Shown: in pieces, positions 1 to 46,477 of the stretch
Numbering within the stretch: position 1 is the stretch's first letter
How the letters are laid out: each line of letters opens with the position of its first letter
Source: a virus
Strand: one strand, 5' to 3'
DNA: 46,477 nucleotides
IMG/VR virus record: IMGVR_UViG_3300010885_036964
Span: 1-46,477 of that record
Program-made: the position numbers and the translations under genes
The notes under the pieces: generated by a model
What the model was told of the DNA's origin: nothing
Databases searched by the model: none
Seen by the model: only the letters and a program-made list of their open reading frames with translations

Positions 1-2
1 AC

Positions 3-83
3 CTTGCTCCTGGTGGCCAAAATTATGATCGAACTGTATTTTCATATAATTATGTATGTACTTTATATCTTAAGGAAAAATAA
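3..83 (+). CDS. 3' end of an upstream CDS (partial, unknown)
   Basis: The third frame is open from the window edge to a TAA at 81-83 and gives a plausible C-terminal tail, LAPGGQNYDRTVFSYNYVC followed by TLYLKEK. The TAA shares its last base with the ATG at 83 (TAATG), the tight coupling seen throughout this genome, and the AAGGA ribosome-binding site of the next gene lies inside this tail. The family cannot be named from 26 residues. Another frame is also open here, so the call rests on the coupling and on the residue composition. Confidence 0.45.
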   Translation, partial: LAPGGQNYDRTVFSYNYVCTLYLKEK

Positions 84-418
84 TGGCAGACTTATACACA
101 ATCTGGGCAAACAAAGAAGGCGACATTTCAGACTTAGACTGGGTCAATGGAATGAAAAGTTTCTTTGATCATTTGATTAGTGAAGGCAAAATGGAATCAT
201 ACAGAATTACCCGTTGTAAAATGGGATTCCGTAGTATTGCTGACATGCCGGAATGGATGATACTCATGGAGTTCAAGGACATGGGTCAAATGGACAATGC
301 CTTTAAACGTGTTGCTCCACTCGAAGGCGAGCTAGAAGTAAAGCATAAATCATTCAATCAGTTTGTCGCTGGAGATATTCAACATGCCTTATTTCGAGAT
401 TGGCCTGATACATTCTGA
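83..418 (+). CDS. Small conserved hypothetical protein (possibly DUF6614-like)
   Basis: A 111-residue soluble protein with no signal peptide or membrane segment. It is rich in aromatic and charged residues, with a predicted alpha/beta mix. The layout (N-terminal strand LYTIWANK, a helix around 20-35, YRITRCKMGF, then EWMILMEF and a C-terminal FRDWPD) suggests a small ferredoxin-like or dimeric alpha-beta barrel fold. It vaguely recalls the DUF6614 family of marine bacteria and phages; this is recollection, not a search. The start is supported by AAGGA about 8 nt upstream and by overlap with the stop of the preceding gene. It is the last gene of a rightward unit and is followed by hairpins. 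Confidence 0.75.
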   Translation: MADLYTIWANKEGDISDLDWVNGMKSFFDHLISEGKMESYRITRCKMGFRSIADMPEWMILMEFKDMGQMDNAFKRVAPLEGELEVKHKSFNQFVAGDIQHALFRDWPDTF

Positions 419-430
419 GTGATGATAAAA

Positions 431-447
431 GATTAGCTACGCTAATC
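431..447. other. Perfect hairpin GATTAGC-TAC-GCTAATC
   Basis: A 7-bp perfect inverted repeat with a 3-nt loop, starting 12 nt after the stop of the rightward gene. It stands directly before a second hairpin followed by a T-rich tract, so it probably belongs to a composite terminator between convergent transcripts. Confidence 0.6.
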
Positions 448-448
448 T

Positions 449-495
449 ATGTGTTTCGCTAAAGCTCACACATGATTTCTTTTATTTGTTTTTTT
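449..495 (+). terminator. Putative intrinsic terminator of the rightward unit
   Basis: ATGTGT (449-454) pairs with ACACAT (468-473). An inner GCT-AA-AGC stem (458-465) sits inside the loop. A T-rich run, including seven consecutive T near 490, follows. The stem is short and AT-rich, so this would be a weak terminator, perhaps helped by the hairpin at 431-447. Confidence 0.5.
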
Positions 496-523
496 ACGCA
501 TTATCTAGATTAATCGGTCACAA

Positions 524-543
524 TTCACCGTATGCACGGTGAA
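524..543. repeat. 8-bp perfect inverted repeat, tetraloop ATGC
   Basis: TTCACCGT (524-531) and ACGGTGAA (536-543) are exact reverse complements separated by ATGC. It lies in the gene-free convergent interval. It could be a hairpin in either transcript or a protein-binding palindrome; neither is shown by the sequence alone. Confidence 0.6.
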
Positions 544-842
544 CTGACTGATACACATTATCTGAGTAGCACTGTCATTTATTATAAAGAGATTGTTGTT
601 TCCAACACAGAGGCGGTTGACCGGTACCCCTTACTCTAGCTTCACATATCAACGGAACCCTAGTAACCCGATAATAAATCCAAGTCCTATAAGCATGGGT
701 CGTGTCTTTTTACGTTGCCCAAACCATTTGTTGCCTTAAGTTAGCAATTGCCTTTGACGCCCAAAATTCTAGACCGGGTATCGCACCGTTCCTCGATGGG
801 GCTGGACCAAGCATCCAGCACAGAGTCAGTAAAGCTGCCTAT

Positions 843-1871
843 CTAAATTTGTTGATTAAAAAAGTCAAAATGGTTTAAAATAAAAGTTTTATAATGTTGA
901 TGTTGGACAGGACCAGGATGTTTGTTATCAGTTCCTAGATCTTTGTACCGTTTCTGCGGTGGTACTACTGTACCGTTGACAAATTTAATTTTATATGGAA
1001 AATCTACATATTCTGATTTTGATTTTATATATCGTAAAAAGTTAGGTATGCTTGGCATTACACCAATTATGCCTAAATTAACTTGTATTTTTTTACAAAA
1101 ATTAATTGCTCTATCAACTGCACATATATTATTGTATAAGGTATTTTCAGAAAACAATTCATTAAACGGTAAAATTTTTTCTACCTCAGGGTAAGTTGTA
1201 TAGGTCCAGCAGGTTACACCGGGTAGATATTCATTATTATGAATATAAGGTAATCGACAACTGTCAGTCAATCCCCATATAACAATATCGTTGGCTCTAA
1301 TATCTGACCTTACAATTTGATCTGCTGCCCACTGAATTGAAGAACCAGGTCTGGTTAAAAAACTACATTCAACCCCAAGTTGATCTGCAATAAGTTGTCC
1401 GTATCTTTGATTAAGGTCTACACCAAGCCCGTGGGTGATACTACATCCAGCAAACCATATCTGAGGATTGTCAGTTTTTCTTGAATCTACCAATGTTGCA
1501 AGATTATTTTTTAAGTAACACAATTCAATATTTTTAATAGGACGTTGATCAGAAATTAATAACAGCATATTTTCAGTTAAGCCTTGTATACATGTAGTAG
1601 GATCTGCATTGTTTAAAACTTGATCATCTGACCATTGATTTGGAGGAGGAGCATATATAATCTTGTCGGCTTTTAATAAAATATTATAAAATATCTCTAG
1701 GTCTTTGGGCAAATATCCCAACGCAGTAAACGCCACAACATCAACGGTGTAGTCTATAGTTAAAAATTCTTTATAGTTAGAAAAATCAATTAGAAATGCT
1801 GTAGGGCTGTAAGAACTAGCCAACATAGCTAGTTCTTTGTTTGTATCGCCCACATAAATCCGAATTGTCAT
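843..1871 (-). CDS. SGNH/GDSL-hydrolase-like protein
   Basis: A 342-residue protein. Residues 1-130 are unrecognised. The C-terminal part looks like an SGNH (GDSL-type) esterase: block I is AGCSITHGLG with candidate nucleophile S144, then a Gly block RPGSS (G176), WGLTDS (199-204) where block III would be, and a block V-like DNKHPG with candidate D315 and H318. Such enzymes remove acyl groups from sugars or lipids and occur in phage glycan-processing loci. The block III Asn is not clear, so activity is inferred. It is the last gene of the leftward operon; its ATG directly follows the TAA of the GIY-YIG gene, with an AAGGA site about 10 nt upstream. Confidence 0.65.
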   Translation of the reverse strand: MTIRIYVGDTNKELAMLASSYSPTAFLIDFSNYKEFLTIDYTVDVVAFTALGYLPKDLEIFYNILLKADKIIYAPPPNQWSDDQVLNNADPTTCIQGLTENMLLLISDQRPIKNIELCYLKNNLATLVDSRKTDNPQIWFAGCSITHGLGVDLNQRYGQLIADQLGVECSFLTRPGSSIQWAADQIVRSDIRANDIVIWGLTDSCRLPYIHNNEYLPGVTCWTYTTYPEVEKILPFNELFSENTLYNNICAVDRAINFCKKIQVNLGIIGVMPSIPNFLRYIKSKSEYVDFPYKIKFVNGTVVPPQKRYKDLGTDNKHPGPVQHQHYKTFILNHFDFFNQQI

Positions 1872-2300
1872 TTATAATTTTTCCTTGATATGACTGCCGT
1901 GTATACGGCAAACTATTTGCCCGTTATAGTAGTTGTCTGATTCTAACACTCGATGATTAAATTGTTCTCTAGCTTCTATATAACTACAAGCCGCTTTTGA
2001 TTTACAATAAAATAATATTTCTCTTGTGAAGTTGTCTGAGCCTAGCTCTGCAATGTCTCGGTTAAGTTGATCGTTACTTCCATAGTATAGTTGCCAGTCT
2101 GAATCTATTTTACTTCGAATTTTCTTACGTTTTTTGTTGCCGTTCTTTAATTTTACTACTTTGTATGACGTTTTACTAAATTTTGCTAATTTTTTTCCAA
2201 TATACTTTCTGCCAGAGATGTTATTTGTGATCAAATATACAAAACCGACACAGTCTTCGGGTAATGTTTCAATTTGTGTGTTTTCGTAAAGCCATACCAT
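1872..2300 (-). CDS. GIY-YIG endonuclease-like protein (Seg-like)
   Basis: The hallmark region is GFVYLITNNISGRKYIGKK, a GIY-YIG core in the variant VYL...YIG, followed by a Lys-rich stretch, SDWQLYYGSN, NFTREIL and SYIEAREQF, where the Glu is the expected metal ligand. A Cys/His tail (CRIHGSH) ends the protein. Such proteins in T4-like phages are free-standing homing endonucleases (Seg family) or repair-type nucleases that nick DNA. The frame is open to 2336, but I chose the ATG at 2300: it gives the N-terminus MVWLYEN, typical of phage members, and starts just after the stop of the preceding gene. It is co-directional inside the operon, not inside an intron. Confidence 0.7.
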   Translation of the reverse strand: MVWLYENTQIETLPEDCVGFVYLITNNISGRKYIGKKLAKFSKTSYKVVKLKNGNKKRKKIRSKIDSDWQLYYGSNDQLNRDIAELGSDNFTREILFYCKSKAACSYIEAREQFNHRVLESDNYYNGQIVCRIHGSHIKEKL

Positions 2301-2310
2301 GGATTCATAC

Positions 2311-3411
2311 TTAGTTCGTTTCCCATCCAACCGCATAGTTTTCGTCTACATATTGGGTAGAACACTTTTGCCCACACTCAACCCAGGTTCTTTTTGGATC
2401 AGTGAACCCCTGACTGCATTTATTCCACAGTGGATCTGCTACAATTTCATTAAATGACCGATTGTGCAAACTCATACGTTCTCGATATTGGGCAAAAAAA
2501 CTGTCCTTCCATTGTATAGTCTTGTTTTCATACGTGAGACTATGGTATGGAAAACTAACCCAGCTACATGGAAACACCACGCCCTCAGCATTGACATAAA
2601 TGCCGCGGTTACCTATTTCACATAATGGAGTAACTGGTGCGTCTTTATACTGTTTTTTAATTTCAAAATATTTCTTTTTGTTATGTTCTAAATATTCAAC
2701 GTTATCTTGTTGCCGTCCGCTAATGTTAACTACTTCACGCTCGTATCTGTGTGTCTTGCTAATGAACTCAGGTCTAGGTTCTAACGGATCAACAGCACCA
2801 CCGTAGCCTCCGTAAACACTGCCAAATTTCGTACTACGAGTCCATTGTACGGTATCCATGTCTAACTTACGGGCCTGATCAACAATATTGCTCAAATGAT
2901 CTTGATTAAACTTAAAAATAATTGTGGCCCACACTAAAAACACATCTTTGTTGACTTCGCGCACTGCGCGAATACCGTCTATAATACTTTCAAAGTTACT
3001 GTTAACACGATATAAGTTATTGCTAGGATTGTCGTATCCGTCGATGCTAAAGTTAATAGTATCGCGACCGTTAAGCACACTAGCTAGTTCACGCCACCAT
3101 TCTGGTTTTTTATAGCTGCCATTGGTAATTGTGAAGATATGAATGTCGGGATTAATTGTTTTGATATAACGACAAATTTCAATATATTCTTTACAGTAGA
3201 TGGGATCTCCTACATCACCGCACATGGTAACACGTTTGACCTGTGTGCGTAATATTTCTTCTGTGAAAAACTTCTTTACAAAGTCCAGGGTCATATTTTT
3301 GTTGAGCCACGGGGTGTCTGGGTGCTCTACTCTAGGACAACGTGGGCACCGAACGGCACAAACAGCACTAGGTTCTAAATGCCAATGGTAGAATTGCCAG
3401 TTTATAGCCAC
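2311..3411 (-). CDS. Radical SAM enzyme with SPASM-like C-terminal domain
   Basis: A 366-residue protein. The radical SAM [4Fe-4S] motif CAVRCPRC gives C18, C22 and C25 (CX3CX2C). The TIM-barrel region follows with GDVGDP and NFSIDGYDN. The C-terminal part has a SPASM-like pattern: CEIGNRG (C264), GVVFPCSW (C282), then C332, C346 and C350, which would bind auxiliary Fe-S clusters. SPASM enzymes commonly modify ribosomally made peptides, but some act on sugars or small molecules; the substrate here is unknown. The gene overlaps the mini-SDR gene upstream by 10 nt, so the two proteins are probably made together. Confidence is high for the superfamily and low for any specific reaction. Confidence 0.85.
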   Translation of the reverse strand: MAINWQFYHWHLEPSAVCAVRCPRCPRVEHPDTPWLNKNMTLDFVKKFFTEEILRTQVKRVTMCGDVGDPIYCKEYIEICRYIKTINPDIHIFTITNGSYKKPEWWRELASVLNGRDTINFSIDGYDNPSNNLYRVNSNFESIIDGIRAVREVNKDVFLVWATIIFKFNQDHLSNIVDQARKLDMDTVQWTRSTKFGSVYGGYGGAVDPLEPRPEFISKTHRYEREVVNISGRQQDNVEYLEHNKKKYFEIKKQYKDAPVTPLCEIGNRGIYVNAEGVVFPCSWVSFPYHSLTYENKTIQWKDSFFAQYRERMSLHNRSFNEIVADPLWNKCSQGFTDPKRTWVECGQKCSTQYVDENYAVGWETN

Positions 3412-3914
3412 AAGTCAACTCGCTTAATGACAGGATCCTCTGCATACTTTTTGATGCGTATAGCCAATTCGTATAAGTTTAATTTAGGAACATCTAAATG
3501 AGCAACCATGGCACTGTCAAACGCACCAGGATTAATGATTTTTAAATCACATTGTGCAGTGGGCCACATTGAGTCGTGCATGTTTTGTAGTGTTTGTTTG
3601 TGTATACGATATGGCCAATGGGTATTTGTTCCGTCGGCCCTGAGTTGAGTAATCACTTTACTACCGACGGTAATGATACTCTTTGTAGGATTGTATTGCC
3701 AATGATGATAAAAATATTCTAACACCAGCTGTTGACCAATGCCACTGTATGCACAGTTAAACACTATATCATACTCAAGAAAGTCAACACCCCACTCATC
3801 AATTTTTAATATATCATGCCCGGTTGATTGCGACACTGCGGTTACATCGTAATTGCCGTAGACAAATGCTAATTCTTGAGCTAGTCCTTGGGTGCCTGTA
3901 ATTAATATTTTCAT
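3402..3914 (-). CDS. Miniature NAD(P)-dependent SDR/epimerase-like protein
   Basis: Only 170 residues, against about 250-330 for normal SDR or epimerase enzymes, yet it keeps the N-terminal Rossmann start MKILITGTQGLAQ (Gly-rich loop 7-13), a catalytic-type Ser in ITVGSKV (S85), the YxxxK motif as YRIHK (Y102, K106) and an INPGAF segment (127-132) matching the usual post-catalytic PG. The sequence after that, which forms the substrate pocket in full-size enzymes, is short. It could be a compact nucleotide-sugar or ketone reductase, or a degenerate partner. It lies between two radical SAM genes, sharing 1 nt with the upstream one and 10 nt with the downstream one. Confidence 0.75.
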   Translation of the reverse strand: MKILITGTQGLAQELAFVYGNYDVTAVSQSTGHDILKIDEWGVDFLEYDIVFNCAYSGIGQQLVLEYFYHHWQYNPTKSIITVGSKVITQLRADGTNTHWPYRIHKQTLQNMHDSMWPTAQCDLKIINPGAFDSAMVAHLDVPKLNLYELAIRIKKYAEDPVIKRVDLWL

Positions 3915-5431
3915 CAGTGGTCCGCTAACTCTTCAATTTTTTCTGTAGGTAATTTTTTATGGAAATACGTTTGACATACCATTTTTAAAATTTCTAACTC
4001 TTCTTTAGCACGAGTAATTGGATAACCCAATTGCTCACTGCGTTCTTGCACTTCTAATCTGCGTCGGATACGTTCTTTAAATGTTAGCCCTGGATTGTTT
4101 AGATTAATCCAGTTACGCCCATAGAGCCAATCCTGATCATGACTTTCGACCGACATAATTTTAAGATCAGGCCACTCTGGCACAATATTCATGTGATCCT
4201 GTTGAAGTTCCAGTCTACTACCGTGATCTAAACTACCAGTGTACCCCCAGCGAATGACCATAATAGTTCCGGCCAACATATACACTTGATAACGTTCTAA
4301 AAAATCTAACATTTCTTGATGATCCTCTGTTGTTTCGGTAGGATAGCCAATAAACATTAAAAATACATTGTGTATATTATATTTGGCACACATACGTATA
4401 TGATGGTCCAGATCCTCATTGTCAAACTCCTTGCCCATGGCTTCTCTTATGCGCCAACTAGCATGTTCAACTCCGCAGACTAATACACTGGCGCCAGATT
4501 TGGCCATTTTTGCGTAGACTCTCTCGGGCAAGTCTTTCTTTTTACGAATATTAAATTGACTAAGCCAACTTGGCTTAAAATTGTTATCTTGTTTTTTGTA
4601 TTCAATTAAACTGTCTAACAAGTTTTCAAATTCTGGCAGAACCCCGTTAATTACACTATCCGTAAATTGTACGACCTGCACCATGTATTTTTTATACTGT
4701 GTGTATACTTCTTGTGCAACGTCAGCACCGCGCCTGTATCGATATTTTGGCCAACGATGCGGAACATCGCAAAACTTGCATTTTCGCACACACCCTCTAC
4801 TAGCAGTAACATAGATACCAGCATCTCGGTGATAGATATATTGATTAGGCTCAATTTGATCAAAAATAGGATATGGTATGTCGTCTAACTTGTTAATTTG
4901 TTCTGGAGGCTCCCAGTTTAGACCAGGACAAGCAGTTATACCTTTAAGAAAATTGTCAAATACAACTTCTCCATCTCCGGTGGCAACATAATCAACTAAT
5001 TTTTCATCATACAGTAGACGTCCAACAGTTGTATCCCCATAACTGGTAGTTAATCCTTGTCCACCGGCAATCACAGTAACTGAAATTAATGGTCTTAATT
5101 TACGTATTAATATTTCAGCAAATCTGGTACTGAATTTACTAAAAACACTTAAGGCAATTAGATCATGATTACCGGTGGCAATAGTATCGACTATTTGATT
5201 CAACCAGGAATCAAATGAATCTGGCAATTCAAGATCTACGTCAACACGCCATTTGCGTTCGCACTGTTGCCAGTCGTTGTTGTCTAATGCATGATATATT
5301 GATAAATTCAAATCATAAATTTTATAATTTGTATTGTTGCGAGTCATTACCCCGGCCAGCGCAGCAGCAGCCGCAGGCGGTCGTTCTAACTCTTGACTGG
5401 GACAAACTATAAAAGCAACATTGTTATACAT
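3914..5431 (-). CDS. Radical SAM enzyme with N-terminal B12-binding-like domain
   Basis: A 505-residue protein. Residues 5-165 have the alternating strand/helix pattern of a cobalamin-binding Rossmann domain (LIALSVFSKF, VTVIAGGQG, VDYVATGDGE). The classical DxHxxG cobalt-ligand motif is absent, with DLNLSI where it might be expected. The radical SAM cluster motif is SRGCVRKCKFC: C214, C218, C221. Later segments VVQFTDS, VLVCGVEHAS and FLMFIGYPTET match the BchE/MiaB-type barrel. Such proteins carry out methylation, ring formation or other radical chemistry. The gene overlaps the upstream unknown by 8 nt and the mini-SDR by 1 nt, pointing to joint expression. Confidence 0.85.
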   Translation of the reverse strand: MYNNVAFIVCPSQELERPPAAAAALAGVMTRNNTNYKIYDLNLSIYHALDNNDWQQCERKWRVDVDLELPDSFDSWLNQIVDTIATGNHDLIALSVFSKFSTRFAEILIRKLRPLISVTVIAGGQGLTTSYGDTTVGRLLYDEKLVDYVATGDGEVVFDNFLKGITACPGLNWEPPEQINKLDDIPYPIFDQIEPNQYIYHRDAGIYVTASRGCVRKCKFCDVPHRWPKYRYRRGADVAQEVYTQYKKYMVQVVQFTDSVINGVLPEFENLLDSLIEYKKQDNNFKPSWLSQFNIRKKKDLPERVYAKMAKSGASVLVCGVEHASWRIREAMGKEFDNEDLDHHIRMCAKYNIHNVFLMFIGYPTETTEDHQEMLDFLERYQVYMLAGTIMVIRWGYTGSLDHGSRLELQQDHMNIVPEWPDLKIMSVESHDQDWLYGRNWINLNNPGLTFKERIRRRLEVQERSEQLGYPITRAKEELEILKMVCQTYFHKKLPTEKIEELADH

Positions 5432-6014
5432 TGATTATTTTCTTAATTTCATTAATAAGTTCTTGATGACTTTCTAAACTGCCAATATACGCTTCGTCAC
5501 GATAGTCGTCCTTGCCTTGATGGGTTTTTGCATGAACATACCTGCGTTGGTCTCGATACCACCACCAAAATTTTTCATTCTTGGGTAAACTAGGAAAACA
5601 AAAATTTCCTGGAAAATGCCAAATCAACTGGCTTTTTAACTTGCTAGGGGCATCCGGAACCTGCGACAAAAATCCTTCAAAATAATCTGGAAAATAGTAA
5701 CCTTCGGTCAGCAACCATGATCCTAGTAAAATATCATTGACATAAAGCCTAGTCAGTTCTAAAAACTGGTCTGATTCAATAGCACCTACACTATTAATTA
5801 TCGTATGTGCTTCGGATTTGTTATAATAGTGCAGTTTTAGTTGATTTTGATCTTGTGATAAATCAGCTATAAATGAGCAGGTGTTATTCTGATCTATAGT
5901 TTGATCAACCAATAACCGATCATTTAGATATACCCGGACAGCGGGCCACGCTACACTAAATGTAGGGCAAAACACTAATGTAAATGTTAACGGCGTAGCA
6001 GTTGTAAGTTTCAT
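5424..6014 (-). CDS. Hypothetical protein with a WY-rich C-terminal half
   Basis: A 196-residue protein I do not recognise as a named family. The N-terminal half is strand-rich (VRVYLNDRLLVDQTI, LKLHYYNKSE) and looks like a small beta-sandwich of carbohydrate-binding type. The second half has GYYFPDYFEG, LIWHFPGNFCFP and KFWWWYRDQRRY, with many aromatics that could form a sugar-binding surface. No catalytic motif is evident. It lies 4 nt downstream of gp46 and overlaps the B12-type radical SAM gene by 8 nt. This position suggests it belongs with the modification cassette; the carbohydrate link is inference. Confidence 0.6.
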   Translation of the reverse strand: MKLTTATPLTFTLVFCPTFSVAWPAVRVYLNDRLLVDQTIDQNNTCSFIADLSQDQNQLKLHYYNKSEAHTIINSVGAIESDQFLELTRLYVNDILLGSWLLTEGYYFPDYFEGFLSQVPDAPSKLKSQLIWHFPGNFCFPSLPKNEKFWWWYRDQRRYVHAKTHQGKDDYRDEAYIGSLESHQELINEIKKIINV

Positions 6015-6018
6015 TACG

Positions 6019-7782
6019 TTAAGTTATCTCTACATCCGTATTATAACTAGTGAAGCCACCTTCCTTGACTACCTTAAGGATATTTTCAACTCGTCCAGCA
6101 AGTTCGTCTCTGTGACTTACTAACCATATTGATTTATGACGTTCTCGGCTCATGTGTTTTAATAACGCCAATGCATTTTCTACACCTGCTGTGTCTAGGC
6201 CGTTGTCAATCATTTCGTCTATAAACAACAAGTTAATGGGCTGATACAAACTTTCAAACACATCACGGAATGCCCAACTCATACTTAAGATTAATCTATT
6301 GCGCTCACCTCGACTTAGATTGTCAAAGTCTAGTTCACGACCCAGCTCTTCAATACTGACAGTTAGGTCGTTTTGGAACACCACAGTGTGTGGTAACCCT
6401 ACACGATCCAGGTAGTGTGTGAGCCTAGCATTTAGATAGCTAAGATTTTGTTCAATAATTTTTTTACGGATAAACGAGTCTTTGCTGGTGAGTAGTTTGA
6501 GCAAGAAGTCTTGGTGTTCTTGTAAGCGAGTAAGTTCATTAAGTGCGTCATATGTTACCTCCTGTAAGGCTTGTTGTTGCATTTCCTCAATCTGCTCGCC
6601 ATACGGATCTGTTTCTGTTTGTTTGGCGGCAATCTGTTGTTCTAAATTACTCAACGTGGCTTGATGTTGTATAGCATCTGATTCTTTGTCGTAGAACATT
6701 GTGGGTGGTTTTCCTAACGTGCCCAGGGCTGTGTGGGCAGTCTCCAATTCTGATAAGAGGGTGCTATGTTCTGCGCCACTCTGTTGAGCCGCAACCAGAT
6801 CACTCTGTTTCGCTTCCAAAACCTGTTGGTGCTTCGTGTCGTGGAAGGCCTGCCCACACGTATGACATTCATGGTTCTCAAGCGTTTCAATTTCTTTTGA
6901 TAGTTTGGTTGCCAGTTTTTCTTCCCTACCAACATCCAATTTGACACGGCTGATCTGAACCGATAGTTCGTTGATGTCCTTGCGCTTTTGATCCCACATC
7001 TTGTGATCCGTGTGCGCCGCAATCTCGTCTTCAATCTGTATATTCTGTAACGCCTTAAGGGCTTTCTCAAGTTCCGTGATATCTTCGCCATGTTTAGTGG
7101 TCCATAATGTTTGTCTACGCTTCAATGATTCAATTTGCTCTTCAATACGCTTGTTGGCTTCTTGAACAGCACGAATACGAAACTCTTCTTGTGTGATGCC
7201 CTCTTTGGTGGCTCTATTATGTTCTTTGATCTTGTCAGCACGTTCACTTAGCATGGTGATACCCAACAACTGTTCAATGATAGTGCGCTGATCGTTGGCT
7301 TTTAAACTTAAGAATGGTTCTGTATAAGTGTTAAGTGCCAGGATATGCTTGAACATATCGTGACTGAGTCCTAGAGTTTGCTCAATGGCATCTTGGGTTT
7401 CTCTTGAATCACCTTGTGCTTCGTCTGTAACCACTTGCTCTTGATTGTTTACAAAGAATCTTAACAAGTTGGGTTTGCGACCGCGTTCAATTTTATAGTC
7501 TTTGCCACCTACACTGAAATCCAAACTGACTAACATGTTTTTATTGTTGGTCTTATTAACTAAATTGTCCTTGCGGATATTGCTGAGTGCCTGCCCATAT
7601 AGGCTATAGCTAAGAGCATTGATAATTGTAGTTTTGCCTGTGCCGTTACGTGATCCATCGCCGCCGAGATCTAAATTTTCACCTAACACCAGTGTCAAGT
7701 CCTTACGGTCAAAGTCAATGGCTTGTGTGGAATTCCCTACACTCATAAAATTCTTAACGGTTAAATTTTTTATATGAATCAT
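6019..7782 (-). CDS. 46: Recombination endonuclease ATPase subunit, gp46-like (SbcC/Rad50 family)
   Basis: An SMC-like ATPase of 587 residues, close to T4 gp46 (560). Walker A is RNGTGKTT (45-52), a long coiled coil spans about 185-440 with a zinc-hook CHTC at 306-309, the ABC signature is LSRGERNR (489-496), Walker B is INLLFIDE (516-523) and the switch His follows in WLVSHRDE (H557). With gp47 it forms the nuclease that resects DNA ends for phage recombination and recombination-dependent replication. Its ATG overlaps the gp47 stop as ATGA, giving translational coupling. Confidence 0.95.
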   Translation of the reverse strand: MIHIKNLTVKNFMSVGNSTQAIDFDRKDLTLVLGENLDLGGDGSRNGTGKTTIINALSYSLYGQALSNIRKDNLVNKTNNKNMLVSLDFSVGGKDYKIERGRKPNLLRFFVNNQEQVVTDEAQGDSRETQDAIEQTLGLSHDMFKHILALNTYTEPFLSLKANDQRTIIEQLLGITMLSERADKIKEHNRATKEGITQEEFRIRAVQEANKRIEEQIESLKRRQTLWTTKHGEDITELEKALKALQNIQIEDEIAAHTDHKMWDQKRKDINELSVQISRVKLDVGREEKLATKLSKEIETLENHECHTCGQAFHDTKHQQVLEAKQSDLVAAQQSGAEHSTLLSELETAHTALGTLGKPPTMFYDKESDAIQHQATLSNLEQQIAAKQTETDPYGEQIEEMQQQALQEVTYDALNELTRLQEHQDFLLKLLTSKDSFIRKKIIEQNLSYLNARLTHYLDRVGLPHTVVFQNDLTVSIEELGRELDFDNLSRGERNRLILSMSWAFRDVFESLYQPINLLFIDEMIDNGLDTAGVENALALLKHMSRERHKSIWLVSHRDELAGRVENILKVVKEGGFTSYNTDVEIT

Positions 7783-8792
7783 AGATTTTGATAGATTTTT
7801 AATAACAACTTAGGATCATAAAATTCACTTTCGATGTTGGTAAGTTGATCTGTGACAATCTGATCTACACTTTCAAACTTGACTTCTCCTGGCGACATGT
7901 CTGCATCCACGGCTGAACTTTTAACAGGAATTAACGCCATCTCTCTCAAGCGGTAATCCTTGACAAATGTATCTTTGATAAAATTAGCTTCTTCGTAACT
8001 AATGTCAATGTCTAATTCCACACGCACATGCATGTTGGGCACAAGTATGTTGGATGCCGAATCAATCACTTGACTCAGTTTAAGCACACGATACAAGGGT
8101 TGACCGGGCCACGCATGATATACCGGCTCACTGCCCCACTCAACTATCATCATGCCACGATCCGCATCACCGGCATCAGCATAGTTGTGCGGAAAACAGT
8201 TGCCGATATAGCTGATGTTTTTTTTCTGTTGTCTAAGATGAAAGTGACCTGAAAACACCCGATCAAACCCACCAAAACTTTCTACCTTGACTTCGCCGTG
8301 ATCTGGCATTTCTACCATGGCATTCATTTTAAAGTGTGGCAACTCAAAATGCCCAAACATATATTTTGCCGACATTTTTGGTATGCGTTTATGATCATCT
8401 CCAACTAACCAGGGCGCAATTACAACATCGCCGTCTTGGAACCAATCGTTGACAATTTGAATATTGGGTATGTGTTTGGCCCATTCGGTTGAATAGATAT
8501 CACGCTTGTCACGATAGTACAAATCGTGATTGCCTGGAATAAAATAAAAACGATCAAAGGCCGCTGATAGCTTTTCCAAACTACGCAGGCTATATTGAAG
8601 TGTTTGCATGTTGATGGCCGCACGTTGATGGCTCCAATCACCCAGGAACATGCCGGTTTCACACCCATTGGTTCGAGCTGTGTCGATAAACCAATCAATA
8701 AAATCACTACAATCTTGATTGTGTTGTAGGCTGTTTGACTTCAGGCCAAAATGGATATCGGTACAGACTGCTACTTTTTTAAATAGACTCAT
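7779..8792 (-). CDS. 47: Recombination endonuclease subunit, gp47-like (SbcD/Mre11 family)
   Basis: A metallophosphoesterase of 337 residues, the same size class as T4 gp47 (339). The five metal-binding blocks are visible in order: CTDIHFG (D12, H14), GDWSH (D52), PGNHD (N88, H89), FGHFE (H148) and SGHFHL (H183, H185). It is the nuclease partner of gp46: Mn-dependent end processing before strand invasion, followed by replication restart. It is the second gene of the leftward operon, 45 nt downstream of the sigma gene, and is coupled to gp46 by a 4-nt overlap. Confidence 0.95.
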   Translation of the reverse strand: MSLFKKVAVCTDIHFGLKSNSLQHNQDCSDFIDWFIDTARTNGCETGMFLGDWSHQRAAINMQTLQYSLRSLEKLSAAFDRFYFIPGNHDLYYRDKRDIYSTEWAKHIPNIQIVNDWFQDGDVVIAPWLVGDDHKRIPKMSAKYMFGHFELPHFKMNAMVEMPDHGEVKVESFGGFDRVFSGHFHLRQQKKNISYIGNCFPHNYADAGDADRGMMIVEWGSEPVYHAWPGQPLYRVLKLSQVIDSASNILVPNMHVRVELDIDISYEEANFIKDTFVKDYRLREMALIPVKSSAVDADMSPGEVKFESVDQIVTDQLTNIESEFYDPKLLLKIYQNL

Positions 8793-8837
8793 AGATTATA
8801 GTATACAGGAATACAACAAAAAATACAACCAACTTGG

Positions 8838-9767
8838 TTACGCTTCTTTATCGTATTGAGCTTTATTGTATTCTTCAACGTCGATGTTGGTAACCACCGA
8901 TCCAAAATTAGGATTCTTTTTGCCAGCATTCTGACGAGTCCACGAAGGATTTAGCCCAGCTTGTTCCAACATGTCGTCACGAATGTTTTGATTTTTCTTT
9001 TCTAAATTCAAAATACGAGTAAAGCTGTTGGTAATGGCCGCTGTGTAGTAAGCAAAAGGATTTTGACTTTTTGATTCATCAAACTGTAGACCAATTTGAC
9101 TCAACTGTAACAAGGCTTGTCCGCGCATTTCTTCATTGTAAGTGTAGCCGCGCCAGTTGCTACGAGTGGCATAACGTTCGCATAACTTCATGTACATGGT
9201 GGCCAGTGTGCGTGTGGCTTGCCCGTGGTCCTTTGAAAATTCACCTGATTCAAAATCTCCAATCCAGTGGCTCTTGCCTACTTGGAACGGTCGTTTGTTT
9301 TCATCCAGGCGATAGTGGTAAAATGGTGGAAAGTTCAAGCGCACATGCTTTTCGTCCAACACCGGAACGTCGAGCAATTCCGCCAATGGATCTTCCTCTG
9401 CATCCAATTCTAGTTCAAAAATATCTTCAATTTTTTTCTTTTTTGCCGCAGTTTTAGGTACTTTTTTAGGTGCCATTGGTATATGCTCCCAACAGGTAAT
9501 ACGGAAGACTAAGTCGCTATTTGGTATCTTTTTAGGATCAACAATGATGCCTTCGCGTTTGAGTCTATCAGCTCGATTGCGACGAGCTTCAGCAATGGTG
9601 CGTTGATTGATCTTGGCAAGGGTGGGCAAAATAATATCATACTGATGATCTGTTACAGGATCTAGGTATGTACAGTAGGTATTTTTGCTAAGATGTATTT
9701 GTTTTAAGATGTCACGATTATTTAAATAATTCGTTTTTGCTGGCGTTCTTGTGGGTGTAGTTGACAC
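8838..9767 (-). CDS. 55: Late-transcription sigma factor, gp55-like, with N-terminal extension
   Basis: Residues about 185-270 match the T4 gp55 core, a minimal sigma region-2 protein: YATRSNWRGYTYNEEMRG and then FDESKSQNPFAYYTAAITNS and an EKKNQNIR helix. gp55 binds host RNA polymerase core and recognises TATAAATA-type late promoters. At 309 residues the protein is much longer than T4 gp55 (185). The extra N-terminal 180 residues include a compact segment (14-95: YLNNRDILKQIHLSKNTYC, AEARRNRADRL, VFRITCWEHIP), a Lys-rich PKKVPKTAAKKKK linker (100-112) and an acidic stretch. It is the first gene after the leftward promoter, so the late sigma would be made early with gp46/47. Confidence 0.88.
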   Translation of the reverse strand: MSTTPTRTPAKTNYLNNRDILKQIHLSKNTYCTYLDPVTDHQYDIILPTLAKINQRTIAEARRNRADRLKREGIIVDPKKIPNSDLVFRITCWEHIPMAPKKVPKTAAKKKKIEDIFELELDAEEDPLAELLDVPVLDEKHVRLNFPPFYHYRLDENKRPFQVGKSHWIGDFESGEFSKDHGQATRTLATMYMKLCERYATRSNWRGYTYNEEMRGQALLQLSQIGLQFDESKSQNPFAYYTAAITNSFTRILNLEKKNQNIRDDMLEQAGLNPSWTRQNAGKKNPNFGSVVTNIDVEEYNKAQYDKEA

Positions 9768-9792
9768 TAAGGAATCTCCTAATAATATATTT

Positions 9793-9820
9793 ATTGTAGC
9801 ACAAAAACGACGGTTGTCAA
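9793..9820 (-). promoter_or_regulatory. Sigma70-like (early) promoter of the leftward operon
   Basis: On the minus strand TTGACA (9820-9815) is followed by a 16-nt spacer and TACAAT (9798-9793), a near-consensus bacterial sigma70 promoter. It points into the gp55-gp47-gp46 operon, whose ATG is at 9767. GGAGA just upstream of that ATG is a good ribosome-binding site. It lies in the only divergent gap of the window. Confidence 0.75.
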
Positions 9821-9825
9821 CCTTT

Positions 9826-9833
9826 TATAAACT
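9826..9833 (+). promoter_or_regulatory. Possible late promoter TATAAACT of the virion block
   Basis: TATAAACT matches the T4 late consensus TATAAATA at 6 of 8 positions and faces the rightward virion genes. If used, RNA would begin near 9839, past the first ATG of the bicupin frame (9834). That favours the ATG at 9864 as the true start. Weak by sequence alone. Confidence 0.35.
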
Positions 9834-9863
9834 ATGCCGTTTTTATTTTGGTTAAATACAGTA

Positions 9864-10490
9864 ATGTTAAATCAACCAACAACTCAGTCCGCTATTCAAA
9901 CACAACATATACTTGTTGACGGTGTGCATATGCACGAGAGTCATATACCGGCAGGCCGTAAAATAACTACCAAACAACGGCCAGTTGATCGTGTACATGT
10001 GTTGGCACAAGGGTCGGTCCTGCTCAATAATTCAGGTGTTACAACACGCTATGATGCACCGGCTTACATACTGTTAGAAGCAGATCGCGAATGTGAAATC
10101 AGCATGTTGACCAACGCAACCTTGTACGGAATAGATCCTACACCAGCCGAAACTATTGAACAGGTCATCAACAAAGATGTAGAAATTGAACACTATTTTG
10201 CCGGCGGAGTTTATGCCAAGCAGATGCGCATTGGAAAGAATTGCAAGATACCCACACATCGTCATGTGTATGATCATCTCAGTGTGCTGGCCCAAGGGCG
10301 TGTGCGAGTCACTGTAAGTAAAATTACACAAGAATATACCGCGCCAGCGGCAATAGAAATCAAACGGGATTTGGTGCATACCATTGAAGCACTAGAAGAT
10401 ACTGTGTGGTATTGTATACATGCCACAGAAGAAACTGATCCAGAATCAGCAAACAATACCATAATTGTAGGAAGAAATAATGTCATTTGA
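9864..10490 (+). CDS. Two-domain cupin (bicupin) protein
   Basis: Two consecutive cupin barrels. The first is around IPAGRKITTKQRPVDRVHVL followed by AQGSVLL; the second is MRIGKNCKIPTHRHVYDHLS followed by VLAQGRVRV. The shared HVLAQGSV/SVLAQGRV pattern shows internal duplication. Only the second keeps a plausible metal site: THRH, then DH, and a later His in DLVHTIEA. The first has lost the His pair. Cupins can be sugar isomerases, dioxygenases or structural sensors; no function can be assigned. The frame is open to ATG 9834, but that would add MPFLFWLNTV and start inside a promoter-like element. The 3' end overlaps the next gene by 11 nt, coupling it to baseplate synthesis. Confidence 0.7.
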   Translation: MLNQPTTQSAIQTQHILVDGVHMHESHIPAGRKITTKQRPVDRVHVLAQGSVLLNNSGVTTRYDAPAYILLEADRECEISMLTNATLYGIDPTPAETIEQVINKDVEIEHYFAGGVYAKQMRIGKNCKIPTHRHVYDHLSVLAQGRVRVTVSKITQEYTAPAAIEIKRDLVHTIEALEDTVWYCIHATEETDPESANNTIIVGRNNVI

Positions 10491-12564
10491 TTTTGGCAGC
10501 GTTGACTTTGACGCATCGGACATTGACTTTGAACCAGGAGATGTCGCATCTGATGTTGATATTGACCCAGGCAGTGACGCCTATGGCGCAGAAACTTTAG
10601 CAGACTCCAGCGACCAGGTCGGCGATTTTGCTGGCGACTCTGACTTTGTTGATGCCACTAACTCTGGTTCCATTGACAGCACAACTACAACAGAGTTTAG
10701 TGGTTATCAAGACGAAGCCTCACAACTGGCTGATGGCAATGGTATTCCTCAACCAAGTGCTATTGACAGTTTAAAAGATCAAGCAGGCTCATTAGCTGAC
10801 AAAGCCAAAGATGCTGCATCTGGCGCATTTGACAAAATCAAAGCAGAAGCAAGTTCTACATTGACCAAACTAGAAAGTCAATTCAGTGCTAAAAACATTG
10901 AGGCATTTGCTACCAAGACTGCAAAAAATTTAGTTGCCAGCGCAGAAAATCTTGTAATTAATACAGCAAAAAATGTTGCCGTCCAATCACTCAGCAGAGT
11001 AGTTGGTCCGGCTGTGGCCTCTACGTTGACCAACAGTGTTACTAGATCATTAACTGGTCCAACAACCAAGAGTGCTGGCGCTGTTAACAAAGCTACAGAT
11101 CCTACTGCCGGCGGCGCCTTTGTAGAAACATCACCTGGGGTGTTTACTGCCAAAGAAGATATACCACCTGCAGACGATCCCAATGCTCCGTTGGTGGAGA
11201 TACCACCACCGGGGAGTGATGTAGCAACAACTGCCAAATCTGTTAGCAAAGACACAGATCCCACAGCTGGTGGTGAGTTTGTAGAAACATCACCGGGCGT
11301 ATTTGTTGCTAAAGCTGACATACCACCTGCAGATGATCCTAATGCTCCGTTGGTGGCAATTCCGCCACCAGCAAGCGCAGTTGATAAATCAGCTGCCAAC
11401 GTTGGCTACGTCACTGGACAAGATGCAGAAAACGGCACCTACTATGTTAAAAATGAAGCCACTGGAGAAATTGTAGCCAGCGGGCTGTCACAACAACAGG
11501 CCACACTCAGAGCTCAGGATCAAACATTTATTGATGCCGGTGATGTACCAGCCGCTACCAATGCTGGTAGCACCGCGGTAAACTATCTTGCCCCTGGCGC
11601 AATTCCAGATCCTAACTTGGCCACATTGCCAGCATCCACAGATCCTGCTGCAATTGCAAATGCCGCAGCTGCTGCGGCCGCGGCCGCCGTAAACAATGCA
11701 GCCAATGCGGCCTTAGCAGAAGCCGCGGCTAGAACATCAGCGTTGATAGCACAGGCACAGCGCCAACAAACAATACGAGCACAAAGACAAAATCAAGCTC
11801 AAGCTGGTGATTGGCGAGTGCGATTGAGATTGGGACCAACCAGCAATTATCTGTATAATGCACCTGATTGTGGACAAGTTCTTTGGCCATTGCGCAACAC
11901 CGACGGAGTTATATTTCCATATACACCCAGTATAGATACCTCATACAAAGCAAACTATTCTGCGTATGACCTTACACATTCAAACTACCGTGGATATTTT
12001 TATCAAAACAGTTATGTAGATGCTATCAACATAAAAGCCACGTTCACTGCACAGGATACCGTTGAAGCCAATTATCTCCTGGCAGTCATACACTTTTTTA
12101 GAAGTGTAACCAAAATGTTCTATGGGCAAGATGCCGAGCGTGGCAGTCCACCTCCGTTGACTTATCTGTCGGGTCTAGGCGATTTTCAATTTAACGAACA
12201 CCCATGTGTGGTATCACAATTTAATTACAACTTGCCAGCAGATGTCAACTACATTCGTGCGCAAAGCGTACTGGTCAATGGTACCAACTTGACCAGCGCC
12301 CGTTCACGACAAACCGTACTAGGTAATCCACTGAGTTATGCTATACAAAGACTCAGCACTCTAGGACAAGGTATTCAGCCTGGTGCTGTTGATGCACCGT
12401 TTGCCGCACAAGGCAGCTTAGGAGCAAAAAATCCCACGTATGTTCCAACCAAGATGGATATTAATCTAACCTTGTTGCCTATACAGAGTCGTAGTCAAGT
12501 CAGTCAATTGTTTAGTCTCAAAGGATTTGCCAATGGTAATTTACTCAAAGGAGGATTCTGGTAA
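10480..12564 (+). CDS. Baseplate tail-tube cap/initiator, gp48/gp54-like, with long repeat-bearing N-terminus
   Basis: A 694-residue protein. The C-terminal part from about 445 resembles the T4-like tail-tube initiator: VRLRLGPTSNYLYN, VIFPYTPSIDTSYKANY, HSNYRGYFYQNSYVDAINI, FTAQDTVEANYLLAVIHFF, then the LTYLSGLGDFQFNEHPCVV region. These proteins cap the baseplate and seed tail-tube polymerisation. The first 440 residues are unusual: acidic (10-80), helical and Ala/Lys-rich (90-200), then two 53-residue tandem repeats at 207-301 and an Ala-rich coiled-coil-like stretch (390-430). T4 gp48 and gp54 are only 364 and 320 residues. The assignment between gp48 and gp54 is not resolved. Confidence 0.75.
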   Translation: MSFDFGSVDFDASDIDFEPGDVASDVDIDPGSDAYGAETLADSSDQVGDFAGDSDFVDATNSGSIDSTTTTEFSGYQDEASQLADGNGIPQPSAIDSLKDQAGSLADKAKDAASGAFDKIKAEASSTLTKLESQFSAKNIEAFATKTAKNLVASAENLVINTAKNVAVQSLSRVVGPAVASTLTNSVTRSLTGPTTKSAGAVNKATDPTAGGAFVETSPGVFTAKEDIPPADDPNAPLVEIPPPGSDVATTAKSVSKDTDPTAGGEFVETSPGVFVAKADIPPADDPNAPLVAIPPPASAVDKSAANVGYVTGQDAENGTYYVKNEATGEIVASGLSQQQATLRAQDQTFIDAGDVPAATNAGSTAVNYLAPGAIPDPNLATLPASTDPAAIANAAAAAAAAAVNNAANAALAEAAARTSALIAQAQRQQTIRAQRQNQAQAGDWRVRLRLGPTSNYLYNAPDCGQVLWPLRNTDGVIFPYTPSIDTSYKANYSAYDLTHSNYRGYFYQNSYVDAINIKATFTAQDTVEANYLLAVIHFFRSVTKMFYGQDAERGSPPPLTYLSGLGDFQFNEHPCVVSQFNYNLPADVNYIRAQSVLVNGTNLTSARSRQTVLGNPLSYAIQRLSTLGQGIQPGAVDAPFAAQGSLGAKNPTYVPTKMDINLTLLPIQSRSQVSQLFSLKGFANGNLLKGGFW
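11098..11382 (+). repeat. Tandem 159-bp coding repeat (53 residues)
   Basis: Two in-frame copies start at 11098 and 11257, encoding DPTAGGAFVETSPGVFTAKE and DPTAGGEFVETSPGVFVAKA, each followed by DIPPADDPNAPLV and a Pro-rich end. The second copy is slightly shorter. Many synonymous differences between the copies show the duplication is not recent and is conserved at protein level. It lies in the linker before the tail-tube-cap domain. Confidence 0.85.
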
Positions 12565-12866
12565 TGGCCGCAACATACGATTCAACCAGTCCATATTTTA
12601 CCACTGGGTTTACGCAGTTTTATCTCAGCCCAATGGTCAATAGGCCAATACCCAAGCTGCCAGACGATCGTCAAATGGTAATAAATTTAACTTATCAATA
12701 TAGACCAGACATGTTGGCATTTGACTTGTATCAAACTGCAACTTTATGGTGGGTCTTTTATCAGCGTAACCCTAATGCATTACAAGCTCCTCCTTTGGAT
12801 TTCAAGGCTGGCGTCACAATATATCTACCCAAGATAACCACCCTACGAGAAACGTTGGGATTCTAA
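12564..12866 (+). CDS. 53: Baseplate wedge subunit, gp53-like
   Basis: A 100-residue protein matching the gp53 pattern: YRPDMLAFDLYQTATLWWVF, then YQRNPNALQAPP, DFKAGVTIYLP and a short tail. The C-terminal half is the LysM-like region of gp53, which in T4 clamps neighbouring wedges to hold the baseplate dome. It is about half the size of T4 gp53 (196). Its ATG overlaps the TAA of the tube-cap gene by 1 nt and its stop precedes the next ATG by 1 nt, all within one virion operon. Confidence 0.85.
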   Translation: MAATYDSTSPYFTTGFTQFYLSPMVNRPIPKLPDDRQMVINLTYQYRPDMLAFDLYQTATLWWVFYQRNPNALQAPPLDFKAGVTIYLPKITTLRETLGF

Positions 12867-12867
12867 T

Positions 12868-15800
12868 ATGGCCACTGTAGCTGATATCCAGGCCGCCTTA
12901 CAGATCGCCCAGGCCAACTTGGCCAAAGATCAGGCATTGCTGGCCGCGAACCCGACCAACGCTGCATTACAACAACAAGTTCAACAAGACCTCAACTTCA
13001 TTGCCAGCCTTGATGCTCAACTGGCTGTGGCCCAGACTACCCCTGTTGCCAGCTCTGGTACGATAGCTCGAGATGATCAGTTGGCCACAGTTCCTGACTC
13101 GTTGCCGCGAGCTCCATACGACACTGTAGAAATATTAGATGCAGACGGACGCATAGTACCTGCACCAGACACAACGTCTGGCACAACTGCCACCCGACCT
13201 GTTGATACCGCTACCAACACAGATAGTGGAACTGACGCACCGCTTAGAACCATACAACAAACGCAAGCAACTCCAGCATATGGCCCTGGGTTATTGCTCA
13301 ATCCTGGCGATGCTGAAGCACAAGAAGGCGGGTATTACGGTGGCGGCGGTCCGGCAACTCCACCAGCAAGTACACAAATTGGCGCCGGATCACCCGGCGA
13401 CGATGCCGGCACACGGCCAACACCAAATGCAACACGACAAGAAATTGATTCAATTTTTAACAATGCGCCAATACTACCACAGCCAAATGTGTTAGATCAA
13501 TATGCCAGCTATACCTATGCTGTTTCTGTTTATCTAACCACCGAGGATGCTTATAAAACAATGGTCTCGTCTGGGCGAAGAAATTTAACAGGCAGCACAT
13601 TATTGTTTCAAAGTGGTGGAGCTCCTGTTGGTGGTCGTGCTCCGTATTTTAGCAATGATTATTACATTGACAAAGTTGAACTGACTTCTAAAATAATTGG
13701 CAAATCTACAGGTATGACCCACAATGTAGTTGACTTTAAAATGACTGTGGTTGAACCTACTGGTATAACTCTTATTGACAATTTAAGCAAAGCGGTACAA
13801 GAGTTTTTGCCAGACGCCAACGTTAAAAAAAATCTTTCCAGCGTTGTGTATTTTATGGTCATACGGTTTTATGGATATGATACTCAAGGCAATTTAATCC
13901 GCGGAGCCCCGGGCATTTCAAGCCCAGCAGGCAGTACAGACACCAATTCGTTTGTAGAAAAATTTTTCCCATTCTTGATCAAGGATATCAAGTTCAAAGT
14001 GGCCAGCAAAATAGTTGAATATGATATTACCGCGGTAGGAGTGCATTATCAGATTAACTCCGGATCGGCCCGGGGTTCAGTGCCGTACAATATTGAACTC
14101 AGCGGCCAGACCATCAATGATTTGTTATCTGGCCCAACACAATACACAGGAACTCCACAGACTACTGCTGACGGAACCGCACTTCCAGCAGTAGCACCAC
14201 CCAAGGCAGATGCTGCTCCAAAGGTACGAGCAACAGTACGTCAAGGATTAATGGAAGCTATCAACGCTTTCCAGCAAGAATTATCTGGCCCTGGGCCTGA
14301 CCACCCCTACACCTTTCCTGATGTATACTCAGTTGAATTTGCTACACCGGCTCTTAAATCTGCCAGAGTCAGAAAGGCTGGTGCTCTAGACAAATCTACA
14401 ACCAGTAATGCATCCAGCAATACAGCGGCCGATCAAAAGTTAGGTTCTAAACAAAGTATGGACCCTAACAGTCGAACTCAGAGTGCAACAGCTGGTATAC
14501 AGATTGTACAACTGTTGGATCAAATCATGAGAAACTCCACATACCTTGAAGATCAACAGTTGGTCAAGTACGATGAAAAAAGTGGGCAACTACTGTCTAA
14601 CGGGACTCCAGCACAAAATGTGGCCTGGTTTAAAATTAGTCTTCAGGCTACACCTATCAGATATGACCCCAAACGCAATGATTATGCTTATAACATAAAG
14701 TACATTATCAGCCCATATCGCATAGCACAATTAAACAGCAAATATTTTCCAGCACCCAAGTTTACCGGAGTGCAAAAAGAATACAACTACTGGTTTACCG
14801 GTCAAAATACTTCGGTTTTGGGCTACGAAGAAAATATCAATAACCTGTATTATCTGACCTTGTCGGGTGTAAATTTCAGCAACGGCGGCACAGTGATTGG
14901 AGACAACGACGAACAGCTCAAATATAATTTCAACACTCGCAGTGCAGAAAGCAGTCAAGGAGCCAGTGGTAAAACTAACGAACCGGTGGCCAATGCCGCA
15001 GAACAATTATTAAATCCAGGTGACTTTAGAGACAGCACAATTACCATTATTGGTGATCCAGCCTGGATACAACAAGGTGAAGCATTTGTGGGCACTCCTA
15101 TTGGCAGTTCAAACTATTTCAGTGCTTTTTTAGCAGATGGCACTATAAATTTTGATGCTGGTCAAGTTTTGTACCGCATTGCATTCAATGCCAGTAGCGA
15201 TTATGATCTTAATACAGGTCTACAAACAATTTCTGGCCTGGCGTCGGGCTCGCCTGTAACCACCCAACCTGGTGGACCGGCCGCAATAAATCGCACGTTT
15301 GTGGCCAAAGAGTGTATCAGTAGTTTTGTCAAAGGCAAATTTACACAACAGCTCAAAGGCAGTTTATTATTAAATGCCACCACAGCAGACAATCAAGCAG
15401 CGGCGGCCAGTTCCGCCGCTCTACAGAAACAGGCCATATCGGCTTTGAGTCCAAACAGGCAAGGCTCTGTTACTACAGCCATAATTGGAGCATTATCAAC
15501 CCCAACCTGGGCAGCCAGCTCAACTGGCGTATCACAAGTGTTAACAACTGCGCAAGCCAAATTAAATTCCATTGCTCAAAATGTATTAGGAACTCAGGCT
15601 ACTAAACTATTTGCTACTCCTGGTGCACCTACCAGTAGTGGCCAACCAATTGGATCGGTAAACGGTATAATCACAGCTCCAGGCCGATTAGGCAACACAG
15701 TAGTGGATCCGTATGATGGATTAACAACCGAACAAAGAACGGCGTTAGGCAACGCCGACCCCACCGACCCAATTATTCGCTCTAGACTAGGCTTACCACA

Positions 15801-15978
15801 AATTGAAAGGGCCCCAGTGGTAGACACGGTAAGTAATGGCACTACACAAGTTGTGGCCGCTTCTGACGATTCTGGCGATGCAATAACCAAAGAATATTTA
15901 AATGCGGCTAATAATACTCCTCGTCAATTGGATTCGCCAGAAAGTACTCCAAGTGATTTAGGTGATTTTTACGGATAA
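12868..15978 (+). CDS. Large baseplate structural protein, candidate hub subunit
   Basis: A 1036-residue protein. An N-terminal coiled-coil-like segment (1-60, rich in Ala and Gln) is followed by a low-complexity Pro/Thr/Gly linker to about 190, then a folded region with SYTYAVSVYLTTEDAYK, YYIDKVELTSKIIGK, VVYFMVIRFYGYD and IKDIKFKVASKIVEYDITAV. A second region from about 440 has LLDQIMRNSTYLEDQ and the segment YIISPYRIAQLNSKYFP. It lies directly before the gp5-like spike gene. T4-like baseplates need a gp27-type hub that binds gp5, so a hub role fits by position and by the beta-rich region; this is inference, not recognised homology. It ends 3 nt before the spike ATG. Confidence 0.6.
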   Translation: MATVADIQAALQIAQANLAKDQALLAANPTNAALQQQVQQDLNFIASLDAQLAVAQTTPVASSGTIARDDQLATVPDSLPRAPYDTVEILDADGRIVPAPDTTSGTTATRPVDTATNTDSGTDAPLRTIQQTQATPAYGPGLLLNPGDAEAQEGGYYGGGGPATPPASTQIGAGSPGDDAGTRPTPNATRQEIDSIFNNAPILPQPNVLDQYASYTYAVSVYLTTEDAYKTMVSSGRRNLTGSTLLFQSGGAPVGGRAPYFSNDYYIDKVELTSKIIGKSTGMTHNVVDFKMTVVEPTGITLIDNLSKAVQEFLPDANVKKNLSSVVYFMVIRFYGYDTQGNLIRGAPGISSPAGSTDTNSFVEKFFPFLIKDIKFKVASKIVEYDITAVGVHYQINSGSARGSVPYNIELSGQTINDLLSGPTQYTGTPQTTADGTALPAVAPPKADAAPKVRATVRQGLMEAINAFQQELSGPGPDHPYTFPDVYSVEFATPALKSARVRKAGALDKSTTSNASSNTAADQKLGSKQSMDPNSRTQSATAGIQIVQLLDQIMRNSTYLEDQQLVKYDEKSGQLLSNGTPAQNVAWFKISLQATPIRYDPKRNDYAYNIKYIISPYRIAQLNSKYFPAPKFTGVQKEYNYWFTGQNTSVLGYEENINNLYYLTLSGVNFSNGGTVIGDNDEQLKYNFNTRSAESSQGASGKTNEPVANAAEQLLNPGDFRDSTITIIGDPAWIQQGEAFVGTPIGSSNYFSAFLADGTINFDAGQVLYRIAFNASSDYDLNTGLQTISGLASGSPVTTQPGGPAAINRTFVAKECISSFVKGKFTQQLKGSLLLNATTADNQAAAASSAALQKQAISALSPNRQGSVTTAIIGALSTPTWAASSTGVSQVLTTAQAKLNSIAQNVLGTQATKLFATPGAPTSSGQPIGSVNGIITAPGRLGNTVVDPYDGLTTEQRTALGNADPTDPIIRSRLGLPQIERAPVVDTVSNGTTQVVAASDDSGDAITKEYLNAANNTPRQLDSPESTPSDLGDFYG

Positions 15979-15981
15979 AAC

Positions 15982-17607
15982 ATGGCAGAGAATATACAAC
16001 GCAGTCGAGGCCGTTCCCAGAACTACAAATTTGATCGTGGCGGCATGCCAGCCGAGATGGGGCCATTTATTGGCATTGTGGTCAACAATGTTGACACCAC
16101 TCGTAGCGGTCGATTACAAGTTTACATTGAACAATTTGGAGCCACAACCAAAGACGGTAAACCAAATCTTACTGACGATAATCTGTGGCGCACAGTAAGT
16201 TATTGTCCTCCTTTTTACGGCGCAACACCACAATCTGGAACCAGTGCCGGCGCAGGCACATATCCAGGAAATCGCAACAGCTATGGCATGTGGTTTACTC
16301 CACCTGATATTGGAGTTAAAGTTTTATGTTTTTTTGTAGGCGGTGATCCGGGTGCTGGCTACTATGTAGGGTGCATACCAGAAAACGGAATCAACCATAT
16401 GATTCCAGCTATTGGCAGCAGTGCAAACTATGTGCTCGGAAACAACAAACAAGCAAACTTTTTTGCCAATACACCGTTATTGCCTGTAACAGAAATCAAT
16501 CAACTGAACAAGGGCATTAACGAAAATCCTAAATTTTATAATCAACCCAAGCCGGTACAAAGTGTAGTTGCAGGCATATTACTTCAACAAGGATTAAGTA
16601 GAGATCCCATACGTGGACCTATACGCAGTAACAGTCAGCGCGAAAGTCCAAGCACAGTATACGGTATTAGCACTCCAGGAAAACCAATCTATGCTGGAGG
16701 TCTTGATCCTAAAACCATAACTAAAAAATTAGAACAAGGCACAATCAAGCCACAAGATATAGTGGTAACTGGTCGTCAAGGCGGACATACCTTGGTCATG
16801 GACGATGGTGATTTAGCAGGGACAGATACATTAATTCGCATACGCACAGCCAAAGGTCATCAGATAACAATGAGCGACGACGGCAACTGTTTTTATATTT
16901 GTCATGCCAACGGCCAGAGCTGGGTTGAACTAGGACAAAATGGCACAATAGATTTGTTCAGCACCAACTCGGTCAATGTGCGCACACAAGGAACTATAAA
17001 CTTGCATGCCGATAAAGATATCAACATGTATGCTGGTGGCAGTATCAAACTAAAAGCCGAGAATAGACTTAAACTAGAAGGCACCGCTGGATTATCCATG
17101 TATTCTGATCAAGCCTTGACATTGTACGGCAAAACCAAAGTTAGTGTACGAAGTGATGGTACATTGGCATTGCAAGGAAAATCCAGCAGTTGGAATGGTG
17201 GAGGCAGTCTAAACTTCAAAGCTTCGGTAATTAACCTAAATGGTGCAGCCACACAGCCGGCCAGCACTGTGTCCAGCATGTCTGGTTATAGATTACCTGA
17301 CACTAAATTTATATCTGGTCAAGGGTGGATTAGTCAACCCGGTATACTTGAAACCATTGTTACACGGGCGCCCACGCATGAACCTTTTCCTGGTCACAAC
17401 AGCGGAGTTAACACAACTACAAATCTAAATGACACAGCTACTGTCACTACAGCAGATACCGCTAACATTTCTGGACCTACTATACAAACTCAAGCCAACG
17501 ACGCATATGCAATAACCAATACCGCGGCTGTGCAAAATCCTATTTCAGCAAGCGACTATGTAGCCGAACCACCTGCAGTTGTCACAGTACCAATAACAAA
17601 AACTTAA
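15982..17607 (+). CDS. 5: Baseplate central spike, gp5-like (VgrG-type), without lysozyme domain
   Basis: A 541-residue protein. Residues 25-150 form the OB-fold of gp5/VgrG proteins (GPFIGIVVNNVDTTRSGRLQ, then WFTPPDIGVKVLCFFVGGDP and YYVGCIPENGINHMIP). Residues about 260-420 are short repeating strands (GHTLVMDDG, TIRI-like, GTINLHADKDINMYAGGSIK, LKLEGTAGLSMY), the C-terminal triple beta-helix needle. T4 gp5 has a lysozyme domain between these parts; here the linker (150-260) has no lysozyme motifs, so the spike punctures mechanically and peptidoglycan cutting must come from elsewhere. A Thr/Ala-rich tail ends the protein. Confidence 0.88.
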   Translation: MAENIQRSRGRSQNYKFDRGGMPAEMGPFIGIVVNNVDTTRSGRLQVYIEQFGATTKDGKPNLTDDNLWRTVSYCPPFYGATPQSGTSAGAGTYPGNRNSYGMWFTPPDIGVKVLCFFVGGDPGAGYYVGCIPENGINHMIPAIGSSANYVLGNNKQANFFANTPLLPVTEINQLNKGINENPKFYNQPKPVQSVVAGILLQQGLSRDPIRGPIRSNSQRESPSTVYGISTPGKPIYAGGLDPKTITKKLEQGTIKPQDIVVTGRQGGHTLVMDDGDLAGTDTLIRIRTAKGHQITMSDDGNCFYICHANGQSWVELGQNGTIDLFSTNSVNVRTQGTINLHADKDINMYAGGSIKLKAENRLKLEGTAGLSMYSDQALTLYGKTKVSVRSDGTLALQGKSSSWNGGGSLNFKASVINLNGAATQPASTVSSMSGYRLPDTKFISGQGWISQPGILETIVTRAPTHEPFPGHNSGVNTTTNLNDTATVTTADTANISGPTIQTQANDAYAITNTAAVQNPISASDYVAEPPAVVTVPITKT

Positions 17608-17612
17608 TAATT

Positions 17613-18449
17613 ATGACCACACTTACCCAAGGACAAGTCACGGCACTAACTGCTCAAGCAGCCAAAGCAGCCACATATCCGTCACTTGACAATGCTGGTG
17701 AATTATTACCAGACTGGTATATCAATGACAACGGCGTTGTGGTTTACGCTGGGACAGAGGTGGCCACCAGGGGAGTAGGCATATACGGTCAAACTCCATA
17801 CAATTTAGTATTGGTTGGATTATTAAAATCTGCCGCACTGAGTCTAATAGTAAATCCCAGCATGACTCTTACAGTATTAAATACACCAGCGGCTTGGACT
17901 GGTGTATTCAATATCAATAGCCTAGCAGATTATTTAAATTCTCCTAGTGTACAAAACCAAGCTCAGTTGGCCTTATACGAAGGAGCTTATCAAGGCCTAC
18001 TTGATGCTGGTGTTCTTACCGGTTCCGAGTCAGCAAGATATGTTGCCACTTTCCTACAACCTGCAGTTAGATACGGAGTTGACGATGTAGTTTCTTGGTT
18101 ACAAGGATCATTGGACACAACGCTTGCATCGGCTGTGTTAATTGCTGCCCGCCAAGGCCAATATGCTATTGATTTTGTCAATACCTATGGCGCTGTGCTT
18201 AATGTAGCACCGGATCCAGGAGAAAATAACAACACTGTGATCAGAGATGAAATTGACCAAGCAGTAACAGATATCATTGGCGATCCTAAAATACCTGATA
18301 TTGAATATGCCAACGTTGAAGCTATTGTAGCTGAAGCAATAGCCACTGCGGCCGCCACTGCTAATATTGGTAATATTCTTATATCTATTCCAGCGGCCAC
18401 AAATGATGACGGAACTTTCCGTTTTGCACCAGGATCTTCTCAAGGTTAA
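17613..18449 (+). CDS. Putative virion protein of the baseplate cluster
   Basis: A 278-residue protein of uncertain family, between the spike and gp25. Residues 60-150 (GIYGQTPYNLVLVGLLKSAA, AWTGVFNINSLADYLN, then NQAQLALYEGAYQGLLDAGV) recall the helical phage domain in which a GxYQ segment, an AWTGK-like turn and a run of helices occur in tail-associated proteins. That resemblance comes from memory and is weak. The rest is Ala/Ile-rich helix with an acidic D/E region (200-245). The ATG is 5 nt after the spike stop and the gene ends 10 nt before gp25, so it is part of the virion operon. No enzymatic motif is visible. Confidence 0.55.
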   Translation: MTTLTQGQVTALTAQAAKAATYPSLDNAGELLPDWYINDNGVVVYAGTEVATRGVGIYGQTPYNLVLVGLLKSAALSLIVNPSMTLTVLNTPAAWTGVFNINSLADYLNSPSVQNQAQLALYEGAYQGLLDAGVLTGSESARYVATFLQPAVRYGVDDVVSWLQGSLDTTLASAVLIAARQGQYAIDFVNTYGAVLNVAPDPGENNNTVIRDEIDQAVTDIIGDPKIPDIEYANVEAIVAEAIATAAATANIGNILISIPAATNDDGTFRFAPGSSQG

Positions 18450-18459
18450 ATACTAAACT

Positions 18460-18834
18460 ATGCCAACATTCATCGGATTTAATACACAAGATCAATACAA
18501 AAAGTTTACATTGTTAGATGCAGACTTGGTCAAACGCGACTTATTAAACGGCTTAAACATACGACAAGGACAACTACCAGGACGTCCACAATATGGTACA
18601 GCACTGTGGGATAATCTATTTGAAAGTCAAACAAATGAATTAGTTACATCCATAGAAAGAGAAATACAGCGAGTTGCTGGCTACGACCCACGTATACAAA
18701 TAGCGGATGTAGAGGTTTTCCCACAAGAAAATGGAATATTAATTCAAATACAGTTGTACATAGTTCCTAGTACCGATGCGCAACAGTTGAGCATATTTTT
18801 TGATCAGCAACAGCGCCGAGCCAGTTATGTTTAA
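18460..18834 (+). CDS. 25: Baseplate wedge subunit, gp25-like
   Basis: A 124-residue protein, near T4 gp25 (132). Conserved features are the N-terminal FTLLDADLVKRDLLNGLNIR, PQYGTALWDNLFE, and the helix followed by GYDPRI, which aligns with the invariant EPR-type core of gp25/TssE proteins. In contractile machines it connects the wedge (gp6, gp7, gp53) to the first sheath ring and triggers sheath assembly. It lies immediately upstream of gp6, the standard T4-like order. Confidence 0.93.
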   Translation: MPTFIGFNTQDQYKKFTLLDADLVKRDLLNGLNIRQGQLPGRPQYGTALWDNLFESQTNELVTSIEREIQRVAGYDPRIQIADVEVFPQENGILIQIQLYIVPSTDAQQLSIFFDQQQRRASYV

Positions 18835-18853
18835 CTGAGCCGTTTTTAGAATC

Positions 18854-18861
18854 CATAAATA
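18854..18861 (+). promoter_or_regulatory. Late-promoter-like CATAAATA before gp6
   Basis: CATAAATA differs from the T4 late consensus TATAAATA only at the first base. It stands 19 nt before the gp6 ATG, with AGGA (18871-18874) as ribosome-binding site between them. The downstream CAAGAACA resembles the AGAACA after the element at 37549, so the two may be used by the same polymerase form. It falls in one of the few gaps of the virion block. Confidence 0.55.
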
Positions 18862-18879
18862 CAAGAACACAGGATCGTT

Positions 18880-21800
18880 ATGGCTACAACTACAAGACAA
18901 ACAGTAATTTTTGGTGTTGAAGATTGGAAAAGAATCTATCAAACTTACCAAGAGGCTGACTTTCAAAGTTACGATTTTGAAACTTTACGCAAGAGTTTTG
19001 TAGATTATTTGCGCTTGTATTATCCAGAAACTTTCAATGACTATATTGAAAGTTCAGAATTTATTGCCTTGTTAGATGTTATAGCCTTTATGGGGCAAAG
19101 TCTGGCATTCCGCACAGATTTAAACACACGTGAAAACTATATTGATTCAGCTGAGCGCCGAGATAGTGTGGTACGCCTGGCTAATTTAGTCAGTTATACT
19201 CCTAAACGTAACATTGCTGCATCAGGATATCTCAAAGTATTTTCAGTTCAAACTACAGAAAATGTAACAGATATCAATGGTATTGATCTTGCCAATGTCA
19301 CAGTTAACTGGGCCGATCCTACAAATTTTAGTTGGCAAGAACAATTTACAGCAATTATAAACGCGGCCCTAATTGACAGTCAACGTATAGGTGTACCAGG
19401 TGCCAAGGCCACAATACTTGGAGTAGATACTCAAGAATACAGCATTAATCTAGTGCCAGGCTATTTGCCAGTGGTTCCATATACAGCCACAGTGGACGGT
19501 ATCAGCATGCCATTTGAAGCAGTTACTTCTACAATAGTGGGGCAAAGTTATGTATATGAACCCGCACCTAGGCCTAATGGCGTGTTTAACGTATTGTTCC
19601 GTAATGATCAACTGGGATTTTCCAGCGCAAATACCGGATACTTTTTCTTTTTTAAACAAGGTGTATTGCAAAATCAAGACTTTAATCTAGCAGATCGCGT
19701 AAGCAATCGTACTGTGGACATCAACATCGAAGGCGTCAACAATGACGACCGTTGGTTATATCAGTTAGACAATGTTGGCAGCATTTCAAAAGAGTGGGAG
19801 TATGTGCCCAGTGTATATGGCGCCGCCGCAGAACAAACTGCTCCGGGCAGCAGACCTCTTTTCAGTACTACCAGCAGAACTGATGATCAGATTACTTTGA
19901 ATTTTGGTGATGGAGTGTTTAGTGAGATTCCAGTGGGAACTTTCCGTTGTTATGTTCGCTCATCAAACGGGTTACAATATATTATTAACCCACAAGAAAT
20001 GCAAAGCGTTTCAATTCCCATCAGCTATGTAAGTCGTACCGGACAATTGGAGACCATAACATTTAGTTGTGGAATTACTACGCCAGTATCAAATGCACAA
20101 CCACGCGAAACTATCAATCAGATCAAAGCAAATGCTCCGGCCAGATTCTATACGCAAAATCGCATGGTCAATGGAGAAGACTATAATAATTTTCCATACA
20201 CAGCCTACAACTCAATTTTAAAAAGCAAAGCACTAAATCGTGCCAGTATTGGAACCAGTCGCTATCTTGAATTGGTAGACAACACCGGAAAATATTCCAG
20301 TACCAACACATTCAGCAGCGATGGCGCCTTGTATCAGAGTTACAGTTTGCCGTCTTTTGAGTTTACTACTCAGACCACCAACGAAACCAACAGTATTATT
20401 ACCAACCAGGTACGACCATTGTTGGGTGAAAGTCAAGCACAGCAATTTTATTATGCAAAATTTCCACGTGCCAGTCTAACTGCCCAGGTTATAACTTGGA
20501 GTCTCAGCACTACTCAAGCCGGAACCAGCACGGGTTATTTTGCAAATAGTTTGGGCAATCCTGTGCCAATCAACGGCACTTCCAGCAGCAATGCTCGGTA
20601 TATTGTTGTAGGCAGTTTAGTAAAATTTGTAGCACCCACTGGTTATTATTTTGATGCCAACAATCGTTTACAAGTCGGTTCACCAACCCGTGCTGATGAA
20701 AAACTCACTATTTGGGCATCACCAACAGAAATTTATCTTGATGGTACCAATCAAGGCCTGGGCAATTTCCCCAGCGGGTTAGGCCCAGTTGTTTTAAACA
20801 GCTATATTCCTACTGGTGCTATAGCGGTACAAGTCATACCTATTTTTGTTACAGAATTATCAACCAGTTTACAAACCAATATGGCCGAACAGGTCAGACT
20901 CAAACGAAATTTTGGTATAGGATATGACAGCTTAGGAACAATTACCGGCACCGCCGGAACTTGGTATTTGATAACCTCTACAAATTTAAATGTTGATGCG
21001 CCTTGGAGTCAGGCGTATGCCGGTAATACATCAGGTGCTGGACTGGATGCTTCTTGGTTCGTTGAATTTGTATTCAACAACAATTTTTACACAGTCAGCT
21101 ATCGAGCACTTGATTATTATTTTGGTAGTGTAGTACAAACTAGATTTTTCTTTACCACCGATCAATTGATATATGATAGTAGGACTGGAACTACCATTTC
21201 AGATTTTATTAATATATTAAAAACCAATAGTCAACCCAATTCAGCACTGCCATTGGGCAATGACATTGTGACTAAAATAGTAGGGCAACCTATACAAACT
21301 GATGGCCTTGTGGACGACTATCAAATTTTAGTTTCGTTCTCTGACAAAAACAACGATGGTGTACCATCTAATCCTGATTTCTTCCAAGAAATTGTTGGCA
21401 CAATTCCAAACCCGCCTACAGCTAATAGTCCTTGGGTGTTCCTACAACAAATTGTAGACTTTAATAACCTACAAAGGTATGTATTAATTGATTCGGGCAT
21501 AGTCAACAGTCTGTATGCCACAGAAACTGACATTTTATTGGTCATGGAAGAATATATAGCAGGACAAGTATTTTACGCCTACCAACAAGATACATTTTAT
21601 GTATTACTCATTGACCTAACAACTGGAGTTAGAAGTTTACAGTCAACCCCTGAGTATATTGCGCAAAATGGACGTCAAAATCTATTCTTTCAATACAGAC
21701 ACAACAGTCCATTGAGTAATCGTATTGATCCAGGCACAACCAATATTATTGATGTGTACGTGGTTACCAATGAATATTATATTGCTTATCAAAATTACAT

Positions 21801-22314
21801 ACAAGATACAACCGGAACTGTAGCGGAACCCGTGGCACCTACCATTGATCAGTTGACTACTGCTTATGGTGGCCTGCAAGAATATAAGATGCTTTCCGAC
21901 ACATTGATTTTAAACAGTGTAGAATTTCAACCTTTGTTTGGCTCAAAAGCACTGCCTGAATTGCAAGCCACAATTAAGGTTATTCCAACTGCCAACAATG
22001 TGGCCAGCAACAGTGAAATTAAAAATCTTGTAGTGCAATATCTTAATCAATATTTTAGTTTAGATTTATGGAATTTTGGAGACACATTTTATTTTTCTGA
22101 GCTGTCAGGTTACTTGCACGACAAGTTAGCTGGAATAGTCAGCAGTGTGGTACTGGTTCCTCTTAATCAAAACAAATATTTTGGAAATTTATATGAAATA
22201 CGTTGCGCACCCAACCAGATATTTGTCAATGGTGCCACAGTGGCCAATATTGAAGTTATCAGCGCATTGACCAGCACCAATCTACGTACTGCCCCGGGCA
22301 GCGGAGTAATTTAA
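18880..22314 (+). CDS. 6: Baseplate wedge subunit, gp6-like
   Basis: An 1144-residue protein; T4 gp6 has 660, so this one is strongly extended. The N-terminus is typical: RIYQTYQEADFQSYDFETLR, YPETFNDYIESSEFIALLDV, AFRTDLNTRENYIDSAERRD, SVVRLANLVSYTPKRN. Central DQITLNFGDGVFSEIPVGTF and ETINQIKANAPARFYTQNRM, then VNGEDYNNFP match the gp6/gpJ-type wedge core. The C-terminal half is beta-rich and ends with a KVIPTANNVASNSEIKNLVV region that corresponds to the gp6 dimerisation end. gp6 forms the inner iris ring of the baseplate that opens on contraction. Confidence 0.92.
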   Translation: MATTTRQTVIFGVEDWKRIYQTYQEADFQSYDFETLRKSFVDYLRLYYPETFNDYIESSEFIALLDVIAFMGQSLAFRTDLNTRENYIDSAERRDSVVRLANLVSYTPKRNIAASGYLKVFSVQTTENVTDINGIDLANVTVNWADPTNFSWQEQFTAIINAALIDSQRIGVPGAKATILGVDTQEYSINLVPGYLPVVPYTATVDGISMPFEAVTSTIVGQSYVYEPAPRPNGVFNVLFRNDQLGFSSANTGYFFFFKQGVLQNQDFNLADRVSNRTVDINIEGVNNDDRWLYQLDNVGSISKEWEYVPSVYGAAAEQTAPGSRPLFSTTSRTDDQITLNFGDGVFSEIPVGTFRCYVRSSNGLQYIINPQEMQSVSIPISYVSRTGQLETITFSCGITTPVSNAQPRETINQIKANAPARFYTQNRMVNGEDYNNFPYTAYNSILKSKALNRASIGTSRYLELVDNTGKYSSTNTFSSDGALYQSYSLPSFEFTTQTTNETNSIITNQVRPLLGESQAQQFYYAKFPRASLTAQVITWSLSTTQAGTSTGYFANSLGNPVPINGTSSSNARYIVVGSLVKFVAPTGYYFDANNRLQVGSPTRADEKLTIWASPTEIYLDGTNQGLGNFPSGLGPVVLNSYIPTGAIAVQVIPIFVTELSTSLQTNMAEQVRLKRNFGIGYDSLGTITGTAGTWYLITSTNLNVDAPWSQAYAGNTSGAGLDASWFVEFVFNNNFYTVSYRALDYYFGSVVQTRFFFTTDQLIYDSRTGTTISDFINILKTNSQPNSALPLGNDIVTKIVGQPIQTDGLVDDYQILVSFSDKNNDGVPSNPDFFQEIVGTIPNPPTANSPWVFLQQIVDFNNLQRYVLIDSGIVNSLYATETDILLVMEEYIAGQVFYAYQQDTFYVLLIDLTTGVRSLQSTPEYIAQNGRQNLFFQYRHNSPLSNRIDPGTTNIIDVYVVTNEYYIAYQNYIQDTTGTVAEPVAPTIDQLTTAYGGLQEYKMLSDTLILNSVEFQPLFGSKALPELQATIKVIPTANNVASNSEIKNLVVQYLNQYFSLDLWNFGDTFYFSELSGYLHDKLAGIVSSVVLVPLNQNKYFGNLYEIRCAPNQIFVNGATVANIEVISALTSTNLRTAPGSGVI

Positions 22315-25300
22315 TGGCCCGCACAAGATCGGTAGATTTTTTACCAGAAATTTTTCAAACTTCTACCAATAAACAAGTTTTATCGGCCACACTGGATCAA
22401 CTGATTCAAGAGCCACAACTTAAACAAATACAAGGATTTGTAGGACGTCGAGTTGGTCCCGGGGTTAATCCCAATGATCAGTATGTGGCTGAACAAACAT
22501 CAACACGAGCCAACTATCAACTTGAGCCTGGAGTAGTAAAAGTTGACTCCATGGATAGTCACAAGGTTGTTGATGCCATAACCTATCCAGGTATCACCGA
22601 TGCATTAGAATTGCAAGGTGGCATTACTACCAATGCCGACCGTCTCTATACCAGTGAGTACTATAGCTGGGATCCGTTTATTGACTTTGACAAATATGTA
22701 AACTACGCTCAATACTACTGGTTACCCGGCGGCCCTGATGCAGTAGATATTTTTAGTGGCGCGGTGCCAACTACTGACAACTTTGTGGTTACTAGAGCCA
22801 ATGGTGTTTATACATTTGCTGGTGTTTCTGGTACAAATCCTACATTAACTCTAGTACGTGGTGGAAGTTATACATTCCAGGTAGCACAGAATACTGCCAA
22901 CACTGTTGATTTCCGTGTGTCAAATCAAGGAACTAGTGCTTGGGTCATTGACTATGTAAACAATCCTACATTGACACTGGTGCGTGGTAATACCTATACG
23001 TTCACTATGGTACCTACTGCACCATTGCCGTTTTATATTAAAACGCAACAAACTCTGGGTATTAATAATCTTTATAACAATGGTGTAACCAACAATGGCT
23101 CGGCAGTTGGTACAATAACTTTTGTAGTTCCTCAAGATGCCCCGGACGTGTTGTATTACAACAACTCTACGCAAATGAACATGCAAGGGGTGTTTAATAT
23201 TATTGATGCTACTCCGGGCACTGGGCCAGATTTTTGGATTCAAGTCACTCCTGGAGTAAATGGTCGTATACCCAGCACACCTAACATCAGCAGCCGACTT
23301 GGCCCAGTTAATGGAGTAACTGACAATGGTATTGACCTTGGCACAATAACTTTTGATGTTCCACTCAGCACTGCTCAAGATTTTTATTATGGCCTTCCTT
23401 ATATTACATTTAATAATGGCCAGGTCGATCTTATCTGTAATTTGCAGTTTGATCAATTGAATAATATATCTGTGGAGCAGTTTTTAGCACAGTATCCTAC
23501 TGGCATAGATGGTATTACTAATCTTAACGGACGCACACTGATCTTTACTGAAACCAACACAAATCCTGACAGTGGCGGCTGGCTGATTAACAGTCCCTAT
23601 GATCCCTTGATAGAAGATCCCACCAACAACGGCTTGCCTGGGTCCTACGACAGTTTGGTCTATGATCAGACCACACCAATAACCAATGTCAATACACAAC
23701 GCAGTGTATGGCAGGTTAACTACGGTGGCGACCCTACAGCAGGGCAATACATACAGTTGACCAGTGTTTATGAAATAACAGATTTACACAAATTTAATAT
23801 ACAATTTGGCACTGAATATTCCAATACCGGGTGGTATAAAGATTCCGATGGTGCATTCCAACAAATTCCATTGTTGGCGGCCACAAGAAATACATTGTTT
23901 TATCAAGACGGAGTTGACCCGGGCATTTTTGGTGAAATAAAACTCATTGATCAAAGCGCCGCTTCTACATTAGATATTGCCGATATCATTGGCAAGAAAA
24001 ACTACACCAGCCCCAATGGGGTAGTGTTTACCAACGGTCTTAAAGTTGAATTTATTGGCGAAGTTACACCAGCCAGTTATCAACTCAACAGCTATTATGT
24101 AGAAGGAGTCGGCACAGCAATACAACTACTCCCAGTCACAGACTTTGTAACACCCGAGACTTATACACAAAGCTCGTCGGTTCCTTACGACAGCACACGG
24201 TATGATGTAGGCAACTACGATGAGAGTCTAAATCAACCAATCCAACCAAATTACCTCACAATTAATCGTGCCAGTCCAGATCTAAATGCCTGGACTCGTA
24301 GTAATCGGTGGTTTCATATCAGTGTAATTGAACAGTCGTCCTACTACAACAACAGTGTGTTGGCAGTGGACAACGCTGCTCGAGCACGTAGACCCATATT
24401 AGAATACCGTGCTGGAACTCGATTATTTAATTTTGGAACCAAAGGTAAACAACCAATAAACATTATTGATCTAACAACAACCGATGCCCTAAGTGAGGTC
24501 AATGGCTCCACTGGGTTTGGCATAGACGGGTATCAATTAATTTCAGGCAGTCGAGTGGTATTTGCTGTTGACACGGATCCTAATGTTCGAGCTCAGATAT
24601 ACGTGGTGGAATTTATTACCCCCGACACGGTTCCTCCACTGATAGCCGAACCTGTGATTAACTTGGTTCCAGCAACTGATGGCAATGTACTAGTTGACAA
24701 TACTGTAGTTTGTCTTAGTGGCAATACTCTTCAAGGTGTGAGCTTTTGGTTTGATGGTGTAGATTGGATACAAGCTCAAGAAAAGACTACTCCAAACCAA
24801 GCTCCTTTGTTTGATGTGTACGATGCCAATGGCATAAGTTTTTCTAATCCAGTCGCATACCCTAGTAGTAATTTTAGAGGTTGTAAATTATTTTCTTATG
24901 CTACGTCTGACAACAGTAACGATCCAGTGTTGGGCTTTCCAATTAGATATTTAAGTTTGTCTAATATTGGAGATATTGTATTTGATAATAACTTATATAC
25001 TGACACTTTTATCTACACGGTAGACAGCGTAAGTTACACCGAAAATGTCAGTATAGGTTCTGTACGCGAATATCAAGATCGAGTTGCGTATATCCGTGAG
25101 TTAGGATGGCAGACAGCCGTTGTTCCTAGTCGAGCACGTCAACAATTCCAATTTTTATACGACGGTATGCCATTGCAACTTGATGTTGCAGCCTTGACCA
25201 ATAATGTAATACCCAGTGTCCAATTGTATGTAGGCAGTCAATTCCAAGACCCTTACAAATATTCTGTGGCTACCACAACAGACAGTACTACTATAACTTT

Positions 25301-28300
25301 TTCACAAGCAACCTATAATGATGGCACAGCATTTGCATTTGGAGATATCATTGAAGTAGATGTGCTCAGCGATCAAGCCAGCAAAGTAGGTTTTTATCAG
25401 GTTCCTATTAACCTTGAAAATAACCCACTTAATGTTAATAGTCCGTATTTTACTCTAGGCACGGCTAGATCACATTACGAATCAATTTGTCAAAATTTAT
25501 TAGATCTTGAAGGACCAATCAACGGTAACAACAACACTCGAGACCTAGGTAATATTATACCTTACGGCACAAACGCTGTACAAAACAGTGCTCCAATGAC
25601 TCTAGCTGGTTACTTTATGCGATCAGCTCAATATAATATTTTTGAGTCTTTATCTTATAACAGTCGTGAGTATGAGCAATACAAGGCGCAATTATTAAGC
25701 GCCGCAGTGACCAACGATTATACCAATTACACTGTACCAGACATGCTGACTGCAATTGTAACATATCTAGTTGCTGGTCGCACTACCAATAATCCGTTTT
25801 ACTGGTCTGACATGTTGCCGGCCAACCCAGTGAATACAACAAGTACAACAACGTACACGGCCATATCCACGCCTACCTTTAATCTCAACACAACTTATAA
25901 CTTTACTAGTTCAAACTATCAAAGTGTGTTGGTGTATGTGAATGACGTAATTTTACAGTCAGGTTACGACTACGTGGTCAGCGCCGAAGGTCCTACCTTA
26001 ACTATAACTATACCGCTCAGCGTAGGCGATGTAATAACCATAAAAGAGTATGCCACTACTTACGGCACCTTTGTGCCTAACACTCCTACCAAGTTGGGGT
26101 TGTATCCAGCATTCCAACCCAAAATTTATTATGACACAACCTATATTACTCCTTCATTGGTAATACAAGGGCACGATGGCAGCAAGACAATTGCATTTGG
26201 TGACTTTAGAGATCAGTTGTTATTGGAATTTGAAACCAGAATTTTTAATAACTTAAAAATTAAATCAGAAGTGCCACTGACAGTGGCCGATGTTACTCCA
26301 GGACAGTTCCGTACTACAGATTATAGTCTCAGTGAAATAAATCAAATTTTAGCGCCTAGCTTCTTAAGCTGGCTTGGCTGGAACAAATTAACTTATGCTG
26401 AACAAAATTATATTCCTACAAATCAATTTACTTGGAATTATAACGCCAGTGGTAACCGGATCACCAGCACCAACGAATTAACTGAAAAAGCACTTCCGGT
26501 TGGAGCTTGGCGTGGAATCTATCAATATTTTTACGATACTCCAACCCCACAAACTACGCCATGGGAGATGTTGGGCTTTAGCCAACGTCCAACGTGGTGG
26601 GAAAGTGTTTATGGCCCAGCACCTTATACTTCTGGTAACTTAGTACTATGGGAAGACTTAGCCGCAGGCAAAGTAGCAGATCCTGCTGGAACATATTATC
26701 TGCCCAAGTATGCAAGACCGGGACTGACACAAGTGATACCAGTTGACAGCGAAGGACAGTTATTAAGTCCGTTTGTCAGTGTTGTAGGCCTATATGATTC
26801 TAGCCAATTCCAAAAGAGCTGGGTATTTGGCGACGAAGGACCAGTAGAATACAGTTGGCGTACCAGCTCAACCTATCCATTTGCAGTCATGCGCTTGTTG
26901 GCATTGACCAGGCCTGCAGAATTTTTTAGTCTATTTGCTGATAGAGATCTTTACAAGTATAATACTGAGTTTGAACAGTACTTGTACAATAATCGGTACA
27001 GACTAGATGCCAATGGTTTAGAAATTTATGGCAACGGTGTCAGCAAGGCCAGCTTTATTGACTGGATTGTTGATTATAATCAGCAAGCGGGAATTAATTC
27101 AACCAATCAATTGACCGAAGATCTTGGGTTGCTTGATGTAAGATTGTGCTACAGACTGGGTACGTTTACTGATAAACAATATCTTAATATCTATGCAGAA
27201 AAGTCCAGTCCTGATAGTACCAACAGTAGTTTGTTAATTCCTGACAACAGTTATAATTTATTGGTCTATAAAAATCAACCATTTAACCAAGTATTGTACA
27301 GCTCAGTTATTATACAAATAGTCAACGGTGGCTACTCGGTCACTGGTTACAGTCTGACCAATCCATATTTTGAAATACTGGCCAGTCGCACCACAGGTCC
27401 AACAAAAGTTATTTCAGCTGGCGGGTCGACAGTCACAGTGCCAACCACGTATTATCAAAATGTAATACAAGTGCCATATGGGTATACATTTACTAATTTA
27501 ACTGTGGTGGCTGACTTCTTGTTGAGTTATGGCGCATTGTTGGAAAGTCAAGGACTAGTATTTGATTTTAGAGAAAACGGCCGTACTTTGAACTGGGACC
27601 AAATGGTACAAGAATTCTTGTATTGGGCCAACCAAGGATGGACTGTGGGCAGTGTAATTAATTTAAATCCCACAGCTCAACAACTAACAGTGATTACTCC
27701 AGAAGCAGTGATTGATTCTGTTGTGGCACAAACACCAGAAAATTTAATACTGGATCAAAATAGAACTACAATTCCAGCTAGAGATCTTGTAATTGATCGT
27801 TATGAAAACACATTCCAGGTAAACAGTTTAACTACACAAACTGTGAGCTATATTGCCCTGAAATATACCAATTATGAAAGTCTAGTAGTGTTAGATAATG
27901 TCAGTGTATTCAATGACTTGATATATGATCCAGCCACCGGTGCCAGACAAAGTCGCGTAAACGTTACAGCATCAGTCAGCGCAGAGTGGAACGGTCAGTT
28001 AGACGCACAAGGATTTATATACAATGATGACCGTACAGTAAAACAATGGGAACCACTGAAAAAGTATACCAAAGGTGAAATTGTTATCTACAAAAATAAT
28101 TATTGGTCCGCAGTTAATATAGTACAACCGTCGGCACAATGGAATCAGGCTGATTGGTTGCAAAGCAACTATACCAAAATACAACGTGGTATGTTGCAAA
28201 ATATTTCTTTGCAGGCTGATCAATTGGCCACCAGTTATGATGTTAACCAAGCCAATTTAGAGCTTGAGCAGGATTTATTTGCCTTTGGACTGATTGGTTT

Positions 28301-31300
28301 CCGTCCACGACAATACATGGTTGATTTAGAACTGGATGACATTAGCCAAGTTAGTCTATATCAACAGTTTATCAAAGACAAAGGTACTCTTAACAGTGTA
28401 CAGTTGTTGACCAACGCAAATTTAAACAAAGAAACAGCACAATATCAAATATTTGAAAATTGGGCCATCTTGCGTGGAATATATGGTGCCAATGCCAACC
28501 GCAGATTTATTGAGATGCGTCTTAATGAAGCGTTGTTGGTATCGAACCCTAGCACAGTGCAGATAATTGAACCTCAGCAAACAAGCATAGCCGATCAAAC
28601 CATATTGTACAATAACTTGTGGCGTGAGAGTTATAACATAACCAGTGCAGAAATTTTCCCAACCTTTATAGCACCAATTACAGACACTGCCTTGCCCAGT
28701 GCAGGTTATGTAAATTTAAATGATGTAGACATAACAGTATTTGATCTTGAAGGTCAGTTGGGACTGGCCACTGGTGTGTTGAACACAGTCGGTATCGGCA
28801 CAACTATTTGGGCTGCCAAGAGCAATACCTACGATTGGAACATATATAGAAGTACCAAAGTACCGGGCTACGTCAGCTCAGCAACTCCCAATCTCAATGG
28901 CACCACAGTTATAACATTTACACAGCCTCCTGGACTGACAATTGGAGATGTGGTCATACTGAGATTTGTAGATACCACAGTAGATGGCGTATATCGTGTA
29001 CTAGCTAGACCAACGTTGACATCAATCGCAGTTGAACTGACAATATCAAACACCATCACCGGTGCCGGTATAGCATTTAGTTTACAAACCATGCGTGTCA
29101 GCCAGGCCAGCGATGTATTAAATTTACCATATGTAAATGATTTATTACCGGGCGCTATGGCTTGGGTCGACAACGACGGAACTGGCCATTGGGAAGTTTT
29201 AATGAAGACCGATCCGTTTGTAGAGTCTCAACTGCTGGTTCCAGTAATTCCAGAATCCAATTCTGGGTATGGCTCTAGTATCGCTCAAGGATATCAAAAC
29301 ATCATGGCCATGGTTGGCGCACCAACCTATGGCACAGATGGCGCAATCTATACCTACCTTAAAGACGCTACTGCTAACTACGCAGAAAATACCATACTGT
29401 TATTAAACGCCACTGGCACACAAGGCTATGGCAATGCTGTACAGATAGGATATCAAAATTGGGCCATTGCTGGAGCCAGTCTCAGCAATAACAATCAAGG
29501 ATATGCTGTAGTCATATATCGAGGCACCGGCAGTTCAGCATTTGAGCAAGCACAATTGTTGGTAGCGCCAGACTTAGATTTTGACAATGCTGAATTTGGC
29601 CACAGTGTAACTATAAGTCAAGACGAACGCTGGATGTATGTATCAGCACCAGGAAAAAATAAAGTTTATGCCTATGGACGTGTAGACCAACCATATCAAT
29701 CAGCAACATTTATTACCCCAGGAACTTATCAAGTTTATAACGTTGGTGGTATGTTGGAATTTAATGACGAAAATCAATTGGCAGTGGTATTAAACAACGA
29801 ACTGTTGACCCTTGGAGTTGATTATACTGTGGCAGGTACCGTGGTTAATTTGACCACAGTACCGATTCAGGGCGAAAAGTTAATTATAACTCGAAAAGTT
29901 GAACATGCTATTATAGGCGATGGCAGCACTGAGGTATACCCGCTTGACCCATATCTGTACACCGCAACCAATATCTACAGTTTTTCAGTCTATGTGGATG
30001 ACATAATACAAGTTCCTGAAATTGATTACGATTTCAATAGTGACAGTGCATTGTTCAATTCAGATCTTGTGTTTACCACTGCTCCAGCAGATGGCGCACT
30101 GATTAATGTGGTGGCTCGTACATACTGGCAATATATTGATTCAATCACAGTGCCTGGCCTGAGTGCAGATGCAAACTTTGGTTCAGATATTCACACTGCC
30201 ACAGATGGCCGCCAGGTGCTGATTGGAGCCAGCTATGATTCTTCCAACACTGTTCCACATTGTGGGGCTGTGTATGCGTTTGACCGCAGCGTGACACGTT
30301 ACATTATCGATGATACAGCACAACTCAGTTATGCGTTGCCAGCAGGTTTCCAAGATCCAGTGGCAGTAATTTTAAACAGTCAATATTTGACCAACAGTGC
30401 CCAATTTATTGATGGTGGATTTTCTGTAGTTGGCAACGATGTAGTGTTGAATGTTACATTGAGCGTAGGGGATATCCTAGAACTTGAAAGCAATATCTTT
30501 ACTCAAATGCAAAAGATTACTCCAGCTGTGCCATATGACGAATCTCAATTTGGTGCTGCTGTTGATTTGTGTCCAAACAACTGTAGCATTTACATAGGTG
30601 CACCGGTTGACGGAACAGTCATAGCTGGAGCAGGATCAGTACAACGAAATGTTAACCAAGCTCGTGTGTATGGAACTATCACATCCACAAACATAAACCC
30701 TACACTAACTCCGGGCAATACCATACGTATTAACAATACCCCTGTTGCAGTAACAACTCCAACCACATGGGTAATTGGATTAACCTATGCACCAGGATCA
30801 TTTGTAATTAACAGTGGTTCTATCTATCGAGCCGTGGCTGCAGTTCCAGCAAACACATTGCTCTCAAATACAGAATATTGGACATTATCTAATTGGGCAG
30901 CGTACTACGCAAACGACATTGTTTCTGCTGGGATACCTAATGTCACAGCCAGTTCAGCCAACGGATTGTTAACTATTAGTGTAGTCAACACAGCAGCCGC
31001 TGACGAATTCAGCAGATTAACAGTATTGCCAGGCATCAGTGGAACAGCATTTGCAGATCTTGGATTTGTATCCTATGCGTTTACGCAAACCATAACAAGT
31101 CCAAACCCCACAGTCAGTGCCAATTTTGGCGCGGCATTAAATATCGACAGTTCAGCCACAGTGCTAGTGGTTGGTGCACCACGTGGAGATCTATTCGAAG
31201 GGGAAGTGTTTGATGGTGGAAAAACATATTTTGATGATCGTAGCACCACATTCTTTAGCTATGTTCTGCAGAGCGGTGTAGTTTATACATTTGATTATTT

Positions 31301-34300
31301 GTCTAGCGCCACTGACACTGTAACAAATCCAGGCAAGTTTGTTTTTGGACAACAGGTGTACGATACTGATATACGATCCTTAGACCAATGGGGCACCGCG
31401 GTCAATTATACAAATGGAAAATTGTTAATAGGCAGCCCCGGTAGCGATCTTGGCGATAGTTCAGTTAACTATGGCCGAGTAAAAGAGTTTGATAATTTAA
31501 CTCTGTTACCAGCTTGGCAAATTGTACATAGACAACAGCCGGTGGTGGATGTCCACTTGTTAAACGGTGCATACATGTATAACAAGTTAGAAAACTCAGA
31601 AACCTATTTCTTTGATTATATTGATCCATTACAAGGCAAGATACTGGGTGTTGCTAGACAAAATATCAACTTTATTGGTGCAGTAGACCCAGCCAAATAT
31701 AATTCTGGGCCTACCAATAACAACGGCAACTTCTGGGGGGCTGACAGAGTAGGAGAAATATGGTGGGATACCACCGGCGCAAGATTTATTGATCCTAACC
31801 AAGATGATATTGTATACGCTAGCCGTCGCTGGGGTCAGTTATTCCCTGGCAGCACTGTGGATGTTTATCAATGGATCTCTAGTGCTGTTCCACCAGCTGA
31901 ATACACAGGCGAAGGGCAACCTTTGGATACGGTCAGCTACACAGTTAGAGCTCAACTAAACACATTTGGCACATTTGAAACAATTTATTATTTCTGGGTC
32001 ACAGGGCTTACCAGTATAAACACCACTGCAGGTAAAACTCTCAGTACCACAGCAATTGCTAGTTATATTGAAGATCCGCGAAGCAGCGGGATACCTTATA
32101 TTGCCGCACTTGATGCCAGCACAGTGGCAATCTACAATGGATCGCAATATCTGTCGGCCAGCGATACTATATTACATGTGGATTTTTCACAGATACTGTC
32201 CGACAACAATGTACATACCGAGTTCCAACTCATTGCCGACGGCAATCCAAAAAGTTTCCTAGCAGGTAATCTTTATCAGAAACTACAAGACAGTTTCTGT
32301 GGATACAACGTAACAGGTTTCCAAGTACCAGATCCATTCTTGAGTCCACCTGAGCGGTACGGTGTTCAGTTTAGTCCAAGACAAAGTATGTTTGTTAGTC
32401 GCTTCTTGGCGCTAGAAAATTATCTAACACGAGCCAACGCAATATTGAAATATTTGCCTATAGCGGAATTGCGTAGATTTGTGTTGTTAAATTCCAGTGA
32501 ACCAGTGCCTGCACCTGGCAGCGAAGCTTATAACAAAGTGTTGGATACTGTAGAACAGTTGAGTTATCAAGATCTTGCTCGAGTTCCATTGGGTTACAAT
32601 TACTTAATACTGTCTGACAGTACTTACAGCGGAGCCTGGACCATATACACTGTTGTATTAGATTCTGCCCTACCTACTGCTCCAAAAGTTACACAATTGT
32701 CACGGATCCAGAATTTTAATACAAAAAACTATTGGACATACATTGACTGGTACCAATTGGGCTATAATTCTTCAACGATTCCAGTCGCCCAAGTTCCAAA
32801 TTATGCCAGCCTAGCAACACTTACAGTGGCAGTGGGCAGCAGTGTTGAGGTCACAGCAAACGCACAAAACAAATGGGAGATTTATCTTAAAACCAATACT
32901 GGTTGGGACCGAGTAGGCCTCCAAGATGGTACTATTGCATTTGATCAATCGCTATGGGACTATTCTATTGGACGCTTTGGGTTTGATATCGAAGTGTTTG
33001 ATGCACAATTTTATGATCAAGAACCAGTAATAGAAACACGCAACATTATACAAGCCATCAATGACGAATTGTTTACGGATGATCTGAGCATTTTCCGAAA
33101 TCAACTGTTGACTTTGATGTTCCAATTTATTTTGTCAGAAGAACAAGCTCCAGACTGGTTGACCAAGACCAGCCTGATTGACGTCCGTCACGACCTACGT
33201 GAACTGGTTCCGTTCCAGACATATCGTCAAGACAATCAAACATTTGTTTCCGATTATCTTCAAGAGGTTAAACCATACCATGTGCAGGTTAAAGATTTTA
33301 ATTTGGTTTACAATGGATTAGATGAATATCCTGGCACGTTGACTGACTTTGACTGCCCTAGTTATTATGATACTGCTTTACAATCGCCGCAGTATGTTAG
33401 TCCAATCCTGTTGCCTTATACACAGAGTACTGCCACAGGAACAGGAACAGCCAGCGATATTTCCGACACTGAATCTAATGCAGAAATTTGGGCAGTGACA
33501 CCCTGGAGTGATTGGTTTGATAATTATTTGTTAAGTTTGCAATCAATTGATATGTCTGCGGTGGGGTCCGGCTATACATCTCCGCCTACAGTGACCATTG
33601 GCACTGAATGGCAAGCCAATACTGCGTACACAATTGGACAACAAATATTTTATGGAACTAACCTGTATTCAGTAACTGTAGCAGGAACATCGGGCTCCGA
33701 CGCACCAACATTTACCACCGGTAGTCTAGTCAACGGAACAGCTACTTTAACATATGTAGGAACAGCGGCTACAGGAGTAGCCGTGATTAATTCTCAACTG
33801 CAAGTGGTTGCAGTCAATATTGTTGAAGCCGGGTCCGGATATACTACTACACCCGTGGTGATATTGACCAGTGACAGCGGCTCCGGTGCCCGTGCCTATG
33901 CGTACATGGGCAATGATCTTGTGCGTAATTTCAACATGACTATCAAATATGACCGTTATGAATACACAAGTACCATTGCTGACTGGAGTTATCTAGTAGA
34001 AAATTATCCTGTAAACACTCAGGTTCGTTACATAGACAGGGTTTGGCAAGCAATCAGCACCATAAACAATACGCCAATCATAGTTTCCGCTGTAGGAACA
34101 GCTGGAGAATACACTTTAACTTTATCATCGTCTGCTGGATTAGGAACAGGATTGATTGTTACAGGGTTAGGAATTCCTCCTGGTACAATTATTACTCAAT
34201 ATAGTTCTGGCAGTAATACCATAGAAATTAGCCAAGCATTGTTAGTCACAATTAATTCTGAACTGGTAAATTTTTACGATCCATTTATATTTGAACAATG

Positions 34301-36749
34301 GGATAGCGTGGCGGCCAGTTCGCTTAGTGGTATCAACCGTACACAAGGTTTCTACATGCCAACTGTTAATCAGCCAGGCCGCAGTTTACCACTGTTAATA
34401 GATGGCCTTGACTATCCTGGTGTACAAGTGTATGCATTAGATTTTTCATACAACACTGGGTACGATGTAGGCAATTATGATATCAATCCATTTGACAATA
34501 TTAGCTACAGCCCAGAAGGTATTGTAACCTATGATCCAGCCCTGTTAGATGCCCAGTATTCAAGTGCATATGTAGATCCGTTCCTGGGCACAAGACCCAC
34601 AGATATCAATGTTGATGGTGGTGGCTATATAGACATATTCAGCAGTTATGCTCCAGAAGAGTTGGTCCCTGGAAGTGAATTTGATACCTTGGATTTCCGA
34701 GTATATACTGCACCTGGATCGGACTATGACGGACTTGGGCATGGATTCCCGGCAGCATCGGTACGTTATACCTATGATCCTACAAACCCTGTACTGAGTT
34801 TTGCTGGACTATTACAAAATCCATTTACAGTGGTTGTGTTTAATGCAACACTAGGGCTGGCCATTGAAGCAGTCAACTATGACTGGGTCAATTATGAAGT
34901 CACAGTGGGACTCACTGAAACCGCAGGAGATGTGTTGGACCTTTATGTAACTGGTGTTGGTGGCGGAAATCAACTATATCTCAATACCTATTTGGGCAGC
35001 GACGTGGGCAATGAACTTACAGTTCCAATCTCAGTAGAGATTATTTCAGAATTCCTGATCTACAATGGTGAGGTTATGTTGGTCGAAGGAGTTGATTACA
35101 CCTACGCTGCCACTGGCAATCAATCAACTATGGTTACTTTTGTTGACACCTATGGCGCCACCGATCGTATTAATCTAGCAGTGTTTGGTTACGCATCAAC
35201 AGGTACAACTACCAGTTGGAGTTTACCTGTATTTGAAACCATTGTGTCCAACGGCAATGATACTTATGATTTAACCAGTAGTTTCCAAGGAACTAATCAG
35301 GTCAATATTATTGTTACTGTAAATGGCGCAAGACTCCGACCTTATCAAGGTGTGTCTGCTGTGGGTGATGGAAGTACTACTACATTTGAATTGCCCAACA
35401 ATAATGGATATGATCCTATGCTCATGTCAGACAACGACGTAATAGTTTATGTTGATAATGTGAAGGCCATACAAGGCAGCACATATGTAATTAACCCAGA
35501 CGATAGCTCAGTACCTCGTACCATAACATTTGCCGAAGCCCCAGTTGATGGCGCTGACATATTAATGTCGGTTGCCACCAATTCAGAATATCGAGTATAC
35601 AATAATGCGTTGACATTCTTATCTGGACACGTTCCAGTTGTGGGGGATATCATTGATGTAATAACTTGGAACGATACTTCAGAACAAGGATTAGAAACAC
35701 AAGTATTTGTTGGCCCAAGTGTTGACAATAATAATACGTTTGATCTTGGTCGCATTGTTGCTAACCCAGAAAGATTACTAGTAGCGTTAGATCCAGATGG
35801 AATATTAGGCGGCCGTTGGTTGTTTAATGGACTTGATTACCTTGTCGAAGGAACCAAGATAACACTGAGTGGACCCACTATTGATTCTAACGCTGTTTTA
35901 GCCGTTACCCTTTTCACTAACAGTGTAGTTCCTAGCCCAATGACTTTCCGCATATTCCAAGACATGCGTGGAGTGCAGGCCACTTATCGTATTACACCGT
36001 CAAGCACAACTGAATTAGCAACCGCAGTCAACAACACCGACGACATTATCTATGTAACCGATGCTTCTGCACTAAGCGAACCAAATTTTGCCGCAGATTT
36101 TAATATTAATTTTGTATATAGCACAGGTGATGTGGTCATGTATAATGGTCTTTTCTATCAGGCTATTGGCCCAACTACTGGAAATTTACCAACCGATACT
36201 GCCTATTGGTCCCCAACAACCGGTGCAGCCAACACCTGGGGTGTGCTTACTATTGATGCTGAGCGCATTATGTATCGTCATCGCGACACTGTTGCTAACA
36301 CAGTCAGCGGACTGTTGCGAGGCACCGCAGGAACAGCCATCACTTCTCATGCAGTCGATGCCTATGTATATGACATGGGACGTGGCAATTTAATGCCCGA
36401 GACTTGCCAAAATTACATAGTGTCCAATGTGACCTATCCGTTAATATCTGGAGAAAATCTTGGCGATGGCTCCACAACAGAATTCATAGCCGATATTGAT
36501 ATTTCACAGGAAGACAGCACCATACGCGATGAAACCGTTGAAGTATACATAGGTGGCGAACGCATACAGGATGGATACACTATAACCAATCCAGATCCTG
36601 TAACTGTGTTATTTGATACGCCACCACCAGCAGGTGTAGAAGTTACTATTTTAGTGCGTCGAGCACACAGTTGGTACAACACAGCAACTCCAGCATTGCC
36701 ACTGGTTGAAACCGATACTATTTGTGCAAGGTTTTTACGAGGCCAATAA
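22314..36749 (+). CDS. Giant multi-domain baseplate/fiber structural protein (gp7 position)
   Basis: At 4811 residues it occupies 31% of the window. It lies where T4 has gp7 but is almost five times longer. The N-terminus (SVDFLPEIFQTSTNKQVLSA, FVGRRVGPGVNPNDQYVAEQ) matches the large structural proteins of cyanophage-like T4 relatives. Visible modules: cupredoxin-like (175-300, with a 42-residue duplicated piece); at least nine beta repeats of the type VYVDxxxQ...DY...F...G..I; four CBM5/12-like motifs (near 1912, 2819, 3766 and 4600); seven FG-GAP-like repeats between 2318 and 3061; KPYHVQ near 3670; and a C-terminal SGLLRGTAGTAITSHA. It probably forms the outer baseplate and host-contacting surface. 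Its ATG overlaps the gp6 TAA by 1 nt. Confidence 0.88.
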   Translation: MARTRSVDFLPEIFQTSTNKQVLSATLDQLIQEPQLKQIQGFVGRRVGPGVNPNDQYVAEQTSTRANYQLEPGVVKVDSMDSHKVVDAITYPGITDALELQGGITTNADRLYTSEYYSWDPFIDFDKYVNYAQYYWLPGGPDAVDIFSGAVPTTDNFVVTRANGVYTFAGVSGTNPTLTLVRGGSYTFQVAQNTANTVDFRVSNQGTSAWVIDYVNNPTLTLVRGNTYTFTMVPTAPLPFYIKTQQTLGINNLYNNGVTNNGSAVGTITFVVPQDAPDVLYYNNSTQMNMQGVFNIIDATPGTGPDFWIQVTPGVNGRIPSTPNISSRLGPVNGVTDNGIDLGTITFDVPLSTAQDFYYGLPYITFNNGQVDLICNLQFDQLNNISVEQFLAQYPTGIDGITNLNGRTLIFTETNTNPDSGGWLINSPYDPLIEDPTNNGLPGSYDSLVYDQTTPITNVNTQRSVWQVNYGGDPTAGQYIQLTSVYEITDLHKFNIQFGTEYSNTGWYKDSDGAFQQIPLLAATRNTLFYQDGVDPGIFGEIKLIDQSAASTLDIADIIGKKNYTSPNGVVFTNGLKVEFIGEVTPASYQLNSYYVEGVGTAIQLLPVTDFVTPETYTQSSSVPYDSTRYDVGNYDESLNQPIQPNYLTINRASPDLNAWTRSNRWFHISVIEQSSYYNNSVLAVDNAARARRPILEYRAGTRLFNFGTKGKQPINIIDLTTTDALSEVNGSTGFGIDGYQLISGSRVVFAVDTDPNVRAQIYVVEFITPDTVPPLIAEPVINLVPATDGNVLVDNTVVCLSGNTLQGVSFWFDGVDWIQAQEKTTPNQAPLFDVYDANGISFSNPVAYPSSNFRGCKLFSYATSDNSNDPVLGFPIRYLSLSNIGDIVFDNNLYTDTFIYTVDSVSYTENVSIGSVREYQDRVAYIRELGWQTAVVPSRARQQFQFLYDGMPLQLDVAALTNNVIPSVQLYVGSQFQDPYKYSVATTTDSTTITFSQATYNDGTAFAFGDIIEVDVLSDQASKVGFYQVPINLENNPLNVNSPYFTLGTARSHYESICQNLLDLEGPINGNNNTRDLGNIIPYGTNAVQNSAPMTLAGYFMRSAQYNIFESLSYNSREYEQYKAQLLSAAVTNDYTNYTVPDMLTAIVTYLVAGRTTNNPFYWSDMLPANPVNTTSTTTYTAISTPTFNLNTTYNFTSSNYQSVLVYVNDVILQSGYDYVVSAEGPTLTITIPLSVGDVITIKEYATTYGTFVPNTPTKLGLYPAFQPKIYYDTTYITPSLVIQGHDGSKTIAFGDFRDQLLLEFETRIFNNLKIKSEVPLTVADVTPGQFRTTDYSLSEINQILAPSFLSWLGWNKLTYAEQNYIPTNQFTWNYNASGNRITSTNELTEKALPVGAWRGIYQYFYDTPTPQTTPWEMLGFSQRPTWWESVYGPAPYTSGNLVLWEDLAAGKVADPAGTYYLPKYARPGLTQVIPVDSEGQLLSPFVSVVGLYDSSQFQKSWVFGDEGPVEYSWRTSSTYPFAVMRLLALTRPAEFFSLFADRDLYKYNTEFEQYLYNNRYRLDANGLEIYGNGVSKASFIDWIVDYNQQAGINSTNQLTEDLGLLDVRLCYRLGTFTDKQYLNIYAEKSSPDSTNSSLLIPDNSYNLLVYKNQPFNQVLYSSVIIQIVNGGYSVTGYSLTNPYFEILASRTTGPTKVISAGGSTVTVPTTYYQNVIQVPYGYTFTNLTVVADFLLSYGALLESQGLVFDFRENGRTLNWDQMVQEFLYWANQGWTVGSVINLNPTAQQLTVITPEAVIDSVVAQTPENLILDQNRTTIPARDLVIDRYENTFQVNSLTTQTVSYIALKYTNYESLVVLDNVSVFNDLIYDPATGARQSRVNVTASVSAEWNGQLDAQGFIYNDDRTVKQWEPLKKYTKGEIVIYKNNYWSAVNIVQPSAQWNQADWLQSNYTKIQRGMLQNISLQADQLATSYDVNQANLELEQDLFAFGLIGFRPRQYMVDLELDDISQVSLYQQFIKDKGTLNSVQLLTNANLNKETAQYQIFENWAILRGIYGANANRRFIEMRLNEALLVSNPSTVQIIEPQQTSIADQTILYNNLWRESYNITSAEIFPTFIAPITDTALPSAGYVNLNDVDITVFDLEGQLGLATGVLNTVGIGTTIWAAKSNTYDWNIYRSTKVPGYVSSATPNLNGTTVITFTQPPGLTIGDVVILRFVDTTVDGVYRVLARPTLTSIAVELTISNTITGAGIAFSLQTMRVSQASDVLNLPYVNDLLPGAMAWVDNDGTGHWEVLMKTDPFVESQLLVPVIPESNSGYGSSIAQGYQNIMAMVGAPTYGTDGAIYTYLKDATANYAENTILLLNATGTQGYGNAVQIGYQNWAIAGASLSNNNQGYAVVIYRGTGSSAFEQAQLLVAPDLDFDNAEFGHSVTISQDERWMYVSAPGKNKVYAYGRVDQPYQSATFITPGTYQVYNVGGMLEFNDENQLAVVLNNELLTLGVDYTVAGTVVNLTTVPIQGEKLIITRKVEHAIIGDGSTEVYPLDPYLYTATNIYSFSVYVDDIIQVPEIDYDFNSDSALFNSDLVFTTAPADGALINVVARTYWQYIDSITVPGLSADANFGSDIHTATDGRQVLIGASYDSSNTVPHCGAVYAFDRSVTRYIIDDTAQLSYALPAGFQDPVAVILNSQYLTNSAQFIDGGFSVVGNDVVLNVTLSVGDILELESNIFTQMQKITPAVPYDESQFGAAVDLCPNNCSIYIGAPVDGTVIAGAGSVQRNVNQARVYGTITSTNINPTLTPGNTIRINNTPVAVTTPTTWVIGLTYAPGSFVINSGSIYRAVAAVPANTLLSNTEYWTLSNWAAYYANDIVSAGIPNVTASSANGLLTISVVNTAAADEFSRLTVLPGISGTAFADLGFVSYAFTQTITSPNPTVSANFGAALNIDSSATVLVVGAPRGDLFEGEVFDGGKTYFDDRSTTFFSYVLQSGVVYTFDYLSSATDTVTNPGKFVFGQQVYDTDIRSLDQWGTAVNYTNGKLLIGSPGSDLGDSSVNYGRVKEFDNLTLLPAWQIVHRQQPVVDVHLLNGAYMYNKLENSETYFFDYIDPLQGKILGVARQNINFIGAVDPAKYNSGPTNNNGNFWGADRVGEIWWDTTGARFIDPNQDDIVYASRRWGQLFPGSTVDVYQWISSAVPPAEYTGEGQPLDTVSYTVRAQLNTFGTFETIYYFWVTGLTSINTTAGKTLSTTAIASYIEDPRSSGIPYIAALDASTVAIYNGSQYLSASDTILHVDFSQILSDNNVHTEFQLIADGNPKSFLAGNLYQKLQDSFCGYNVTGFQVPDPFLSPPERYGVQFSPRQSMFVSRFLALENYLTRANAILKYLPIAELRRFVLLNSSEPVPAPGSEAYNKVLDTVEQLSYQDLARVPLGYNYLILSDSTYSGAWTIYTVVLDSALPTAPKVTQLSRIQNFNTKNYWTYIDWYQLGYNSSTIPVAQVPNYASLATLTVAVGSSVEVTANAQNKWEIYLKTNTGWDRVGLQDGTIAFDQSLWDYSIGRFGFDIEVFDAQFYDQEPVIETRNIIQAINDELFTDDLSIFRNQLLTLMFQFILSEEQAPDWLTKTSLIDVRHDLRELVPFQTYRQDNQTFVSDYLQEVKPYHVQVKDFNLVYNGLDEYPGTLTDFDCPSYYDTALQSPQYVSPILLPYTQSTATGTGTASDISDTESNAEIWAVTPWSDWFDNYLLSLQSIDMSAVGSGYTSPPTVTIGTEWQANTAYTIGQQIFYGTNLYSVTVAGTSGSDAPTFTTGSLVNGTATLTYVGTAATGVAVINSQLQVVAVNIVEAGSGYTTTPVVILTSDSGSGARAYAYMGNDLVRNFNMTIKYDRYEYTSTIADWSYLVENYPVNTQVRYIDRVWQAISTINNTPIIVSAVGTAGEYTLTLSSSAGLGTGLIVTGLGIPPGTIITQYSSGSNTIEISQALLVTINSELVNFYDPFIFEQWDSVAASSLSGINRTQGFYMPTVNQPGRSLPLLIDGLDYPGVQVYALDFSYNTGYDVGNYDINPFDNISYSPEGIVTYDPALLDAQYSSAYVDPFLGTRPTDINVDGGGYIDIFSSYAPEELVPGSEFDTLDFRVYTAPGSDYDGLGHGFPAASVRYTYDPTNPVLSFAGLLQNPFTVVVFNATLGLAIEAVNYDWVNYEVTVGLTETAGDVLDLYVTGVGGGNQLYLNTYLGSDVGNELTVPISVEIISEFLIYNGEVMLVEGVDYTYAATGNQSTMVTFVDTYGATDRINLAVFGYASTGTTTSWSLPVFETIVSNGNDTYDLTSSFQGTNQVNIIVTVNGARLRPYQGVSAVGDGSTTTFELPNNNGYDPMLMSDNDVIVYVDNVKAIQGSTYVINPDDSSVPRTITFAEAPVDGADILMSVATNSEYRVYNNALTFLSGHVPVVGDIIDVITWNDTSEQGLETQVFVGPSVDNNNTFDLGRIVANPERLLVALDPDGILGGRWLFNGLDYLVEGTKITLSGPTIDSNAVLAVTLFTNSVVPSPMTFRIFQDMRGVQATYRITPSSTTELATAVNNTDDIIYVTDASALSEPNFAADFNINFVYSTGDVVMYNGLFYQAIGPTTGNLPTDTAYWSPTTGAANTWGVLTIDAERIMYRHRDTVANTVSGLLRGTAGTAITSHAVDAYVYDMGRGNLMPETCQNYIVSNVTYPLISGENLGDGSTTEFIADIDISQEDSTIRDETVEVYIGGERIQDGYTITNPDPVTVLFDTPPPAGVEVTILVRRAHSWYNTATPALPLVETDTICARFLRGQ
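22836..22997 (+). repeat. Duplicated cupredoxin-like strand pair in the giant protein
   Basis: NPTLTLVRGGSYTFQV (from residue 175) recurs 126 bp later as NPTLTLVRGNTYTFTM (from residue 217). The second copy continues into the rest of a cupredoxin-like domain: PFYIKT, NGVTNNGSAVGTITFVVPQD, LYYNN...MQG. Copies differ at many third positions, so this is an old duplication. Confidence 0.8.
29265..31497 (+). repeat. Region of seven FG-GAP-like repeats in the giant protein
   Basis: Seven blade-like units begin at residues about 2318 (GYGSS...VGAP), 2371 (GYGNA...AGAS), 2427 (EFGHS...VSAP), 2620 (NFGSD...IGAS), 2744 (QFGAA...IGAP), 2936 (NFGAA...VGAP) and 3024 (QWGTA...IGSP), each followed by a GxVYxF-like strand. 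This is the FG-GAP pattern of integrin-alpha-type beta-propellers. The longer gaps between units 3 to 6 hold inserted fiber-type beta modules and one CBM-like motif. Confidence 0.75.
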
Positions 36750-36768
36750 TCCAAGGTAAATAATATAC

Positions 36769-36915
36769 ATGGAAAAAAATACTCAACAACCTGCACAAAT
36801 TAAACCTGTTGCTAAACCCAAACGGCCCAACGAAACGGGCGCTATTTCGGTTGAAGGTTTTTTAAAAATATTTGATCCTAAAACTAAAGAGACATTTGTG
36901 GAGAAACGAGCATGA
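36769..36915 (+). CDS. Small 48-residue protein resembling the N-terminus of the next gene
   Basis: An ATG at 36769 with AAGG 12-15 nt upstream opens a 48-codon frame ending at TGA 36913-36915, which overlaps the next ATG as ATGA. The product is Lys/Pro-rich at first (QIKPVAKPKRPNETG) and then reads AISVEGFLKIFDPKTKETFV and EKRA. This aligns with residues 5-28 of the following protein (LAKIEGFVKITDPNSGEVLV, DKKNA). It looks like a stand-alone copy of that protein's first beta-hairpin. Ribosome-binding site, overlap and similarity together make it a real gene. Function unknown; probably a small virion component. Confidence 0.75.
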   Translation: MEKNTQQPAQIKPVAKPKRPNETGAISVEGFLKIFDPKTKETFVEKRA

Positions 36916-37529
36916 TTCAACCAGGCCTGGCAAAAATTGAAGGGTTTGTCAAGATCACTGATCCTAATTCAGGTGAGGTGTTAGTAGACAAAAAGAATGC
37001 AATTCATTATGAAAATATCAGTATTGCCATGGCACGTACTTTGAGCAATCGCACAAGTGCGCAAGGCGGCGGCTGGATATATGAAATGGCATTTGGCAAC
37101 GGTGGTAGCAGTGTGGACCCAACTGGTGTTATCACATATTTGCCACCTAACATTACTGGGCAAAATGCAGATTTATACAACGAAACCTATGCCAAAGTAG
37201 TGGACGATAACAGTGCAGACGATACAGATACTGCCAACAATTACATGACTGTGGTACATACCACCGGTAGACCTTATACAGATATTATCGTGACTTGTTT
37301 GCTAGATTATGGCGAACCGCCTGGACAGCAAGCATTTGACAACAGTACCAACTTCAACGGAGAATATGTATTTGACGAGCTAGGGCTTAAATCCTGGGCT
37401 GGCAGCGCAACAGAGTTGTTGTTGATTACCCATGTGATTTTTCATCCGGTACAAAAAAGTTTGAACCGGCAAATACAGATAGAATATACCTTACGTATTC
37501 AGACTCTTACTAACCTAAGTGCTGTATAA
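36912..37529 (+). CDS. Virion structural protein (baseplate/fiber cluster)
   Basis: A 205-residue protein. The N-terminal hairpin IEGFVKITDPNSGEVLVDKK precedes AIHYENISIAMARTLSNR and a Gly-rich GGGWIYEMAFGNGGSS segment; the C-terminus has VFDELGLKSW, LLLITHVIFHPVQKS and QIQIEYTLRIQT. The pattern matches small structural proteins next to the giant baseplate gene in T4-like aquatic phages, as I recall them; no T4 counterpart is identified. It is coupled to the 48-residue gene by ATGA. Its stop codon lies within a late-promoter-like TATAAATA that serves the next gene. Confidence 0.65.
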   Translation: MIQPGLAKIEGFVKITDPNSGEVLVDKKNAIHYENISIAMARTLSNRTSAQGGGWIYEMAFGNGGSSVDPTGVITYLPPNITGQNADLYNETYAKVVDDNSADDTDTANNYMTVVHTTGRPYTDIIVTCLLDYGEPPGQQAFDNSTNFNGEYVFDELGLKSWAGSATELLLITHVIFHPVQKSLNRQIQIEYTLRIQTLTNLSAV

Positions 37530-37532
37530 ATA
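37525..37532 (+). promoter_or_regulatory. Perfect T4-type late promoter octamer TATAAATA
   Basis: An exact match to the gp55-dependent late consensus, overlapping the TAA of the upstream gene. Transcription would begin near 37538, leaving a leader of about 40 nt before the fiber ATG at 37580. A second near-match follows at 37549. Confidence 0.6.
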
Positions 37533-37548
37533 TAAGTATATTAACATG

Positions 37549-37556
37549 CATAAATA
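37549..37556 (+). promoter_or_regulatory. Second late-promoter-like element CATAAATA before the fiber gene
   Basis: CATAAATA followed by AGAACAGG, much like the element before gp6 (CATAAATAC then AAGAACA). Transcription from here would start about 18 nt before the ATG, still including the GGAG ribosome-binding site at 37567-37570. Confidence 0.5.
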
Positions 37557-37579
37557 AGAACAGGACGGAGTAAACAAGA

Positions 37580-38860
37580 ATGTCATATACAATTAATTTA
37601 ACTGATGGATCAGTATTAACTACCATTGCTGATGGTACCCTCAATACTACCGCTAGTAGCATGGCCTTACCTGGCAAAAACTACGCTGGTTATGGTATAT
37701 ATTTGGATGAAAATTTTGTCCACTTGTTAGAAAATAGCTCTTTTACTTCACCACCTACTACTCCGTTGATTGGTCAATTATGGTGGGATTCTGGCGCCAC
37801 CACTATGAATGTATGGAATGGAACTGTTTGGAAAACCATTAGTTCAGCCACATCCAGCGCATCAGCACCTACATCAAACGTAGCCGGTGATTTATGGTAC
37901 GACACTGTTAATCAACAGTTGAATGTTTACTCGGGCACTACTTGGATTCTAGTGGGACCAGCATTTACTTCCGCACAAGGAACCACTGGTGCGATTCCAG
38001 CCACAGTGACTGACAGTTCTGCAGTTGCACATACCATTTTACAACTTTATGTAGGTGGCATTTTGTTAGGTATCATGAGCAAAGATACCACTGCATTTAC
38101 GCCTAGTCCAGCTATATCTGGATTTGCCACTATTAAACCAGGACTACAACTTAGTTCAGTCAGTGCCGCTTACTTGTTCCAAGGATTGATCACCAATGCC
38201 GAACAGCTTAACGGACTTTCATCCACGTCGTTTATGCGAGCAGATGCAGCTGCAACAACCACTGGCAAGATAACTACAACCAATAATCAAGGTTTATCTA
38301 TCGGCTCCAATAATGATTTCACTGTGGCAATTGCAGGATCTGATGTAGTCTTGACCAACAACGATTCTAATGGCAACATAAACTTTGGTGCCAACATTGC
38401 CGGCACACCTACCACTGTGATGACCATCAATGGATCCACTGGTGTTATTAGTGGTACGCAGATTGATGCCAACTACGCTGACTTGGCAGAACGCTTTGAA
38501 GCTGATGCAGAATTGGCTCCTGGAACCGTGGTCGAACTGGGCGGAATCAATGAAATTACTCAAGTTACTAGTGATCTGAGCGAAAATGTGTTTGGGGTCA
38601 TAAGTACTAGGGCAGCATATATGATGAACAGTCGAGCTGGTACAAATGCTACACATCCCCCAGTTGCAATGACTGGACGAGTACCGGTTAGAACTATTGG
38701 GCAAGTGCGCAAAGGCGAGAGATTGGTTAGTGCAGGAAACGGGCTGGCAAGAGCAGCACAAGCTGGCGAAGCCACAGCATTTAATGTAATCGGTCGTGCG
38801 TTAAAAGACAAGCTAGACGACAGTGAAGGCACTGTTGAAGCGATTGTAACAATTAAATAA
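37580..38860 (+). CDS. Tail fiber protein with conserved C-terminal fiber domain
   Basis: A 426-residue protein. The N-terminal half has repeated LWWD/LWYD units (PLIGQLWWDSGATTMNVWNG, NVAGDLWYDTVNQQLNVYSG), the short beta repeats of phage fiber shafts. The middle is Thr/Ser/Asn-rich. The C-terminal part (about 300-426) begins YADLAERFEADAELAPGTVV and continues with VFGVISTRAAYMMN, ALTGRVPV-like MTGRVPVRTIG and VRKGERLV, a domain common at the end of phage fibers. The first part recalls the DYAEYFE motif of Peptidase_G2-type self-cleaving fiber domains, but no cleavage site can be claimed. It has its own late promoters. Confidence 0.8.
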   Translation: MSYTINLTDGSVLTTIADGTLNTTASSMALPGKNYAGYGIYLDENFVHLLENSSFTSPPTTPLIGQLWWDSGATTMNVWNGTVWKTISSATSSASAPTSNVAGDLWYDTVNQQLNVYSGTTWILVGPAFTSAQGTTGAIPATVTDSSAVAHTILQLYVGGILLGIMSKDTTAFTPSPAISGFATIKPGLQLSSVSAAYLFQGLITNAEQLNGLSSTSFMRADAAATTTGKITTTNNQGLSIGSNNDFTVAIAGSDVVLTNNDSNGNINFGANIAGTPTTVMTINGSTGVISGTQIDANYADLAERFEADAELAPGTVVELGGINEITQVTSDLSENVFGVISTRAAYMMNSRAGTNATHPPVAMTGRVPVRTIGQVRKGERLVSAGNGLARAAQAGEATAFNVIGRALKDKLDDSEGTVEAIVTIK

Positions 38861-38940
38861 AGAAGTAGTAAGGTTAAAATCACCCAGCGGCAAAAACCGC
38901 GTTGAAATTGATCAACTAATACAAAGGGAATTAAAATAAA

Positions 38941-39918
38941 ATGACTTATTCAGTAGGCGGATTAATACAAGCAACAGACTACAATGGGTTTGTTAGTACT
39001 ACAAACGCAGCAAACGTCAACGCAGTTTGGAACTCAACTTATGGGCAAACAGCACTGGCAACCGCAAACGTTGGAGCGACAGTGACCGCCACACAATGGG
39101 CATCACTAAACAATACACTAACATCTATTGGCAATCATCAGTCCACTGCACTAACAAGTAGAACCAGCCCAGTGGCCGGTAATACTATTGTTATTTTAAA
39201 TAACCTTGGCACAGACCTTACCACAGTTAACACCAACAAATATTCAGCGTATGCGTCGGGATCACAGTACACAGCATGGACTGGTACTGCTAGTATCACT
39301 AGTGCAACCGGACATACCAACACCGCGTGGACACTGACATTTACTGATACTGTGACATTTGCCAATGCCACAGCGGCCACCAACTTCTGGGGCGCAGGCG
39401 GCTATATGAAAATACAGTTTAGCAAAACCAGTACCGGAACAGATGCAGACCCAGACTGGAATAACTTTATTACCAATGTGTGCGGCACAGTGTATTTTAC
39501 ATCAGATGCGTCAAGCAAGGTTATCGCCAACGTTACCTATTTAGGCACCAAGGTGGTTGGCGGGTCAGGAACTCCTACTACAGTGGGCACAGCAATTGGG
39601 TGGAACCAGTTGACCGGGTCCCCACAGACCATTTATCAACAGTTTGATACTGGGTATACTTATACTGGTGACTATGTGCAAGTTACAGCAACAAAAACAT
39701 CAGCAACTGTGTTGACCTTAGTCACCACTTGGTTCTCTGCTGCTCGTGCAACATCCGGATCAAGCCGATATATATCAGGCGGAACTGCCACCTCTGGTAT
39801 TACATTTGGAACAGCACCAACTACAGTGGTCACATACTTCCCACCAGAATCAACATATCTAACTAATACCTGGGGAACACCCACAGTGGCCAGCACCGCC
39901 AGCGGTCCTGGTTATTAA
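38941..39918 (+). CDS. Putative structural/fiber-associated protein, Thr/Ala-rich
   Basis: A 325-residue protein, very rich in Thr, Ala, Ser and Gly and poor in charge, typical of secreted or virion beta proteins. The N-terminus (YSVGGLIQATDYNGFVSTTN, NAVWNSTYGQ, VTATQWASLNNTL) matches the start of many phage structural proteins with a DYN...GQ...QW..L layout. No enzymatic motif is seen. The 80-nt gap upstream holds a small GCGG-CAAAAA-CCGC hairpin (38887-38900) and an AAGGGA ribosome-binding site but no clear late promoter, so it may be read from the fiber promoter. It is the last virion gene before a strong hairpin. Confidence 0.65.
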   Translation: MTYSVGGLIQATDYNGFVSTTNAANVNAVWNSTYGQTALATANVGATVTATQWASLNNTLTSIGNHQSTALTSRTSPVAGNTIVILNNLGTDLTTVNTNKYSAYASGSQYTAWTGTASITSATGHTNTAWTLTFTDTVTFANATAATNFWGAGGYMKIQFSKTSTGTDADPDWNNFITNVCGTVYFTSDASSKVIANVTYLGTKVVGGSGTPTTVGTAIGWNQLTGSPQTIYQQFDTGYTYTGDYVQVTATKTSATVLTLVTTWFSAARATSGSSRYISGGTATSGITFGTAPTTVVTYFPPESTYLTNTWGTPTVASTASGPGY

Positions 39919-39938
39919 TTAAAAACTCAGTCTTACCA

Positions 39939-39958
39939 AAAGGGGCTTTGGCCCCTTT
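39939..39958 (+). terminator. Strong hairpin terminator of the virion block
   Basis: AAAGGGGC (39939-39946) pairs perfectly with GCCCCTTT (39951-39958) around a TTTG loop, 21 nt after the stop of the last structural gene. The 3' arm ends in TTT but no long T-run follows. It separates the virion block from the accessory block. Confidence 0.8.
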
Positions 39959-39978
39959 ACCTTATCTGCTTTTTGTAG

Positions 39979-39986
39979 TATAATAA
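39979..39986 (+). promoter_or_regulatory. Promoter-like TATAATAA of the accessory block
   Basis: TATAAT (39979-39984) is a perfect sigma70 -10 box and, as TATAATAA, also close to the late octamer. It is only 4 nt before the ATG at 39991, and no ribosome-binding site precedes that ATG, so the first transcript would be nearly leaderless. A TTTTTG at 39970-39975 is not at -35 distance. Confidence 0.45.
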
Positions 39987-39990
39987 ACCT

Positions 39991-40305
39991 ATGGATACCA
40001 ACGAACTTATTTCCCACAGCCGTGCCCGCTTTGATCATCATCAGGCCCGTATTGTGCTCAAAGAAAAATATCAGGCCAAAATGACCTTTGCCTATGGCGG
40101 AGGCATGTGGCGAGCAGGACCCGATCTTATTAACTTGTTAACTACATCATTAGAACACGGGCAACAAGGATTGGTATTGCTTGATCTATATGATACCCCA
40201 GTTATGGTTGATTACAAAGAACTATTAAAACTAGCACAACAACGCTGGCAAGAGCAAATGAATGCCTGGTTGGTAGAATATGAAGAACTGAATCGTAACA
40301 GATGA
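39991..40305 (+). CDS. Small conserved phage protein, function unknown
   Basis: A 104-residue, mainly helical soluble protein (HSRARFDHHQARIVLKEKYQ, MTFAYGGGMWRAGPDLINLL, DLYDTPVMVDYKELLKLAQQ, EQMNAWLVEYEEL). It recalls a small family found in marine T4-like phages, by the EKYQAKMTFAYGGGMW core; I cannot name a function. The start lacks a ribosome-binding site and lies just after a TATAATAA box, so it could be leaderless; no better ATG exists before the conserved core. The stop overlaps the glycosyltransferase ATG as ATGA. Confidence 0.7.
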   Translation: MDTNELISHSRARFDHHQARIVLKEKYQAKMTFAYGGGMWRAGPDLINLLTTSLEHGQQGLVLLDLYDTPVMVDYKELLKLAQQRWQEQMNAWLVEYEELNRNR

Positions 40306-41108
40306 CACAAGGAGTTCTTTTATTTGCATATAACAATGAGCACATTGACTATTTGGCCATGGCCGCATGGTCAGCTCAAAACATACGTAGACACTTAAAT
40401 TTACCAGTGTGTGTGGTTACTGATACACCAGACATTCCAGAATCATATCGATTTGATCAAGTAGTGCGTGTAGCGTTACCAGAAGAAGAACAAAAACGAT
40501 ATTTTAAAGATTACAAAGATGTCGGCGCCTGGCACAATAAAAATCGATCTAATGCGTATGAGTTGAGCCCATGGGATCACACCCTGGTGTTGGATGTTGA
40601 TTTTGTAGTAGCATCCGATCAACTAACACGGTTGTTTGATATTGATCAAGATTTTCTTGCACATCGGTGGGCGTATGATGTTTCTGGATTTTCGGCATTT
40701 CAAGACAACAACTGGTTTGGCACATACAAGATGCCAATGAGTTGGGCAACCATTATGTGTTTTCGTCGTAGTAAGAAAGCAGAATTAATTTTCAATAGTA
40801 TGCAAATGATTCGCGACAACTGGCTACATTACCGACAACTATATCAGGTCAGTGAACATACTTTTCGCAATGATTATGCCTTAAGCATAGCAATGAACCT
40901 AGTAGATGGTCATACTCTCAGCACACCATCAATACCTTGGCAGTTGGCTTCGGTTACTCCTGAAACCAAATTGACACAGGTTGATCCAGATACATATAAA
41001 ATACAATATGAATCAACTAATTCTAAACCAAAATGGATGTTACTACAACAGGATTTTCATGCCATGGGTAAACAAGCACTAGGAGAAATTGTTGCCAATC
41101 CTTGCTGA
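40302..41108 (+). CDS. Glycosyltransferase-like protein (GT-A fold), DxD motif
   Basis: A 268-residue protein. VLLFAYNNEHIDYLAMAAWS followed by LPVCVVTDTPD is the N-terminal nucleotide-binding half of a GT-A fold, and TLVLDVDFVVAS provides a DxD-type motif (D98-V-D100) for metal and nucleotide-sugar. Further pieces are HRWAYDVSGFSAFQDNNWFG and MCFRRSKKAELIF. It resembles the phage relatives of GT8-like enzymes; donor and acceptor are unknown. The gene begins inside the stop of the preceding gene (ATGA) and overlaps the next, related gene by about 20 nt. Confidence 0.7.
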   Translation: MTQGVLLFAYNNEHIDYLAMAAWSAQNIRRHLNLPVCVVTDTPDIPESYRFDQVVRVALPEEEQKRYFKDYKDVGAWHNKNRSNAYELSPWDHTLVLDVDFVVASDQLTRLFDIDQDFLAHRWAYDVSGFSAFQDNNWFGTYKMPMSWATIMCFRRSKKAELIFNSMQMIRDNWLHYRQLYQVSEHTFRNDYALSIAMNLVDGHTLSTPSIPWQLASVTPETKLTQVDPDTYKIQYESTNSKPKWMLLQQDFHAMGKQALGEIVANPC

Positions 41109-41865
41109 ACGCGGTTATCTTATTCCGGCCATTGATACTGACTCTGTGGACTACTTGAGTTGTGCTCGACAATTAGCTAGATCAATTCGACAGTGGCATC
41201 CAGATGCCAACATCTCTGCAATAACAGTTAAACGATGTGATGATCCAGTATTTGATCATGTGATTCCGTTGCCCCACGGTGACCTAGGCGGCTTTGCTAA
41301 TGATTGGCAATGCTTTTCTGCCAGTCCGTACCGACAAACTATTAAACTAGAAGCCGACATGTATGCGGCCACACCAATTGATCATTGGTGGACACTATTT
41401 GAAAAGCGCGACGTGGTTATAAGCCAAGGATGTAAAGGCCTATACAATGAGCCCAGCAACAACAGAACTTATCGCAGATTGTTTGATGAGAATTGTTTGC
41501 CTGATTTATATAATGCTATTACATATTGGCGCCTAAGTTCTACTGCTAAAGAATTTTTTGAATTGGTTAGATCAATATTTGAAAACTGGGATCAATTTAA
41601 AACCATGCTTAAATTTCCGGACGAATCGGCTACAACGGATGTTGTATATGCCATGGCCGCAGTGATCATGGGCGTAGAAACAGTTACCTTGCCGCCTGCA
41701 GTTGGTCCACAAATTACACATATGAAACGTGGAATCATTCCAACTATAACTGACGATTGGACCAATGAGTTGGTTTGGGAAACAACTGATCCTGGACTCA
41801 GAATACATACAGTAGCACAATCAGGATTTGTTCATTATCACATTAAAGATTGGAGAATTGCATGA
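41089..41865 (+). CDS. Second glycosyltransferase-like protein (GT-A fold), TTG start
   Basis: A 258-residue protein with LIPAIDTDSVDYLSCARQLA, RSIRQWHPDANISAITVKRC, and KLEADMYAATPIDHWW, where E88-A-D90 replaces the DxD motif. The position and flanking pattern match the upstream protein, so the two look like diverged relatives of one fold. No ATG is available at this end; AGGAG is followed by two consecutive TTG codons, and the second (6 nt spacing) is as likely as the first. The gene overlaps its neighbours on both sides, so translation is coupled. Substrate unknown. Confidence 0.65.
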   Translation: MLPILAERGYLIPAIDTDSVDYLSCARQLARSIRQWHPDANISAITVKRCDDPVFDHVIPLPHGDLGGFANDWQCFSASPYRQTIKLEADMYAATPIDHWWTLFEKRDVVISQGCKGLYNEPSNNRTYRRLFDENCLPDLYNAITYWRLSSTAKEFFELVRSIFENWDQFKTMLKFPDESATTDVVYAMAAVIMGVETVTLPPAVGPQITHMKRGIIPTITDDWTNELVWETTDPGLRIHTVAQSGFVHYHIKDWRIA

Positions 41866-42137
41866 GTAAAGACGAAGACAAAATTAAACACAGCAAGCGG
41901 TTGCTAAAAGATGATAACGCTATTAAAAAACAAATTAAAATTGCCAAATCACATGGTCTACCCGTAGAAAATCCACATGGGTTTGCCAAGCATCATGTTA
42001 TGGATTGCGGACAACCTGGGTGCGTGGTGTGTGGTAATCGTCGCAAAGTTTGGGGAGAAAAAACTGTGCAAGAACAAAAGTTTGACAAACAATACAAAGC
42101 AGATCAACGTGCCAGCGATGACAACGCCAATGACTGA
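41862..42137 (+). CDS. Small His/Cys cluster protein, function unknown
   Basis: A 91-residue, strongly basic protein. The core AKHHVMDCGQPGCVVCGNRR, followed by KVWGEKTVQEQKF, has H44/H45, C49, C54 and C57, enough for a zinc or Fe-S site. The N-terminus is Lys-rich and helical. I recall similar small proteins (CxxCxNPRK, GExTxQE) in marine T4-like phages with no known function. The frame extends to 41850, but ATG 41862 overlaps the upstream stop as ATGA and gives the cleaner start. It sits amid glycosyltransferase genes. Confidence 0.75.
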   Translation: MSKDEDKIKHSKRLLKDDNAIKKQIKIAKSHGLPVENPHGFAKHHVMDCGQPGCVVCGNRRKVWGEKTVQEQKFDKQYKADQRASDDNAND

Positions 42138-42483
42138 AGAAGAATTTTTTAGTATATGGCAAAACCAAGTATTAGACGTACACGGTGATCCGGAGTATCG
42201 ATTATATTATGATGACAATGGTTTTCCACTATTTTATAGTATGGAACAGTTGCCAGGTAATTACATAGTCGTTGATCAAGATACATACCTTAGTGGCGCT
42301 AAACACATTAGGGTAATCAATGGAAAAATAGTAGTATACCAAACAACCTTTGCTAAAAAATTAGTACCATCTACTAACGGTGTTGCTTGCGCCGTCAATG
42401 ATGTTTGTGTAGTCGTGGCCAAAGATCAACCGCATGTTGCATGGTGTTTAAAAAAACAGGAACTAGAAGATGAAACAAATTGA
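42130..42483 (+). CDS. Hypothetical protein, 117 residues
   Basis: Starts MTEEEFFSIWQNQVL; then EYRLYYDDNGFPLFYSMEQL, GNYIVVDQDTYLSGAKHIRV and LVPSTNGVACAVNDVCVVV, giving an all-beta to mixed small soluble domain. I do not recognise the family, though such proteins accompany radical SAM and glycosyltransferase genes in related phages. The frame is open back to 41977, but that overlaps the preceding gene heavily. ATG 42130 gives an 8-nt overlap; ATG 42118 is the alternative. It overlaps the next gene by 14 nt. Confidence 0.65.
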   Translation: MTEEEFFSIWQNQVLDVHGDPEYRLYYDDNGFPLFYSMEQLPGNYIVVDQDTYLSGAKHIRVINGKIVVYQTTFAKKLVPSTNGVACAVNDVCVVVAKDQPHVAWCLKKQELEDETN

Positions 42484-43399
42484 TATAGCAGATTTAGATT
42501 GCATTTACTTGACCTATGACGAACCACAAAAAGAAGAGTTTTGGGTTCGGATACGCAACATGATTCCTTGGGCCAAACGAGTTGACGGAGTCAAAGGATC
42601 AGATGCTGCACACAAGGCCGCTGCCGCTGTCAGTGACACTGAACGCTTTGTCCTAATCGACGGCGATAACATGCCGGATCCTAAATTTTTTAATCTCACA
42701 ATGGAATTTCCAGACGGCGAATGGGAAAATGCTGTGTTCCGTTGGAGAGCTCGAAATCACATCAACGGACTGATGTACGGCAATGGTGGACTAAGCTCGT
42801 GGACTAGGGCCTTTGTTAACAGTATGAAAACCCACGAAGCAACTACAGGCACAGCAGAAACTGAAGTAGAGTTTTGTTTTGATCCATTGTACTGGCCAAT
42901 GTATGACTGCTATTCAACAACCTATCCTAACGGATCGGCATTTCATGCCTGGCGTGCCGGCTTCCGCGAAGGAGTCAAAATGTGTTTGAATCGTGGCACT
43001 AGACCAACCATTTCAGAATTTAAGGATCGTGTGCACCAACGCAATCTAGACCACTTGACCATATGGCACAATGTAGGCCGTGATGTTGACCACGGTGCTT
43101 GGGCCATTGCTGGATCAAGAATGGGTACTTATATGACCATGATCACACCCCAATGGGATCATAGAGCAGTGCAAGATTTTGCTGAACTGGAAAAATTATG
43201 GGATACAGTAAAAGATTCAGATCCAGAACTGGTAGCAGGCCGAGTAGCCGAAGATCTAAGCACACAACTAGACTTGCCAATCAACATGATGTTGGAAAAT
43301 GAAAGTGCATTTTTTAAACAGCACTACAGAAGCAATTGGCACAATCGTGGAGTAATGACTAGAGAAATTGATGTAATACGACAGCAAGAAGGTTGGTAA
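42470..43399 (+). CDS. Glycosyltransferase-like protein with DGDN motif
   Basis: A 309-residue protein. DIADLDCIYLTYDEPQKEEF, then FVLIDGDNMPDPKFF (D64-G-D66-N67), recalls the DxD region of GT2-like enzymes, here as IDGDN. Later segments AVFRWRARNHINGLMYGNGG, FDPLYWPMYDCYSTTYPNG, and SAFHAWRAGFREGVKMCLNR are common to a phage family often next to twitch radical SAM genes, as I recall it. The family assignment is from motif and context only. The gene overlaps the previous one by 14 nt and ends 1 nt before the next start. Confidence 0.65.
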   Translation: MKQIDIADLDCIYLTYDEPQKEEFWVRIRNMIPWAKRVDGVKGSDAAHKAAAAVSDTERFVLIDGDNMPDPKFFNLTMEFPDGEWENAVFRWRARNHINGLMYGNGGLSSWTRAFVNSMKTHEATTGTAETEVEFCFDPLYWPMYDCYSTTYPNGSAFHAWRAGFREGVKMCLNRGTRPTISEFKDRVHQRNLDHLTIWHNVGRDVDHGAWAIAGSRMGTYMTMITPQWDHRAVQDFAELEKLWDTVKDSDPELVAGRVAEDLSTQLDLPINMMLENESAFFKQHYRSNWHNRGVMTREIDVIRQQEGW

Positions 43400-43400
43400 A

Positions 43401-44816
43401 TTGCAAAACAAAGGCGACGAAGTTGTAACCAACTTTAAATCAAAGTTTTTAGGCGACGCAGAGTTCATGAAGGAGAACTTGGGTCACGGATTGTGTTTAG
43501 CCAAATGGAAACAAGTAAGTCTACACCTGCCCACAGGACTTAACAACAGTTGTTACCACCCACCCTTACATGCTATTCCTGCAGAACTATTAAAGGATAA
43601 TCCGTCGGCGTTACACAACACTCCGCACAAAAAAGAACAGCGTAAAATTATGCTGAAACAAGACCGCCCCGATGAGTGTAGCTATTGCTGGACCATGGAA
43701 GACAACAACAAGTTAAGCGATCGGCATTACCGTAGTGGCGAGCCCTGGGCCGCCAAAGACTTTGATGTTATAACCAACTCAAATGGAGACGAAGATGTCG
43801 TACCTAGTTATGTTGAAGTTAATTTTAATCATGCTTGTAATTTGGCATGTAGTTACTGTAGTCCTCAATTTAGTTCAACTTGGCAACAAGAAATGGATCA
43901 GTATGGCGCTTACCCTACTAGCAATAGACACAACGATCCTAGTCACTTTATTGGTCGCAATCGTCCTATCCCAGTTCGCGAGCATAATCCCTATGTAGAA
44001 GCCTTCTGGGATTGGTGGCCTACCTTGTATCCAGAACTACAACACTTTAGGATGACCGGCGGTGAACCACTTTTAGACAAGAATACCTATCGGGTGTTTG
44101 ACTATGTGTTGGCCAATCCTAAGCCTGACTTACACTTGAACGTAACGTCAAACTTTAGCGTAGACGAAAAGTCATGGCAAAAGTACAAGGGCTATGTTAA
44201 AGAATTATGTGAAGGTGAAAAGATTGAACACTTTATGCAATTTGTTAGTTTAGATAGTTGGTTTGAACAAGCTGAATATATCAGGCACGGATTAGATTTT
44301 GGGTTACTATGGGATCGTGTAAATCAATTCCTTACTGACATACCGGGTCGCAATAGCATTACCTTTATTATAACTATGAACAATCTCAGCGTAACAGGGT
44401 TGGGTAAATTGTTTTCAGGTATATTAGGTCTTAGAAAAATATATAGTAAGACTTATCAGCGTATATGGTTTGATACTCCTGTGCTACGGCAGCCCGCCTG
44501 GCAAAGTTTACAACTACTCCCGGAAAGTTATGTAGATCAACTTGAAACAGTCTGGGCGTTTATGTTGAAGAATATTGAAACAGAAGAAACAAGATTCCAA
44601 GGATTTAAAGACTATGAAATTGCTAGACTAGATCGAGACATTGCCTGGATGCGTGATGGGCAAAAATTGGATCCTGCCTATATAACCCAGAACAAAGCAG
44701 ACTTTTATCGCTTCTTTGCAGAAGCAGACCGCAGACACGGCACAGATTTTTTAACAACTTTTCCAGAAATGAGTGCCTGGTGGGCAGAATGCGAATATCA
44801 TGCTCGGCAATCATAA
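43401..44816 (+). CDS. Twitch-type radical SAM enzyme (full length)
   Basis: A 471-residue protein starting at TTG 43401 directly after the previous stop; no ATG is near. The N-terminal half supplies four Cys that fit an auxiliary cluster: GLCLAKW (C32), SCYHPP (C51) and CSYCW (C93, C96), with the phage-type segment NPSALHNTPHKKEQRK. The radical SAM motif is ACNLACSYC (C146, C150, C153), followed by FRMTGGEPLLDKNTY and LHLNVTSNFS of the barrel. This is the N-terminal-twitch radical SAM family of phages. The substrate is unknown. A paralog lies two genes on. Confidence 0.85.
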   Translation: MQNKGDEVVTNFKSKFLGDAEFMKENLGHGLCLAKWKQVSLHLPTGLNNSCYHPPLHAIPAELLKDNPSALHNTPHKKEQRKIMLKQDRPDECSYCWTMEDNNKLSDRHYRSGEPWAAKDFDVITNSNGDEDVVPSYVEVNFNHACNLACSYCSPQFSSTWQQEMDQYGAYPTSNRHNDPSHFIGRNRPIPVREHNPYVEAFWDWWPTLYPELQHFRMTGGEPLLDKNTYRVFDYVLANPKPDLHLNVTSNFSVDEKSWQKYKGYVKELCEGEKIEHFMQFVSLDSWFEQAEYIRHGLDFGLLWDRVNQFLTDIPGRNSITFIITMNNLSVTGLGKLFSGILGLRKIYSKTYQRIWFDTPVLRQPAWQSLQLLPESYVDQLETVWAFMLKNIETEETRFQGFKDYEIARLDRDIAWMRDGQKLDPAYITQNKADFYRFFAEADRRHGTDFLTTFPEMSAWWAECEYHARQS

Positions 44817-45987
44817 ACTTATACTAGACACACATAGCGAAGTCTATAGAGAACTGCTACCATGGGCCGACGGCGAGTTCTGGGATATTAGGCAACACAA
44901 AATAGTTCCGGGCGCTGTATACGTCATGTGCCGTGAACAGGTCAACAACTACAACTACGAAATACAAGAACTAGCTCGTAGTGGGCAAGTAACTGTAATA
45001 CTAGATAACGCTGCAGAAGGAAGTGAAACATTAGTCACCTGGTGTTTTGTTAAAGGATTAATTAACTTAATAGAAGAAGGCCGAATACTATTAATCGGCG
45101 GCGGCGATATGGATCCCGACCGCTGGCCTTACATGAGTTACGAATATTTTTTACCTAAGATATTTGACTTTGATGAAAACGTCGAAGCAGGCGGTCGTAT
45201 AAACGAGTATTTTTCAGTCACTGATAAACCATACAAGTTCTTATTTCTAAATGGGCGTATGCGTAGCCATAGAAAATACCTGTTAGAAAGATTTCAATCA
45301 AACGGATTATTAGATCAAAGTCTATGGACAAATCTTGATACTGATCTTGTGCTAATTAAAAATCTGCCGCAGATACGTTGGCAAAATTTTAATAATATGA
45401 ATATGATTAAATTACAATTTGAGCACATGGGTGTAGACCGTATGGAACTGCCAATTGATCTACATTTCCTACCCAAAGAATATGAAACACCTGCGTTTAG
45501 GAACAATATAGATCATTTGCCCTCTGCTGGCACTGTTAAATTTAACTTGTTCAACAACACCTGGGGTGATGCTGTGGTAGATGGCACAGCATACAGAGAC
45601 ACTTACTTTAGTCTAGTAACTGAAACGGTATTTAATTACCCTTATAGTTTTAGAACAGAAAAAATTTGGAAACCTATTGCTGTAGGGCATCCGTTTATAG
45701 CTGTGGCCAATCAAGGATTTTATCGAGACCTACATCATTTAGGATTTAAAACATTTGGCCACGTTGTTGATGAATCATTTGATACTATAGAAAACAGTCA
45801 AGACCGTATAGAACGTATAGCTCACGTGGTTGAAGATTTATGCCAACAAGACCTTGCAAGTTTCTACAAAGAGTGTTATAATATATGTAAATACAATCAA
45901 GACCTATATACTGAAATGCGTCACCTGGTTCCTAGAGAATTACCCGATCAGTTCCATCACTTTATCAACCAATATTCCAATGAATGA
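44800..45987 (+). CDS. Putative glycosyltransferase (GT-B-like C-terminal region)
   Basis: A 395-residue protein between two radical SAM genes. The C-terminal part has YFSLVTETVFNYPYSFRTEK, IWKPIAVGHPFIAVANQGFY and LGFKTFGHVVDESFD. This recalls fucosyltransferase/exostosin-like enzymes, in which SEK/TEK, a PF(I/V) turn and a later GF-TF-DESYD segment occur in the donor-binding region. The N-terminal half (KLILDTHSEVYRELLPWADG) has no clear motif. The frame extends to 44773, but I chose ATG 44800, which gives a smaller overlap with the radical SAM gene. The 3' end overlaps the next gene by 8 nt. Confidence 0.65.
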   Translation: MLGNHKLILDTHSEVYRELLPWADGEFWDIRQHKIVPGAVYVMCREQVNNYNYEIQELARSGQVTVILDNAAEGSETLVTWCFVKGLINLIEEGRILLIGGGDMDPDRWPYMSYEYFLPKIFDFDENVEAGGRINEYFSVTDKPYKFLFLNGRMRSHRKYLLERFQSNGLLDQSLWTNLDTDLVLIKNLPQIRWQNFNNMNMIKLQFEHMGVDRMELPIDLHFLPKEYETPAFRNNIDHLPSAGTVKFNLFNNTWGDAVVDGTAYRDTYFSLVTETVFNYPYSFRTEKIWKPIAVGHPFIAVANQGFYRDLHHLGFKTFGHVVDESFDTIENSQDRIERIAHVVEDLCQQDLASFYKECYNICKYNQDLYTEMRHLVPRELPDQFHHFINQYSNE

Positions 45988-46477
45988 TTTAGATTTTAAA
46001 CGAAATATTTTAGACAACCTAAGCTCTAGCTTCTGTGCGGCCAAATGGTACAATGCTACTATATGGTTAGGGTCAGGGCAAACTACCAGTTGCCACCACC
46101 CACCTGCACACGCGATTGATCGAGAAGAATTAAAAACTAATCCCAAGGCATTACACAATACCCCAAATAAAAAACTTGATCGAGCTATGATGCAAGCTGG
46201 TCAACGTCCTAAGGGTTGCGAATACTGCTGGAAGATTGAAGACATGGGTCGCGATGCTATTAGCGACCGCGTGTACAAAAGTAAAATTTACCCTATAGAG
46301 GCCCTTAATGAAGCATACCACACACCCAATCAAGAAGATGTCAATCTTCGCACTCTTGAAATTGCATTCGATCGCACTTGCCAATTTGCTTGTAGCTATT
46401 GTAACCCTGCTTTCAGTAGCACATGGGTTCGAGACATACAACGCAACGGTGCCTATGAGTCCTTGGTGTCTGATGGG
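45980..46477 (+). CDS. Second twitch-type radical SAM enzyme (3' truncated by window edge)
   Basis: An open frame of 166 codons from ATG 45980 to the window end. It aligns with the upstream 471-residue enzyme: SFCAAKW (C19), SCHHPP (C38), NPKALHNTPNKKLDRAMM, CEYCW (C80, C83), RTCQFACSYC (C134, C138, C141), NPAFSSTWVRD. All seven cluster Cys match the paralog, so it is probably functional. About 300 residues are missing from view. It overlaps the glycosyltransferase by 8 nt. Differences between the two copies suggest different substrates or a division of labour. Confidence 0.85.
   Translation, partial: MNDLDFKRNILDNLSSSFCAAKWYNATIWLGSGQTTSCHHPPAHAIDREELKTNPKALHNTPNKKLDRAMMQAGQRPKGCEYCWKIEDMGRDAISDRVYKSKIYPIEALNEAYHTPNQEDVNLRTLEIAFDRTCQFACSYCNPAFSSTWVRDIQRNGAYESLVSDG

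Follow-up and report, generated by a model that had tools for sequence, protein, structure and literature searches.

A giant virion protein next to the baseplate wedge genes

We analysed a stretch of viral DNA of 46,477 nucleotides (IMG/VR record IMGVR_UViG_3300010885_036964), the whole of which is called the window here. On its plus strand, which carries all features described below, a gp25-like baseplate wedge subunit gene (18460..18834; phrog_261/43) is followed by a gene for a gp6-like wedge subunit (18880..22314; phrog_10646, E 4.5e-274). Immediately downstream, a single open reading frame (22314..36749) encodes a giant, gp6-adjacent virion protein of 4811 amino acids (aa). Next comes a gene for a conserved 205-aa protein (36912..37529; phrog_11259, E 5e-75), which also comes after the giant gene in relatives with downstream room, and then a gene for a fibre-like protein (37580..38860).

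The giant protein has homologues in about 60 jumbo phage records and resembles phrog_10938, a 'virion structural protein' family (E 6e-216 for the N-terminal part and 2e-54 for the C-terminal part), with which it shares both core sequence homology and the gene order gp25–gp6–giant. Its N-terminal and middle parts and a core at residues 3068–3740 are conserved, and CBM5/12-type modules lie at its C-terminal end. The homologue in PA5oct has been detected in virions, as has gp245 (382 kDa) of phAPEC6 (PMC7247149). Based on gene order and the virion proteomics of these relatives, the giant protein is probably located in the baseplate, and this genomic context agrees with the baseplate assignment that an earlier sequence-only reading had made. 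The core has no detectable kinship with any solved structure. Homology to T4 gp7 was considered and rejected, since hhalign gave a probability of 0.2–0.3% for three core segments (with a single sequence on the T4 side) and only the gene position is shared. Scans of genome contigs returned no relatives and no hint of a host.

Seven FG-GAP repeats and their predicted fold

Positions 29265–31497 encode residues 2318–3061 of the giant protein, in which the sequence-only reading had picked out seven FG-GAP-like units in the style of integrin alpha chains. Our searches recovered the same units: exactly seven FG-GAP repeats lie within residues 2318–3073, with FG/YG/WG...GAP-like cores starting at residues 2319, 2372, 2428, 2622, 2746, 2938 and 3026. 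The proposed start (2318) was therefore correct, but the last blade ends slightly later, at residue 3073 rather than 3061. In Pfam-A, FG-GAP_2 (PF14312) matched residues 2297–3144 with 46.5 bits (E 4e-12), exceeding its curated gathering score of 23 bits, and at 26.6 bits it still did so when the whole 4811-aa protein was searched; the best-matching stretch was residues 2611–2656, in blade 4. All 55 relatives examined also matched FG-GAP_2 (E ≤ 0.01). The classical FG-GAP family (PF01839), which the sequence-only reading had named for this search, had no Pfam-A match in the window and was matched in 2/55 relatives at the same cut-off; the FG-GAP match that this reading expected came from FG-GAP_2.

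A hidden Markov model (HMM) of the blade found seven blades in the window, scoring 26–76 bits. This model had the window in its training set; a second HMM, trained on distant relatives only, recovered the same seven units with 28.4, 2.1, 41.2, 39.9, 63.9, 36.7 and 30.8 bits for units 1–7 (unit 2 being weak) and had zero positive-scoring matches elsewhere in the 4811 aa. When the same stretch was shuffled 500 times, no shuffle contained more than two domains above 4 bits, and the best score was 10.2 bits. Exactly seven blades were found in 52 of the 55 representative relatives, and the other three had one weak eighth match each. Integrin alpha-4, IIb, 5, 6 and M were the first matches of the profile search (E 3e-9); these PDB matches came from a profile query, a single-sequence query of the PDB being without success.

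The AlphaFold2 model of the region (pLDDT 91.8, pTM 0.90) has 28 predicted strands, which can be grouped into seven blades of four strands each; the insertions form loops, as had been anticipated. A compact relative (L056) was modelled too (pLDDT 86.4, pTM 0.87). Foldseek placed integrin alpha chains first for the model of this region (probability 1.00), and for the compact relative all 50 matches listed were integrins, with E-values down to 7e-15 and a best target-normalised TM-score of 0.62 over a 440-residue integrin headpiece chain. Among solved structures, integrin alpha is nearest by both profile and fold, in agreement with the original comparison. Taken as a prediction, the region almost certainly forms a complete seven-bladed beta-propeller of the FG-GAP, integrin-alpha type, and the pTM, the arrangement of the strands and the alignments with integrins together predict a closed ring.

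Blade 1 (residues 2318–2362; 29265..29399; 44.0 bits with the blade HMM) and blade 2 (residues 2371–2416; 29424..29561; 26.3 bits, against 2.1 with the distant-only HMM) each have four strands in the model. In blade 3, strands A–C (residues 2428–2457; 29595..29684; 57.4 bits) are separated from the modelled strand D (residues 2604–2611; 30123..30146) by a 146-aa insertion in the C–D loop (residues 2458–2603; 29685..30122) that is predicted to consist of beta-rich modules; this loop measures 3–319 aa across the 55 relatives. Strands A–C of blade 4 (residues 2622–2664; 30177..30305; 55.4 bits) and its modelled strand D (residues 2721–2735; 30474..30518) likewise flank a C–D insertion of 56 aa (residues 2665–2720; 30306..30473; 0–126 aa across relatives), and in blade 5 a 139-aa insertion (residues 2782–2920; 30657..31073; 3–250 aa across relatives) lies between strands A–C (residues 2746–2781; 30549..30656; 75.6 bits) and the modelled strand D (residues 2921–2927; 31074..31094). 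Blade 6 (residues 2938–3015; 31125..31358; 48.6 bits) is modelled with a 32-aa B–C loop. The insertions that the sequence-only reading had noticed between units 3 and 6 thus correspond to the C–D loops of blades 3, 4 and 5 and this B–C loop. Blade 7 (residues 3026–3073; 31389..31532; 46.9 bits) contains an invariant tryptophan (W799 of the slot alignment), and in the model its last strand, WQIVHR, continues into the conserved core.

An optional module in a defined slot

The propeller sits in a slot (residues 2310–3068, 758 aa; 29241..31517), preceded by a conserved lead-in (residues 2270–2309; 29121..29240) with the motif WVDxDxxGxWxVxxK. Lead-in alignment positions W15, W24 and K29 are invariant in 55 sequences, and the lead-in is recognisable in relatives with an empty slot too. 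Relatives were recruited with the conserved flank as query; a direct tblastn search of phage records with the slot found only the C-terminal flank, and a single-sequence scan of IMG/VR with the slot found nothing. The propeller is present in 72 of 80 IMG/VR relatives, in the same slot, which is 497–963 aa long in propeller-bearing relatives compared with 2–13 aa in the empty-slot clade. A tree of the core gave one gain of the propeller and two losses, one leaving the empty slot of 2–13 residues and the other a gene split exactly at the slot, as seen in three contigs. In all but one of 18 pairs, the slot was less conserved than either flank (for example, 64.7% compared with 78%). The propeller is an optional module that evolves faster than its flanks, and since two clades lack it, tail function in general does not need it.

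Jumbo phages of the RaK2/121Q/PA5oct/Atu_ph07 type have the same giant protein (phrog_10938; gp245 in phAPEC6) in the same gene order, but in these isolates it lacks the propeller. Their slot is about 54–56 aa in 121Q, RaK2, GAP32 and XaC1, and in SCTP-2, Atu_ph07 and Phosso it is occupied by sequence that is unrelated; visual inspection had suggested a LamG-like domain in the slot of SCTP-2, but Pfam gave this no support. The giant protein therefore has a defined loop that takes up whole domains, loses them cleanly or breaks into two genes, and the natural propeller, empty-slot and split-gene versions offer ready comparisons. The faster evolution of the slot would also fit simple relaxation.

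Proposed role and comparison with known propellers

As the best overall explanation, we consider it probable that the region is an integrin-alpha-type propeller module acting as a ligand-binding platform at the baseplate edge. A single insertion, in the ancestor shared by this group of uncultured jumbo phages, placed the propeller in a surface loop of the giant protein, whose gene comes after gp6 among the baseplate genes. It is expected to project from the baseplate edge as a ligand-binding platform, because the module is dispensable, evolves faster and bears large beta-modules of highly variable length, all of them on the C–D loops of three neighbouring blades. The ligand may be a glycan or protein of the host cell surface, bound in a reversible or a secondary step of adsorption. 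The disc would provide a rigid scaffold, and the modules in the loops would form part of the surface that makes contact. For a receptor or adhesion function as such, we judge the chances to be evenly balanced. A more specific version, in which the propeller is an independently acquired, exchangeable adhesion head whose disc stays fixed as a scaffold while contact with the host is adjusted by exchanging and enlarging the C–D loop modules of blades 3–5, is more tentative. The giant protein ranks among the largest virion proteins of jumbo phages and among those least well understood, and the propeller is a plausible candidate for the part of it that contacts the host or holds a fibre.

The main rival to an adhesion role is fibre docking, in which tail fibres or other proteins of the virion, rather than the host, would dock on the propeller, and the loop modules would be domains of the anchor type, keeping a fibre attached to the baseplate wedge. 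In T7, the N-terminal domain of the tail fibre anchors the fibre, and slot insertions of several relatives match this N-terminal family at or near threshold (best E 3e-8 in one member, others about 2e-5 and just below the cut-off). A precedent that also counts for docking is myophage A-1(L), where the long tail fibre is attached through an insertion domain in the wedge (PMC10966104). However, a docking surface would be expected to be more conserved than the flanks, and the slot is less conserved. The conserved fibre-like gene downstream also speaks against docking: its N-terminal part is kept nearby alike with a propeller, an empty slot or a split gene, so this fibre is independent of the propeller. 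We regard docking as unlikely, though still the most credible of the alternatives.

A structural spacer or stabiliser of an enlarged baseplate, with no specific partner, would suit the long, tolerant loops and the two losses in which the rest of the protein was retained, but it leaves unexplained why seven blades are kept in 52/55 lineages and why modules accumulate in the C–D loops, and we regard it as improbable. Less probable again is a glycan-degrading enzyme (depolymerase) built on the propeller scaffold. Some phage propellers do resemble enzymes, as discussed for phi11 Gp45 (PMC4901313), and the CBM5/12-type modules at the C-terminal end would be in keeping with such an activity; yet no Pfam enzyme family matched in the slot of the window or its relatives, and the 50 folds listed for the compact relative were integrins, not glycosidases. 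Finally, the very low identity to integrins in structural alignments (8–16%) might suggest that there is no propeller, only separate beta-sandwiches whose glycine-rich strands resemble FG-GAP by chance. This is strongly disfavoured, and hardly credible, given the FG-GAP_2 match above cut-off, the seven HMM units, the confident AlphaFold2 model and the integrin matches in Foldseek.

The integrin-alpha-type propeller that we favour has its nearest solved structures, by profile and by Foldseek, in integrin alpha chains, whose N-terminal propeller (alpha-4, alpha-IIb, alpha-V) likewise has seven FG-GAP blades of four strands each. Unlike integrins, it carries large modules in the C–D loops of blades 3–5, resides in a phage virion protein and has no beta-chain partner, and no Pfam domain corresponding to the integrin thigh, calf or transmembrane parts was found in the 4811 aa. 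The DxDxDG-type calcium loops of integrins are also missing: a pattern scan for D.[DN].[DN]G found none in the slot of the window, where the A–B loops are 2–5 aa long. Integrin-style metal-regulated binding is therefore not expected.

The sequence-only reading had held that no such domain was described in a phage baseplate, which does not stand for propellers in general. Baseplate propellers have precedents in phiKZ gp131C and phi11 Gp45, although these seem to be of types other than FG-GAP. The C-terminal part of phiKZ gp131 (PDB 4GBF) forms a propeller of seven blades that lies at the periphery of the baseplate (PMC4901313) and, as here, belongs to a jumbo myophage; however, it is RCC1-like by Pfam (a weak match) with no FG-GAP signal, and gp131 is a tail protein of its own, 771 aa long, instead of a domain inserted into a loop of a giant protein next to gp6. 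Sequence kinship with it was rejected (hhalign probability 0.2% against this propeller family). The phi11 receptor-binding protein Gp45 has five-bladed propellers at the baseplate (PMC4901313) and shares the idea of a propeller as candidate ligand-binding platform there, but it is a trimeric siphophage protein with five blades, whose nearest folds are mostly carbohydrate-degrading enzymes. In the open-access literature, we found no report of FG-GAP in connection with a phage baseplate or tail fibre. FG-GAP proteins with predicted propellers do occur in BFVD, in giant algal and protist viruses and other phages (target-normalised TM-scores up to 0.80); these are mostly other proteins of other viruses, none of them a gp6-adjacent baseplate protein by name. 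Phage baseplates would thereby join integrins and giant-virus proteins as places where FG-GAP propellers are found.

Seven FG-GAP repeats and their predicted fold

Central in the 46,477-base virus record is a giant gene (22314-36749, + strand) encoding a protein of 4811 aa, which starts at the last base of the gp6-like wedge gene (18880-22314); gp25 (18460-18834) and other baseplate genes precede the wedge gene. A sequence-only reading had proposed seven FG-GAP-like blades at 29265-31497, i.e. residues 2318-3061 of this protein. We found FG/YG/WG...GAP-like cores at residues 2319, 2372, 2428, 2622, 2746, 2938 and 3026, and an HMM of a single blade scored seven units at 26-76 bits each, in agreement with that proposal. 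The seven-unit repeat exceeds chance; in 500 shuffles of the propeller stretch this HMM gave at most two units above 4 bits and a top score of 10.2. A second blade HMM, trained solely on relatives with about 25-30% slot identity, recovered the identical seven units (unit 2 weakly, at 2.1 bits) with no positive score elsewhere in the 4811 aa. In a Pfam-A search, the FG-GAP assignment was borne out by FG-GAP_2 (PF14312; 46.5 bits vs a cut-off of 23), but not by PF01839, the model named in the earlier reading, which had no match in the window. FG-GAP_2 matched all 55 non-redundant sequences, with exactly seven blades in 52 and one extra weak match in three.

Structure prediction agreed with the repeats. 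The AlphaFold2 model of residues 2270-3097 (alignment of 55 sequences) was confident (pLDDT 91.8, pTM 0.90) and, when its strands were matched onto the sequence repeats, 28 strands made up seven four-stranded blades with the extra modules as loops, as the earlier reading had anticipated. A compact relative with few insertions (L056) gave pLDDT 86.4 and pTM 0.87. Integrin alpha chains were the top Foldseek matches for both models (for L056, 50 of the 50 matches listed; target-normalised TM-score ≤0.62), and were independently retrieved by profile searches (E 3e-9). Based on the AlphaFold2, Foldseek and profile results rather than on model coordinates, the blades are predicted to form a closed ring. 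In the window, all A-B loops are as short as 2-5 aa, while the B-C loop of blade 6 measures 32 aa. Large C-D loop insertions occur in blades 3 (146 aa; 3-319 over relatives), 4 (56 aa; 0-126) and 5 (139 aa; 3-250), and therefore three adjacent blades extend from one face. Some relatives have slot insertions with similarity, at or close to threshold, to the T7 tail-fibre N-terminal family.

Propellers are already known from phage baseplates, contrary to the earlier impression that no such domain had been described: phiKZ gp131C, located peripherally on the baseplate of a jumbo phage, has seven blades, like the window propeller, whereas phi11 Gp45 has five (PMC4901313). phiKZ gp131 lacks FG-GAP signal and has no detectable relation to the window propeller family. 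Ours is an integrin-alpha-type variant in a new protein context; it lacks the calcium motif seen in integrin blades. Hence the novelty lies in the type, the context and the wide occurrence in an uncultured clade; among the open-access papers searched, none was found linking FG-GAP with a phage baseplate or tail fibre.

A variable slot in a conserved virion protein

The core of the giant protein matches phrog_10938; in RaK2, 121Q, GAP32, PA5oct, Atu_ph07, Phosso, SCTP-2 and others its homologues are likewise giants, 3300-4600 aa long, and gene order is the same wherever annotated. The protein is a virion component: the PA5oct homologue was found by mass spectrometry (sequence record notes), as was phAPEC6 gp245 (382 kDa), which adjoins wedge protein gp244 (PMC7247149) and which we infer to be a homologue from its size and position.

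The blade model found no blades in 10/10 giants compared from cultured relatives. The site of the propeller (the slot) spans 758 aa in the window vs about 56 aa in 121Q, and in SCTP-2 and Atu_ph07 holds unrelated sequence without Pfam matches. Because it is filled differently in cultured jumbo phages, the slot looks like a general domain-acceptance site. The unannotated fillings are beta-rich, with GGxGxGA-type repeats in Atu_ph07 (residues about 2080-3170) and other sequence in SCTP-2 (about 1966-2374). Nearer the C-terminus of the window protein (34800-36749; residues about 4160-4811) are repeated beta modules of VYV(D/N)G...DYT type and more CBM5/12 matches (36.6 bits, above cut-off).

Gain, loss and proposed function

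Scanning IMG/VR with the conserved flank of the slot returned 80 loci, 72 of which carry the propeller, including two (L089, L093) that begin within it and show the last blades alone. Complete propeller-bearing slots measure 497-963 aa. Five loci (L051, L052, L053, L055, L059) have intact flanks around 2-13 aa, and in three (L061, L066, L084) the giant gene is two genes, broken exactly at the slot. In these, the WVD lead-in motif is soon followed by the end of the first frame, and the second opens within about 25 bases, with a purine-rich stretch and an ATG (L061:9950-9975; L084:9950-9975; L066 around 4094-4120). Conserved in three contigs, the split is a natural gene fission at the domain-insertion point. 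Propeller presence required three changes on the core tree (90 rows), which, with cultured phages as outgroup, we read as one gain and two losses, by a quick method with long outgroup branches. Slot conservation was below both flanks in 17/18 close pairs.

The module is dispensable, evolves faster and carries variable loop domains on a baseplate wedge protein; a ligand-binding platform would be expected to look like this, and the propeller is a candidate for that role. The chief rival is that the propeller docks a fibre; however, the N-terminal part of the conserved downstream fibre is present alike in propeller, empty-slot and split-gene loci, which counts against docking of that fibre.

Radical SAM and glycosyltransferase-like genes lie on either side of the tail block (2311-5431, − strand; 40302-46477, + strand), with a weak B12-binding match in one radical SAM gene; the related phage Phosso has annotated radical SAM genes directly downstream of its giant gene. 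This Sinorhizobium phage, whose giant baseplate protein has no blades, uses FG-GAP propellers elsewhere, in the product of gene 108 (PV764938 57900-68978; L096:5901-16979, − strand), which makes it a second and independent case among jumbo phages. This 3692-aa 'hypothetical protein' has dozens of FG-GAP repeats (FG-GAP_2 560 bits; about 40 blade-model matches along most of its length), enough for five or more propellers, and laminin-G-type domains at its C-terminal end. A stand-alone 393-aa 'hemagglutinin' of Agrobacterium phage Atu_ph07 (BFVD A0A2L0UZX4) was also among the Foldseek matches to the propeller (target-normalised TM 0.67).
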